The notes below the pieces were generated by a model. The model did not search any database. It saw nothing but the letters and a program-made list of their open reading frames with translations, and was not told where the DNA came from. A stretch of 64,000 bases of DNA from Saururus chinensis (taxonomy: Eukaryota; Streptophyta; Magnoliopsida; Piperales; Saururaceae): NCBI GenBank assembly GCA_035235625.1, contig CP141150.1, positions 33,310,756-33,374,755 of the forward strand. Direction: 5' to 3'. The number at the start of each line of letters is the position of its first letter. Position 1 is the stretch's first letter. Position numbers and translations under genes: made by a program. Below are positions 1 to 64,000 of this stretch, one piece after another.

Positions 1-1194
1 CATCTAGAGCAGCTACTATGTTTTTTTTTTTTGGAAAAATTCTCGGGCAGGTACTGCTTTACTGCAATTAGATAAGCCCTCCTCAATTCATTGCAGCCGA
101 GAATGGGCCGGACTTGAAATGTCTTTGGCATGAATGGAAACCCTCTTAAATAGATGCACAGAACGAAATCAAAATTCTTCGCACAATTTTGAGTTCAACA
201 TTCATCAAATTTAGGCCGATAATCTTCATGTTTAGCCTCTTTTTTTATTTATTTATTTAAGTTGAAGCATTGTCACTAAAATCTATTAGTCTTTAAGTTA
301 GAATTTAAAAAATAAGACTTTAGCTGAAAGCCTTCACACAATCACTAAAACTAAATATTTGTCTTATATTTAGAAAAATAGTAATTTTTATTAAATAGTG
401 AAACCCATGTCTCAAATAAAGAAAAATAAGGTTATGATATTTTTTTTTAAGTATCCAACAACTTAAATTGAACTAAATAAAGTTATTAATATAAAACATA
501 TTTTTTTGCCAATTGGTGTTATAATAGGGATTCTGATAAACAGTCAACGAATATGTCTAACAAAATCTTTCAATTGGATTTTTTGAGTTTTGGTTAGATA
601 GAACACGTGGACCTCACATAAAGTTCACTTAGGCCTATATGTTTTGTCTAATATAAAACCAATTAAAAAATTTTATTAAATAAATTCCATCAATAATTAT
701 TATTTTTCTTTTAATAGCAATTACATATCCAGAGGAGTGAGTTACAATAGATAGACAAACTAACCATTATAATTTTGATACAAAAAATCATCTCACCCGA
801 AGAAGGCCCAAAAAAGCGAGTTAAAGCTTAATAGAACAATTTTACAAAACTTGGGCAGATCCAGGCTGGCCCGTACTAATGAAATTACCCCTTTTTGCTA
901 TTGAACAAAATTAAGATATAGTTTTAATTATATCTTCTCCAATTTACAACAAGTCCCATTATTATGAGCCGACGTGCATGAGCCCGAGCATCATTGAACA
1001 TTGAATTTCAATTTGATAGTGAACATAACTCAGGTCATATAGGTTTTCTATCCTTTTATGCTGTTGGATTGAGATCCAATAGCCGACGATGCTCAGGTTC
1101 ACAATAATGCACGTTCATTCTAATTTCTTCCATTTACAATAGACTTTTTTTTACGGCTGATTAGATGTTAACCTCAAGAAGCAAGGAAACAAGA
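1..1194. other. AT-rich flank downstream of the MYB gene, no gene seen
   Basis: No coding region or RNA gene is recognisable here. A weak imperfect inverted repeat lies at about 960-1125, where GAGC/GAGCATC-type words on the left arm recur as reverse complement on the right arm. It resembles a decayed MITE, but no clean target duplication is visible. The stretch nearest 1195 should hold the 3' untranslated region and poly(A) site of the minus-strand MYB gene; no sharp signal was identified. Confidence 0.5.
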
Positions 1195-3390
1195 TTATAG
1201 AGGGCCCACCTCATCATCAGACCCAAAATTTAGAAGAAACTCAAGTGAAATCTCGGAGGAGTCTTCGCCGGCCTCCTCAGACCTCCAAATCTCACTAACA
1301 AATGTTGATGATGTTGTAGATGCTTTGGTAGTTGTAGCAATTGGGGTGGATGATAGCATCAGAGACACCGCATTGGCGTTGTCTGCTCCCTTCAGCCCAC
1401 CAATGCTGCGGAAAGCCTCACCTATGTCGGAGTTCCACATGCGGAGGAAGTAGTCGGACTCAGGCTTGGATGGAGCAGGCAATGGATCTTGGTAGAGTAT
1501 GAGGGACTTGAGAGAGAGTCTGGCCTCGGCCTCTAGCCTGGCGCTCTCCCATTGGGCCATGTGGCGGGTGGCTGGAGAAGCAGGTCTTATGGCGGAGTCC
1601 GATGGAGAGGATGGTGTGTGGGTAATCGGGTCTAGGCCCATTCGGACAAGCCTCTTCTTCATATGGGTGTTCCAAAAGTTCTTGATCTCATTGTCGGTTC
1701 TACCTGGCAGTTGGGAAGCTATCATAGCCCATCTGTTAATAAGACACATATGGAGCAAGCAAACTTAGGGTTTTTTTACTTCATTGTAGACATAGTGAAT
1801 GAGCATTGCTGCATTAGAAATACCTGTTTCCAACAATGGCATGGAGCTGGGTGATGGTCTTCTCTTCGTCACGGGTAAATGGGCCACGCTTTATGTCTGG
1901 GCGGAGGTAGTTGGTCCAGCGGAGCCGGCAACTCTTCCCGCACCGTTGCAAACCTATTCATGTGAAATTGAAAACTAATATGAGATTAGAAATTAGAAAA
2001 GTTAATATTATAAAACAATTGTGCTATTCTACTCCTTCCGCCTTAAATTGATAGCTCTATTTGAAGAAAAAAAAACTTATTCTATATTAATAGTTTCATT
2101 TTATTGAATTTAAATAGTTAGGTACTTAAAAAGAGTATCATAAGCTTAAATACCCTTCGCTTAAATGTGGGTTTTACTATTTAACAAGAACCACTATTTT
2201 TTCAAATATAACTATTAATATAGGACGGAGAGACTATTTCTTTTAACCAAGAAGAATAAGATTACAATATGAAGTAGTTCACTTGAAATTAGTTAAAGAA
2301 TAATTAACTATGATGTTATTATTAAGTCCTCTTAGAATGCACCTCACGTTATTGTGTTGGTGTGTGTGGGGCGTAGTAGGCTATTGCATCTCAATCTAAT
2401 GACACATTAATAGAAGGGCAAGTGGGGTTGAATCACCCCCCTGCTCCCTAGTTTAGGGTGCACTATTAAATCTCGATCTTACAGTTTGCAACACATCGGT
2501 GCAGGTTGCATATTATTTTTTTTCTATTATTAAACCTAAAAAGGATGACAAATGGAAGCCTAAATTATTTTTTGATACAAAGCTAAAATTGAGTTTAGAG
2601 TGCTAAGACCATGCCTGCATGCAGGCTCCACCCCCACAAGTGTTTGAGCATACAACGATTAGGTGAGGGTGTGCGAGCATGTATAACATTATGATCAAAC
2701 ACAAGTATTAATGTTGAATACTTGTGGGTCATATGTAGCATTACTCAAATTAAAAATATAGGATAGCTCCCATTGCACACGTTCAGGGGGAAAACATTGC
2801 CAAAAATCTCGATGTTCCATTTACTAAAACAATTGCATTTTTATAAATATATCCAATCTAGCTATAATTCCAAATGGGCATTTTTCACATTAACTGTTAT
2901 GCTAAAACTTTTCTGCTTTTTTCATTTAAATTTTTTTTTTTAACTAGTGATGGCCACTCCAGTTCAGAAACTTTAGAAAAAAAATGGAGAATCAAAGAAC
3001 AAATATGTGTGATCAGCAACTCCAAAGAAACTTGTGCCATTAATCAAGAGGAGAATTAGTAAGGGTGGTGTACTTAATTTTTTAGACCTGTTTATATGAG
3101 CCGAGCGTGAGCCCGGGCATTGTGCGCCTTCGGTTTGAGCAAAACTCAAGAGGCAGATTGGTTTATGCCCCTTTTTGATCCAATGGCCATGATGAGCTCA
3201 TATAAACTTTTTTTGTTTTGGTTTTTTGTTTTAACAGAAAACTGGAAGATGAACCTGCAAGCTTAGGGAGGGACCTCCAACTGCCATGGCCATGTGTAGT
3301 GATGTAGTCGACAAGCATCCGATCCTCCTCCGGCGTCCATGGCCCCTTCTTCAGCCCCTTCTTCTCGCAGCATGGCGCCCTCCTCCCCAT
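1195..3390 (-). CDS. R2R3-MYB transcription factor, subgroup 9 / MYB17-like
   Basis: Three exons on the minus strand: 3390-3255 (136 bp), 1953-1824 (130 bp) and 1732-1195, all with GT/AG borders, giving 267 residues. The first two exon lengths and phases are those usual for plant R2R3-MYBs. The R2 repeat has Trp18, Trp38 and Trp58. R3 has Phe71, Trp90 and Trp109; a non-Trp first residue is normal for R3. The N-terminus [18 protein letters not shown] and the end-of-R3 [14 protein letters not shown] are typical. After the DNA-binding domain comes [16 protein letters not shown], a motif I associate with MYB17/MIXTA-type subgroup 9 proteins. The bHLH-interaction signature in R3 is not seen. The protein should act in the nucleus; MYB17 relatives work in meristem identity and epidermal programmes, which is only inference here. 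The start is the first ATG before the conserved N-terminus. Intron 1 is 1.3 kb and holds a MITE. Confidence 0.92.
2030..2236. repeat. Stowaway-like MITE in MYB intron 1
   Basis: About 207 bp bounded by an inverted repeat: the left end reads TACTCCTTCCGCCTTAAATT and the right end is its approximate reverse complement (TATAGGACGGAGAGACTA). The TA ends and the CTCCTTCCG core are typical of Stowaway/mariner MITEs of plants. It lies wholly inside intron 1, so it should be spliced out. Confidence 0.7.
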
Positions 3391-5257
3391 ACTACTAGCA
3401 CTGGAATTACTTCACAGATCTAACCACAGAAAGAGCTCAGATACTCCAAACCCTTCATGAACAGCCTTAAATGCAGTGAATATATCTTCCTCTCAGAGAG
3501 TTATTGCTGGAACAGCGGCAGGACGATTGACCAGCAGCAGAGTCTGATCCTTTGCAGGAATTGCATTGAATGCAAAAGTATAGTGAGATCTTCTCATTAA
3601 CTCTCAGAATTTTTGGTTTTGGGAAGAAAGTCTTTGTGGGGAGTTCGGTCTGGTCGTTGGCCATGCTTGCACGAAAACGAGGACTGATGCTATTAAATGC
3701 CAGGTAAACTGGAGGGGGTTAATCAGGAGGAGTTATTGAACGGTGTTTGTCTCCAGTTGGCCATGAAAGCTGCCATGGAGATCATTAAAGGAGGTCACTT
3801 TCTGCCTTTCAAAGGGGTTTGTACGGGCCTGGAGGGGATTGGACAATTTGACTATACTTTTGGATATATATAAGCTTGTGAAGAGAAAAAGGCTAGAGCT
3901 GAATACCAAATAAGAGGGGAAAGCCCATAAAGCCTATGGATTCTGTCATTTGTTCATAGAAATCTTACACATGCTCATCTGAGGCACGCTTGCCCTTGGA
4001 AAATATGGTTTGTCCGCTTGCTGTTAGAAAATATGGTTTGAGCTCATATAACAATGCTTATAAATTTAGGTTAAGTGAATTAAGATTACATAAGTTCAAA
4101 GTAATGTGAGAGTAAACAAACATTAGTTATAGTATTGGAACAGTTAATACCATTCATGTCCCTTCTGGATTAGATTCAATGAACCTATCCTATAATTTGG
4201 ATTCAATGAATCTATCTTGATAAGGATTTGATGAAGTTATCTTAAAGGTTCAAATGAATCTAGCAGGAGGGAAGGGACACATTCCATCTTCCTATAGTAT
4301 CTCTTCTTAGTGTCACGCGTCTCCTTGTAGCTCATACTCACCCCTCTAGAGTCTATATATATACATGTCTTCTGCATGCACTATAGGAAGGGAATTCCAA
4401 ATTCAAGAGTCCACATTGAGAATCGAAAGAGTAAGAGCAAAGCTTACATTTCACTCTTGGTTGCAAATTGTGTGTTTCCTTCTACAACAATAGGTTGTTT
4501 TATCTTGGGAGATAAGATGTCCGTGAATCCTAAAGTACTAGTAGGTGGGATGAATCTATCTTAAGGAGATAGCCTCGCTAGACTCAATCTCCTTCTTTCA
4601 CTACATTGTTTGTAGTGTGCAAGTGCTACAAAGGAATCGTCACAAGGCAGTTGTGATGAACAAGATTTCTATACTTGCCATGTGCCGTTGTCATGTGAGC
4701 GTGGGGGTCCATGATTGGGCATAGGCTAGCGGGCATTTCCTTGGGCCCCATGCCTACATGGTGGCAAGCGTCACTCTCCAAGGATGAAGACATGGAGGAC
4801 TCCTTTTGGACTTGGGGACTACTTGTGCACAATCCATTTTGGATAGAGGACTTGTGCATCGTTGTTCCTATCTTTAGGGAGCTCTAGGGGTAAGTGTGTT
4901 TTCTCATGGGAAGCATTTTTTATGCTCTCCACTAACAAAGCGCCAAGTGTAAGGAGCATATGAGAGCCGTTGATATTTAAAATAGACAATTCAAATGCTA
5001 TCACACATTATCACATGCACATGCATGGGAGCATGTTAGCGTCACCTAACGTGTGTGCATCAACTTTCTTGATGAATAGCTCCTATGTGAGAATTAAATA
5101 TCTATATAATCGACTAACCAAATCACTAGATTTCTCCTAACCATAGTACCTCAACAAGTAAGAAATTAAGAATTATAGCTTCTATGCACAAGAATCTCTT
5201 TTGAAGCAGAAACAACTAAAGCGTAAGTACGAAGTGCATTCATGATTATTCTAATCA
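3391..5257. other. intergenic region upstream of the MYB gene
   Basis: No gene is recognised. It should hold the MYB promoter and 5' leader. At about 4908-5055 there is a degraded sequence related to the left half of the MULE-type MITE at 59683-59884 (both begin GGAAG with T-runs and TTTTTTATGCTCT, then CCAAG, GTAAGGA and GATTT/GATAT blocks). Nothing else can be supported. Confidence 0.5.
3864..3874 (-). promoter_or_regulatory. possible TATA box of the MYB gene
   Basis: TTATATATATCC on the minus strand, about 480 bp upstream of the MYB start codon. It would imply a leader of some 450 bp. This is the clearest TATA-like run upstream of the gene, but AT-rich DNA makes chance matches common. Confidence 0.3.
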
Positions 5258-6221
5258 CACTACAATAAAACTATAGTATTAACGACACAAAACCAAGCGT
5301 TGCTAAAAATAACTACTTGCAGCTAATAGTCATATATTAGCTACGCTTAGTTTAAAACGTCGCTAATACTAATCATATTAGTAACACTTTATTATAAGTG
5401 TTGCTAATAGTTTCTCTATTTGTGACGCTTTACACAAACGTCGCTAAAAGATATATATTTTAAATAAAAAAAGAAAAAAGTCATAACTATTAGCGATGCT
5501 TTTTTTTAAATGTCGCTTATGGCTTTCACAATAGCGACGCTTTTGCAAAAGAGTCCCGAATAATTTTGCTATTAGCGACACTTAAAAAAATGTCACTAAT
5601 AATTATAAATTAAAAATAAAAAATAAAAAATTTGAATTATTAGCGTCGCTTTTATATAAGCGTCACAAATAGCATTGATAATAGCCACGCTTGTTTACAA
5701 GTGTCGCTAATAGCTTTATTAATTAATTTTATTTAATAAATAATAAATAAATATTAAAAAATTTAAAATAAACTTCGTAAATATAATATATTTTATTCAA
5801 TATTAACTAATTATATATATAATAAATAAATATTAAATTTACAATAAAAAGTAGTGTTAATAATATATTAAACTTTTACTATTTATATAAATATATTTTA
5901 TTTCTTAAAATTTTTTATTAATTTTAAAATATAATTTATAATAAAGGAGAGAGAGAAGAGAGAGTGCATGGAGAGAGAGAGAGTGAGAGTGAGAGAGAGG
6001 AGAGATAAAGAGGAGAGAGAGGGGGAGGTGGGAGGTGAGAGGTGAGGTGAGGTGAGAGAGAGAGAAGAGAGAGGGTAGAGAGAGGGAGAGAGAGGAGATA
6101 AGGGAGAAAGGGAGAGGGTGGAGTGAGGAGAGAGAGAGGGTGAGGAGAGAGAGAAAATTTTAATATTAAATTTAATTTTTTTATATTTTTTATTTAAAAA
6201 TTAATTAAATAAAAATATATT

Positions 6222-6224
6222 AGC

Positions 6225-6294
<70 letters not shown>
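6222..6294. repeat. (CA)n(TA)n compound microsatellite
   Basis: About 40 bases of alternating CA run directly into about 24 bases of alternating TA inside the CACTA-like element. Confidence 0.95.
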
Positions 6295-6295
<1 letters not shown>

Positions 6296-6840
6296 GCGTC
6301 CCTTATAATTTTATTATTAGCGACACATAAGAATATAACCAAGGTATTAGTGACACATATTCTTATGCATCGCTAATAACCTAGGTAATAGCGACACATA
6401 TTCCTATGCATCGCTAATAACCGAGGTAATAGTGACGCATGTTCCTATGCATCACTATTACCTTATAATTTATTATATTAATTTTAAAATATGTAAAAAG
6501 AGAAAAAATAGAGAGGATATAGAAAGAGAAGAGAGCAAGAAGGAGGAGAGAGGGTAGATATAGAGGCAGAGAGAGGGAGGGAGAGGGAGAGGGAGAGTTA
6601 GGAGAGAGGGGAGAGAGAGAGGATAGAGAGAGGGAGGAGAGAGGGAGAGGGAGAGAGAGAGAGGGGTGAGGATAGAGAGGGAAAATTTTAATTTTTTAAT
6701 ATTTTTTATTTAAAAATAAGTAAATAAAAATGTATTAGCGAAGCATACATATATGTGTTGCTAATACTCTTGTTATTAGTGACGTATAGTATTAACGATG
6801 TATATTACTATGCATCACTAATAACCTAGGTAATAGCGAC

Positions 6841-7132
6841 TAGGGATGTCACTCGGGTCGGGTAAATGGTAAACCCGACCCTAATGGGTTGGGTTTGGTT
6901 TTTAAAAATAACCCTAATGGGTCGGGTCAGGTCGGGTTTTAGTGATCCAACTCGACCCGAATATAAATATAAATATAAAATTTATATATATTTTTAATAT
7001 CATTTTTAAAAAAAAATTGAAAAAAAATTAAAAAATTTATTTAAAAAATATTTTTTATATTCTATTCGGGTCAAATGGGTCGGATTCGGGTTTGGCAAAA
7101 CCCTACCTGAACCCGACCCGGCGGCATCACTA
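6841..7132. mobile_element. hAT-type MITE of the GGGTCGGGT family, 8-bp TSD
   Basis: This 292-bp insertion starts TAGGGATGTCACTCGGGTCG and ends with the inverted counterpart GCGGCATCACTA. It is flanked by a perfect 8-bp direct repeat, ATAGCGAC (6833-6840 and 7133-7140), the target duplication size of hAT elements. The target is the CACTA subterminal repeat itself, so the MITE is younger than its host element. Its inner arms are made of CCCGACCC/GGGTCGGGT words. Relatives lie at 27805-28136 and 30608-30953. Confidence 0.9.
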
Positions 7133-8511
7133 ATAGCGACACATATTTCTATGCGTCGCTATTACCATATAATTTATTATATTAATTTTAAAATATGTAA
7201 AGAGAGAAAAATAGAGAGGATATAGAGAGAGAGGAGAGAGGGGGAGAGAGAGTAGAGAGGGAAGAGAGAGATGGAGAGAGAGAGAGGAGAGAGAGGGAGG
7301 GAGGGAGGAGAGGAGAGAGAGAGGAGAGGGAGGAGAGAGAGAGAAGAGAGAGAGAGGGGAGAGAGAGTACGTAGAAAGAGTAGAGCGGAGGAGAAAGTAA
7401 TAGTATTTGCGACGCTTAAGGGTAAGCGTCACAAATAATACAGTTTTTGCGACGCTTAGTTATAAGCGTCGCAAATGAAAACAATTGGCGATTTTTTTAA
7501 AAATGCCACAAAACTAGAATTATTTGTGACGGTTTATAAACGTTGCTAAAAGATTTCTTTTTGCAACGCTTAGATTAAGCGTCGCAAATGACAGTCATTT
7601 GCGACGCTTTCTAAGCATCGTTAAAAAAAAGGCGTTTGCACGAATGTTTCTCTCGCACCATGCGTAAATGGCCCGCGGGGGCAAAATTTTTGCCGCTCAT
7701 GGGCGATTTTTCCGGCATGGGTGTTTTTCGCTAAATCCCTCCCCCTCCTCTCCTCCCCCCACCGTTGTCTACCCTATGCCGCCATCTACCGCCGTCCTCC
7801 TCTGTCCACCCCACTTCACCCCCGCCGCTCCTCCCCTCCTATGCCCTACCCCTTAGCCACCCTCCTTCGCCCGCATCCGGCCCTGGCCACCCCACTCAGC
7901 TCCAACCCCGGCCACCCCGCGTCCGCCTCGGTCCACTCTCCCCGACTAGGGCTGTTTTGGTCTTTTTATCCTTAAATATCACACCAAAACTTTGCACCCA
8001 TCAACTATTTAATAAGTATACTACTTAAAGAAAACAATTCAGGATAGAAAACTCAATAGTACACACACAGCTCGTGCAAATTGACCAAAATGCCCCTAGT
8101 GCTAAAACAGTCAATTCACACACCTTTTAAAATCATAAAATTAATTAAATCTAATCAAGATAATTAATTTACTCTTGCTGACCAGCAAGTGGGTGCGTGG
8201 GCAGAACGTGATTAGAAAAATAATTTGGACAAAAAATCACAAGGGGTAAAGACCCTTTTGCTCCTAGTCTTGTCCAAAAGCAATAATCGCAATTAACTAA
8301 TCAATTAGCAACATTCCAGCAAACTAATCATGCATATCAGTCCCATCAACATTAAATTTCATCATAATCATGAAATCCCTATGATTAGAAGATGTAGATT
8401 GATCAATTTGGGGTTTCCCCATTCTAACATAGAAAACTCTAGATCGGGTAAATTGAATTGATTTTCAATCAAATTAGTGACCCACCCCCCACGCCTAGGC
8501 TTCGATACCAC

Positions 8512-9510
8512 TGTAGAGTGGCTGGCCGGTGGAAGCGTGGTGGTCACGAGCCCTTGGGGGTGGCGCATCAATTAAAAATCACAACTTTTATACCAATCTA
8601 TATAAATAGCATTGATATGCACATACATGAGAAATAATCAATTAACCAACGAGCATACAATAGATCAAGATGAAATTTAGGAGTAAGGATGTACTGACCT
8701 TAGGCTGTTCAGCCCTTTGAACACCCACAATTCCTTCACTACACCAATTGTATGGAATAGATCTCAAGAGAATCAAGAAGAGAGGATGATTTACCTTAGT
8801 ATGTGTTGATCCCTCTTCACCTTACTCTTGGATGCAGAATTCAGCGAGGAAGAAGCCCCAACGCCCCACCAAATCATCCCACACAAGGAGGAGAGCCTTC
8901 TCCTTCAGTTTGCTCGCCAAAGGAGTGAGAGAGGAGAGTAGAGAGGGGGTGGCCAGCATGGTTTTTCTCCAAACCCTAAGCAGGCCGCACTAACAAGGGA
9001 GAGGGGGCGGCGGATTGGGAGAGGAGAGGAGAGGTGGGGGCGGACTGATTAGGGCACTCCTCCCCCCCTTCTTTCCCTTTTATACCCTCTATTAAACTCC
9101 TCTTAATGGGCTCTCTATTTGGGCTTTTTTTGTTAGGCTTTCCTGCTTAATCTTCAAGTTTAATTCAAGAGGGTCATACACAACGGGAGCGGGCTCTGTC
9201 TCTCAGAGCCTACGGAGACCTGGACCCCCTGCACACGGCCAAGCTCGCGATAAGGTCGACCCCTTGCTAACTATGGGCCCCACCATCAACACATAATTTA
9301 CACGTCTAGGCCCCACAACGTGTTAATGTATATCTTAGTCACATGCCTAGTGTACGTGTATGACGTAAGCGGGTCCCAATCAAATTAGTCACGGTGGCTC
9401 ATGTGAGGTTAGCACGATCACCCCCACCACCCTTTGACCCCATAGGCCTTACTGGCTCACCCAGACCGTGATAACATTAGACTAAAACGGGCCCGAGCAT
9501 TGGTCCAACA
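8512..9510 (-). mobile_element. LTR plus primer-binding site of an LTR retrotransposon fossil
   Basis: Read on the minus strand, the block runs from TGTTGGACCA (at 9510) to CCACTCTACA (at 8512), so it has TG...CA ends. It is followed at once by GTGGTATCGAAGCC, which resembles a primer-binding site for initiator tRNA-Met. A clearly related LTR lies at 60527-61160. DNA at 7981-8511 would be its leader/internal side but has no recognisable coding region. The element is broken and incomplete; superfamily not determined. Confidence 0.75.
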
Positions 9511-11295
9511 CCTCGTCTCCCCCTCTTCCTGTTTTTTGTTTCCTTCGCAGCGTTGCGGCCATCCTGCTTCTGGCTGCAAGCCACAGCCGCGCGCTGACTG
9601 GGTGATCCCCAACCTCTACTCCCCTCGCCTTTCCCACTCTCACTGCACTCTACCTCAACAATTGGGCCTGCCTCAACTACTCCTCCCCGTCCTTCCCCTG
9701 CTCTCCTCTCCTAGCCTCCCTCTTTTTTTGTGTGGTAATTCTCCCTCTTTCTTGAAGACCTCCGTGAATGCAACTCAAGTAGGGGAGTGGGGACTCAAAG
9801 GATTGAGAGTGTGGAACAGAGGAGGACACATTACAGTCGCTTCAGTAGATTGAGTCATGGATCTATTGCCTTCTTATCGGATTCTGGGATTTGCTGTTTT
9901 ACTCGTTATGAAAGGTAAAGTTGGTTCATTTGTTGAGCTCTGTAAAAGAAATGTGCTCTGTATTTACCCTTTCCAGATTCCAAACTTCTTTGTAGCGGGG
10001 TTTTTTGAAGCTTTGGAGCTCTACTGTTTTCTTCTATGCCAGATTTGTGGTTCTGGGTCTATGTTGTTTTTGCCATCTGAAGGAAAAGTTTTCATCTTTC
10101 TCTGTTTTCTGATAATTCTATGTAATGTTCTGAAACAGGGTTTTCTTAAGCGTCGATTACATTCATAAACAGATGCGGCTACGAGGTCTGTTCAGGGGTG
10201 TTGTCTAATGCTAGTTGCCAGGGGCTGGACAACACAGGATTTGAGCTCCCGAAGGGCAGCTCTCGCTCCTTCAGGCCACTACCGGGTGGTCAGGCCGCTT
10301 CCTCACAGGTTGCACCTTCGACGCTTCAGACCGCGGCAGCCGCTGGCTGCTGCCTGCGCACCGTAGGCTGTGGCAGCTGGCTGGTGGCCGCAGCCAGGCT
10401 AGAGCGCCAATTCTGGCCAATACCAGTTCGCCCGCCATTTACAGCACGGTTAAAACAAGAGTCATAGCCACTAAAAGTAGAGCCGGTTGGGCTGCCGCAC
10501 CCACTTCTTCCTGGCTTCCCCCTCGTTCATTCAGCCGCTGTTCTCTCAACATATCTCGCCTCAACTGGACCACCACTTCGCTCTTTTACTTTCTTACTTC
10601 CACCGGACCACCACATCGTAATTGGCTTCATCTACAAAAACTACTTCATCTTCTCTCTCACCTTTGGCCGTTGCCATCCATCTATAGCCTTTTTTAGCCA
10701 TCATCAACCTCCTCTTCTCATCTTGACCTTCAGCCAGCACTCCTCTCATCTCCACCTTCCTAACCTACTACCAAGTCACCGCCTTTTCCTCATTCGACTA
10801 ACACTCCACTGAAACACACTATGTAGATTTCTTACTCCATCGCCCACCTTCAGACTCCCTCTACCCATCCCCTTTTGGCCATCTACTACCGCCAGTAGCC
10901 ACCTTCGGCCAATGCCTGTGCACCCCTTTTGGCTTGGCCTGGCTATTTTTTTACATGATTAGGTTAGAGTTAGGAGGCTCTTAATCTATCGTTCAACTTT
11001 AGGGACGGGCCCGGGCTTACTATGGCTCATCAAGGCCTGACCCACTTACAACTCTACTAATTTCCTGTGCCTGAGGAGGAAGAGAGGGAAAATGGTATAT
11101 AAGAAATCCGAATTAGAGGAGTTTAAATACTTTATAGTTTTATAATTTTAGATGGGAGATAGGTAAGAAATTTTAATAAATAAAGTTGGGGTAAATAAAA
11201 AATGGGTGATGAGTTAGAAATTTTAATAAATAAGGTTGGGGTGAATAAGAAATAGTGAAAGGATAATTAAGTGGGGGTTCAAATATGACATATTA
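9511..11295. other. no recognisable gene
   Basis: Mixed C-rich and AT-rich DNA. Open frames of about 90-117 codons occur (for example 9500-9853 and 9857-10168), but they lack any motif I know and show no support as exons. The C-rich stretch at 10490-10930 could be captured or pseudogenic sequence; I could not identify it. Confidence 0.4.
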
Positions 11296-11441
11296 GTCTG
11301 ATCTATGCGAAACTTCCAACTCTTTGTCTATGTTTTTCTGAACGCATTTTATGCGCTAGCATCTCCTTCCTTTTTGTACGAAAGGAGTGGAGGGAAGTGC
11401 AAGGGTCAACAAGGGATTTAGGCTAAGGAGATAAGTGCCAT
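11296..11441 (-). pseudogene. terpene synthase exon 1 relic with attached promoter
   Basis: The minus strand from the ATG at 11441 matches exon 1 of the intact terpene synthase (26838 downwards) for about 145 bp. It covers the transit-peptide region up to about the conserved Arg-Arg, then stops. Small insertions and stops break the frame. Homology continues upstream of the start (11442 to about 11690) into the promoter, including the GCACAAATATATTGAGGCCT leader and the CATGCATGGACCTTGCTGTA block, so it is a DNA-level duplicate and not a retrocopy. No downstream exons remain. It shows that a second terpene synthase once stood here. Confidence 0.85.
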
Positions 11442-11802
11442 TGCAACACAGCACAAATATATTGAGGCCTCCGGCCGCTTGGAATCATATTTATATAATT
11501 GCAGTGCTGGGGTTCTTGAATCAGTATTAAAATCTATTAAGAATACATGCATGGACCTTGCTGTAAGATCCTTTGAAAGAGAATTTGAAGCATCCCTTTT
11601 TTGCTTGTTCCTGCACACTTAATAATGGTGTAACATGTAAACTGACAAAGGAAGAAGTTAGAAAATTGTGTCATTTTTCATTTTATTTTAAAAAATACTA
11701 AGTTTGTACTAAGTATATTAAGTAATACTTCCTCTTTCTAATATTAAAAGTACCATTTAACAAAATAGTTATTTTTATTGAATAGTAAGACCCACTCATA
11801 AG

Positions 11803-12317
11803 TAGGGTTGCAAATAATACGGTGGGCCTGCAAGCCCAATCCAGCCCGGCCTGAAGTAAGCCGGCTTGGGCTTTAAAAAATAGGTTATTTTAAATATAAA
11901 ATCCCATCAATTTTTAGGCCAGGCCTGGGCATGGAAAAAAAGAGAATAATAGCCCGACCCACAATACCAAATGAAATACAATAATTTTTATTTACCAAAT
12001 GAAATGTACTCCATACCAAATAGAATGTAATGATTTTTATTATCAAATAGAATACAATGAGGTTTTTATATAATTACTTAGTTTTTAAGCTTCTCTTATA
12101 TTTATTTCTCTATTCAAGATATAGATTTATCATCTCAGATACTAAAATACTTAAAGTTAAATTATATCACTTCTCTTTCAGCCTAAAAGCCCGTGGCCCG
12201 TCTAAAATTTGGTCCGGGCCAAATTTTTTAACATTAGTTACGGGCTTGGGCCGGGCCTTGAAAATTTTATTTTCTTTGGGCTGGGCGTGGGCCTACCCTG
12301 GCTTGTTTGCAGCCCTA
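11803..12317. mobile_element. hAT-type MITE (515 bp)
   Basis: The left end is TAGGGTTGCAAATAATACGG and the right end TTTGCAGCCCTA, inverted to each other. The flanks CTCATAAG (11795-11802) and CTCCCAAG (12318-12325) form an 8-bp target duplication with two mismatches. The interior is rich in GGCCGGGC/GCCCGGCC words. The insertion splits the terpene synthase-related block at 11296-12900. Confidence 0.8.
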
Positions 12318-12375
12318 CTCCCAAGTGAATGACAAATGTTCTTCTGAGTGGCATTTTTCAAATTCCCAGTCACTT

Positions 12376-12900
12376 AAATTAGTTTGTGCTATGTAGCAAT
12401 GGGCTCTTATCTCCTTAACACTAAATCCCAGGTCCGACCATTGGAATATAAATAAAATAAATAGATAGATAAGATTTTCGTTTCCTAATGGCTCAAGCTA
12501 TTAGAAAACAAGAATTTAACATTTTTAATTGCTTAAAAGTAGATAAATTTACATAAATTTTGCCTTTTATTTGAATGAGAGACTGATTATGTAATTATTC
12601 CAGTCACATGAAAAAAATAGGGCAATTCCCAAAGGCTGAACGAATAAATGAGTGTAATAGTGAACTAATAAGAATCTTAACTTTTGATGTCTTGACCTCC
12701 GTAAGTGGAAATAGAAATTAATCCTAGATGTCATAGCCTTACAAGAAATATTAAATAGGATTGATGGTGAAATTTTGTATTACTTAATATAAACTAAAAC
12801 TTTTCTCTAAAAAAAGGAATATTACAATCAAGTAACATGGTATATTCCCATCAATTTTCTACCTTTTCCCTCACAACAAGTTTCGTCTAAGAGTTTTTTC
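12376..12900. repeat. third copy of the terpene synthase upstream repeat (left-arm type)
   Basis: Collinear with 27045-27560 and with 29840-30320. It includes a plus-strand copy of the terpene synthase leader and start (GTGCTATGTAGCAATGGGC, ATG at 12399), then the AATATAAATAAAATAAATAG block and the sequence that forms the left palindrome arm elsewhere. With the minus-strand relic at 11296-11441 it makes the same head-to-head arrangement as at the intact gene. Confidence 0.85.
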
Positions 12901-13855
12901 CATATTGCCTGGCTAAAGAACATGATATTCCATATTCCCTAGATTTTTAAAAATTGCCAACAAACCCGGACTTATACGACATAAGGAAAAATTTGGACAT
13001 AAATACCTCTACGAAGGGTTTAGGGTTTTATATCGTGTAAACACCTTGCATAGTCGCATTTACACAGAAACGATGTCAGAGACCGACAATTCCTCAGTGA
13101 GAAGCCTTCATTCCGATTTTTGAACCCATCTCACCGTCGATTTTGGCAGTCATAGCAGTGAAAAGCATGCATGTAGCGTGAGTTCGGATTTCCGACCCAT
13201 CTAACTGGCGATTTAAAAAAAACTAGTTAGTTTTCTGAAAAATCGGGTCTTTGTTTCCGAAAGGAGATTTCGAAAAAACAATGGCATGAGTTCTGATTTT
13301 CTTGTTTTTGAAAGGTGATTTTCAAATTTTCTGCCCCGAAGCAAGCTTCGGCCGTGAAGCGAGGTTCTATCTGACTATATATACTAACTCGATCCTTGTA
13401 AAGTAGTGAACTTTGGGGAAAATCACCGCCCGATCGAGGGGTTATCCAGCTTGGATCAATTTCGTGGTAAGACCTTTCTCAAACTCTAGATTGTATATTC
13501 ATAAGCATGCTTTTTGGTATTTCGTGTTATAGAACACACAAAGTAGGTCTTTGCAATAGCATATCGTGTGATCAAGTATATGATAAGTAACATATTGTGT
13601 GTTTGTGAATACGGTAATCGATATAGATGTCCTCCTATAATGTATGCATAGCATACATAACGTGTCATTAATAACACGACAAGAGAAATACAACATTCAA
13701 GTGTTGTGCTATCATGTCTGAGAAGGCATCATATCGTGTATCATCAAAATCTTTCATCTTCTAAACAGGTTTACAACCAAGGGTATCATCGAAATCTTCC
13801 ATCTTCTTGATACCCAAACCGCTTTCTTCGAGGCTTGCAGATGTGGGAATACTGG
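12901..13855. other. no recognisable gene
   Basis: AT-rich DNA without motif-bearing frames. The segment at about 13380-13480, ending CAATTTCGTGGTAAG, resembles the end of a copia-type LTR or a spliced leader, but no boundary or target duplication could be fixed. Confidence 0.3.
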
Positions 13856-14112
13856 TCAATGCCTCCTATCGCCGAATTCAAAAGTGCCCCATAGGAAGTT
13901 AGCAAATAGAGTGATAATTGCCAGAGGATGGAAAGCAGAAAATAGATAAATCAGCATAGTGGAAAGAATAGTCTGAATTAAAGTTAATCCACCAACCATA
14001 TTGAGGAGATTACTCTGCCATCCGGCAATTTTTATTTTCACAAAATTTATTGAAGAATCAAATAAGGCACTTGTCAATAGACGAATATAAAAGAGAAGTC
14101 CAAGATAGCTAA
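13856..14112 (-). mobile_element. LINE reverse-transcriptase fragment
   Basis: The minus strand encodes a piece with KIAGWQSNLLNMVGGLTLIQ, matching the K-x-x-GW-x-x-x-L-L-x-x-GR-LTLI region that follows the reverse transcriptase core in plant L1-type LINEs. Only about 75 residues remain. It stops exactly where the CACTA-like element at 14113 begins. A homologous antisense fragment lies on the far side of that element at 22265-22443. Confidence 0.8.
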
Positions 14113-15342
14113 CACTACAATAAAAAAGACTATTAGTGACACTTTTAAGCGTCGCTAATAGTACTATAAGTATCGCTAATTGTTATTAGCAATCCATAAA
14201 AAGCGGCGCTACATGCATAGATAAAACAGCAGTCGCTACCGCTCATGAGCGACGCTTAACAAAACCGTTGCTAATAGTATGATATTAGCGACATTTATAT
14301 ATACATCGCTAATGATTTTACTTTTGCCACACATATTAAAGCATCGATAATATTAAATTATTAGCGACACATAATTATAGATGTCGCGAATAATTGGTTA
14401 TTAGCGACGCATAATTATGCGTCACTAATATAAAAAACTATTTAATTTTTTTTATAAAAATAGCTTATTAGCGACTCATAATTATAAGTGTCGCTAATAA
14501 CAACTTATTAGTGATGCTTTATCAAGCATCGCTACTAAAAAAACATTTAAAAAAAACAAAACTGCTTATTAGCGACGCTTATTTAGGTGTTGCTAAAAAA
14601 ATTGAAAAAATAATAATAAAATCTTTAGCGACGTTAATGATATAATATATTTAAAAAAATATTTCGTGTATTAGCGACGCTTGAGGAAGTGTCGCTAAAA
14701 ATTTAACATTTTTTTTTTAAAAAGCCTGCCGGTGGCAAGCCTGGTAGGGAACGGGGAGGGGAACAGGGAGAGGTGTCGGATTCAAGCCCCTCCTCCCTTC
14801 TCTCTCCCCGTGTCCCCCCTTCCCGTCCTTTGTTTTTCAGACGGGGGGGGGGACCGGAAGAGAGGGGGGGGAGTGGGAGGGAGGAGGGGGTGGGGGCCGG
14901 GTGCGAGTAGCCGGAATCCGGCTGCCGAGGGTTTCTAGGAGAGAAAGGGGGAGCGGGAGGGAGGAGGGGAAAGAGTGGGGGAGGGGAACCGGGGGTGCAG
15001 AAGGAGGTCATCGGGGGGAAGGGACCGGGGGGCGGTTGCAAGGGGCAATGACCGGGGGCTGATCGTCGGGGGCTATCTCCAAGGGGTGGTCTCGGTCGGA
15101 AGGGGAGGAGAGTGGGGGGGGGGGGACCGTGTGGTACTACGGTTGGAGGCTGTCGAGGTGAGAGAAGCCAGGGGGGATCGTCAGGGGGCTATCACTGGGG
15201 AGCGGTCTCGATCAGCGGGGGAGATGAGGGGTGGGGGTAGAGGGGGATGTTATAACAGAGGGGAAATTTCGCCTGCGTGCAAAATTTCCCCGCACGATCA
15301 TGTCGGTGATGCTACTAGTCGCAAGAAGCCGAAAAGAGGGAG

Positions 15343-15458
<116 letters not shown>

Positions 15459-15659
15459 GAAAAGAGAGATAGAGAGGAGAGAGAAGAGAAGACAGAGAGA
15501 GAGTAAAGATTGGGAGAGAGGAGAGGGGGGGAGAGGAGAGACGAGAGAGGGAAGAGAGAGGAGAGAGAAAGAGAAGGGAAGAGAGGAGAAGGAGAAGGGA
15601 ATAGAGAGGAGAGAGAGAAGGGAAGTGTAATATAACCCTAATTTTATGATGTTATCTCT

Positions 15660-18600
15660 TTTCTTCAAATAAAATATTTATAAAGTTTATTATTTAATAA
15701 TTTCATATGTGATGGTTAGAGCTCGCAAATACGAGCATAACAAGTCAAAAAATGCATAAATTGGAGGTCGGGAACGAAAGTTACGATCTTGGGAAGCGTG
15801 TTCTACACCAGAATCCACATTTAAAATTTAGGTAAACTAGCTCATAAGTATCCTAGTCCCATAGGGCTCGTCAATACGAGCTCAACGGTACTGAGAATGT
15901 GCGAAGCTGAGTCTGGGATAAGAAATTACGTTTGTTTGAAGTTAAGGTAAAAAAATATATCGACAAGGCCGCCGCCTTGCCATACGTGGATCAGGTGAGC
16001 GGCACGTGTCGAATGCACGCATCATGCATGACGAACGCACATGACAAGCTCGCGTTCATTATGCGTTTCATGACCAATGCGCGTTTGTCACACGTGGCGC
16101 CGCCGAAAATGGCAGCGCGTCGCCGACTTCGACGATTATAAATTTCTTCCCCTCGTCAATTTTTTACATAGTTCATTTCTTCTCCCCTTCATTGTTTTCA
16201 GTGCTTCTAACCCATTTTATGTCCGTTTTAGCCCACCCAAAACCCGTTTCTTATTTAATCGAGGGTGCTCTTTACACCGGAAGGGTCATTTTCTCAAGGT
16301 GGCCTCTCTAAAGTCAAGAAAACCCTACCCCTCTCCTAATCTCCCCCTTTTCTTATTTTTATTGTTTCTGGACCATCTTAAACATGTTTGAGGCTATTCA
16401 AAAACCATAACCCACTAAATCGAGGGTGTTCTACACGTTGGGAGGGTTATTCTTCCGAGTTGACCACTCGAAGGTTGAGAACTCAAGGAGGGATTTTCTT
16501 TATTATATTCTACGAAGGGATTTCTTTATACTCTGCGCGTGTTAGAGTTAGCTAGTTTTAATTTGTAGACGTATGCTAGGATTTTGACTTACTGAAGTTC
16601 TGTTAAAGGTTTTCCTCTTATATTTTAAAAAGAAACTGTCTTTAAAAACATACTCTCTTTTGAAGAGATTTTTTGAGCTTTGGGTAACCATACCTTCTAG
16701 ATGGTTCTTGGTTTCTTGAAACTAGTAATTATCATGATAATGATTCTGGATACTGCCACATTTGGCTCTGGTGCGCACAGGAACTGGGATATCATAGGAA
16801 AATCTCTTTCCTTCTGTCTCTCGTTGCCCCATGAGTGTGGGTGTAAGTCGTGTGGTATCGCGACATTCTATGATCGTATTTTTTGAACTTTTATTATTTT
16901 CTGAATGATTTTAAAATGAAGGATGACACAATTTTCATATTCATGAAGCATATTTTTAGAACTTAACTCAACCTACTGAGTATGAAACACCCATCGAAAT
17001 TTCATGCTCAGAGGATACTGAAGTCTTATATATCCTTGGTTCACCTGCAAACAGTGACATGGACAAAATAATAGTTATCCTAGAATCACCTACTCGAGAG
17101 GAAGAGTCTTAGGAAGACCCCTCCTTGGAAGAAGAAGAGGAAAATTCTGATGAGGATAGCATTGAGTCTACGGGAAGAAGGGGCTTCAACCTGAATGAAC
17201 TACTCTCACCCGAGGTTGAATGTGTAGAAAAACAAGACGCCGAGCGTTGCCTCAAAGGGAAGGAAACTGGAAGGCATAGAATGACTAAACGGTGCACCTT
17301 TTGTGGGTATATGACCCACTTTTTCTTTGAGTGTCCAAAAGCAAAATATTTTCCTCTCTAAGAAAGTCTTAACTACTTAGAGAAGAAGGTTTGTAAGAAC
17401 CTCGAGTAAATAGTTTTGAATGTGTATAATAGTTTATGACATGTACTTTGAGTTGTTATGTAAATAGTTAACCTAGTTTTGGGTGATGTAAATAAGTTGC
17501 AAAGGTGTTATGTAGTAGCTTTGTTTTTATCAAAATATCTTGATATTATCAATCTATGTTTAGATGACACACGCTAGTGGCAATGAAGCCCAACTAGCAA
17601 GTAGCTCGACTCCACCAGACATTACTACGCCGGTCACTTTAGCAACCGGGGATCCTATTACACATTTTCTTGATTTATTAATGTAAAGAATGGCTCGACA
17701 CCTTCAGGCAGAAGGATTCCAATTGAATCATTCAAATCACTCTACTATTTTGGGAGAAAATATCCACGGTGAAAAAGGTAATTTGTTGGAACGTTTTAAG
17801 AATCTTGCACTAGCGTTTCTGGGGGAAGACGACCCTAAGGCCGCTAAAAAGTGGACCTTTTAGGTTGACCAAATTTTCAAAGCAATGAAGAATCCTGAGG
17901 ATCGAAAGGTGCCACTAGCCACTTTCTCAATGACGGGTGAAGCTGCCTTTCGGTGGCCTACAACAGAAAGAAATTTCTTCCTAGATAGTGATCATATTAA
18001 GTGGTAAGAATTTAATGAAGTGTTATATGATAAATATTTTCCTCCTCACATCCAAGAAAGAAAAGAAAAGGAGTTTTTGGACCTACAATAGGGAAACTTG
18101 ACAGTGGCCCAATACGAGAATAAGTTCGTACAACTAAAGCATTTTGCCCCATACATTTGTATGACGAATTGAAGATGGCGCAAAAATTTGTAAGGGGCTT
18201 AAATGATGGATTGCAAAGTAGAATCATTGGCCATCAACCCACCACTTTTGCCAAAGCAGTAGAGCGAGCCTCTATCCTAGAGCAGGACTACCAGGAGTTT
18301 ATGGTAGGACGTAAAGATTGAGGACAAAATACTAGTTTCATATCTGATGAAAGAAAGAGGAAACTTACATTTAACAATTAGAATAATCGTACCTTTCAAA
18401 AGTCCTCAGAACCACCTTCATAGTTAAAGGGAGAGATAAAGTTAGAAAAATATCCCTTGTGTAATAGATTTCATCCATCCGGATCATGCTACCTTACTGA
18501 AGGAAAGTACTTTTCTTGTGGTGAACGTGGTCATCGGATTAGAGATTGTCCCAAAAGGAAAAATCAAGAAGAATTGAAATCAGACCAGAAACCTAAAGCT

Positions 18601-21600
18601 CATGGTCGGGTCTTTGCAATCACTACTGAGGTGGCTAAAGCATTGACCGCAGTCATTCAAGATATAGTACTTCTGGTCTTAGATAAAATAGTGAAAATCT
18701 TGATAGATCCAAGGTCGACACATTCTTTCATATTGTTCGATTTTGCTTTGAGTATTGGCTATCCTATTTTAAATTTAGGATATATCTTAGAAGTGTCCAC
18801 CCCAATTGGAAAAACATTTCTAGCTCGTGAATTTCTTCGAGGGGTACCTATCTCCTTAGAGAAATAACAATGGGAGGCCGACCTAATTCTCCTAAATATG
18901 ACAGACTTTGATGTCATATTAGGTATGAATTGGTTAGCTGATAACGAGGCATTTGTAGATTGTAAACAGAAGAAGGTTATCTTTGAACAAGGAGAGAAGA
19001 GGTTTACTTTTTATGGATTAAAGGATCATTCCAATCCATGTATTATTTCTGCAGTTAAGGCTCATCGGCTTTTAACTAAAGGATGTCAGGCATATCTAGC
19101 CAGTATAGAGACTTCAATGAATAAACTGGAAAATATTAATGTAGTACAAGACTTCTCCGATGTTTTTCCTAATGACCTCTCTGGACTACCACCAAAAAGA
19201 GAGATAGATTTTTCTATTGAGTTGATGTCGGGAACAAATCCTATCTCTAAGGCACCCTACTACATGGCTCCTACGGAATTAAAAGAGTGAAAAAGTCAAT
19301 TGCAGGACTTGCTATAGAAAGGATTTATCTGACCTAGTGTCTCTCCTTGGGGATTACCGATCCTGTTTGTGAGGAAGAGGGACGGGTCGTTGAGGTTATG
19401 CATTGACTACAAACTGCTCAATGTTGTCACCATAAAAAACAAGTATCCTTTACCCCGTATAAATGACTTGTTCGATCAATTGAGAATACGAGATGAGTAT
19501 ATTTCTAAAACAGCTTTCCGCACTTGGTATGGCCACTATGAGTTTTTAGTGATGCCATTTGGATTAACAAATGCCCTGTCAACCTTCATGGATCTCATGA
19601 ATAGAGTTTTTCGGCCCTATTTGTATAAACTTGTAATTGTATTTGTTGACGACATCCTAATCTACTCTAGTAGCTTAGAAGAACACTTGAGAACATTTGC
19701 AAGTAGTTCTGCAAACGCTGAGGATCATAAGCTTTACGCTAAATTTAGCATGTGCGAATTTTGGATGGACCAAGTGGTCTTCTTAGGACATGTCATTTCA
19801 AAGAATGGTATATCTGTGGATCCAACCAAGATAGAAGCGGTTATAAAATGGGAAAGGCCGAAGATAGTGACAGAAATTCAGAGCTTTTTAGGCCTTGATG
19901 GTTATTACCGAAGGTTCATCCATGGATTTTCAAGCATTGCCTTACCTCTGACAAAATTGACAAGGAAAAGAATAAAATTTGTTTGGGATGAGGCATGTGA
20001 AAAAAGTTTTCTTGAGTCGAAGAGAAAATTAACAACTGCACCTATTTTGGCATTACCAACTGGCAATGGAGGATTTATCATGTACATCGATGCTTCTAAA
20101 AGAGGCCTAGGATGTGTATTAATGCAAAACGGAAAGGTGATAGCATACACTTCATGACAATTAAAGAAACATTAAAGTAACTACCCTACTCATGATTTGG
20201 AATTAGCAGCGGTAGTTTTTGAACTAAAAATATGGAGACACGATCTATATGGAGAAAAGGTTGAAGTTTTTACTAATCATCAAAGTTTAAAGTATATATT
20301 TTCCCAAAGTGATCTCAATATGAGGAAAAGACGGTGGATTGAATATCTTAAGGATTACGACTTTTTTTATTAAGTATCACTCGAGAAAAGCCAATGTAGT
20401 AGTTGATGTTTTAAGTCATAAATAAGGAGGAATAGTCTTCATTCTTGTCAAGGAATGGAAGCTGTTGGACAAAACAATAAGTTTCTAACCTGAATTACAG
20501 TCTAGAAACAAGAAATCCTTCATTGCCAACTTAGAAGTGAAATCGGTGCTAGTTAAGTGTATTCTTGAAAGCAAGAAAGGTAATGAAGAAGTGCAAACTT
20601 TGCTCGAAAGATCTAACTTTATCAAAGGCTCAGATGGAGGTATTCGATTTCGAGGACGATTAGTAATACCAGAAATATCTGAGCTAAAGGAAGACTTATT
20701 ACATAAAGCACACTAGTTTCGATATACCATCCACCCAGGAGGAACAAAAATGTATCAAGATTTAAAAAAGATTTTTTGGTGGAATGGGATGAAGAAAGAT
20801 GTAGGAGAATATATTTTAAAATGTTTAACTTGTCAGCAAGTTAAAGCCGAACACCAAAAACCTTCGAGATATCTTCACATAATAGAAATCCCCAAGTGGA
20901 AGTGGGAACACATTACTATGGATTTTGTTTTGGCATTACCCAGGACTTCACAAGGTCATGAATCCATTTAGGTAATCGTAGATCGACTCACAAAGTGTGC
21001 GCATTTTCTTCCATTAAGAAAGAAACAGTCTCTAAGTTCTTTGGCAAAATTATACGTGAAGGAAATTGTGAGTTGGCATGGAATACCGTTATCGATCATC
21101 TCAGATCGAGACAATCGATTTACCTCCAAGTTTTGGCAAGGACTTCAAGAAGAATTAGGCACAAATATTAAATTCAGCACTGTTTTCCACCCTCAAACGG
21201 ATGGACAATCAGAAAGAACTATTCAAACTTTGGAAGATATGTTGCGTGCTTGCGCAATGGATTGGAAAGGTAACTGGGATGGACATTTACCTTTGGTAGA
21301 GTTCTCTTACAATAATAGTTACCATGGCAGCATAGGTATGGCACCCTATGAGGCATTATATGGACAACCTTGCAAATCGCAGACGTGTTGGAATGAAGTA
21401 GGAGAACGTAGATTGATTAGGTCCAAATTTCTGCAACAGTGTGCAGATAAGGTGAAACTTATCAAGCATTGTCTAATGGCATCCCAGATCCATCAAAGGA
21501 GTTATTCTAATCAGAGACGAAGAGATATTGACTTTAACGTGGGAGATCAAGTATTATTAAAGGTTTTGCCAACCCGAGGAGTCATGAGATTTGGAATTAA

Positions 21601-21631
21601 AGGCAAACTAAGTCCTCGCTTTGTATCTTAA
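15660..21631 (+). mobile_element. Ty3/gypsy LTR retrotransposon fossil, broken
   Basis: Parts in order on the plus strand: an LTR-like region from about 15660 to about 17450, similar to the reverse complement of the solo LTR at 44574-46392; a gag region from about 17560 with a CCHC zinc knuckle (CGERGHRIRDC) near 18510; a protease-like segment near 18710; reverse transcriptase (about 19370-19900, with the FVDDIL motif); RNase H; and integrase with the zinc-binding region near 20730 and the HPQTDGQSER core at about 21190. The domain order pr-RT-RH-IN is that of Ty3/gypsy. The element carries many breaks and no 3' LTR was found, so it is an old, inactive copy. It sits inside the CACTA-like element. 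Confidence 0.9.
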
Positions 21632-21711
21632 GCATGATGATTTTAGTTGTTTCTTCTTTCATTTCTTGTTTCTCCATTTTTTCTTAACGTAGCTCTTTTG
21701 GCTGCCAAAAG

Positions 21712-22012
21712 TTGGTCGAACCTATTGAGACACGGTTCAAAGATGAAGAAGCAAGACCTCAGGCTACAAGGGATCTTTTGAAGTGGATTGTGGATTACAG
21801 GATGGCTGCGAAGCCAATGGCAAACTCAAAGATACATTTTTGTGATCTCTACTGTTGTTCTGCAATTGCAGGTCCTTAACGAATGCAACAAAGCCGGCCA
21901 GTAGCTACGTGAGAAAACCTTGTTGCAAGATTCGTTGCCTAAGAACACTGATCCAGTACTCCTTCATTCTGCTGAAATTAGTAGAACAAAATTGTCCCTG
22001 AAAATTGAGCAT
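21712..22012 (+). pseudogene. captured HSP70/Hsp110-type (HSP70-16-like) C-terminal fragment
   Basis: Two exon-like pieces on the plus strand. The first, from 21712, reads LVEPIETRFKDEEARPQATR followed by DLLKWIVDYRMA. The second follows an intact AG acceptor at 21870-21871 and reads VLNECNKAGQ, a stop, then LREKTLLQDSLPKNTDPVLL. This is the C-terminal helical region of plant Hsp110-type HSP70s, as I recall it from Arabidopsis HSP70-16. The retained intron acceptor means genomic DNA was copied, not mRNA. The fragment lacks the ATPase domain and has an in-frame stop. It lies 0.25 kb inside the right end of the CACTA-like element, so transposon capture is the simplest reading. Confidence 0.8.
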
Positions 22013-22264
22013 TAGCTACTGCAAAAGCCCTCTCTTAATACTAAAAAATTGTCGCTAAAAATACAATGGCAACAAGAGGCAAGAATTTTTAGCAACGGTC
22101 ATGACCGTCATTGAAAATAGGATTGGCCATTGCTGATACTATCTGTTATGCCATCAATAGTGACAGAGTATTGACTGTTGCTAATACCTTTAGCATCGGT
22201 CAATGTGGGTTTTAGCGATGATTGACGACCGCAGCTGAAAGTTAATTTTTTGTAGTGGAGAGAG

Positions 22265-22443
22265 AGTAGGAAGTAAATAAATTGGCATGCTGTAAAGAGC
22301 ACTCATAATTAAAGTTGAAATACCAGCCATATTGAGGAGATTAACCAACTATCCTAAAATTTTCTTTTTTACAAAATTTAATAAAGGATCAAATAAAGCA
22401 CTTGTTAGTCGACCAATGTAAAGGGGAACTCCAAGATAGGTAA
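22265..22443 (-). mobile_element. LINE reverse-transcriptase fragment, second copy
   Basis: Collinear and clearly homologous with about 13930-14110: both hold AACCATATTGAGGAGATTA-type sequence and both end AxxTCCAAGATAG. It is antisense and begins within a few bases of the CACTA right end (22257). Confidence 0.75.
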
Positions 22444-22649
22444 TGAAGAATACACACCAACCGTCACATGGTTTTGGGCAAGAAGGGGGTGCATGCATCT
22501 TAGTTCTTCAACAAACATGTGAAAGCCCTACTTGTTACGTAATGAGAGGAAACAAGAGACCAAATCTGTTCTAGAGGATGGTTTCCATGTCTCTTTTAGT
22601 CAGGTCATAAGGACTCAAACACCCCCTCATTAACAAAAAAGAGCGAAAA

Positions 22650-22895
22650 CAAATCATGTGCAAATGTTGTCATAGAATTCTTCATAAGTGCTATGTCATG
22701 TAGATCTTCTTTCCTTGCATCAGTAGTCTTTCCTGCATGGTTCCTTGATGTCCTCATTAAAGAGACAACTCAACCCCAAACATTGCATAGTGATCTACAA
22801 GCTCAGAGGCTGCTATTTGTTTCCTTCTCCTTTTCCATTGAACCTCTCATGTAAACTTTCATGTTCTCTACCTCTGTGTATGTTGCATCTTGAGT
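22650..22895 (-). pseudogene. terpene synthase exon 2 relic
   Basis: Minus-strand match to exon 2 of the neighbouring terpene synthase (26491-26236), with the same run of landmarks from TATGTTGC at the exon start to CATGTGC at its end. Substitutions and small length changes destroy the frame. Intron-like homology extends on both sides (about 22530-22650 and 22900-23010). It lies 0.8 kb beyond the 3' end of the intact gene, in the same orientation, so it is the remnant of another tandem member. No other exons of it were found. Confidence 0.85.
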
Positions 22896-23672
22896 CTGAT
22901 AATTACAAATTAATTACGGGTGTGTATAAGGTTGGACATTGTATGTGCCCGATGGTTTTTGTTAGGTTATAGGGGTCTTACAAAACTCGAGGCCCAACTA
23001 AGGACTAATATTCCAATGTGCGTGTACACAACTGTTAGTATAAGCCCCGTTAATATAAACAATGAGCACAACAATTCACAAAGTAATAAAAAAATAGGAG
23101 ACAAAATTTACCCGGTGGTTTGGCAATGCCTACCTCCATAAGTAGCAACAACAAATTCCACTAATAGTGAGAAAAACTAATTACAATAGTATCTTCCCCT
23201 GTCTCTTGAAAGCCTTTGAAAAAACACAAAAAACCCTCCCATATAATTCTCCCATAATTCTTCTCTACCTCTCTAAAGAAAAGAAAATAGAAGTATCTCT
23301 CAGGATACACACACCTGTTATAAGAGTCATAATTTTATAGCAAAAAGTCAGTTGCAATAGTTGATCCAATAGGAAATATTTTAGTCCTTTCCAATTCAAG
23401 TCATAAAGCCAAAAAAGGAAAAACACGTTTAGACGCATTGATGTCATGTGTTGTTAGGAACATGCTTTGACATAATTGTGGCGAAATACGGTGCTTTATA
23501 AGGCCAGTTGCCCTGCCCTTCTAGTTAGGGTCTAATAACTCTGATGCCCATATTTAACCAAAGAAAATAATTATGAGAATAAAACTTCTAGACAATTAAT
23601 ATTTGCTTTAATATTCATGATAGATTAGAGTTCCATTATCTTTATAATACTATTACAAGCTAAGAAGATTTT
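22896..23672. other. terpene synthase 3' flank, no gene seen
   Basis: AT-rich DNA between the exon 2 relic and the stop codon of the intact terpene synthase. The part next to 23673 should hold its 3' untranslated region; poly(A)-type AATAAA-like words occur near 23570-23620 on the minus strand. Confidence 0.45.
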
Positions 23673-26600
23673 TTATTCATACTCGTCCACCAGCTCAATT
23701 GGTTCAACAGCTAGTGACTTAAATACATCAAGGGCCCTTGCCCTTTGAGTTCCAAAGCCATCTCCATATAAGTAATACCACTGTGCCATTCGTACAAAAT
23801 CCATTGCACTTAGGACAAAGTCTCTTGGAAAGGAAGAACCTAAAATCAAATGCTTATTCATCTTCTTCCATGATTCATTGATCATATGCTTCACATGCTC
23901 CCGAGCAGCTTCTTCTGAGACTCCTTTCTCATGCATAAAGCATTGGACAGCCTTTAGCACATCTCCCCTTAACAGCTCATCCTGTGTTATTGACACAATT
24001 ATCAACAATTGCTTATCAACTTGAAAATATTATTTAAAGAAGTACAGGAGCATACACTTGAGGTTCCTAGGTCATCAAGAAGACGAATAGCAACTGACGA
24101 TGCTTGTATAAGATCGGGGTAGCTGTCTAGAAGGTTAAGTCTTTGCTTGGTTATCCCTTGGTTCATTAGAATAAAGCCACTAGATAATACAACTGGAGTG
24201 GAGATGGAAACCCAAGCATTGTTCAGGTATTCATCAAAAGTAGGTTTATGTCCTTGGTAGAACCATTTTGCCTCTTCCAAGTATGCTTTGCATAAATCTC
24301 CCCACTACGCACAATTCAAAGAAGTCGGACCAGTTAAGAAAGTGTTTTATATGTTAATGAAAACAGAAAAGAGCAAATGTGAAGCGGTATTACTTTAGTT
24401 TTTAGAAATGGTATGATGTTAAACCCTTGTTTAGGACTTGTGTATCCCATTTCATTAACCATGTTGTAGAGGGCTAAATAGCAGTGCCTCATATACTCAG
24501 GAAGCCCTTCAAGTGCTTGTAGATCCCACCTGCGGCATACACATAGGAAATGAAATGTTACAGCGTCAAACATACGCGTTTGTCAAAAGGGCCAATATCA
24601 GTGAAGGCTACAGCCTTAGGCAGATTAGGTGCAGCCTAAGGCACCCAAAAAAAGCCCCTTTAACAAACGAGACTGGGAGAGAGAAAGAGAAGCGCTATTA
24701 CCCCTCTCACCAAGGTTTTCTTGATATTTATCTGGCAAGAAATACAACTCAAATGATTGTTCCTTCACTTGTCTTTTGGAACATATGGGTGAGTCTCTGT
24801 GCATCTAAATATATGATGATAAACCCTGATTCTTTGGTAAATCTATAACCATGTAAGACTGATGGTTTCCATTGCTAAGCCTATGTGAGCTGAACAAAGG
24901 ATCACTTCTTAATTAGGTCTTTTCCATTAATAATAGATTTTTTCATTAAAAAGACTAAAAAAATAGTCACAGCCTGAATGCGGCCAACTGCAAGGCTAGA
25001 CCGCCAGTGGAAATGCCCCTAGGATTAACCCATCCCTTTTAGGTTTAATTTTTTATTTTAATGGGGGGCAAATGAAGGATAATTTTATATTCCCTCCGCC
25101 CTAAATTAATAGCCCCATTTTAAAAAATAGTGGGTTTTATTAAATGATGAAACCCCGTTAAGAAAAGGGAAAATAAGTTTATAATATATTTTTTTCAAGT
25201 GCCCAGACACTTAAATTAAATAAAATAAAGTAATTAATATGGAATAAAAATTTTTTATACTCTTTTTCAAGTGCCCAACCACTTAAATTAAACAAAATAA
25301 AATTATTAATATAAAATAAACTTTTTTTACCAGATCAAGCTATTAATGTAGTACAGAGCGAGTACGGGTTCATGTGTTATGGCAATTAACTGCCTAAGGC
25401 CACTAACTATATCGAGTGAGATAGTGGGCCAAATGATGTGCATGCGATACGCACCTTTGAATTGCATGTGTAAATAACTCAAGTTCTTCAATTGTTCCAT
25501 ACACGTCGTACATATCGTCAAGGAGTGTTATAAGCTGATTGACTTGTGTTAACCCTTCTCTAGCAAGTCCATACTGGGGTGGAGTAGCTATTACCAGGCT
25601 CCACATAAAACTTTCTGGCAAGCGATCTCTAAAAAATGGAAGCTGCTCTGCAAGCCCTTGATGCTTCCACCACCTACATTTACAATGATAATCAAGAAGA
25701 AGAATAAACAAAAGACTAGTTTGTTCTTTATCGACAAAGCATTATTGTTTGTGGCACAGGAAATGACCTGGACATGGCTTTAACGCTGCCCTGGTATCCT
25801 ACTTGACGAATGTTGTAATCTAACTTCGCCAATTCAAGTAGCTTATGGTTCTTCTTGTCCTTGCTTTCATATGCATGGATGGACCATCTTGCCTCCATTC
25901 TCGGTGTCCTCCAGTAGTAAGGAATCTCTAATCCATGCTCCACAAGTTTATGAAGCTCAGAGTTGATGTTCACCTTGAGATGGTCCCTTAGATGCCTAGC
26001 GGCGAAAGCTCTGGCATTATCCAATATTATCTCCCCTTCCATAGAAAGATAGGAAGCATCATACAGACTCAAAACTGCCCTTGTATCTTCACTTAAAGCG
26101 TCCTTGAAGCCACCATTATCATCCAAGAAGGGAATGAATTCATCTAAAGTTTAACAAACACCAAACCTCCTAATGTTACGTAAGTGACATGAAAGAAAGA
26201 AACTAAATCTTGCACACAAAATGATGTGTGCTCACCCTGAGGGATCATGTGCCCATGTTGTCGCAGGATCCTGAACTTGAGAGCGGTGTAATGCATATCG
26301 TCTTCTTTCCTTGCATTAATAAGTTTGTCCTCTATGACTCGCTTAATCTCCTCATCAAAGAGATAGCTCACCCCTAAACGTTGAAGGGTGTCAATAAGCT
26401 CTAGACTGCTATGTGCATCTTTCCCCTCCTCCAATATTAAACTCCTTGTGTAATCCTTGAGATTCTCTGCACGCCTTGTGTATGTTGCTTCCTGCATCAT
26501 AAAATTAGAGATTAATTGCCAGTATGTACCTGCATGTCTGGGCTTTTAGAGACCCGTTCCCTAAGTAACGGAACCTCAGACCATCTTATTAACAAAAAAA

Positions 26601-26838
26601 ATATGGATATAATTTAAATAACTCAAATAATCACCCCATAATCACTCCTTAGCGATTGAATAAAATCATAATCACATATTGGTGGTGGATAATTTGCTGA
26701 TCTCCGCGAAACTTCCAACTCTTTGTCGATGTTTTTCTGAATGCATTTTATGCGCTGGCATCTCCTTCCATTTTGTACAAAAGGAGTGGAGGGAACTGCA
26801 AGGGTCAACATGGGATTTAGGGTAAGGAAAGTGGCCAT
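23673..26838 (-). CDS. terpene synthase, plastid type (TPS-b-like, probable monoterpene synthase)
   Basis: Seven exons on the minus strand: 26838-26635, 26491-26236, 26143-25768, 25673-25455, 24529-24394, 24304-24056 and 23981-23673, giving 582 residues. Exon sizes (256, 376, 219, 136, 249 bp) and phases are those of class III angiosperm terpene synthases. Catalytic motifs are present: RDR at 294-296, the Mg-binding DDMYD at 331-335 and the NSE/DTE-type DDLGTSSDE at 474-482. About 44 residues precede Arg45-Arg46 and look like a plastid transit peptide. The family's RRx8W motif has Cys55 in place of Trp, an unusual change in a motif linked to monoterpene cyclisation. The likely reaction is conversion of geranyl diphosphate to a monoterpene; the product cannot be predicted. 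I chose the ATG at 26838 because it precedes MATFLTLNP, whose start is preserved in three partial copies nearby. The frame is open throughout. Confidence 0.93.
24590..25340. repeat. MITE-like insertions in terpene synthase intron 4
   Basis: Intron 4 is 925 bp, far longer than the other introns (74-143 bp). At about 25090 it has CCCTCCGCCCTAAATTAATA, the end sequence of Stowaway-like MITEs, followed by direct repeats of TTTTTCAAGTGCCCA-xxx-CACTTAAATTAAA. A clean second terminus was not found. Confidence 0.5.
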
Positions 26839-26875
26839 TGCTACACAGCACAAATATATTGAGGCCTCCCGCTTG

Positions 26876-26877
26876 GA

Positions 26878-26938
<61 letters not shown>
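26876..26938. repeat. (TA)n expansion in the terpene synthase core promoter
   Basis: About 60 bases of pure TA repeat, 38-100 bp upstream of the start codon. The relic copy at 11475-11505 has only ATATTTATATAATT at the same place, which looks like an ordinary TATA box. The microsatellite has therefore grown out of the TATA/start-site region. Confidence 0.9.
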
Positions 26939-26942
<4 letters not shown>

Positions 26943-27030
26943 TGCTGGGTTTCTTGAGTCAATATTAAAATATTTTAGAGTTGCTGCATGGACCTTGCTG
27001 TAAGATACTTTGAAAGAAAATATATTATTC

Positions 27031-27112
27031 TAAATGGAAGGCCTCCGTTTGTGCTGTGTAGCAATGGTCACTTATCTCCTTAGCCTAAATCACATGTCAA
27101 CCCTTGGAATAT
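27031..27112 (+). pseudogene. head-to-head copy of the terpene synthase leader and start codon
   Basis: On the plus strand GGAAGGCCTCCGTTTGTGCT, then GTGTAGCAATGGTC (ATG at 27064) and about 15 codons' worth of sequence match the minus-strand leader and start of the intact gene, and match the relic at 11441 even more closely (both have CTTATCTCCTTAGCCTAAATC). Homology ends at about 27112. It lies 0.2 kb from the true start, pointing the opposite way. Copies are at 12385-12430 and 29840-29900. Confidence 0.8.
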
Positions 27113-27199
27113 AAATAAAATAAATAAATAAATAGGTAAGATTTTTGTTTCCTAATGGTTCAAACTATTGGGAAACAACTGTTTTCAAACATTTTTAAC

Positions 27200-28715
27200 T
27201 GCCTACTAGTATATAACGTTATATAAATTTTGCCTTGTGTTTGAATGAGAAACTTATTAAGTAATTATTTCTGGTCACATGAAAAAAAGAAGATAGTTCA
27301 CAAAGACTGAACGAATAAATGAGTATATTAGTGAACTAATAAGAATCTTAACTTTTGATGTCTTGGCCTCCGTCACTGGAAATAAAAATCCTTTTGATGC
27401 CATAGCCCCAGAAGAAATATTGAATAAGATTAACGGTCAAACTTAGTATTACTTAGTATAAACTAGTACCTTTCCCTTAAAAAAGACATATTACAATCAA
27501 GTGGCATGGTACTCCCATTACCTTTCTACCCTCTTCATCACAACAAGTTTCATCAATTCACATGTTACACCATTACTAATTACGTATGAACAAACACAAC
27601 GGGATGCACACACTTTTCATTCAAAGGATCTTTAGAGCAAGGTCCATGCAGGTAATTAATGCAAGACTTTAATATTGAATCAAGAAAACAAGCAGTACAT
27701 ATGTATAGAATGTGGTAGCTATATCCCATTTCTTATTTAGTACTCATAAGTAAAGTTTCTTGGGGTTTTATGGGTTCCAAATGGCTGCATTCATTATATA
27801 TAGATAGGTTGTCACTCGGGTCGGGTATATGGTAAAACCCGACCCGACCCTAACGGGTTAGGTTTGGGTTTTCAAATTCAACCTAAATAGCTATTCGGGT
27901 CAAGTTCGTATTTCATGTGATCCAACTCAACCCAGCCCAAATAAAGTTATAAATATAATTTTTTTATATTTTGATAAAACTTAAACCGACCCGACCCGAT
28001 CCTAATGGGTCGGGTATGGGTTTCCAAATTCAACCCGACTAGCTATTTAGGTTAGATACGAGTTTACCATTTCTTAAATAGTATTTGGTTCGAGTTTGGC
28101 AAAACTCGACCCGAACCCAACATGGTAGCATCCCTATATATAGATTATATGAAGGCGGCTACTTGACCCATAAAACCTCTCAATACTCCAAGAAACTATA
28201 CTAAGGAGTAAATGAGAAATGGGGTACATACATGTGCTTGTTTTCTTGAATCAATATTTAAATCTTGCATTGATTACTTGCATGGACCTTGCTCTAAGAT
28301 CCTATGAATCATAACTTGAAGCATCACATTGTTTGTTCCATAATTAGTAATGGTGTAACATGTGAATTGACGAAACTTGTTGTGAGGGAGAAGGTAGAAA
28401 ATTGGCTGGGACCATGTTACTTGATTATACTATGTTTTTTTTTGGGGGGGGAAAGCTATCAGTTTATACTAAGTTTCACCATCAATCTTATCTAATATTT
28501 CCTTCGAGGCTATGACATCAAGTATTTCTAGTCCACACTCCCCTATGCTTAAGCATCAAAAGTGAAGATTCTTATTAGTTCAATAATACACTCATTTAGT
28601 CATTCAGCTTGTGAACTATACTCCTCTTTTCATGTGACCAGAATAATTATTGAATCTCTTTTTATCATTCAAACACAAGGCAAACTTTATGCAAATTTAT
28701 ACACTTGTTGGCAGT
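27200..28715. repeat. long inverted repeat of terpene synthase promoter-type sequence (unit A)
   Basis: The left arm at 27200-27796 and right arm at about 28165-28715 are reverse complements with roughly 85 per cent identity by eye over about 550 bp. Shared landmarks include TGCATGGACCTTGCTCTAA, AATTAGTAATGGTGTAACAT, AGTTTATACTAAGT and CAAACACAAGGCAAA. The promoter of the exon 1 relic (11500-11680) shares the same blocks, so the arms derive from terpene synthase upstream DNA. Before the MITE at 27805 arrived, the loop would have been only some tens of bases. No terminal inverted motif or target duplication marks it as an ordinary transposon. Confidence 0.85.
27805..28136. mobile_element. hAT-type MITE in the palindrome loop (332 bp)
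   Basis: It starts TAGGTTGTCACTCGGGTCGG and ends GGTAGCATCCCTA, with a perfect 8-bp target duplication TATATAGA at 27797-27804 and 28137-28144. Same family as 6841-7132. The orthologous insertion exists in the tandem copy (30608-30953), so it arrived before the tandem duplication. Confidence 0.9.
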
Positions 28716-29816
28716 TAAAAATACTTAGGTGTCATCATCACTTCTCGTATGATGCCTAAATTTATGTTATTTTTTTGTATGCCTCAATAATTCTAGCTTA
28801 AAGCTAAAATTTACTGCTTGTGTTATGAAGTAAATTTATGCATAAAAGTAAATTGTGCACTTGTTGCCTCTTCTAAAGAAAACTAAAAATGGCGATCAAC
28901 ATCTAAGATTAATGATGAGGAGACGCTTTTAATATAGTAATTCTAACAGTCAATATATTACTTTAGTACATTAATTTAGATTATTCTATCAAAATTAGCA
29001 TTTAGCATTATATAATTATGTTTTAATTGAGTTTCATATATTGTTATCACATAAACTAAAGCAAATGGACAAGAAATTTAGTTAATGTGTCATATCTTAT
29101 GAATCCTCAAATTAATCGAAGGGACTAGAATATGTTGCATGATCTTTGAGTCCCATTTGAAGACTTATAGTGTACCTCATTTTGAGCTCAGCACGAGCTT
29201 AACCCATTTGAGACTTACCTAATAGGGCTAAGCATACCATTGATTTCTTTTGCTTCCATACATTGCAAATTGTCGGAAAGCTCCATTTTTTGACTCTTAA
29301 TAGGACTCAAAGAAAGCGCTGTAAAGCAACTGGCTCAAAATTGGGTCGGACCCTTTGGACACAAAACCACAAAAATAGTGAAGGAGTTTTTTATGGATGA
29401 CAGAGTAGTACAATTGAAAGCCACATATCTATCCATTTTATCACTATTTGGTAAATGTTACCTGCCAACACTACAAACCATGCAACACTTAGAAAAGGGA
29501 CACATTGAAAGCCACATATCTCTTGGATTAATGATGAGGAGATGCTTTTAATATAGTAATTCTAATAGTCAATATATTACTTTAGTACATTAATTTAGAT
29601 GGTTCTATCAAAATTAGCATTTGGCATTATATAATTATGTTTTGATTGAGTTTCATATGTTGTTATCACATAAACCAAAGCAAATGATAAATAAAGCTAG
29701 TTAATTTAACATATCTTATGAATCCTCAAATTAATCGAAGGGACTAGAATATGTTGCAGGATCTTTGAGTCTTTTGAAGACTTATAGTGGAATATAAATA
29801 TGAGAGGGAGGGAGTA
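28716..29816. repeat. remainder of tandem unit A, with an internal duplication
   Basis: No gene is seen. The segment 28905-29180 is repeated at 29523-29790 (both start ATTAATGATGAGGAGA and run through TTGATTGAGTTTCATAT-like sequence), and again at 41235-41510 in unit B. The whole 27022-29816 stretch is one unit; the next unit starts at 29817 with the same TATATTATTCTAAATGGAAG. Confidence 0.8.
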
Positions 29817-31290
29817 TATTATTCTAAATGGAAGGCCTCCGTTTGTGCTGGCAATGGTCACTTATATCCTTAGCCTAAATCACACGTGGACCCTTGGAAT
29901 ATAAATAAAATAAATAGATAAGATTTTTGTTTCCTAATGGTTCAAACTATTGGGAAACAACTGTTTTCTAACATTTTTAACTGCCTACTAGTATATAACG
30001 TTATATAAATTTTGCCTTGTGTTTGAATGAGAAACTGATTAAGTAATTAATTATTCCGGTCACATGAAAAAAAGAAGATAGTTCACAAAGACTGAACGAA
30101 TAAATGAGTATATTAGTGAACTAATAAGAATCTTAACTTTTTGTCTTGGCCTCCGAAATAAAAATCCTTTTGATGTCATAGCCTAAGAAGAAATATTGAA
30201 TAAGATTAATGGTGAAACTTAGTATTACTTAGTATAAACTAGTACCTTTCCCTTAAAAAATCCATATTACAATCAAATGACATGGTACTCCCATTACTTT
30301 TCTACCCTCTTCATCACAACAAGTTGCATCAATTCACATGTTACACCATTACTAATTACGTATGAACAAACACAACGGGATGCATGCACCAACTTTTCAT
30401 TCAAAGGATCTTAGAGCGAGGTCCATGCAGGTAATTAATAAATACAAGACTTTAATATTGAATCAAGAAAACAAGTGGTACTTATATATGTAAAGAACGT
30501 GGTACGTAGCTATGCCCCATTTCTCATTTAGTACTCATAAGTAAAGTTTCTTGGGGTATTGAAGGGTTTTATGGGTTCCAAATAGCTGCATTCATTATAT
30601 ATATATATAGGTTGTCACTCGGGTCGGGTATATGGTAAAACCCGACCCGACCCTAATGGGTCAGGTTTGGGTTTTTATATTCAGCCTGAATAGCTATTCG
30701 GGTCAGATTTGGGTTTTAGGTGATCCAACTCAACCCAATCCGAATAAAGCTATACATATAATTTTTTTTATATTTTTCTTTGTATTTTGATAAAATTTGA
30801 CCTGACTCGACCGTAATGGGTCGGGTTTGGGTTTCTAAATTCAACCCGAATAGCTATTCAGGTTAGATTCAAGTTTACCATTTCTTAAATGGTATTGGGT
30901 TCGGGTTCGGGTTTGGCAAAACCCGACCCGAACCCAACTTGGTAGCATCCTTATATATAAATTATATGAAGGCGGCTACTTGACCCATAAAACCTCTCAA
31001 TACTCCAAGAAACTATACTAAGGAGTAAATGAGAAATGGGGTACAATCATGTATTCATGTGCTTGTTTTCTTGAATCAATATTTAAATCTTGTATTGATT
31101 ACTTGCATGGACCTTGCTCTAAGATCCTATATGAATCATAACTTTAAGCATCACATTGTTTGTTCCATAATTAGTAATGGTGTAACATGTGAACTGACGA
31201 AACTTGTTGTGAGGGAGAATGTAGAAAATTGGCGGGACCATGTTACTTGATTGTAGTATGTTTTCTTTTTTAGGGAAAGCTATTAGCTTA
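29817..31290. repeat. tandem unit B of the terpene synthase upstream region, first part
   Basis: Collinear with 27022-28450 at high identity: leader/start copy (ATG at 29854), left arm, MITE loop and the first part of the right arm. It is cut at 31290/31291 by a CACTA-type end. The rest of the unit resumes at about 40880 (CATCAAAAGTGAAGATTCTT, as at 28557) and runs to about 41930. About 100 bp of the unit are missing at the break. Confidence 0.85.
30608..30953. mobile_element. hAT-type MITE, copy inside unit B
   Basis: Starts TAGGTTGTCACTCGGGTCGG and ends GGTAGCATCCTTA; TATATATA-type flanks. It occupies the same place in unit B as 27805-28136 in unit A, so it is a duplicate and not a separate insertion. 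Confidence 0.85.
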
Positions 31291-31493
31291 CACTACAACA
31301 AAATAGATTAATAGTGACGCAATTATACGTCACTAATAATGATACGAACATCGCTAATAAGCGTCGAAAAAACTACAATCGCAATTGCTAATTCGCGGCA
31401 AATAACAAACATTGTCGCTAATATTCGTTATTAGCGACGTATACAAGTTCGTCACTAATATCAATTTATGTGTTGCTATTAATTATACCATTA

Positions 31494-31539
<46 letters not shown>

Positions 31540-32344
31540 GCTAATGATTTGTATTAGCGACAGATATTTATACGTTGCTAAAATTAAACATTTGCTGCAC
31601 ATATAAATAGTCGGTAATACTTAAATATTATCGACGTATATTTATACATCTTTAATAAGTTTTGGCGACCTATATTTATACGCTGCAAATAGTTTTAATT
31701 GGCGACATATTTCTTTATGTTGTTAATATTCATTTAATAACGACTCACGCATACGTCGTTATTAACTCTATACGTCGCTAATGTTTATAAAATTAATTTT
31801 AGGTAGAGGTATACGTCACTATTTGGTAGAACTATAGTGACATTTCTTGGTTTACGTCGCTAATAGTTTGTATTTTAACGACATATAAGTTATACGTAAC
31901 TAAAAATATTAACAAATATTAAATAAATATTAGTTGCTTATTTAAATATTTATTGAGACATTATAAATGTGTCACTAAATTTAATATAAAGTTAAAAATA
32001 TAAAATAAATTAGATAAATTATACTGAAACTCCCGCTAATGCACATTTCACTCCTTCCCCTCTTCTTAGGCCTCGAACCTATGTACTGACTACTCCCACA
32101 TTCTGTAACCGGTTATGATATGAAAGATTTTGCTTAATTTAATGAAAGAAATTAATTTTAAAATTACTTCTTTTACTTTCATGGTAACAATATTTGTTAC
32201 ATTAGAATTAATACATCATGTGTTGAAATTAATACAACACCACTAAAATGGTCACAAGTAGTGTTTTTTGTTTGTGTACGAATGAAATGAACAGATTGCT
32301 TACATAGCTCTTCAATCTAAGCTTATTTCCCTCTATGTATAAGA

Positions 32345-32580
32345 ATTAGAAGTTGAAGTCCAACAAGTTCCTTAACCCCTGTCGAGTGCATCTTGATTGC
32401 TCAAATGTTCCCATAGCCCATCAGATGCAAAAATCACAAAATGATCACGTGGCTCAAGGGGATGCACATAAATTGAGGGTTCAACACTTAGGATGGGCAC
32501 CCTGAGTTCAATTTGGCATATAAGGGCTCTCTATTATATTCAGCCATTTTCAAATATATATCACCAATAGATCTTGTTAC
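32345..32580 (-). pseudogene. PP2C protein phosphatase fragment (clade D-like)
   Basis: The minus strand begins after an AG acceptor at 32580 with [20 protein letters not shown] and YAKL. After a short deletion, a shifted frame gives [20 protein letters not shown] and [19 protein letters not shown]. This is the C-terminal catalytic part of plant clade D PP2Cs, including the metal-binding DG of the FASDGLWEH motif. The upstream catalytic motifs are absent. The frame breaks and missing exons make it a pseudogene fragment. It lies among CACTA-type sequences, so capture is likely. Confidence 0.85.
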
Positions 32581-33181
32581 CTGAAAATAATGAAAGATAA
32601 TAAACCATCTGCTCAAACTTGAAATTATTTTCATTATATTAAGAAAATATGAAATTTAACCATCATCACGTGTTAAATTATTTCAGTGAATGAAGACAAT
32701 TTCAAAAATAAAAAAAGGTGAATGAGAACTCACTTCATTCCATGACTTTCCTTGGGCCAATCTAGGATAAAGAAGTGCTTTCCGATTAACAAAAGTAACT
32801 GTTTGAGACTGCAATCAATTTTGGCTGCAATTGAGCATCACAGAGCATCAATTAAATTCATCAATTATAACAAATAAACACCACAAGAAAGTTTCATCAT
32901 AATCATCACAGACCATCATCTTGGCAGAGTTATATAGGGTGGGTAACAAAAATCTGCTCCTGATTCGATGCATCAAATGGTTTCTCGGCTCAAGATTCAT
33001 TTTGCAACTATCTATCATTTATCAACTATCTAAGCCTTATTGCCAATTCGATTACTCATAGGTTCTTGAAGAATCCTTCTGAAGCCACTCCCTCCCATTT
33101 CATTCACTTCAACACTACTAGATTAATATGAAAGGGAAAGTTAGTCTATAGTAGAAGGCCAGAGTCAAAAGAATTGAAATG

Positions 33182-33572
33182 TGTTATGCTTTGCTTATGT
33201 TCTGTAGTTAGTTAGGCAGTTAGGTTAACGTGCACATAGGTAGTTATGTTAGTATGCATGCTACTTTTGCTTATTGTTCTTTTTAATTAATAATTGGTTA
33301 GTTATAGTCTATGTAGTTAGTTTTATCTATGTAGCCCAATGGGCAAGATTAGCTAGCCTGTTTTAGGCTGAATTGTTGTAATTAGGAATTAATGAAGAAT
33401 TAGCCTTTTCTCTTTCTCTCTGTCGTCCCTTCCCCCCCTCTCTCTCTCTCTCGACCTGCTCATTCAAACCAGGATCGCACTTGCAAACTGCAAGTGCATC
33501 CCTCCTTTCCCCTTCCTCTAATTTCCCTTCTCTCTCGTCTTCTTCTTCCCTTCATAATTCTGGTATATAACA
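33182..33572. mobile_element. copia-like solo LTR (391 bp) with 5-bp TSD
   Basis: TGTTATGCTTTG ... GGTATATAACA, with TG/CA ends and a perfect AAATG direct repeat at 33177-33181 and 33573-33577. The polypyrimidine run before the end and the small size suit a copia-type LTR. No internal region is present. Confidence 0.85.
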
Positions 33573-33879
33573 AAATGTTTGTCTGGAGGACTAAAGGACT
33601 CCATTGAGACAAGAAGAGCAAATAAAGGCGAAACAGTAGAGGATAGTATTGGATGCAGTCTGTCAATTTGGAATTACCTTCACAGGTGGTAGAGATTGCA
33701 CACCGGGCAGCGAACTAGTTGTAAATATGAAGAAATGAAAGTATCATTTGAGGAATTATGGTCAATTTGTAAAGATCAAGTTCTAGTGGTCTACTAATAA
33801 AAGTTATTGTTTAATGAAAGATCAATCATGTAGGAAGAATGAGGCAAGTTCTAGATTGACAGACAAAATACATGTACCA

Positions 33880-34445
33880 GCAATCCAGACCCTGGTTTTG
33901 ATATTTTTCAAGATGTAGGCCCCGTTTCTCTGTACCATCTCCTCTGTGGTTCTCTCTTCTGGGATTTTTGCTGGCAGTGACAATTGTTCAGTCAGGACTG
34001 CAACTGGGGAGCAAATAAGAATGCGTCAATCCTCATCCAATCTTCATGATCAAGGTTAGGGAATTGAGCAAAAGATTGTCAAAGATTAACACCGCTGAAC
34101 TCTTACCAATGTGCTTATCTGGTTGTCGAAAATAGTACGAATGAGTCCCATCTACATCATTAAGATAGATACTCCTGTCACTCTGAAATGCAAGACTGTC
34201 ATTGAGATCTCCAATAGATGATGAACTGCATTTCTCATAGTACCCGAATTGTCCAGGGGAGAAAACCCCAATGCAGTCATCATTTGATGAGTTTGGCGAG
34301 ATAAACCGCAATGAGAGAACAATCTTGTATGTGAAATTTTCATTCCTCCTTAAAAATACTAACCGGGAACTTAAATACTGGTCAAAAATTTCACTTTTCT
34401 TAAATGAAAGGCCACCAGTCATAGTAGCACAATCCCAAACTAAAT
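33880..34445 (-). pseudogene. two exons of an unrecognised gene (fragment)
   Basis: A minus-strand exon at 34445-34093 follows a TTTTTTAG acceptor and ends at a GTAAGA donor; a second at 34002-33880 follows a TTGCAG acceptor and ends at GTACAT. Spliced, they keep one open frame of about 158 residues containing FTYKIVLSLRF, SYYFRQPDKHIV and EEMVQRNGAYILKNI. I do not recognise the family. Possible short upstream exons with good splice sites lie at about 36717-36672 and 36425-36376. No start, stop or complete gene could be assembled. It may be a captured piece like the PP2C fragment, or part of a real gene that is hard to see. Confidence 0.5.
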
Positions 34446-35348
34446 CCTAAAAAACAAGGACGCAAAAAATTAATTAGCCCATGAAAATGGTTTATATTAA
34501 CTATTTCCTTAACATATACATCATCACTACTGAGAAAGGACGTAGCACAATTTACTTCAATGACTAAATTAGCCATTCCTCTAATTTACAGCCTGACTCC
34601 CAAGCCCCCAACCATGCTATCCATATGAAAACATTATTGTGCAAAGAGAAAAAGCAGAGGAACAAGCTCACATTTAAGACCCTAATCGAAACACAAGATT
34701 TTTTCATAGATACACGGTATTTTGTTACTCTCACAAACTGAAATAAATTCCTACTCCTAACAGTTCATATAATATCTATTCTTGGAGGGTTGAAGGTAGT
34801 ATGGGTAAAGGTCTCTTTCTAACTATCAATATCAGTCACTGTAACATTACATGTTTACAAGTAGTAACTGAAAAAAAATGTTTGAATTTCATAACAATTG
34901 AAAATCTCCAAATGTAGGTAGTTAAATATCACAAGATTATGGAATTAATATTATTCTTAGATCTAAATTTTGAGTGAAAACAGAGTAAAATAACTCAAGA
35001 TTTAAAGCAAGAAATTATTTAGAAATAAGAACATAAAAAAATAGACAAGTCCAGCATTCTTAATCTTGAGCCAGTTCAAGCTAACTTCGATAAATATACA
35101 AGCCAGTTCAAAACCAAGCTTGAGCTCATTCAAGTCCTAAGCCTATGGTTTAGCTCAAGTCATAGGATTCATTAGGGGCTCAAGGTAAATGCAATAAAGC
35201 TATAATCCAGGTGATAATCATAATTTTTTTAGCTTTTCCATAGTTCCATAATCAGTGCAACAAATCTAAACAGGCCCTCAATATATTGTCTTTGTTTCAG
35301 TGTGCTGATCCATATGAATGCCTTATCACAATTCTTCCTGTCCTTGAA

Positions 35349-35675
35349 TGTTATGAACCCTGCAATTCAGAAATCTGAAAATGGGATAATGGGGAACGAA
35401 GAGAGAGGATCTTCCACTGGTTCAAGTCAAACCAGTGAAAGGAAGAAAGGCAGAGAGAAAAGGATTACGGGAATAGAGCAGAGCAATTTAGAGTAACTGT
35501 TTTCTCATTACTTTTTCAATAGGGCAGTCACCCTTTATATAGTAGTAGAGATTCCTAATTAGACCTAGACTAAATAAGGAAACTACCTAATGAAGAAAAC
35601 TGCCTAATGAAAGATAATTTGCCCTAATGAAGACAAATTGCCTAATTTAAAACATCCTAACTACGATCCATAACA
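35349..35675 (-). mobile_element. copia-like solo LTR (327 bp) with 5-bp TSD
   Basis: Read on the minus strand: TGTTATGGATCG at the start and GGGTTCATAACA at the end. A perfect TTGAA direct repeat lies at 35344-35348 and 35676-35680. Similar in style to the solo LTR at 33182, but in the other orientation. No internal region. Confidence 0.85.
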
Positions 35676-35680
35676 TTGAA

Positions 35681-38234
35681 CTTTTTTGGCCTTTTAGTTC
35701 CTCTTCCTAACCAACTTAGAATTAAAAGATAACTACATTTATTCAAGCAAAAAACCAAGATGGAGCGCATCCTAACTGTCTAACTGTCCTAAAAAAGATG
35801 AAGGTAGGCTCACTTCATGTTTGAGCCTGGATTCAAGGCTAGAAGTGGCGTAAAGGCCAAATTTTCAAGCTCAAATCAAGCCATGGTTTGATCCAAGCTG
35901 GCTGAGCATGGTTTAACCCCCCGCAAGGAAGGAAATGTTAACAGGTACTAGATGATTTATATTTGAATCAGGAGATGCTTGACAATAAATCCATCCAAAT
36001 GCAGATGCATATCATTATAGAAAATTCACTGATGGCCAGGTTTTAATAAAAAAATTATTGAAGCCCAATAAATTCATGGCCATGTTTTAATAACTCCATG
36101 AACAGTTCAGGATCATCACACAGATGATTGAGTATTCTAAAACTACAGTGGAAGCTTTAGATGTCAAAAGAACAAATTTATTTTTGTCTTATAATTTTCA
36201 ATCATGTATGGGGCGATACTCTAAAATGAAATGCCTGTATTTATCACCTTTTTTTTTTAAAATGCAACTTATCACATCAAATGTTAGAGCTACATATGCA
36301 TATATTTCAAACGCCCAAAAAGTAAATAATCATTACCTCTTAATGTTCTTCTTCTGCTTTCAAACCTTCACTTGAAGAAGCCTCCAGCAAGGTGGACACT
36401 CCAAAATGAATCTAAATTGTCACATAATTATATAAACATAATTAGTTCCCATATCTCTAGTCCCATAGAGTTGGAAAAAGATGCATCTTGGTCATGATAA
36501 TGATAAGTGACTTCAAGAAAATCAAAAGAGTTGACATCAGCATACGAAGAAGGTAATTGGTGAGTCTTTATACATGTTTGATGCAAGTGTAGTATGTGGA
36601 CCTACTCTTTGATTAATTAGATCATTCATTATTTTTTTATTCATGAAATTATTTTGATTACCAAAATGCAGACTGCTGCAATATCATTAATGGGAAGATC
36701 TGCTCCTCCAAATCTGCAAGAAAATTTTTATTTAGAGATTTCTTTTATACAATTGGGAAACTTCAAGCGTTGAGAGCAAGCTGAAAATAAGAGATAAAAC
36801 TGGTGGAAATGTTAATTTTGATAATGCATTTTCCAAAAGAATAACATGCTACCTAAGTGACAATTAAATTACTAATAAAGCATCTTTAATGTCTAACAGA
36901 CCTCTATAATGGGCCATAACACTATAATCTGAATTATAAATTTTTTGTGCATTAATAGTACAGATTTTTCATATATTGGTAAAAGAGGAAATACAGTCTA
37001 GCATGTAATAACATGTTAACCCAACTACCTAAAGAAATGAAGAAATAAATAGCTGCATCTTACTGCTATGAAAAAGGTTTTGTCTCCTAGCTCAAAGAAA
37101 AATATAAGCAAGAATGCCTACAACATTAACAAAAAGACATGTGATCAACACTGACAATATCTCTAAGTTTTTCATCAAATCATAACAGAAGTATAATTGC
37201 TACATGATGGTATTCTATGTAATCTAGCTATTAAAAAAATGTCACCCACATCTGCTACAATTACATGGCCCTAGTGCTGGTCACCAACGAGCCTAACCCC
37301 TGGCCACTGAGGGGTCAATCGGGATCTTCCTCCGTGCTGCAATTGGGGCGAGGTGTCCGCCGGAGGATCGCCGGGAGCAAACGGTGGGACAGGCAAGAGC
37401 TTTATAGCCGGAGGATCGCCGCGAGCTTTATAGCCGGAGGAGGCGGGCGCCGGGAGTGAGATGGTCGCAGGATTTTCACAGTTCGCTTGGTCTCCGTTAG
37501 CTGGAACGGGCTGAGGACGATCTTTGGAGATGATCGGAACGCCGACAAGGGGGGAAAATTCCATAGAGGGTGGGGGGCTGACGGCAGAGGAACGGGGAAA
37601 GGGGCTGACGGCAGAGGGAGGCAGGAAGCTATGTGTCGATTGGCACGGGAGGGAAAAAGTTCCCGCGCTTTGGCTGAGGTCATGTCCTATTTCATCAAGC
37701 AATAGTAGTAAACCCGTGAGTACTATGGGCTGTCGGATGTAAATCCGACGACCCATTAAGCCCGAGCTTATGTTGGCGAGCATGAGCCGGACTCATTATA
37801 AACTTTTTCATTATAATAACGTATGAAAACAGAACTTAAGGTAAAGTTATAATAAAATCATAACCAAGTAAAACTCCTTCCTGTAACGCCTTTTACCCTA
37901 AGTAAAATCATAATAGAAAACCAAACTTCAAAATACAAGTGTTATTCTCAATATTTTTAATATTAATAAATGTTTATATTATAATACTATATAGAAATAG
38001 ATATTATACATTTATCCGATGGCACACATCGTATAGCAAGGCAGGCAAATATGTGTTGTACAATTAATGTTGTGTAGCCTTAATACGGTTAACATATGTA
38101 TGTGCTAACAATGCTTATTAATAACGGGTACCCTAATTTTCGTCGAACTTTTAGTGGGGGTGGGGAATGTTACGAATGTAGGCCTAATTGTGTAACGAGG
38201 GAAATGTGGGTCTATTTGTTTAGCTGAGGGGTAT
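35681..38234. other. AT-rich region with a G/C-rich island, no gene identified
   Basis: Apart from the possible small exons near 36376-36425 and 36672-36717, nothing is recognised to 37240. At 37265-37720 base composition becomes GC-rich, and a 170-codon open frame runs on the minus strand (37783-37271) with low-complexity Pro/Ser-rich translation. Composition and position would suit the promoter and first exon of the captured minus-strand gene, but no motif supports that. Confidence 0.35.
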
Positions 38235-39679
38235 ATAAACCCTATTAATTTGCTCCTTAAATTTGTATATGATTCAGGTAATATATACCGCACGATAATT
38301 TAAATGGCGGCCGTAAATAAATCTTGGGACATCTATTATGCACGACCTCACACCGGGTCAAATTTTGATCTGATGATGATGTCCGGGCATGAACCACCGA
38401 ATATTTAAAAATTTATCTTAAAGTTTTCGTTAATTATATTTTGTGTATTGGTATAATTAACAAATATTTTAGACAAATATCTTCACTTGTAGCATGCACA
38501 TTTTGCGATCTCAAACTAATAGTCAGGACTAATATTTTATTTTTACCTATTATCTTTATTCCATTGTATGTGAAGTTAAGTTTCAGCGCCTCATTGGGAG
38601 CCATGCACTTTTGGGGAATATAAATATACAGAATACAAATTTATAAGGTGCACACGTAAATAAATCATGCCACATGAAGTATGCACGCCCTCGTGCAGGG
38701 TCGAAATTTGATCCGACGATGATGACCGCTTGGGCATTAACCATCGTATATTAAAAAAAAATAACTTATTTTTTCAGTATTTATATTTTGGTTGTCGGTA
38801 TAATTAACATATTTTTTTTAACAAACTATTATTAGAAAAATAGTATTATTAGCGACGTATTTAGTTGTATGTCGCTATTGATGTATATTAATAGCGACGT
38901 ATAATGACATATGTCTCTATTAATGTATAATATTAGCGACGTATAACATTATATGTCGCTAATAATTAGTATTATTGGCGACATTTGAAGCTATATGTCA
39001 CTAATAATGTTCACCAATTTTTAATATCTAATATATATATCCTACAACTTTTAAATTTTATGATTTTCCGGACTCATCATACACGAGCCACATTTGATAT
39101 ACAGAGACATCAAATTTCTAATCGATGAGAAACGTATCACTAGTATCGCGTGCATTTTGCGATCTCAAACTAATAGTCAGGACTAATATTTTATTTTTAC
39201 CTTTTATCTTTATTCCGATGTATAAAAAGTCAAGTTTGAGTGCCTCATTGGGAACCATGCACTTTGGGGGAATATAAATATACCGAATATAAATTTATAT
39301 GGTGCTCACGTAAATAAATCATGGCACGTGAAGTATCCATGCCCTCGTGCATGGTTGAAATTTGATCTGACGATGCTGACCGCCCGAGCATGAACCACCG
39401 AATATTAAAAAAAATTATCTTATTTTTTCAGTATTTATATTTTGGTTATTGGTATAATTAACAGATTTTTTAACAAATTATTATTAGAAAAATAGTTTTA
39501 TTAGCGACGTATTTAGTTTTATGTCGCTATTGATGTATATTACTAGCGATGTATAATAACATACGTCGCTATTAATGTATAAATATTAGCGACGGATAAT
39601 ATTATACGTTGCTAATAATTAGTATTATTGGCAACGTATGCAGCTATACGTCGCTAATAATGTTCACCAATTTTTAATA

Positions 39680-39727
<48 letters not shown>

Positions 39728-40170
39728 TACAACTTTTAAATTTTATGACTTTCCGGACTCATCATATACGAGCCACATTTGATATATAGAGACATCAAAT
39801 TTCTAATCGATGGGGAAACGTATCACTAATAGCGTGCGCATTTTGTGATCTCAAGCTAATAGTCACAACTAATATTCTTTATTCTGATGTATGTCAAGTT
39901 AAGTTTCAGCACCTCATTGGGAGTCATGCACTTTGGGGGAATATAAATATACCAAATATAAATTTATATGGTGCACACGTAAATAAATCATGGCACATGA
40001 AGTATGCATGCCCACGTGCAGGGTCGAAATTTGATCCGACGATGTTGACCGCCTGGGCATGAACCACCGTATATTAAAAAAATTTAACTTAGTTTTTCAG
40101 TATTTATATTTTGGTTATCGGTATAATTAACAGATATTTTTAGACTAAAGAATATTAGAAAAATAGTGTT
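38235..40170. repeat. tandem satellite, about 0.65-0.69 kb units, 3-4 copies
   Basis: Units begin near 38491, 39141 and 39829 with CATTTTGCGATCTCAAACTA-type sequence, and each contains GGGTCGAAATTTGATCCGAC- and TTGGTTATCGGTATAATTAA-like blocks. A partial, more diverged unit precedes them from about 38235. Each full unit ends in a cluster of TTAGCGACGTAT palindromes. A (TA)n tract at 39688-39725 is specific to the second unit. Confidence 0.85.
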
Positions 40171-40879
40171 TTTAGCGGCGTATAGAAGTATACGTCACAA
40201 TTTATACTAGTTAATAGTGACATATAGCATATATGTCGCAATTCATGACAGTTAAAAGCGACATAAACCACAAACATCGCGATTAATACACATTATTAAT
40301 GACATATCTTTTTACGTCGTAAATAAATAGATTTATTAGCGTCGTAAATAGAAATATGTCGCGAATATTTGAAAATAACAATTTTTACTCCAATATTTAA
40401 TATCTAATTCACAATTATTTGTGTTGTTTATTTCTATGCATCGCCAAAAGTATTTTTTTTTACCGACATACAGGTTTATTTGTCGCTACAAAATTAGATT
40501 AGTTGCGACACAATATATTATATAATCTCAAATTTTTTACTAAATTTTTTTGATTATTTGTATATGAATTATGGTTATTGGCGACGAAAGATATATATGT
40601 CGCTAAAATACGTCAGTATTTATGATGTATTATTTTTATTCATCGCAAATCTATGATTTTATAGCAATGTTTAATTGAATATGTTGGTGATAGGTTTTCT
40701 GGAGGGGGCGGGAGTTTTATTAGTGACGTTTACTAGTAAGCATTGCAAGTGAATATTGTTATAGTGATGCATATAATATTGTGTCAATAATGGGTATGAT
40801 ACTAGCGACGTATTTATATACGTCGCTAATAACATATATTAGCGACGCATATATTTGCGACGCAAAACTCCCAGCTGCT

Positions 40880-41930
40880 AAGGCATCAAAAGTGAAGATT
40901 CTTATTAGTTTAGTAATACACTCATTTAGTCATTCAGCTTGTGAACTATACTCCTCTTTTCATGTAACCAGAATAATTACTTAATCTCTTTTTATCATTC
41001 AAACACAAGGCAAACTTTATGCAAATTTATACACTTGTTGGGAGTTAAAAATACTTAGGCATCATCATCACTTCTCATATGATGCCTAAATTTATGTTAT
41101 TTTTTTGTATGCCTCAATAATTCCAGCTTAAAGCTAAAACTTACCGCTTGTGTTATGAAGTAAATTTATACATAAAAATAAATTGTGCACTTGTTGCCTC
41201 TTCTAAAGAAAACTAAAAAATGGCGATCAGCCTTTTAGTTTTATGATGAGGAGATGCTTTTAATATAGTAATTATAATAGTCAATATATTACTTTAGTAC
41301 ATTAATTTAGATGATTCTATCAAAATTAGCATTTGGCCTTATATAATTACGTTTTGATTGAGTTTCATTTGTTGTTAGCACATAAACCAAAGTGAATACA
41401 CAAGAAAGCTAGTTAATGTTCATATCTTATGAATCCTCAAATTAATCAAAGGGATTTGAATATGTTGCAGAATCTTTGAGTCCCATTTGAAGAATTATAT
41501 TATACTACATTTCGACCTCAGCACGAACTTAACCCATTGAAACTTACCTAAGAGCTAAACATACTATTGATTTCTTCATATTCCATTCATTGCAAATTAC
41601 CAAAGGCTCTATTTGTTGACTCTTAATAGGACTCAGAGAAAGCCCTAAAAGTTCGTCTAAAAAATGGACCAAACCCACTGGACACAAAACCATGAAAATG
41701 ATTGAATGAGTGGACCAAACCCATTGGACACAAAACCACGAAAATGACTGAATGAGTTTTTTATGTAAACCAGAGCAGTATAATTGAAAGGCACATATTT
41801 ATCGATTTCATCACTCCCTATGTTAGAATTATATAATTGTGTTTGGTAAATGTTTCTTATCAACACTACAAACCCTGCAACACTTAACAAGGGAAAGTGA
41901 ATTTACTAAAGACTACAAAACACCACTTGA
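40880..41930. repeat. tandem unit B, second part
   Basis: Collinear with 28557-29500 of unit A, from CATCAAAAGTGAAGATTCTT to CACTACAAACC-TGCAACACTTA. It contains a local head-to-tail duplication of 46-47 bp at 41663-41756 (TGGACCAAACCCA-TGGACACAAAACCA blocks) that unit A lacks. No gene. Confidence 0.85.
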
Positions 41931-42124
41931 AAGGAAATAGCATTTAATATCATAGGCTTAGGTAGAAGAAACTTCGTACTTACAATTAATATGAATATCG
42001 TGACTCACAATTACATGATAGTGCTTGTGAGTGTTGAAGCTAGTCAAGAAGGTGTTTCTAGCATAATTACCTAGAATGATATTAATCAAATGACCATACA
42101 AAAACATTGAAGTATTAGTTATGC

Positions 42125-42263
42125 ATTTATGGCAATGTTTTGAAAATTGTCACTAAAATTCAATTATTCACATCATTGTAAAATATCGCTAAAACTAATA
42201 GCGAGATTTTATGTACTATTAGTGATGGTTTTGAAACATCGGTGATACTAATTTATTTTGTAG
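42125..42263 (+). mobile_element. CACTA-like 3' end relic
   Basis: About 140 bp with GTCACTAAAA, ATCGCTAAAA and ACTATTAGTGATGG words, ending TTTATTTTGTAG. This resembles the right end at 22010-22257 but lacks the final TG. The remainder of the element is not identifiable. Confidence 0.5.
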
Positions 42264-43143
42264 ATATTGTAAGATTAATTATACAAAAGATCTTTTCATT
42301 TAGTAATATTAAGGGATTTTTGAAAAGAACGTGCAAGTGCTATTATAGTCTACTTGAACATCAACTACATCACATGATTATAAACAAGAACATTTTCAAA
42401 AAATGTCCCTCAACTACAATGTATTCCTCAAAATGTCACCAACTTCTAAGTAATCATGGCAATCATGTCACCAACTTATTTAGCAAGATTACCCATCCTC
42501 CCCTTGTCTTCCTCAACTACTCCCCATTTCTCCTCATCCCCGTCATCTTAGTACAAAATTTAATGAATTCAGAGCTCGTCCAACATCCAAGCTTCCCATT
42601 TTCTGCAAAGAGAGGCATTTTCTTGGGGATCTACCTTTATAATTTGCCACACCACTCCTCTATTGTAAAGAACTTGTGTGTCTGCAACATGGAGAACTCC
42701 TATGATGCAAGGTAGGAGGAGTACCTTAAAAACTATGGATGTAATAGAGATTGAATGAGTAAGGTCAAGCTCTGGTAATTGTTGAAATTTTTGTAGCATT
42801 ATAGGTTGGTATGGTTATTTATAGTGTAATGAATGATGTATCTTCAATTTAGAAAAAGGTATACAGTGATGGTGGTCATTTACTAGTTTTTGGCTATCGA
42901 TTGTGGACTGTCGATTGCCACCTCTCTATTGTATGTTGTCTCAGACGAGGTAGATGGAAGCGGAAGAACAGTCCCACCTTTGGGTTTGGGATGGCTAATG
43001 TGAATCAAATGGGATGAAGTAGAATTGCAATTGTGTAAAGTCTAAACTAATCTTTAGTCCATGCAATATTAGTTATGATGATATGTTGGATACTTTATAA
43101 AAGAAAATTGTGCAATCAATAATGGATTATTGGTGAAAATGAG
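42264..43143. other. no recognisable gene
   Basis: Open frames of up to 157 codons occur (42242-42715) but have no motif and no splice or start support. Nothing else is seen. Confidence 0.35.
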
Positions 43144-44599
43144 TGTGACACCCGGGTTTCTCATAGAATATTTTGTGTGTTTAATTATTATGAATATTAT
43201 GTGTTTAGTTATTTTAATTATTATTTTTTGAGTTCATCGGCATCAACAACGATGTGTCGATGAACTAGTTGATGGAGATTATGCTACTGAGTACTAAACT
43301 CAGGAAAGTAGAAACATTGATAAATTTAAAATATGAAAAGAGAAGTTGTTTCTTTGATTGTTATGTTTTTCATAAACAAGAAGTTTCTGTCGGCAAGCAT
43401 CAACACATTTATGCTCACGTTGATGGAATTTTGGACCACTATCAGTAGGCTTTGACATGTCAACGCTTTCATAGTTGAAATACTAATTCCATTGTCGATA
43501 TCACCATCGATGCGTCAATGATTGGGGTGCGTGTTGCTGATGGTTATGAAACTGTTGTGCAAGTGGTTGTGTGTTGTTTATGATGAGGTTATGCACTAGA
43601 ATTTGGTTATTTTGTCTTCCAGACAAATACCTTTCACACATTGACCCAAATCTTTTGAAATCTCTGATTTTAGATCGAAGAGGAAGGATTAGGGCATGTC
43701 AAAGTCCGAAAGAGGAGAAGAGGTTGGATTCCGGAGGCCTTGAGTTTCAGTGGAAGACAAGGTTGGATTGTGAACCGTGTTTGTAAGATCTCTAATTTTA
43801 TTTGATTTAATTTCTTTTTTAATTATGTGAATTTGTGTGGTTTTGCTTATTTTCTAGTTTGATTTAATTTTGGGGTTATAGGTTAGTAATTGTGACTTTC
43901 ATAATATTTAATTTTATTTTTATAAGTATTAGTATCAAACTTGATTTATCTAATTTTTACCGATATAATGGTATTTTATCTTAATTTTTCCTTAATTATG
44001 GGCGTGAACCCCACCATGGTCCCCACATTTATGTTAGACGACATGCAACCCATTTGACCCTATAACTTTATATTATTTTATTTCAGTGGGTTTGGGTGTG
44101 ATCAGATTCGTTTTCTATCCAAAAATAACCTTAATTAGTCAATTAAGGTGTTTTGACCTATTTTATAGCCCAACAATTTGTTTACCCAGCCCAAAACCCT
44201 TACTATTTAAGGAAACCCTAGCCTATTTTCCCAAATGGGGAAGAGTTGTGTTAGGAGGGAGGAAGTTCTCTACCCCCATTTCCTGAAGGAGAAACTAGGA
44301 TTGAGGTGTGTTTTCTTGCCCTAATCACCCCAAATCATTCAATTTTGGTCATAATCATTTTTATCTTCTATTCCCCCATCTTGATTCTTGATTTCTTCCA
44401 TTAAAAATCTCATTTTTAATTTTAATTTATAACCATAAATAGTTGATTTTCGTTTTTAACCTAAGGATATATTTGATCTATCTATTTTTGAGTTGATTAA
44501 GTCTATTAGTTAATTTTAACTATATTTTAACAAAAACCCTAATTTTTGGGAGGATTTCTTGAGTATGTGTAAGTGTAACGACCGCCCATTTCTAGATAG

Positions 44600-44680
<81 letters not shown>

Positions 44681-47152
44681 CATAATCATAATCATAATCA
44701 TATCCAACATGTGTAATTAGTATGTATGTAATAAAAAATGACGACCATTAACGCAAAATAGCCAAACATTTTTCTTTTCTTATCATCGTATACTCATTGT
44801 AGAATATGTAGAGTAATAGCACAGCCAAAAATATTAAAACAACATAATTACAAGAGTTTATAACGTAAGATTAATACACATACCGAGGATTACTGTACAT
44901 AGAGCTAGTAGTTATACAAAAATATAATTATTCGGGCACATCATACCTTTACACATCGGTCATATATATAATTACATTGTTTTTCTGACGTAGCAAACAC
45001 ACAACTATTAGAAAATCTTTTATTCTTTCATTTCTTTCATCGTTGTATCACCTGCAAAGTCTGGGGATACGTGAGTATATTTATACTCAATAGGTTTGTT
45101 TAAAATCTAAAAGAAATGCTAAGTAAAACATCCTTAAAATCAAATCAAAACAAATTCACGAATGCGATCAGATCCACAAGCCGTGATAGCCAACGGCCTA
45201 CCCCCGCGCTCATGGGACGACGGAGGCCACTAAGGGAAGGAGTTTCCCCATGATGCTCCACCCCGTGCGCGCCACTAGCCGATTATTTTTCTCGGCGGCC
45301 ATCAAATCAATGTACGAAACCACTACACTGAGTGGTATGTACGAAATCAATTCACATCGATATATGTAGCAAAATTATTACATAATTCAAGCGAAAATGC
45401 ATTCATTGATTAAACAAGCGTCATACTCATATTTGAATCAAATACTTAAAGAGAAACTAACTTTGATCAGTAAAGCAGTTATTTAGAGTTTAAAACACCC
45501 TACTTTATCTTGAGTATAAGATTCGTAACTATAGAGGATCCAGATGATAAAATAATCCCACCACAGCGTTTAGCACATTCGCTTTAGTAGAGACTGCCTT
45601 TTGAATGGGAAGAATTGAACTTGAAACGACTTGGAAACAGTATAAATAGGATATGGAGAAAACGAGGAGGAAGATAAGGTTTTCTCGATCTTAAAGAGGT
45701 TGGTTTAAGAAAACAACCCTTCCATTGTGAAGAACACCCTTGATTTAGTAGGAAACAGTTTTTGGATTGGGTAAATCAGACTTAAAATGGGTCAAAAATA
45801 GTGAAAACAGTGAAAGGGTAAAGACATAGACTTGTGTAAAAAAAAACTGGCCAGAATGTACTATTTATAGGCGTCGAAGGCGATGGGGCGCCGCCGCCGA
45901 AATCAATTGGTGCCACCAAAAATGGCGGGTGCGTGTGATGAATGCACATTTGTCATGCGCGCTATGACGAACACGCGCTCGTCACGAACCCGTGATGAAC
46001 GCGCGCTCGTCATGCGCTGATGTTAATATTTTTTTTAACTTATAACTTTAAATTGTCATATCTTTTTACCCCAATCTCTGTTTTGCGCATTCTTAGTGTC
46101 GTTGGACTCATATTGATGAGCCCTACAAAACCAAATCACTTATGAATACGTTTACCCATATTTTACAAGTGGGTCCCGCTCATAAGTCACACTTCTCGAG
46201 GTCATAACTTTCACTCCCGACCTCCATTTTACACAGTTTTCGACTCCTTATGCTCGTTTCTTCGAGCACTACCATACTCTTATAAAAAATACAATCACAT
46301 AAAAACCTTTAACTAATAAAAAATTATTAAAAGCTCCAAAATCATCTTTATTAAAGACTGAAAATTTTACCGTGAAGTTTAGAGTCATTACAGTAAGTTA
46401 TATGAGTAAGCGTACGATTGTATGAATAAGTTTGTAAGACTCTAATTAAGAGTATTTGTGTAAGATTGGTTTGATGGAGTTTTTGGCATGATTGTATGCA
46501 TATGTACATGATTATTATATGCCTTCATGCTTCATGTTTGAGTTGCATGAACGCATCTATATATGGACTTACTGAGTTCTCTATTTAGAACTCCCGTACT
46601 GGGTATTTTCCTACTTAGTATAAAAATACTCATTACCTTATTTTTTTAGCTCCGTTGCTCGGGAGGCTTTTCAGGGTTGTCACAGAGAGCTCCTAGAGAT
46701 GGATGCTCGTTTTTGTGATGGATTGATTCCTTTGACTTAGGTATATCCTTAACTCACTATGAGTATCATTTGTGCCACGATCTTATGTATTTGGTGAGTT
46801 GAGATTTAAGGTGTTTATATTTTCTAGACTTGTAATTTGGATTAGACAGTGGATTGTTTATGGGTCTTGCACTCAGGATGCCTAGGATAAATTTGTATTT
46901 AAAATCTATGATCATGGTAATTTATCTGGACGTTTGTTTTCAAGTAGCGACCAAGGATGTTTGGTTTGGCCGTATGATGTTTGATTGAATGAGGAAAATT
47001 TTGGATAGAAAAATTGATGTGTGATGTTTTAAATTATAAACTATTTTCATAGGTTTTGTATTTCGTCATTTTTTCCTAATTTACAACTATTATATTGCAA
47101 AATATTTCCTTGAAATTTAAAGAAAATGTAATGAAAAATCTCGGGTGTTACA
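43144..47152 (+). mobile_element. gypsy-like solo LTR, interrupted by a second solo LTR
   Basis: It starts TGTGACACCCGGG and ends CTCGGGTGTTACA, inverted ends typical of long Ty3/gypsy LTRs. After subtracting the nested insertion it is about 2.2 kb. No target duplication is visible (ATGAG left, TTTTG right) and no primer-binding site or coding region adjoins it, so it is a solo LTR or LTR remnant. Confidence 0.75.
44574..46392 (-). mobile_element. gypsy-like solo LTR (1.8 kb) nested in the outer LTR
   Basis: Plus-strand ends are TGTAACGACC and GTCATTACA, with a perfect 5-bp target duplication GTAAG at 44569-44573 and 46393-46397. Its reverse complement resembles the LTR region of the gypsy fossil at 15660-17450 (shared GACGAACGCGC-like, ATAAAT and TGCTCGxxGAxACGAGCATA blocks), so both belong to one family. 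It contains a (TAA)n microsatellite at about 44599-44680. Confidence 0.9.
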
Positions 47153-47489
47153 TTTTGTGACATAGCTATGGTCGTGGGAGCATTTACATGTCGACTGACC
47201 AACTATTGAGATGGGTCACGTAGTAGAGGGTAGGGATGCACAAAAACCCCAAACCCGACCCAAAATTAACTAGGTTCGGGTCGGGTGGGGTACTTATTTG
47301 GGTCGGGCAGGGTATAAAAAAAACTCGTATGAGTTTCAGGTTGGGTCAGGTTTAATAAAAAACCCAAAACCCGACCCGACCCATATGCTTTAATTCATTA
47401 CCAAAACCCTAAATCCCTACTCTTTCTCCCATAATCCCATTCGGCTACTACGCGGCGGCGAGTCGGCCTCCCCCTATCACCCCTTCATC

Positions 47490-47840
47490 CCCCTCATTTG
47501 CGGCTTGCCGGCATCCCCCCTACGTCCTCCTCGTCTGTGGCATTATGGCTTCCCCCTTCTTCCTCCACGTCTACGGATTGCCAAACTCCCAGTCACCGGT
47601 TGGCCTCCCCATTTGTCCTTCTTGTCTACGGCCTGCCAGCCTCCTCGAGTCCTCGTCGTTGGCCGGCCTCCCCGTTCTTCCTCTAAGTCTGCAGCCTGCC
47701 AACCTCCCCTTCACCGGCCGACTCCCCCTTTGTGTCATCCCTATCTATGGCCTACCCAAAAAAAATCCTCCCTGTCACCGGCCGACCTCCCCCTTTGTCC
47801 TCCCTGTCTACGGCCTACCCAAAAAAATCCATCTTTCACC
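47490..47840. repeat. degenerate C-rich tandem repeat, about 55-70 bp units
   Basis: About five units share CGGCCTxCCCAxxxTTxxTCC and TCTACGGCCT-like cores. The frames across it (Pro/Ser/Leu-rich) follow from the repeat and are not taken as genes. Confidence 0.7.
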
Positions 47841-48463
47841 TTGATCGGCCAGCTCAAAGTGGACGACCAACCTCTATCTCTATGGTATGTGGAGGCTGGA
47901 GCAGTGGAGGTGTGTACAGTCTAACTCATAAGGTATGGTGCAAAGAAGTTTGTTTTTTTAATTTTGTGTTTGATTTTTTTCTTGCATTGAGGCTAATTTC
48001 ATTTTTTTGCTTTCTGTACTCAATTTTGTGTTTGATTTTTTTTCCTACATTGAAGCTAATATCATTTTTTTGCTTTCTATACTCATGTCTATTTTGCATC
48101 ATTACATAGTATATGAGTTATTTGATTAATCATTTTTTTCCTTGTCTTGATTATGATTCAATGTAATAAAATGTCAAGATTCTGATTCAATGTAATAAAA
48201 TGTCTAAATTTAATTACTGTTGTGATTTTTATATTACTATCTATGCTATGTTTAGTAATGGTTTATTATTGTTTAATTACTCTTTGTGTTTAGTGTATGT
48301 AATATTTAATTATACCTTTGTGAGTTAAATTTTAGGACATATTTAATACTTTCGTAGGTAGAGATTCATTTCGCAAAATGTCAAAGTTAATATCTATTGT
48401 TTTAATTGCTGGCTTGCTGCCAGGATGGCCTAACATTGTTGATATATAAAACAGGTTTTGCAG

Positions 48464-48556
48464 GCATATTGCGATGAAGTCTGGTTCTTGCAGTTCTCAA
48501 ATAATGGAAAGTATCTAGCTTCATCATCGCATGATCAATCTGCAATAATATGGGAG
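48464..48556 (+). pseudogene. captured WD40 exon, WDR26-like
   Basis: One 93-bp exon with an intact TTTGCAG acceptor at 48457-48463 and GT donor at 48557. It translates in one open frame as YCDEVWFLQFSNNG, KYLASSSHD and QSAIIWE, a WD40 blade closely matching plant WDR26-type proteins, where I recall HTDEVWFLQFS-NGKYLASSS-D-AIIWEV. Other WD40 blades are missing. A second exon-like piece at 48899-48940 (acceptor TTGCAG, donor GTGGCA) is not identified. It lies inside the hAT element and is read as a captured genomic fragment. Confidence 0.8.
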
Positions 48557-50061
48557 GTAATACTTACAATATGACTTTCGTGTGAAATATTTACATTGTT
48601 TTTGTGCTTACCATATGAGAGAATTGCTAGGAGTATGTTACTTGACTGTTTCTTGCTGTATCGACCTGCAGTAGGTGGGGCATTTCTGCTCCTGTTGTGC
48701 ATTTGATAGTCTTATTTTGACCTTTTTCAGTCCTAACAATAAAAATGTTCTTGAGTAGTAGTGTAGTACTAGATTTCAGAGCCAAAAGATTTTAAAATGG
48801 TCAGTAATGCCTTTGGAAATATAACTTACCGGAGGAAGAAAAAAAAATGCTTCATTCTGTTGACAAAGCTAAGTCAATAAATGATTGATATCTTGCAGAA
48901 AATTGAAATGCCTGTGGATTGTAGCAAGCAGAACTATAAGGTGGCACATTTCTTTTTTAGGTCATGACATAAATAAGTTTTGGTACAGTTGAGTGGAACT
49001 GAAAATGAAAAGTTTTAATCGATGAAAATGGCTATGCATAATTGTAAATTATTGACTTTGGTAAGCATATCATATTTTTCAAATGTATATATGTGGCCAA
49101 AATGAGAATTTGTCTACTGTCAGCATCATATCATTTCTCAACAGGGCGAATGTTCAGCCTTTTCTTTTTCTTGTTTTATAAGCAGGTGAAATTTTACTAT
49201 TACAATGTGAATTTTGGGTATATGCAACTATTTGATTATTTCATTCGAGGTTTAAGATGGGTATATGCAAGCTGAAGGTGAAATTTTGCTATTATGGAGT
49301 GAATTTTGTGTATATGTAGCTATTTAATTGTTTCATTCTAGGTTTAATAGTAAGAGTTTGGGTATATGTAGGTCCAGGTTTAATAGTAAGAGTTTGGGCA
49401 TATGCAAGCTACAATTATTTGATTGTTTCATTCCATTAGTGAGTTTTTTTATATTTAGATGTCAAAGTAAAATTTCATGTGTAAGTATGTATTTTTGTTG
49501 AAGAATTATACTTGATTATTTCATATTTTAGTGTTTATTCTCACTTTGAAAAATCAATGTACAGGTATTTTTGTTTTGATTGAAATTACCAAGAGTTTAA
49601 TTTATTTCGGGTTTTAATTCGGGTTCTCGGGTAGGGTTTGGGTTTTATCTCGGGTCGAGTAGGGTTTTAGTATTTCGGGTTGTATCTCGGGTAGGATCGG
49701 GTACTACAATCTCGGGTTCTATCTTGGGTAGGGTTGGGTACTGCAATACCTGACCCCACCCTACCCAAGATGCAGCCCTAGTAGAGGGTGCTCCATTAGG
49801 AGGCAGGTAAATATTTTTTTACACTTATAGTTTTAACATAGTTTTATGTGGATGTGTTAAATTTGTGTGTTATATTTGACTTTAAGGTGGAATGTTCAAA
49901 GGAGAAAAACCGAAAATCCACAAGAAGTCCTTCATTTGTATAGTAGAGAGTTAGACCACTAGCGCCCTTATCAAGTAATTTTAATTCATTATCACATTTA
50001 ATATAATGAATATAAGCTATGTAAGGTTATTAAAAACTAATAATGCTTATAAATTGTACAG

Positions 50062-51000
50062 GTCATTTGGCAGCCATACTCGCCTGAGGTGTTGGCTGAG
50101 TTACCTCATCTTTGTATAAATGGAAGAGATGTGTGGCTCTCTCGAACGCCGCTCATATGTTTTGAGATTGTCGAGCTGCACATGCATGATCATGTGTTGC
50201 TCCAATTTAACTTATAGCAAGATATCCCTCCTCGTACCATAGAGTTTGTCCATCGGATCACTTGACAAGGCCGCCACATTATCGATGGGTTGTACATCAT
50301 GCAACATATATCGCTCAATGGGACAATAGGAAAGCCACTATTATCCGAGGGGAGATGGCTACAACATCGCGAGATGTTCGTAGCCTGTTGCAGTGGTATT
50401 TACCCATTACACACAAATATATTTTATCAACCTAGGGCGCATCTGAGGCAGCTTTGGTAAGTATATCTTAATTAATTATATCATAATATTTTCTTATTTC
50501 TTGTTTATTATTTATATGACTTTTATTTTAATTTTTTTATAGCTTAGTCTAGCTTGATACAAATACGCATTTGACTGATGCAGTTAACACCTTTACTTTG
50601 AGTGAGGTCTTAATAGTATCATGTGAATCAATAATCAGGCACTATGAGGATGTCATTCATAGCTTGCCACTACTTCAATCGGTTATTACAGGCATTCATG
50701 GACATTATCCCACCAATGAGGCAGACACTGCCGAGGCACTCTCCATTCATAGATATTCCATCTTCAACTGCAGCACATGGCTCTCCTCTACGTTTATCAT
50801 CTCCGATTATTCTAGATCTAGCCCATCCCCAGCTAGATCCAATAGTATATCATAGACGACAGTGGGCAACTCGTGCGAATCCTATCCCATTATATTCAGA
50901 TGCGTGTGGAGCAGGAGGAGCAGGAAGAACCTATATAGCACTGTTGAGGTCAGGGTCGTGGTCAAGGTTAAGGTTGTAGGGGTAGGAGAGGTATAGCAAC
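50062..51000 (+). pseudogene. plant mobile domain (PMD) protein pseudogene
   Basis: A first exon at 50062-50456, bounded by AG at 50060-50061 and GT at 50457, encodes WQPYSPEVLAELPHLCINGR, DVWLSRTPLICFEIVELHMH and later, in other frames, DGLYIMQHI and GEMATTSRDV. The W-P-Y, LP-C-GRD-W and PLICFEIVE- words are those of plant mobile domain proteins, found in host MAIN-type genes and in many transposon-derived copies. An intron with a clear TTTTTATAG acceptor leads to a second exon from 50543. The frame is disrupted, so it is dead. The hAT element at 47231 inserted just upstream, and exon-like sequence may continue beyond it. Confidence 0.65.
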
Positions 51001-52440
51001 TTAGAGTTGTTATATGCTTGTTTTGTAAACTAAACATTTTGAGAACATTGTATCTAATTGATATATCGCCCATAGACTTTCTAATCACTTGATGTGTGGA
51101 TATTATTGTAATTTAATTATTAGTTGTATGGATATAAGTATGTTATATGTAATGTTATACAGGGGTAGGGGTTGCTTCTTATTTTAATTAATTTTAAAAA
51201 AAATAATTTAATTTTGTCATTGGCAACGATAAAATTAACGTGTATGAGCCGAAAAACACAAAGTGAGGTGATTTTCTCATTTGTAAGGACAAAATCTATT
51301 CAAAAGGATGAAATCTACATAAAAGATAAATTTCATTTTTTGTAAGGACAAAATCAACCTTAAGCTCGTCGAAAATTGATTGAAAAAATAAAGATAAAGG
51401 ATTTCATCGTTTTGAAGGACGAAATCACTCTAAAGAGGATTTCGTCATTCTAAATGATGAAAATAACTTAAACTTAATTTCGTCTTTCTCAACAAGGGAA
51501 TTGGTAAAAAAAAAATTTTAAATGTCACATAGGTGTCCGCGCTTGGCTATATACATGGCCAAAACATACACTATTTTGAGAATTATTTTCCTCTATCTAT
51601 TATTCAGGTAATTTTTAATATTATTTAAATAATTTTCCGGAAAACCTATATGTGATTTACCTTTTACTTATAAGGGTTACGTAACAACTTATTAAAAAAA
51701 CAGTTAGATCCAAATAAATTCTACATGATATGACGTTTTTTATAATGAGAAAAATACTTTTTTATTTCTAAATAGTGAAACAGCCCCTTGGTGGGTCCTC
51801 TCACTTTTTATTTAAAATGCTCTACTAATCCTTTTGGTACCTTATTTTATTTATAAATTTATAAAGAAATTTACGGGGTTATTAGGGGTTATTAGGGTTG
51901 TTAAGAAGATTATTAAGGTGCATATAGACTCAAATCTTTTATTTATATAGTCCCCACACAATGGTGGGACCATGTGCCATGTTATTACATCATTCGATTC
52001 GGACAGGCCATGCTGTCCATTAGCCGCCCCGTTCATTTCGTACCTCATCTGTTCGGATCGACGACTCCTTTCCTCTTCTCCGCCACCACCGCCGCCGCCG
52101 GCCAGGTCCCCACCCCCCTTGTTGTCAAGGACATAAATTGCCATGGAAGCAGGCCACGGTCGTCGACCCACCACCCATCGCCTACAATAATATCTTTGAT
52201 CTACGCTTCAGCCACAGGGCCTTAGCATCGCTGATCTCCGGTCTTCAGCTATCCATCACTGTCTCCAGAGGTCCGGGAGGCCGCCACCCCCGTTTTGGTA
52301 GCCACCCTCCTCCGCCTCGTCCTCCTCGTTCTCGTCATCACGTCTAGGCATCATTTCGGCCAAGCAAAAAGATTTTGTCATCTGATTTGTTTTTGTTTTT
52401 TGATGGGATGTGGACAATTTGATCAACACAGGGCTTTTGC
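51001..52440. other. intergenic, with GACGAAATC inverted words; OGDH promoter side
   Basis: At 51220-51500 the words AAGGACAAAATC, GGACGAAATC and their complements GATTTCGTC / GATTTCATC occur about ten times in both directions, as in the subterminal zone of a DNA transposon; no terminus was found. From about 51950 the sequence becomes GC-richer towards the OGDH leader. Open frames at 51851-52225 and 52138-52468 overlap on both strands and have no motif. Confidence 0.4.
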
Positions 52441-52585
52441 GTCGTCTCCGGCGAGTCCCAATTCTCACCCAGCAACTGACCGCATGAAAAACGGCTTTTT
52501 TGGGTGTTGTTCGCTTTCCAACGCCTGATATCCTCTGCTTTTGATCAAGGCTTTTGAGATTTCAGCTCTTGCTGGTACCTAAACC

Positions 52586-53144
52586 GTAAGTATGTTCTGC
52601 AAGTCTAATTTTGTTAGGTGTTTTGTATTTCATTGTGCAACATTAAAGCAGCAAAGAAACTGGGGAGTTACTATTTTTTTTTTAAATGCTGATTTTAACT
52701 TGATTAATGCTTTGATTTGATGTGAAAACACTTGTGTTTGTATTAATGAGTTTTCGATTAGATGGTAAATCGTCATGGTGTGGTGAATCGTTAAAATTGA
52801 CTTTTTGATTGGGAGGTCAGTTACTATAAAGGAGAAGGATAGCTACAACAGTTTACCTTATAATAAAGGTTGAACACAAACTACAGAACTATAGGAGATT
52901 TTCTGGTTTCTCTAATGGTCGTACCGAGCAACCTGATTATATCTTAGCAAATGGTAATGTTTAATGATTATTTTTTTTCAAGTTGTTTTAAGTTACTTTT
53001 TCAGTTGCATTTGCTAGAAACAGGATTCTTGGCTACCAATTTTTTTTATTAAATGCATATACCTAAGTTTATAATAAACATTGAACTCAGTTTTCTTTAG
53101 TTCGTCAGGAAATTTGGTGCATTTGGGAATTAACTAGATTGCAG
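52586..53144 (+). other. probable intron in the OGDH 5' leader
   Basis: ACCGTAAGTATG at 52586 is a strong donor, and GATTGCAG ending at 53144 is a strong acceptor, 13 bases upstream of the OGDH start codon. The intron is T-rich, as plant introns usually are. The non-coding first exon probably lies just upstream, around 52450-52585. A 5' leader intron often raises expression of housekeeping genes; that role is inferred. Confidence 0.6.
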
Positions 53145-53157
53145 CTTGATTGTCAGA

Positions 53158-56100
53158 ATGGCATGGTTTCGAGCTGCTTCTGGTTTAACCAAGTTGGCTG
53201 TGAGGAGAACTCTAGCTCAAGCGTCATCTTATGCCTCTAGAAGAGTCCATCCTCTTCCGTCCTATTATCGCGGTCTCCACTCAACTGCCTTTAAGTCAAA
53301 GGCACAGGCAGCGACTGCACCGGTCCCCCATGCAGTTCCTCTTTCCAGGTTGACAGATAATTTCCTTGATGGAACAAGTAGCGTCTATCTTGAAGAACTA
53401 CAGAGGGCTTGGGAGGCGGATCCCAGCAGTGTTGATGAGTCATGGGACAACTTCTTTAGAAACTTTGTTGGCCAAGCTGCTACATCCCCTGGCATCTCAG
53501 GACAAACAATTCAGGAGAGTATGCGCCTATTGTTGTTTGTAAGGGCTTACCAGGTGAATGGCCATATGAAGGCCAAATTGGACCCATTAGGATTAGAACA
53601 ACGTGAGATCCCCGATGATCTTGACCCAGGGCTTTATGGTTTCACTGAAGCTGACCTTGATAGAGAGTTCTTTATTGGGGTATGGAGAATGGCAGGATTT
53701 TTATCTGAGAATCGGCCTGTTCAGACCCTGCGATCAATTCTTAATCGGCTTGAACAGGCTTATTGTGGCAGCATTGGATATGAATACATGCACATTGCTG
53801 ATCGAGAAAAGTGTAACTGGTTGAGGGACAAAATTGAGACGGTGAATCCCAGAAGGTACAGCCCGGAGCGTCAACAAGTGATCCTTGACAGGCTTGCCTG
53901 GAGCACTCAGTTTGAAAACTTCTTGGCAACAAGGTGGACAACCGCAAAGAGATTTGGTCTTGAAGGTGCAGAGACGTTGATTCCTGGGATGAAAGAGATG
54001 TTTGATAGAGCTTCAGATCTTGGTGTTGAGACTATTGTAATTGGAATGCCTCATAGAGGAAGATTAAATGTACTGGGTAATGTTGTCCGGAAGCCTTTGC
54101 AACAAATTTTCAGCGAGTTTAGTGGTGGTACAAAGCCGGGTGATGGGGAGCTGTACACAGGTACTGGTGATGTAAAATACCATCTTGGCACTTCTTATGA
54201 CAGGCCCACTCGTGGTGGTAAAAGAATCCACTTGTCTTTGGTTGCCAATCCTAGCCATTTGGAAGCTGTTGATCCAGTAGTGGTGGGAAAAACCCGAGCT
54301 AAACAGTACTACTCCAATGACCTGGATAGGACGAAGAACATGGGTGTCCTGATCCATGGTGATGGAAGTTTTGCGGGGCAGGGTGTGGTGTATGAGACAT
54401 TGCATTTAAGTGCCCTTTCCAATTATACGACAGGTGGGACCATTCACCTTGTGGTGAATAACCAAGTGGCATTTACAACAGATCCACGGTCTGGAAGGTC
54501 CTCACAGTACTGTACTGATGTCGCCAAAGCTTTGGATGCTCCCATTTTCCATGTTAATGGAGATGATGTGGAAGCAGTTGTTCATGCTTGTGAGCTTGCT
54601 GCAGAATGGCGCCAAACCTTCCATTCTGACGTGGTGATTGATATAGTATGTTATCGTCGTTTTGGGCACAACGAGATTGATGAGCCATCTTTTACACAGC
54701 CAAAAATGTATCAGGTTGGTTGTACATGTAATTTTTTCTCAGATCATTTGCCTGTAATTTATAAAAAGGTATAAGCTATCAATCTGTTCATTCATTAGAT
54801 TTCATATTCTGCTAGAACTTGTTATATGCAACGATTAATGTATTGATCTTTTGATAATTTTATTCCAGTTCCTTTTCTTTTTCTCCTTTGCAAATTAAAT
54901 TGGTATTTGTTTTGTGAAGTTTGACTAATATTAAAACTGTAACAGGTCATTCGGAATCATCCAAGGGCCATTGATATTTATCAAAACACACTTGTGGAGT
55001 CAGGACAGATTTCAAAGGAAGATATTGAGAAAATACACAATAAGATTAACACCATTCTGAATGAAGAATACGAGAAAAGTAAAGATTTAGTTCCTAAAAG
55101 AAGGGATTGGCTTTCTGCCTACTGGTCTGGGTTTAAGTCTCCAGAGCAGATCTCACGTGTTCGAAACACAGGGTATTTGGGGGACATGGCCTTCTTTTTC
55201 TTCTCCTTTTTGAAGTTTTGTTTCTTTAATTTTGTGAGTTAACAGTGATGCTCCTATATCTTTGCTTAGGGTCAAACCGGAGATTCTGAAAACTGTTGGT
55301 AAGGCTATCACAACTCTTCCTGAAAATTTCAAGCCACACAAAGGAGTCAAGAGAATTTATGAGCAACGTGCTCAGATGATTGAGGCTGGAGAGGGAATTG
55401 ACTGGGCAGTTGGTGAAGCGCTTGCATTTGCCACGCTATTAGTTGAAGGCAATCATGTAAGATTAAGTGGTCAAGATGTTGAGAGAGGTACATTTAGTCA
55501 TCGCCATGCTGTAATTCATGATCAGGAAACTGGGGAGCAGTACTGCCCACTAGACCATATCCTCTTAAACCAAAATGAGGAAATGTTCACTGTCAGCAAT
55601 AGGTGCGTTCATTTAGCAACCCATAGTAATACTTAATTTGTTGTGTCGTTCGTTCTATCTTTCCTTTGTTACAAAGCAAACCAGTAAAGAGGCTAAATAA
55701 ATTTAAAAGAGCATGTATCTCTGTTTTGACTCGAGATACATTGTATTATACAGTAAATTTGTTTTCTGTATATGCCAGTTTCCAAGGGATATATTCTTGT
55801 TATTTTGTATTAAATTTACTTGTGTCCATTTTATGACACTTCTCTAAGGCAACAATATTTACTCATTCCATACTGACTCTAAATTCAGAAATTAGATTTG
55901 TTATATCTGAGGGTTGAGATGATGTAATTGACTATTTTGTTTGCAGTTCACTTTCAGAGTTTGGTGTCCTTGGATTTGAATTAGGTTATTCAATGGAAAA
56001 TCCAAATTCACTGGTTCTTTGGGAAGCTCAGTTTGGTGATTTTGCAAATGGGGCTCAAGTAATGTATGATCAGTTTATTAGCAGTGGAGAGTCAAAGTGG

Positions 56101-59100
56101 CTCCGCCAAAGTGGTCTTGTTCTGCTGCTTCCCCATGGTTATGATGGCCAGGGCCCTGAACATTCTAGTGCAAGGCTTGAGCGCTTCCTTCAGGTGCTTC
56201 TTGTTTATATAAATCATAGTGGTGTAAATGTTGTGTTATATTTAAATTGATAGTAAGGTAACACCTTTTTTATCTCTAGTGATTTGTTAGTTCTTTGGGT
56301 CGGAAGAATTGTTGAGAGCGTAAATATGCTATGCTCTCAGCATCTGAGCAATGCATGTCTTCCATTTTGTTATTTGTTATAAGAGGTAGATATTTTAAAG
56401 ATAGGAACTAGATATGATTGAATGTAAATATTTAATAATATTATTTGAATCAGAAGCTTAATAAGATTTTCCAAATGAAATTTGCGGCAGTTGTAATCTT
56501 TATTCTAGATATTCCTTAGTTTAGGACTCCTTTCTTCTTGTTGTGAAGTTCAACATGATGTAATGTCCTAATGTTGATATGTATCATTAGTTTGTCCATC
56601 AATCCCTGTCACTGATTTCAACCAGGCCTTTATCAACTCAATCAAAGACCGTCTGAAATTGATTGGAGTCATTAAACCTTGATTACAATTATACTGCCCC
56701 TTTTACCTTTCTCCTTTTACCTTTCTCTTTGTGATGTTACACTGCAACTTACCTTTTTGTTCCTGCGGATCACATTGAAATTAACTTTTTACTTTTGATG
56801 ACTTGCTATATTGCTATTTTTTACCATTTGAATTGTTTCCAATCATCAAAATGTTAAACCCCTCTCACACGGCAATGCTCGTATGGCAAGCACAGTAATG
56901 GTTGCTCCATGTGTAGGCTCTATACCTGAGCCCGCATGGGGCCTATCCATTGTCCACCCGCCATATAGACATTTCCATCTACAAGCAGTTGTAGCATTAC
57001 TTCAATAAATAAGCAGATAATACAGTTGTCATTTGTGAATCACCCAAGTTCAAATGTCTGTTTATCTATACACTGTGTGGTGAGATGTCCATGCATCTTT
57101 GTTTTCTTACCTCTTAAATATATTTGATGATGTAGATGAGTGATGATAATCCTTACGTTATACCTGAGATGGATCCCACACTTCGGAAGCAGATTCAAGA
57201 ATGCAATTGGCAGATTGTTAATGTGACAACACCAGCTAACTATTTTCATGTTCTGCGACGGCAGGTGATAAATAGTTTTGGTTCTTGATCTTTCTTGGTC
57301 CAAAATTATGTTAAAAAACTCATTAGATTCCTTTCTTTTCTAGATTCATCGAGAATTCCGGAAACCACTAATTGTAATGTCCCCGAAAAATCTGCTCCGC
57401 CACAAAGACTGCAAGTCAAATCTGTCTGAGTTTGATGATGTGAAAGGACATCCAGGATTTGACAAACAAGGCACTCGCTTCAAAAGACTTATCAAAGATC
57501 AAAATGACCATTCCAACCTTGAGGAAGGGATCAGGCGCTTGATTCTTTGTTCTGGAAAGGTAAATTGTAGCTTCTTTAATCATTTTCATTCCCTACAAAC
57601 ATAGGCAACATTTGATCAGAGGAGTAATATTTGTTTTCATTATGAAGTACATTCTTCAGATTTTAAAGATGGTTGTTTTATCAAAATGTATTATTCTTCA
57701 GATTTATTATGACCTTGATGAAGAGAGGAGGAAGGCTGGTGCAAAGGATGTTGCTATCTGTAGAGTCGAACAACTTTGTCCTTTCCCCTATGATCTTATC
57801 CAACGGGAGTTAAAGCGATATCCTAGTAAGTCTCAAATTGGATAGTTCCATGGTTTTGGATACTAATATAAAGTACTTGTCAGATGTTTGAAATTTCATA
57901 CCTGAGCATAAGCAGAAAACATTTTATGAAGAGCATTATTGGACAACTTTAACATTCTTTATTCAGGGGTGTATTGGTTGTTTGAGTACATATGCACAGC
58001 TTTGCCTCTGATCTTATGAATGAGTAGTTGGAATAGGCTCCTGTCCATTAATTGCTATCAACATTTGCATGTTACCAGATACGGCTTCTTCCCTGTTTCC
58101 TTACACATTGCGTATGGCATTGTGAATTAGGGATAACTGTAAAGCAAAAATATATTGTGCTCATAATTCGGTTTTTTTCCTTTTAGATAAAATAAACGCT
58201 TGGGGTTGCTCAGGAAAATAGATACTTCTACTAGTTTTAAAACTTCAAAGTTGAAGAATCCCATAAAGCATTTAAAGTAATAGGCTTTACTCTTTAAGAT
58301 TTCTGATTAGTGTTTATTTTATGCATACAGGTAGTTGGTTAGTAATAACATTTTTTATAAATTTTGGAAGAGAAGCTGAAAAATTAGCTACTGCCTTTCC
58401 TCCTATTAAAAGCGAAAAAAAAGGAAGAAGAAATATTAACTCCTGAAAACTTTTTAATCTTTCTTGGGTACAGTAATGGACTAAGTTCTGGAAAAAAAAT
58501 TATACTCTGTAGAAAAATTTAAATTTGTGTGCTAAGCAGATTGGCTGTAAGTGTTTTCTAAATCTTTTTTGCATACCATGTTCTTGTAGTTGCCTGTAAA
58601 TCTGTGATTCCTCTGTTTGCACGTCATAGTCACAGGACTCTAGTTGCATGCTTATGTACGTGATTTTTAACAGGATGCTTTTGTCCAATTTCTTGAGGTG
58701 TCCAAAACCAAGTAGTAGTTTTGTGGGAAGCAGATGGGCTAGAATTCCTGCAAATAACTCCTGCAATGTTTTCATTTCTGAATTGTTGCTGTTTTGGACA
58801 TTTATAGTTTGAGATACTAATTTATTGTTGGATCTGGCTGTTGTGGTGTGTTGATAAGCTAAATCTCAATTTTTGTCTTTATTTACGTAGATGCAGAGAT
58901 TGTGTGGTGCCAGGAAGAGCCCATGAACATGGGAGCTTACACTTACATTTCACCTCGCCTTTTCACTGCCATGAAAGCGCTGGGACGTGGATCAATAGAG
59001 GACATCAAATATGTCGGCCGGGCACCATCTGCTGCTAGTGCCACTGGTTTCTATCAAGTTCATTTGAGAGAGCAGTCAGAAATTATCCTGAAAGCAATGC

Positions 59101-59129
59101 AACAGGATTCCATAAACTTCCCATATTAG
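53158..59129 (+). CDS. OGDH: 2-oxoglutarate dehydrogenase E1 component, mitochondrial
   Basis: Eight coding exons: 53158-54714, 54946-55172, 55270-55602, 55947-56193, 57136-57264, 57344-57559, 57702-57825 and 58891-59129, all GT/AG with consistent phases. They encode 1023 residues, the length usual for plants. The enzyme is the thiamine-diphosphate-dependent E1 subunit of the 2-oxoglutarate dehydrogenase complex of the TCA cycle in the mitochondrial matrix: it decarboxylates 2-oxoglutarate and passes succinyl to the E2 lipoyl group. The first ~45 residues ([17 protein letters not shown]...) are Arg/Ala/Ser-rich with no acidic residue until about residue 70, a mitochondrial presequence. The ThDP/Mg motif runs from Gly401-Asp402-Gly403 to Asn434-Asn435. 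[26 protein letters not shown] and [13 protein letters not shown] are conserved. Start at the ATG before MAWFRA. No breaks; constitutive expression expected. Confidence 0.97.
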
Positions 59130-59682
59130 TGCTCCGAAATTTAGGACTGAATTTTTGTAAAATAATGCTGTTACCTGAAAATAATGTTAAGGGAGCATTA
59201 CCACTGTAGAGGTTCTTTTAAAACGTCTCTCCTTCATACAATATAGGAGAAATGGATGTTTATTATTTCTTGTCTGTTTGATTTATATGAGAATTCATAA
59301 TTGCAGGTACAGAATTCCCTACTTGGAAAAAATGTTTAAAAAAGTTTTGGGCACATAATTGCAGAGTATGGTCATGCCTAAGTTGATCAATATGATTGCT
59401 ATCTCATTGTGGCGCGTAATCAGTTTTATTTAAGTTTAGTGGACTGTTTATGTGCCAAAAAACGGGTTTCAGTGGACTTCTGTATTTTGTTTAGCTTTTG
59501 AAATTCCTATTAGAGGCTAACGTCATTGGCTTATTGAATGTAGAGCTCAATAGTGCCAACTGTAGTGTAATGTTTTTTTCTGTGGATTGACTGTGAATTT
59601 GTATCATTCGCCGTCCTGATGAGTGGCTTGTTTTGTAACGCAAAACTTGAACACTTGAACCTGGGCTAGAGGCTTTATTCAA
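59130..59682. other. OGDH 3' untranslated and flanking region
   Basis: Begins right after the TAG at 59127-59129. AATAATG-type poly(A) signals occur at 59161 and 59180. No gene is seen up to the MITE at 59683. Confidence 0.5.
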
Positions 59683-59884
59683 GGAAGTGTTTTTTATGCT
59701 CTGCTCTGATAGTGAGCCAAGCGTAAGGAACGCCTGTAAAGTATCTGATTTCAAGATCGGTGGCGCACATGCTAACGTGCGTTAGCGTGTGCTAGCGTGT
59801 GCGCTACCGATCTTGAAATAGGAAGCTTCATAGGCGTTCTTTATGCTCGGCTCATGTTGAAGAGGGAGCATGAAAAACACTTCC
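59683..59884. mobile_element. MULE-type MITE with hairpin structure (202 bp)
   Basis: Inverted ends GGAAGTGTTTTTTATGCTCT and GGGAGCATGAAAAACACTTCC are almost perfect complements, and most of the interior also pairs (GATTTCAAGATCGGT with ACCGATCTTGAAAT). Flanks TTTATTCAA (59674-59682) and CTTATTCAA (59885-59893) give a 9-bp target duplication with one mismatch, the size made by Mutator-like elements. The centre has GCTAACGTGCGTTAGC-like palindromes. A degraded relative is at about 4908-5055. Confidence 0.85.
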
Positions 59885-60526
59885 CTTATTCAAAAGGATC
59901 TTCCTGATACTTACGCTTTATGAAATGTTTCACATTCTAGGTGTCTAGAAATCAATGCAAAAAACAGAGAACTCATCGAGGAAAGAATATCTTCTAAACA
60001 TAGCCAGCAAAACATGCTGCGACCTGTATACTATCTACTTTCTCCTCTACTACCTCGGTAAGCACTTGAAACCACCCATGATCTCTTAAAGGTAACTTGT
60101 CTCTAAGGGCAGAGTGACTCCTCGTCTTCTTGTTGGTGACTTCTATTTATTCGATCAACCCACTCAATCAGGACCTCATGGAGAACAACCAAACGGAAGC
60201 AAAATGAAACAGGGCAAAGAAGAAAATCAATTGCTGGACCAGGAAAGGCCACCCTTTCCCACAATAACAATACAAGACTTAGGGCATGAACATAATCAGA
60301 TCAACTAGCGCTTCCATCGGGCAACCAGACCATGGTCAAGAGACTCAAGACAGCCATCTTAAAAAAGAAAGCAAGCAAACCTCCGAAACATATGAGACAA
60401 GCCATAAACAACTGGTTAATGAAAACTAGAAGGAACTCAAAAGAAGAGAGCTTGAATGACTGAAATCATTTTGGCCTAGTCCCATCCGAGCACCACTAGC
60501 CCAACTTTAAAGAAAAGATCGGGAGT
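59885..60526. other. no recognisable gene
   Basis: Mixed-composition DNA with one 64-codon frame (60114-60308) without motif. Nothing can be supported. Confidence 0.4.
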
Positions 60527-61160
60527 TGTAGAGTGGCTGGCCTGCAGAAGCGTGGCGGTTCCAGGGCCTTGGAGGAGGCGCAGAGCATAAAAATCGAATC
60601 TTTAATTGATTAACTACACAAAGAAGCATGCAAATACAATTCCATAAGCGATAGTCTATCCAAATCAGAGCATGTAAGTAATCAAAACAAAAATTGGGAA
60701 CAAAAACTTACTAACCTTGGGCTGATCAGCCGCAAGCACATCCTCAAGCCTTCACACGAACATCCGTTTGTAATTGAACACAATTGAATAAAAAAGGGAT
60801 GGTTGGTTTTTACCTCTTATGTGTAGATCCCTCTTAAGCCTTGATCTTGGCTTGAAAACTCAGCAAAGGAACACCCCAAAGCCTCTTCTTTGACACCCCA
60901 ACCAGCAAGGAGTGTGATCATGTTAATGCATATCTTAGTTCATGAGTTGGTCCCCACAACATGTTAATGCATATCTTAGTCATATGCCTAGTGTGTGTGT
61001 GTGTGACAAATGCATGTCCTATTAGAATTGTGTCACGATAACTCATTTAGGGTCGGTGCAACTGCCCCCACTAACCTTGGACCTTGTGGCCTGTACTGGC
61101 TCACCCAAACCACAAATAATGTGGACCAAAATGGGCCCGAGCCCATACCCTGGTCCAACA
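60527..61160 (-). mobile_element. LTR fossil related to 8512-9510
   Basis: Read on the minus strand it runs from TGTTGGACCAGG to CCACTCTACA. Several blocks match the LTR at 8512-9510, including TGTAGAGTGGCTGGCC-G at the left and ATGTTAATGCATATCTTAGT, CATATGCCTAGTGTG and GGCCCGAGC at the right, but it is about 370 bp shorter. No internal region and no clear target duplication; probably a degraded solo LTR. Confidence 0.75.
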
Positions 61161-61995
61161 GACCCCCCCTCGTGGCCACTAAGCACAACATCCTTCTAGA
61201 CATAGAGACCCACCCCACCAGGGTAATGGCTAGATAGAGCGCTACTAAAACCGGTCATCGTCTTAGACCCGCCTTGTGATATGCAATATTTTAAGGTAAT
61301 TTTTCATATAAAAATGTTGGATTTAGAGTGACAATTTTCCTTCCTCCAGAACACTCCTATCTCTTCCCCAAAACTCACTCCAGTAAAGTAAAGAACAGCG
61401 AGACCAAGGTTGCGTGAAGATTAGAAGAGAAGGTAAGGAAGGGGACGAATTCTACAGGATAAACAAGGTAACGCTCAGGCGATAAAGGTCAAAGTGATAA
61501 ACAATAAGTATATGATTTAAACAAGAAATAGCATATTAAGCATGATAGTAGGGCTTGTGGTTTGTGTAAATGACCTGGATTTATGGTTGTATGTTTAAAT
61601 ACTTCTTAAAAGAAAGATTATGGATTTGAAAAGCATTAGTTGAATATGTGAAACTATACTTCTAAGTGCTATTATTTTCTTGACTCAAAGGTTATATGTC
61701 ATTTATGAACTTCAGTTAAAATGGTATTTTCAAGGGGATTTGTTAGAGTGCCAATATGTGAATGATTGATTTTTCTGCATTGATTGCCAATGTGTCAACC
61801 AGATGAGTAGGAAAAGATGAACAAATGTTGACATCGACAAATGGGGATGAATCGGTGTATTATGGGCTTTAGCAGGAGTTTAATGCATCTATAACGACAT
61901 CGGTGACATGCTCAAGCGAGTACATCTTCTTAGTGTTAGTAAAGGACTGATGTGTCGTTGGAGATGTCAATGACCATCGGTATTAAAGCTAACGT
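61161..61995. other. no recognisable gene
   Basis: AT-rich DNA. The segment 61790-61990 is rich in GACATCG/GATGTG-like words reminiscent of the interior of the outer gypsy-like LTR at 43230-43530, but no clear alignment could be made. Confidence 0.3.
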
Positions 61996-63546
61996 CACTA
62001 CAACAAAACTGGGTATTAGCGACGTTTATATATGCGTCGCAATACTATGCGTCGCTAAAAAGTGCTAATAACGACATATAATCAAACGTCGCAAAAAATA
62101 CAACTATTAGCGACGCATAACATTAAGCGTCGCTAATAATGGTCTATTAGCGACACATAACTCCAAACGTCACTAATACTTACGTTATTAGCGACGGTTT
62201 TCTAAGCGTCCCTAAAAGATATATATTTAATTTTTTTAAAAATAAATTTCAACACTATTAACGACGTATGCTTACAAACGTTGCTATACGTTTCCACAAT
62301 AGCGACATTTAACAATGAGCGTCGCTAATAATTCTCAATTTTAAAAAAAATTAAAAAATAAGAACTAATAGCGACGCATATGCTATACGTCGCTACTACC
62401 TAATACTAGTAGCGACGCATAAAAACATGTGTCGCTACTACCTATTTTTTACTAAAATTTTATTTTAATTTTTTAAAATTTTTATTATTTTTTAATTTTT
62501 AAAAATAAAAAAATATTAAAATATTAAAAATTTTAAATTAGAGGAGAGATAGTGTGTAGGTAGAGAGGAGAGGGAAGAGAGAGAGAGAGAGAAGGGAGAG
62601 GGAGGAGAGAGAGAAGGTGGAGAGAGAGAGAGGATAGGGAAGAGTGTGTGAGAGAGAGAGGAGAGGAGAGGATAGGGAAGAGAGAGAAGGGAGAGAGGGA
62701 GAGGGGGGAGGGAAGAGAGAGAGGGATTTTATTTTGTTATTTTTTTAAATTTTTTTATTTTTTATATAAAAATAATTTAAAATAAAATACTAATAGCGAC
62801 ATATAGTATTATACGTCGCTATTTAGTACATGTATTAACGACTTCTCTAATTAAATTAAATTTGTTTTATTTTTCAAATTCATTTTAAAAAATAAAAAAA
62901 TCTCAAAAAAATTTGAAATTAGAGGAAAAAGAGTGGGAGGGAAGAGAGAGAGAGATAGGAGAGGGAAAGGGTGGAGAGAGAGAGGGTGGAGGGGAGAGAG
63001 AGTGAGAGAGAGAGAGATGGAGGGAGAGAGAGGAGTGGGGAGAGAGAGAGGGGAGAGAGAGAGGGGAGAGGGAGGGAGGGAGGGAGGGAAAGAGAGGAGA
63101 CGGAGAGAGAGAGGGAAAGAGAGGAGAGGGGAGAGAGAGAGGAGAGAAAGAGAGGAGAGGCGAGAGATAGAGGAGAGGGGAGGGAAGAGAGAGGGGATAG
63201 GGGAGGGAAGAGAGGATTTTATTTTGATTTTTAAATTTTTTTTATTAATTTTTAAAAAAAATTTAAAATAAAAAAATAATTATAATATTATACGTCGCTA
63301 ATACCTCTAATAATAGCGACGCATATTACTATACGTCGCTATTAGTATTTACTTTATTTTACTTTTTTATTTTCAAAATTAATTTTTAAAAATACAAAAT
63401 TATAAAAAAAAATGAAATTAGAGGAGAGAGGAGAGGGGGGAGAGAGAGAGGGAGGGAGGGGGAGAGAGAGGAGAGAGGGGGAGAGAGAGAGGAGAGAGGG
63501 GAGAGAGGGAGGGAGGAGAGAGAGTGAGGAGATAGAGAGAGGAGAG

Positions 63547-63588
<42 letters not shown>

Positions 63589-64000
63589 GGGGAGAGAGAG
63601 AGGAGAGAGGGGAGAGAGGAAGGGAGGAGAGAGAGAGGAGAGGGGAGAGAGAGAGAGAGGAGAGGGGAGGGAAGAGAGAGGGGATAGGGGAGGGACGAGA
63701 GGGAGGGTGAGAGGATTTTATTTTGATTTTTAAAATTTTTTTATTAATTTTTAAAATAAAAAAAATTAATTAAAATAAAATACTAATAGCGACGTATAGT
63801 AATATACGTCGCTATTAGTACATGTATTAGTGACATATCGTTTTATATGTCGCTAATACCTCTAATAATAGCGACGTATATTGCTATACGTCGCTAGTAG
63901 TATTTACTTTATTTTATGTTTTTATTTTCAAAATTAATTTTTAAAAATACAAAATTATAAAAAAATAAAATTAGAGGAGAGAGGAGAGGGGGAGAGAGAG
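61996..64000 (+). mobile_element. CACTA-like element, 5' part, running off the window
   Basis: Starts CACTACAACAAAACTGGG at 61996. The first 460 bp is packed with TTAGCGACG / CGTCGCTAA pairs. From about 62450 a tandem array follows whose unit (roughly 400-550 bp) has three parts: AT-rich spacer, GA-rich tract (62540-62725, 62930-63215, 63420-63715, 63970 onward) and a short palindromic block of the TAGCGACGTATAGTAATATA type. At least three and a half units are present. The GA tracts give long Arg/Glu frames that are not genes. No transposase or 3' end is in the window. Confidence 0.8.

Follow-up and report, generated by a model that had tools for sequence, protein, structure and literature searches.

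The window, i.e., the whole stretch of 64,000 nucleotides of Saururus chinensis DNA that we have analysed, contains a terpene synthase (TPS) gene and, next to it, a palindromic region that is part of a tandemly duplicated unit (Table 1). The TPS gene comprises the exons 26635-26838, 26236-26491, 25768-26143, 25455-25673, 24394-24529, 24056-24304 and 23673-23981. The Terpene_synth and Terpene_synth_C domains span exons 2-7, with neither of them in exon 1, and the closest PDB relatives of the encoded protein are monoterpene synthases (E 1e-153). Both domains, the in-frame gene and the aspartate-rich motif DDMYD agree with a TPS-b type gene. The RR(x8)W motif is a TPS-b type feature as well; the corresponding position of this protein reads RRSANYPPPIC, with C in place of W. 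Judged by its sequence, the TPS gene adjoining the palindrome is apparently intact and, according to the gene model, its transcription runs away from the palindrome. The promoter part that is common to the arms, block P, falls inside the 77% match of the gene region to a TPS relic (11298-11584), and its positions 26943-27014 also match 28235-28308 (80%).

Table 1. Features of the TPS gene, the palindrome and their relatives in the window.
Feature	Position	Strand	Basis
TPS relic: exon-1 piece, 5'UTR, promoter	11298-11668	-	77% of 11298-11584 to 26697-27021
Block X copy at the relic, including a separate start fragment	12382-12887	+	82% to 27047-27554
TPS gene, seven exons, 582 aa	23673-26838	-	in-frame splice model, GT-AG introns
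Promoter block P, TPS-promoter part common to the arms	26930-27020	-	81% to 27707-27614
Tandem unit 1	27021-29814		two-part match to unit 2
TPS start fragment (5'UTR, ATG, about 13 codons), pointing outward from the gene	27047-27106	+	90% to relic start 11457-11400 reversed
Left arm, palindrome 1	27191-27808	+	inverted match to 28722-28133
hAT-type MITE, most of the loop	27805-28136		target duplication, ends, dispersed matches
Right arm, palindrome 1	28133-28722	-	inverted match to left arm; core 74% to relic promoter 11504-11668
Unit tail	28723-29814		single-locus by genome search
Unit 2, first part	29815-31290		88.6% to unit 1
CACTA-like insertion splitting palindrome 2	31291-40866		CACTA terminus; genome matches starting there
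Rest of unit 2, i.e., distal right arm (40867-41052), then tail	40867-41894		82.8% to 28537-29500

BLAST aligns the two arms of palindrome 1 in inverted orientation over 638 columns with 74.3% identity and a score of 392 bits, against a best score of 37.4 bits in 100 dinucleotide shuffles of 27021-28722, which confirms the inverted arms described in a first-pass annotation of this DNA. In the global alignment, 485 of 641 columns are identical (76% with gaps), or 85.8% of the 565 ungapped columns. Six inverted pairs with a length of 150 bp or more and a distance of less than 5 kb were listed for the window; four of them belong to palindrome 1 or its counterpart in unit 2, and the remaining two score 64 bits. 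The left arm consists of block X (to about 27551), a reversed promoter core P' (about 27553-27707) and a central 100 bp, and the right arm of the central 100 bp, the promoter core P (28234-28375) and X' (28376-28722). In the predicted RNA fold of the palindrome, 477 of the 586 pairs join one arm to the other, with helices of 33 and 30 bp.

The MITE in the loop lies between the two copies (27797-27804 and 28137-28144) of an 8-bp target duplication, TATATAGA, and the ends of the element read TAGGTTG and TAGGGAT. When the whole palindrome was used as a genome query and 40 of the 1610 candidates were scored, 38 of the 51 matches both lay outside the window and fell within query bases 773-1124, which correspond to the MITE. 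The 8-bp duplication, the TAGGG-like ends and the many short copies are those of a hAT-type MITE, and the hAT superfamily label is assumed from these features.

Unit 1 matches unit 2 in two parts, with 27021-28471 being 88.6% identical to 29815-31295 and the remainder, 28537-29500, 82.8% identical to 40867-41894, past an insertion. The first part of unit 2 holds the left arm (29973-30611), a MITE copy and the proximal right arm (from 30952), while its distal right arm is 94% identical to the unit 1 counterpart. The insertion, of about 9.6 kb, has a CACTA terminus (CACTACAACAAAA) on its left at 31291, the unit alignment restarts at 40867, and, with 40 of the 111 candidates scored, 33 of the insertion's 48 further genome matches start at its first base. 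As to a right terminus, no reverse-complement CACTACAACAAAA was found in the window with up to one mismatch allowed, and about 65-70 bp of the arm are absent at the junction. The tandem duplication put forward at first pass therefore stands, but its second palindrome is split by this insertion, a point which that reading had missed, as it had the MITE spacer and the outward-facing TPS start fragments. The unit tail carries an internal repeat (28907-29172 and 29526-29789, 92%).

Between the units, the arms differ at 54 of 1191 sites (4.5%), less than the tail (60 of 573 sites, 10.5%; p 4e-6), a comparison that involves only two units and a tail without outgroup, and less than the MITE (35 of 321 sites, 10.9%; p 8e-5). 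Inter-unit divergence increases along the tail. Constraint on the arms is one possible cause of their lower divergence. Changes since the duplication are found in 41 of 436 paired columns and 11 of 115 unpaired columns, i.e., at the same rate, and only one of 551 columns was altered on both arms from pair to pair, without any pattern of compensatory change.

Two alignments connect the arms with the upstream DNA of the relic, 11492-11645 matching 27707-27553 (75%) and 11504-11668 matching 28234-28404 (74%), in agreement with the shared blocks that had been noticed at first. An arm-core profile finds the upstream DNA of TPS paralogues on chromosome 9, with top scores of 14.3, 12.2 and 11.8, and none of 40 shuffles scored as well (maximum 7.3). 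Both promoters, intact and relic, have retained the block TGCATGGACCTTGCT, as have R1 and the R2 remnant. The TPS start fragment in unit 1 is also 79% identical to 26886-26799 reversed and has a 20-nt exact match to the start of the gene; further copies of it are located at 29842-29896 and 12382-12447. On these alignments, the arm core is derived from TPS promoter sequence. The description of the arms as promoter-derived and lying beside an intact TPS thus agrees with the in-frame seven-exon gene and the promoter matches, and the homology to the gene's own promoter is short, as had been stated (26930-27020 to 27707-27614).

With the left arm as query, long matches were confined to this locus (10 of 10 candidates scored), the three off-locus matches (50-78 bp) all lay within 27115-27192, and no TPS paralogue promoter was among the genome matches; the tail query returned two candidates, unit 1 itself and the unit 2 copy. 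The genome search skips very common words, and the whole-palindrome query, swamped by the MITE, is on its own indecisive on arm dispersal. The arm and tail queries revealed no long copies of arms or tail dispersed outside the locus, as would be expected of foldback elements or MITEs. An abundant unrelated transposon, which the first-pass annotation had named as the finding that would overturn its proposal, was tested by these searches and did not turn up. A foldback or MITE-like element that chanced into TPS promoters would still fit the long inverted arms flanking a spacer, and the spacer is truly a MITE. However, the long arm matches are limited to this locus, as are both tail candidates, and the core aligns with TPS promoters that are without the rest of the arms, so that this origin is very unlikely and, in this genome and within a search that skips very common words, largely refuted. 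A dispersed-repeat fragment, 27115-27192, lies at the edge of the units and is common to the left arms and two unrelated loci, L038 and L039.

A hairpin acting in trans on TPS paralogues elsewhere, as had been proposed at first, could draw on the detectable relation of the promoter core to the chromosome 9 upstream regions. Nevertheless, this relation is too distant. No stretch of the arms longer than 16 nt recurs exactly in the intact promoter, the relic promoter or any of 12 paralogue loci, and exact matches to the TPS gene body reach at most 11 nt. The scans covered 12 of the 13 loci outside the window, and in 21-nt windows 11 of the 12 had at least three mismatches, as did three unrelated loci, the remaining one (L011) having two. 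Nothing surpassed the unrelated loci apart from L011 and L012-L020, by 0-1 exact nt, and L011, by one mismatch; among the five control loci, L038 and L039 share 27115-27192 with the left arms, with 0-2 mismatches in 21-nt windows and exact matches of 16-21 nt. The absence of paralogue promoters from the left-arm matches speaks against such targets as well, and silencing in trans is therefore extremely improbable. As for read-through from the nearby gene or LTRs, which had been suggested as the source of the hairpin, the TPS gene is oriented away and the retroelement remnant identified with Pfam lies at 18.4-20.2 kb. Nor does the idea of a self-encoded hairpin switch agree with arms that are 76-86% identical, show no upkeep of pairing and have a second copy that is split. 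In 23000-42000, no match to an Rfam family attained the gathering score.

A silencer acting in cis would be a palindrome that becomes methylated, either through its transcription or by recognition of the inverted repeat as such, with the methylation then spreading to the left into the promoter of the TPS gene; 170 bp separate the left arm from the end of the shared promoter block. The predicted arm-to-arm pairing with its two long helices is consistent with it, and so is a 21-nt stretch (28279-28299) with one mismatch to the intact promoter and also to the relic promoter. Sections of the literature describe an 86% identical inverted repeat of Arabidopsis, IR1074, studied as a methylation target (PMC3203196), and hairpin transgenes methylated in the repeat and the adjacent promoter, although the latter source also states that mismatches in the repeat block such methylation (PMC9263138). 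The CpG content of the unit 1 arms is low (observed/expected 0.36 and 0.18), but the tail (0.34) and the intact promoter (0.30) have equally low values, and transitions account for 32 of 54 differences in the arms and 38 of 60 in the tail, so that the arms show no larger share; by CpG depletion and transitions, the arms carry no methylation footprint that would set them apart from the tail. Moreover, unit 2 is split and the sequence gives no indication of a promoter for a hairpin transcript. We consider a cis silencer unlikely; if it existed, a promoter-only inverted repeat would regulate a terpene gene without a coding-sequence target. Less probable again is that the arms are retained, independently of any hairpin, for an additional regulatory role, as a reservoir of upstream promoter or enhancer sequence. 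Their low divergence relative to tail and MITE and the retention of TGCATGGACCTTGCT would fit such a role, but divergence climbs along the tail as gene conversion could produce, the MITE contrast may partly stem from methylated sites, and the comparison is based on two units and a tail that lacks an outgroup. It is similarly doubtful that the promoter-only palindrome is a local self-methylating element that damps the adjacent TPS and that the lower arm divergence reflects that role.

The palindrome is best explained, with a probability of about 0.75, as a decaying relic of an inverted duplication of a TPS promoter, presumably no longer under selection for any function, and its sequence gives no sign of control over the gene. 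Upstream DNA of a TPS gene (core P and the adjacent block X) is present here as an inverted pair. This pair probably arose when part of a TPS cluster was duplicated locally in inverted orientation; the cluster would afterwards have lost gene bodies, of which the relic and the outward-facing start fragments are left. A hAT-type MITE occupies the centre of the pair, and the unit of about 2.8 kb was duplicated in tandem only after the MITE had entered, because the MITE is present in both copies; later, a CACTA-like element split the second copy. If transcribed, the palindrome would give a long hairpin with imperfect pairing, but in the analysed DNA we found neither a hairpin promoter, nor upkeep of pairing, nor a well-matched target. 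Two observations run against a relic, i.e., the lower divergence of the arms between units compared with tail or MITE, and the long helices still predicted between them. As a relic, the locus would offer a readable order of events in a specialised-metabolism cluster that sheds genes and leaves inverted promoter fragments behind. Small-RNA loci are believed to originate from material of this kind.

Among known systems, the Arabidopsis PAI1-PAI4 loci likewise represent a biosynthetic gene region of which natural rearrangement has produced inverted copies, and which has unlinked relatives. In the sections of PMC3203196 on the Ws strain, the PAI copies include the genes and are at least 98% identical (PAI3 90%), and they are driven by a heterologous promoter that lies upstream, at a distance of about 500 bp from the methylated region. 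In contrast, the arms studied here contain only promoter-region DNA and are 76-86% identical, below the near-identity of the long PAI copies (485 of 641 columns; 85.8% ungapped), and instead of extended identity to a target they offer at most 16 exact nt to the nearest promoter and at best 21 nt with one mismatch. Closer in quality is IR1074, a degenerate inverted repeat with the same level of identity (86%), a likeness of identity level; its methylation has been measured, as that source describes (PMC3203196). A review passage also mentions a snapdragon inverted duplication that produces small RNAs against a pigment gene, with repression of the gene reported (PMC6139297). Both cases concern a local inverted duplication tied to a specialised-metabolism gene, whereas our arms share at most 11 consecutive nt with the body of the TPS gene. 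Clusters in which tandem TPS genes and pseudogenes occur together are well known, and the locus resembles them in bringing together an intact gene, a truncated relic and gene-start fragments. Beyond such ordinary clusters, the palindromic, tandemly repeated promoter piece represents an extra rearrangement.

The window, located at C11:33310756-33374755, contains an apparently intact terpene synthase (TPS) gene whose exons 2-7 match TPS Pfam domains, exon 1 having no match in the Pfam search. The closest solved-structure relatives of its protein are monoterpene synthases. In the exon-1 region (26635-26838) the in-frame gene reads RR(x8)C where the usual motif is RR(x8)W. To the right of the gene, on its upstream side, lies a palindrome with arms (27191-27808 and 28133-28722) that share 74.3% identity over 638 columns (85.8% counting ungapped columns) and score 392 bits; none of 100 dinucleotide shuffles exceeded 37.4.

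Features of the window. P, promoter core related to TPS promoters; P', reversed P; X and X', neighbouring inverted pair
Feature	Coordinates	Strand	Remarks
Retroelement remnant	18424-20157	plus	protease, reverse transcriptase and RNase H domains
TPS gene	23673-26838	minus	seven exons joined in frame, 582 aa, GT-AG introns
TPS start codon	26838	minus	innermost element, then AT microsatellite
Promoter block P	26930-27020		between AT microsatellite and unit 1
Unit 1	27021-29814		start adjoins block P
TPS start fragment	27047-27106		faces away from gene; first element of unit 1; 79% to the gene's own start, reversed; 20 exact nt
Short dispersed repeat piece	about 27115-27192		matched at three off-locus places over 50-78 bp
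Block X	to about 27551		after repeat piece
P'	27553-27707		between X and MITE
MITE	27805-28136		centre of palindrome; 8-bp target duplication
P, inner copy	28234-28375		beyond MITE
X'	to 28722		beyond inner P
Tail	to 29814		end of unit 1
Unit 2	29815-31290, resuming at 40867		interrupted copy
CACTA-like insertion	31291-40866		9.6 kb; GCGACG-rich subterminal repeats; internal tandem repeats of about 0.65 kb at 38.3-40.2 kb
2-oxoglutarate dehydrogenase E1 gene domains	53134-55636	plus

The truncated TPS relic at 11298-12887 shows the order gene start, P, an unrelated stretch and X with its own start fragment. We infer that the gene-P-X arrangement is older than the split between relic and intact gene and that an inverted copy came with the palindrome. 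A second element of the relic locus (11803-12318, ends TAGGGTTGCAAA / TTTGCAGCCCTA, identified by eye) lies between promoter and block X and looks like another hAT-type MITE.

A profile of the core was built from its six window copies and run on 12 TPS paralogue loci, out of 13 off-window loci. The three best scores, weak in absolute terms (14.3, 12.2 and 11.8 bits), belong to L023, L012 and L011, all on contig 9, and lie upstream of gene starts in gene orientation, that of L023 about 1.2 kb upstream. Six of the eight best matches are likewise placed, the exceptions being L023 119-158 and L028. Shuffling these loci 40 times gave a best score of 7.3, and in the remainder of the window no score exceeded 3.8. 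Together with the window matches, this result supports the promoter origin of the arms proposed in the first-pass annotation.

The observation made there is sound, and with arms both promoter-derived and local it is better founded than that annotation could know; the annotation had named an abundant unrelated transposon family as one finding that would undo its proposal. In the genome (516 Mb, 11 contigs), the left arm as sole query gave 11 matches (10 of 10 candidates scored), 8 within this locus and 3 of 50-78 bp confined to 27115-27192, and the two candidates found with the tail were the tail itself and its unit-2 copy. The search skips very common words, so this rarity holds within its limits. 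A transposon identity of the arms was rejected, since long left-arm matches and all tail matches stay in this locus. Among the 51 matches listed for the whole palindrome, 38 are off-window copies of the MITE.

A CACTA-type end is located at 31291, where 33 of 48 further genome matches start exactly (40 of 111 candidates scored); this left end is widespread in the genome. Allowing up to one mismatch, the window showed no right end to match it, and the three ORFs searched in the insertion had no Pfam match. The arm at the junction is short by about 65-70 bp.

A transcript of the palindrome would fold, imperfectly: over 1532 nt the predicted minimum energy is -682.7 kcal/mol for the plus strand and -720.6 kcal/mol for the minus strand, and 477 of 586 predicted pairs link both arms, with longest helices of 33, 30 and 20 bp. 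Across the 551 columns that all four arms share, the units differ at 41 of 436 columns pairing in at least one unit versus 11 of 115 pairing in neither, and one double change preserves a pair. This test, of modest power, shows no upkeep of pairing.

Exact matches of the arms reach 16 nt in the intact and relic promoters, 11-16 nt in the 12 paralogue loci, 11-13 nt in three unrelated loci, and 16 and 21 nt in two controls carrying the repeat piece. The best 21-mer, at 28279, has one mismatch to both window promoters, and the TPS gene body gave three; the unrelated loci gave 3, 4 and 4, and the repeat-piece controls 0 and 2. Paralogues elsewhere, suggested earlier as the best hairpin targets, showed at least three mismatches per 21 nt at 11 of 12 loci and two at L011, and the proposed read-through from the nearby gene is at odds with its transcription away from the palindrome. 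With short target matches and no sign of pairing upkeep, the sequence does not support a switch of TPS expression. The palindrome is most likely a relic, to which we assign a probability of about 0.75.

The slow divergence of the arms runs against a plain relic. The units (27021-29300 versus 29815-31287 and 40867-41630) differ at 54 of 1191 arm positions, 60 of 573 tail positions and 35 of 321 MITE positions, the arm rate being about half of the other two. Tail divergence climbs from 6-8% beside the arm to 12-17% farther out, a gradient that arm-centred gene conversion could explain, but the MITE in the middle fits poorly with a simple version of such conversion; methylated, mutable sites may have raised the MITE rate. 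It is also possible that the arms are constrained as regulatory DNA.

The main rival to a relic, action through cis-acting methylation, seems to us improbable. Hairpin transgenes have both repeat and adjacent promoter methylated, and mismatches block methylation (PMC9263138). IR1074, an 86% identical inverted repeat, has been studied as a target of methylation (PMC3203196), so degeneracy alone is no bar. Among the papers listed in literature searches, none showed a TPS hairpin or a natural promoter inverted repeat. A review (PMC6139297) reports an inverted duplication in snapdragon that gives rise to small RNAs targeting a pigment gene. In Arabidopsis, the PAI copies are at least 98% identical (PAI3, 90%) and transcribed from an outside promoter (PMC3203196), whereas the window arms fall below that identity.
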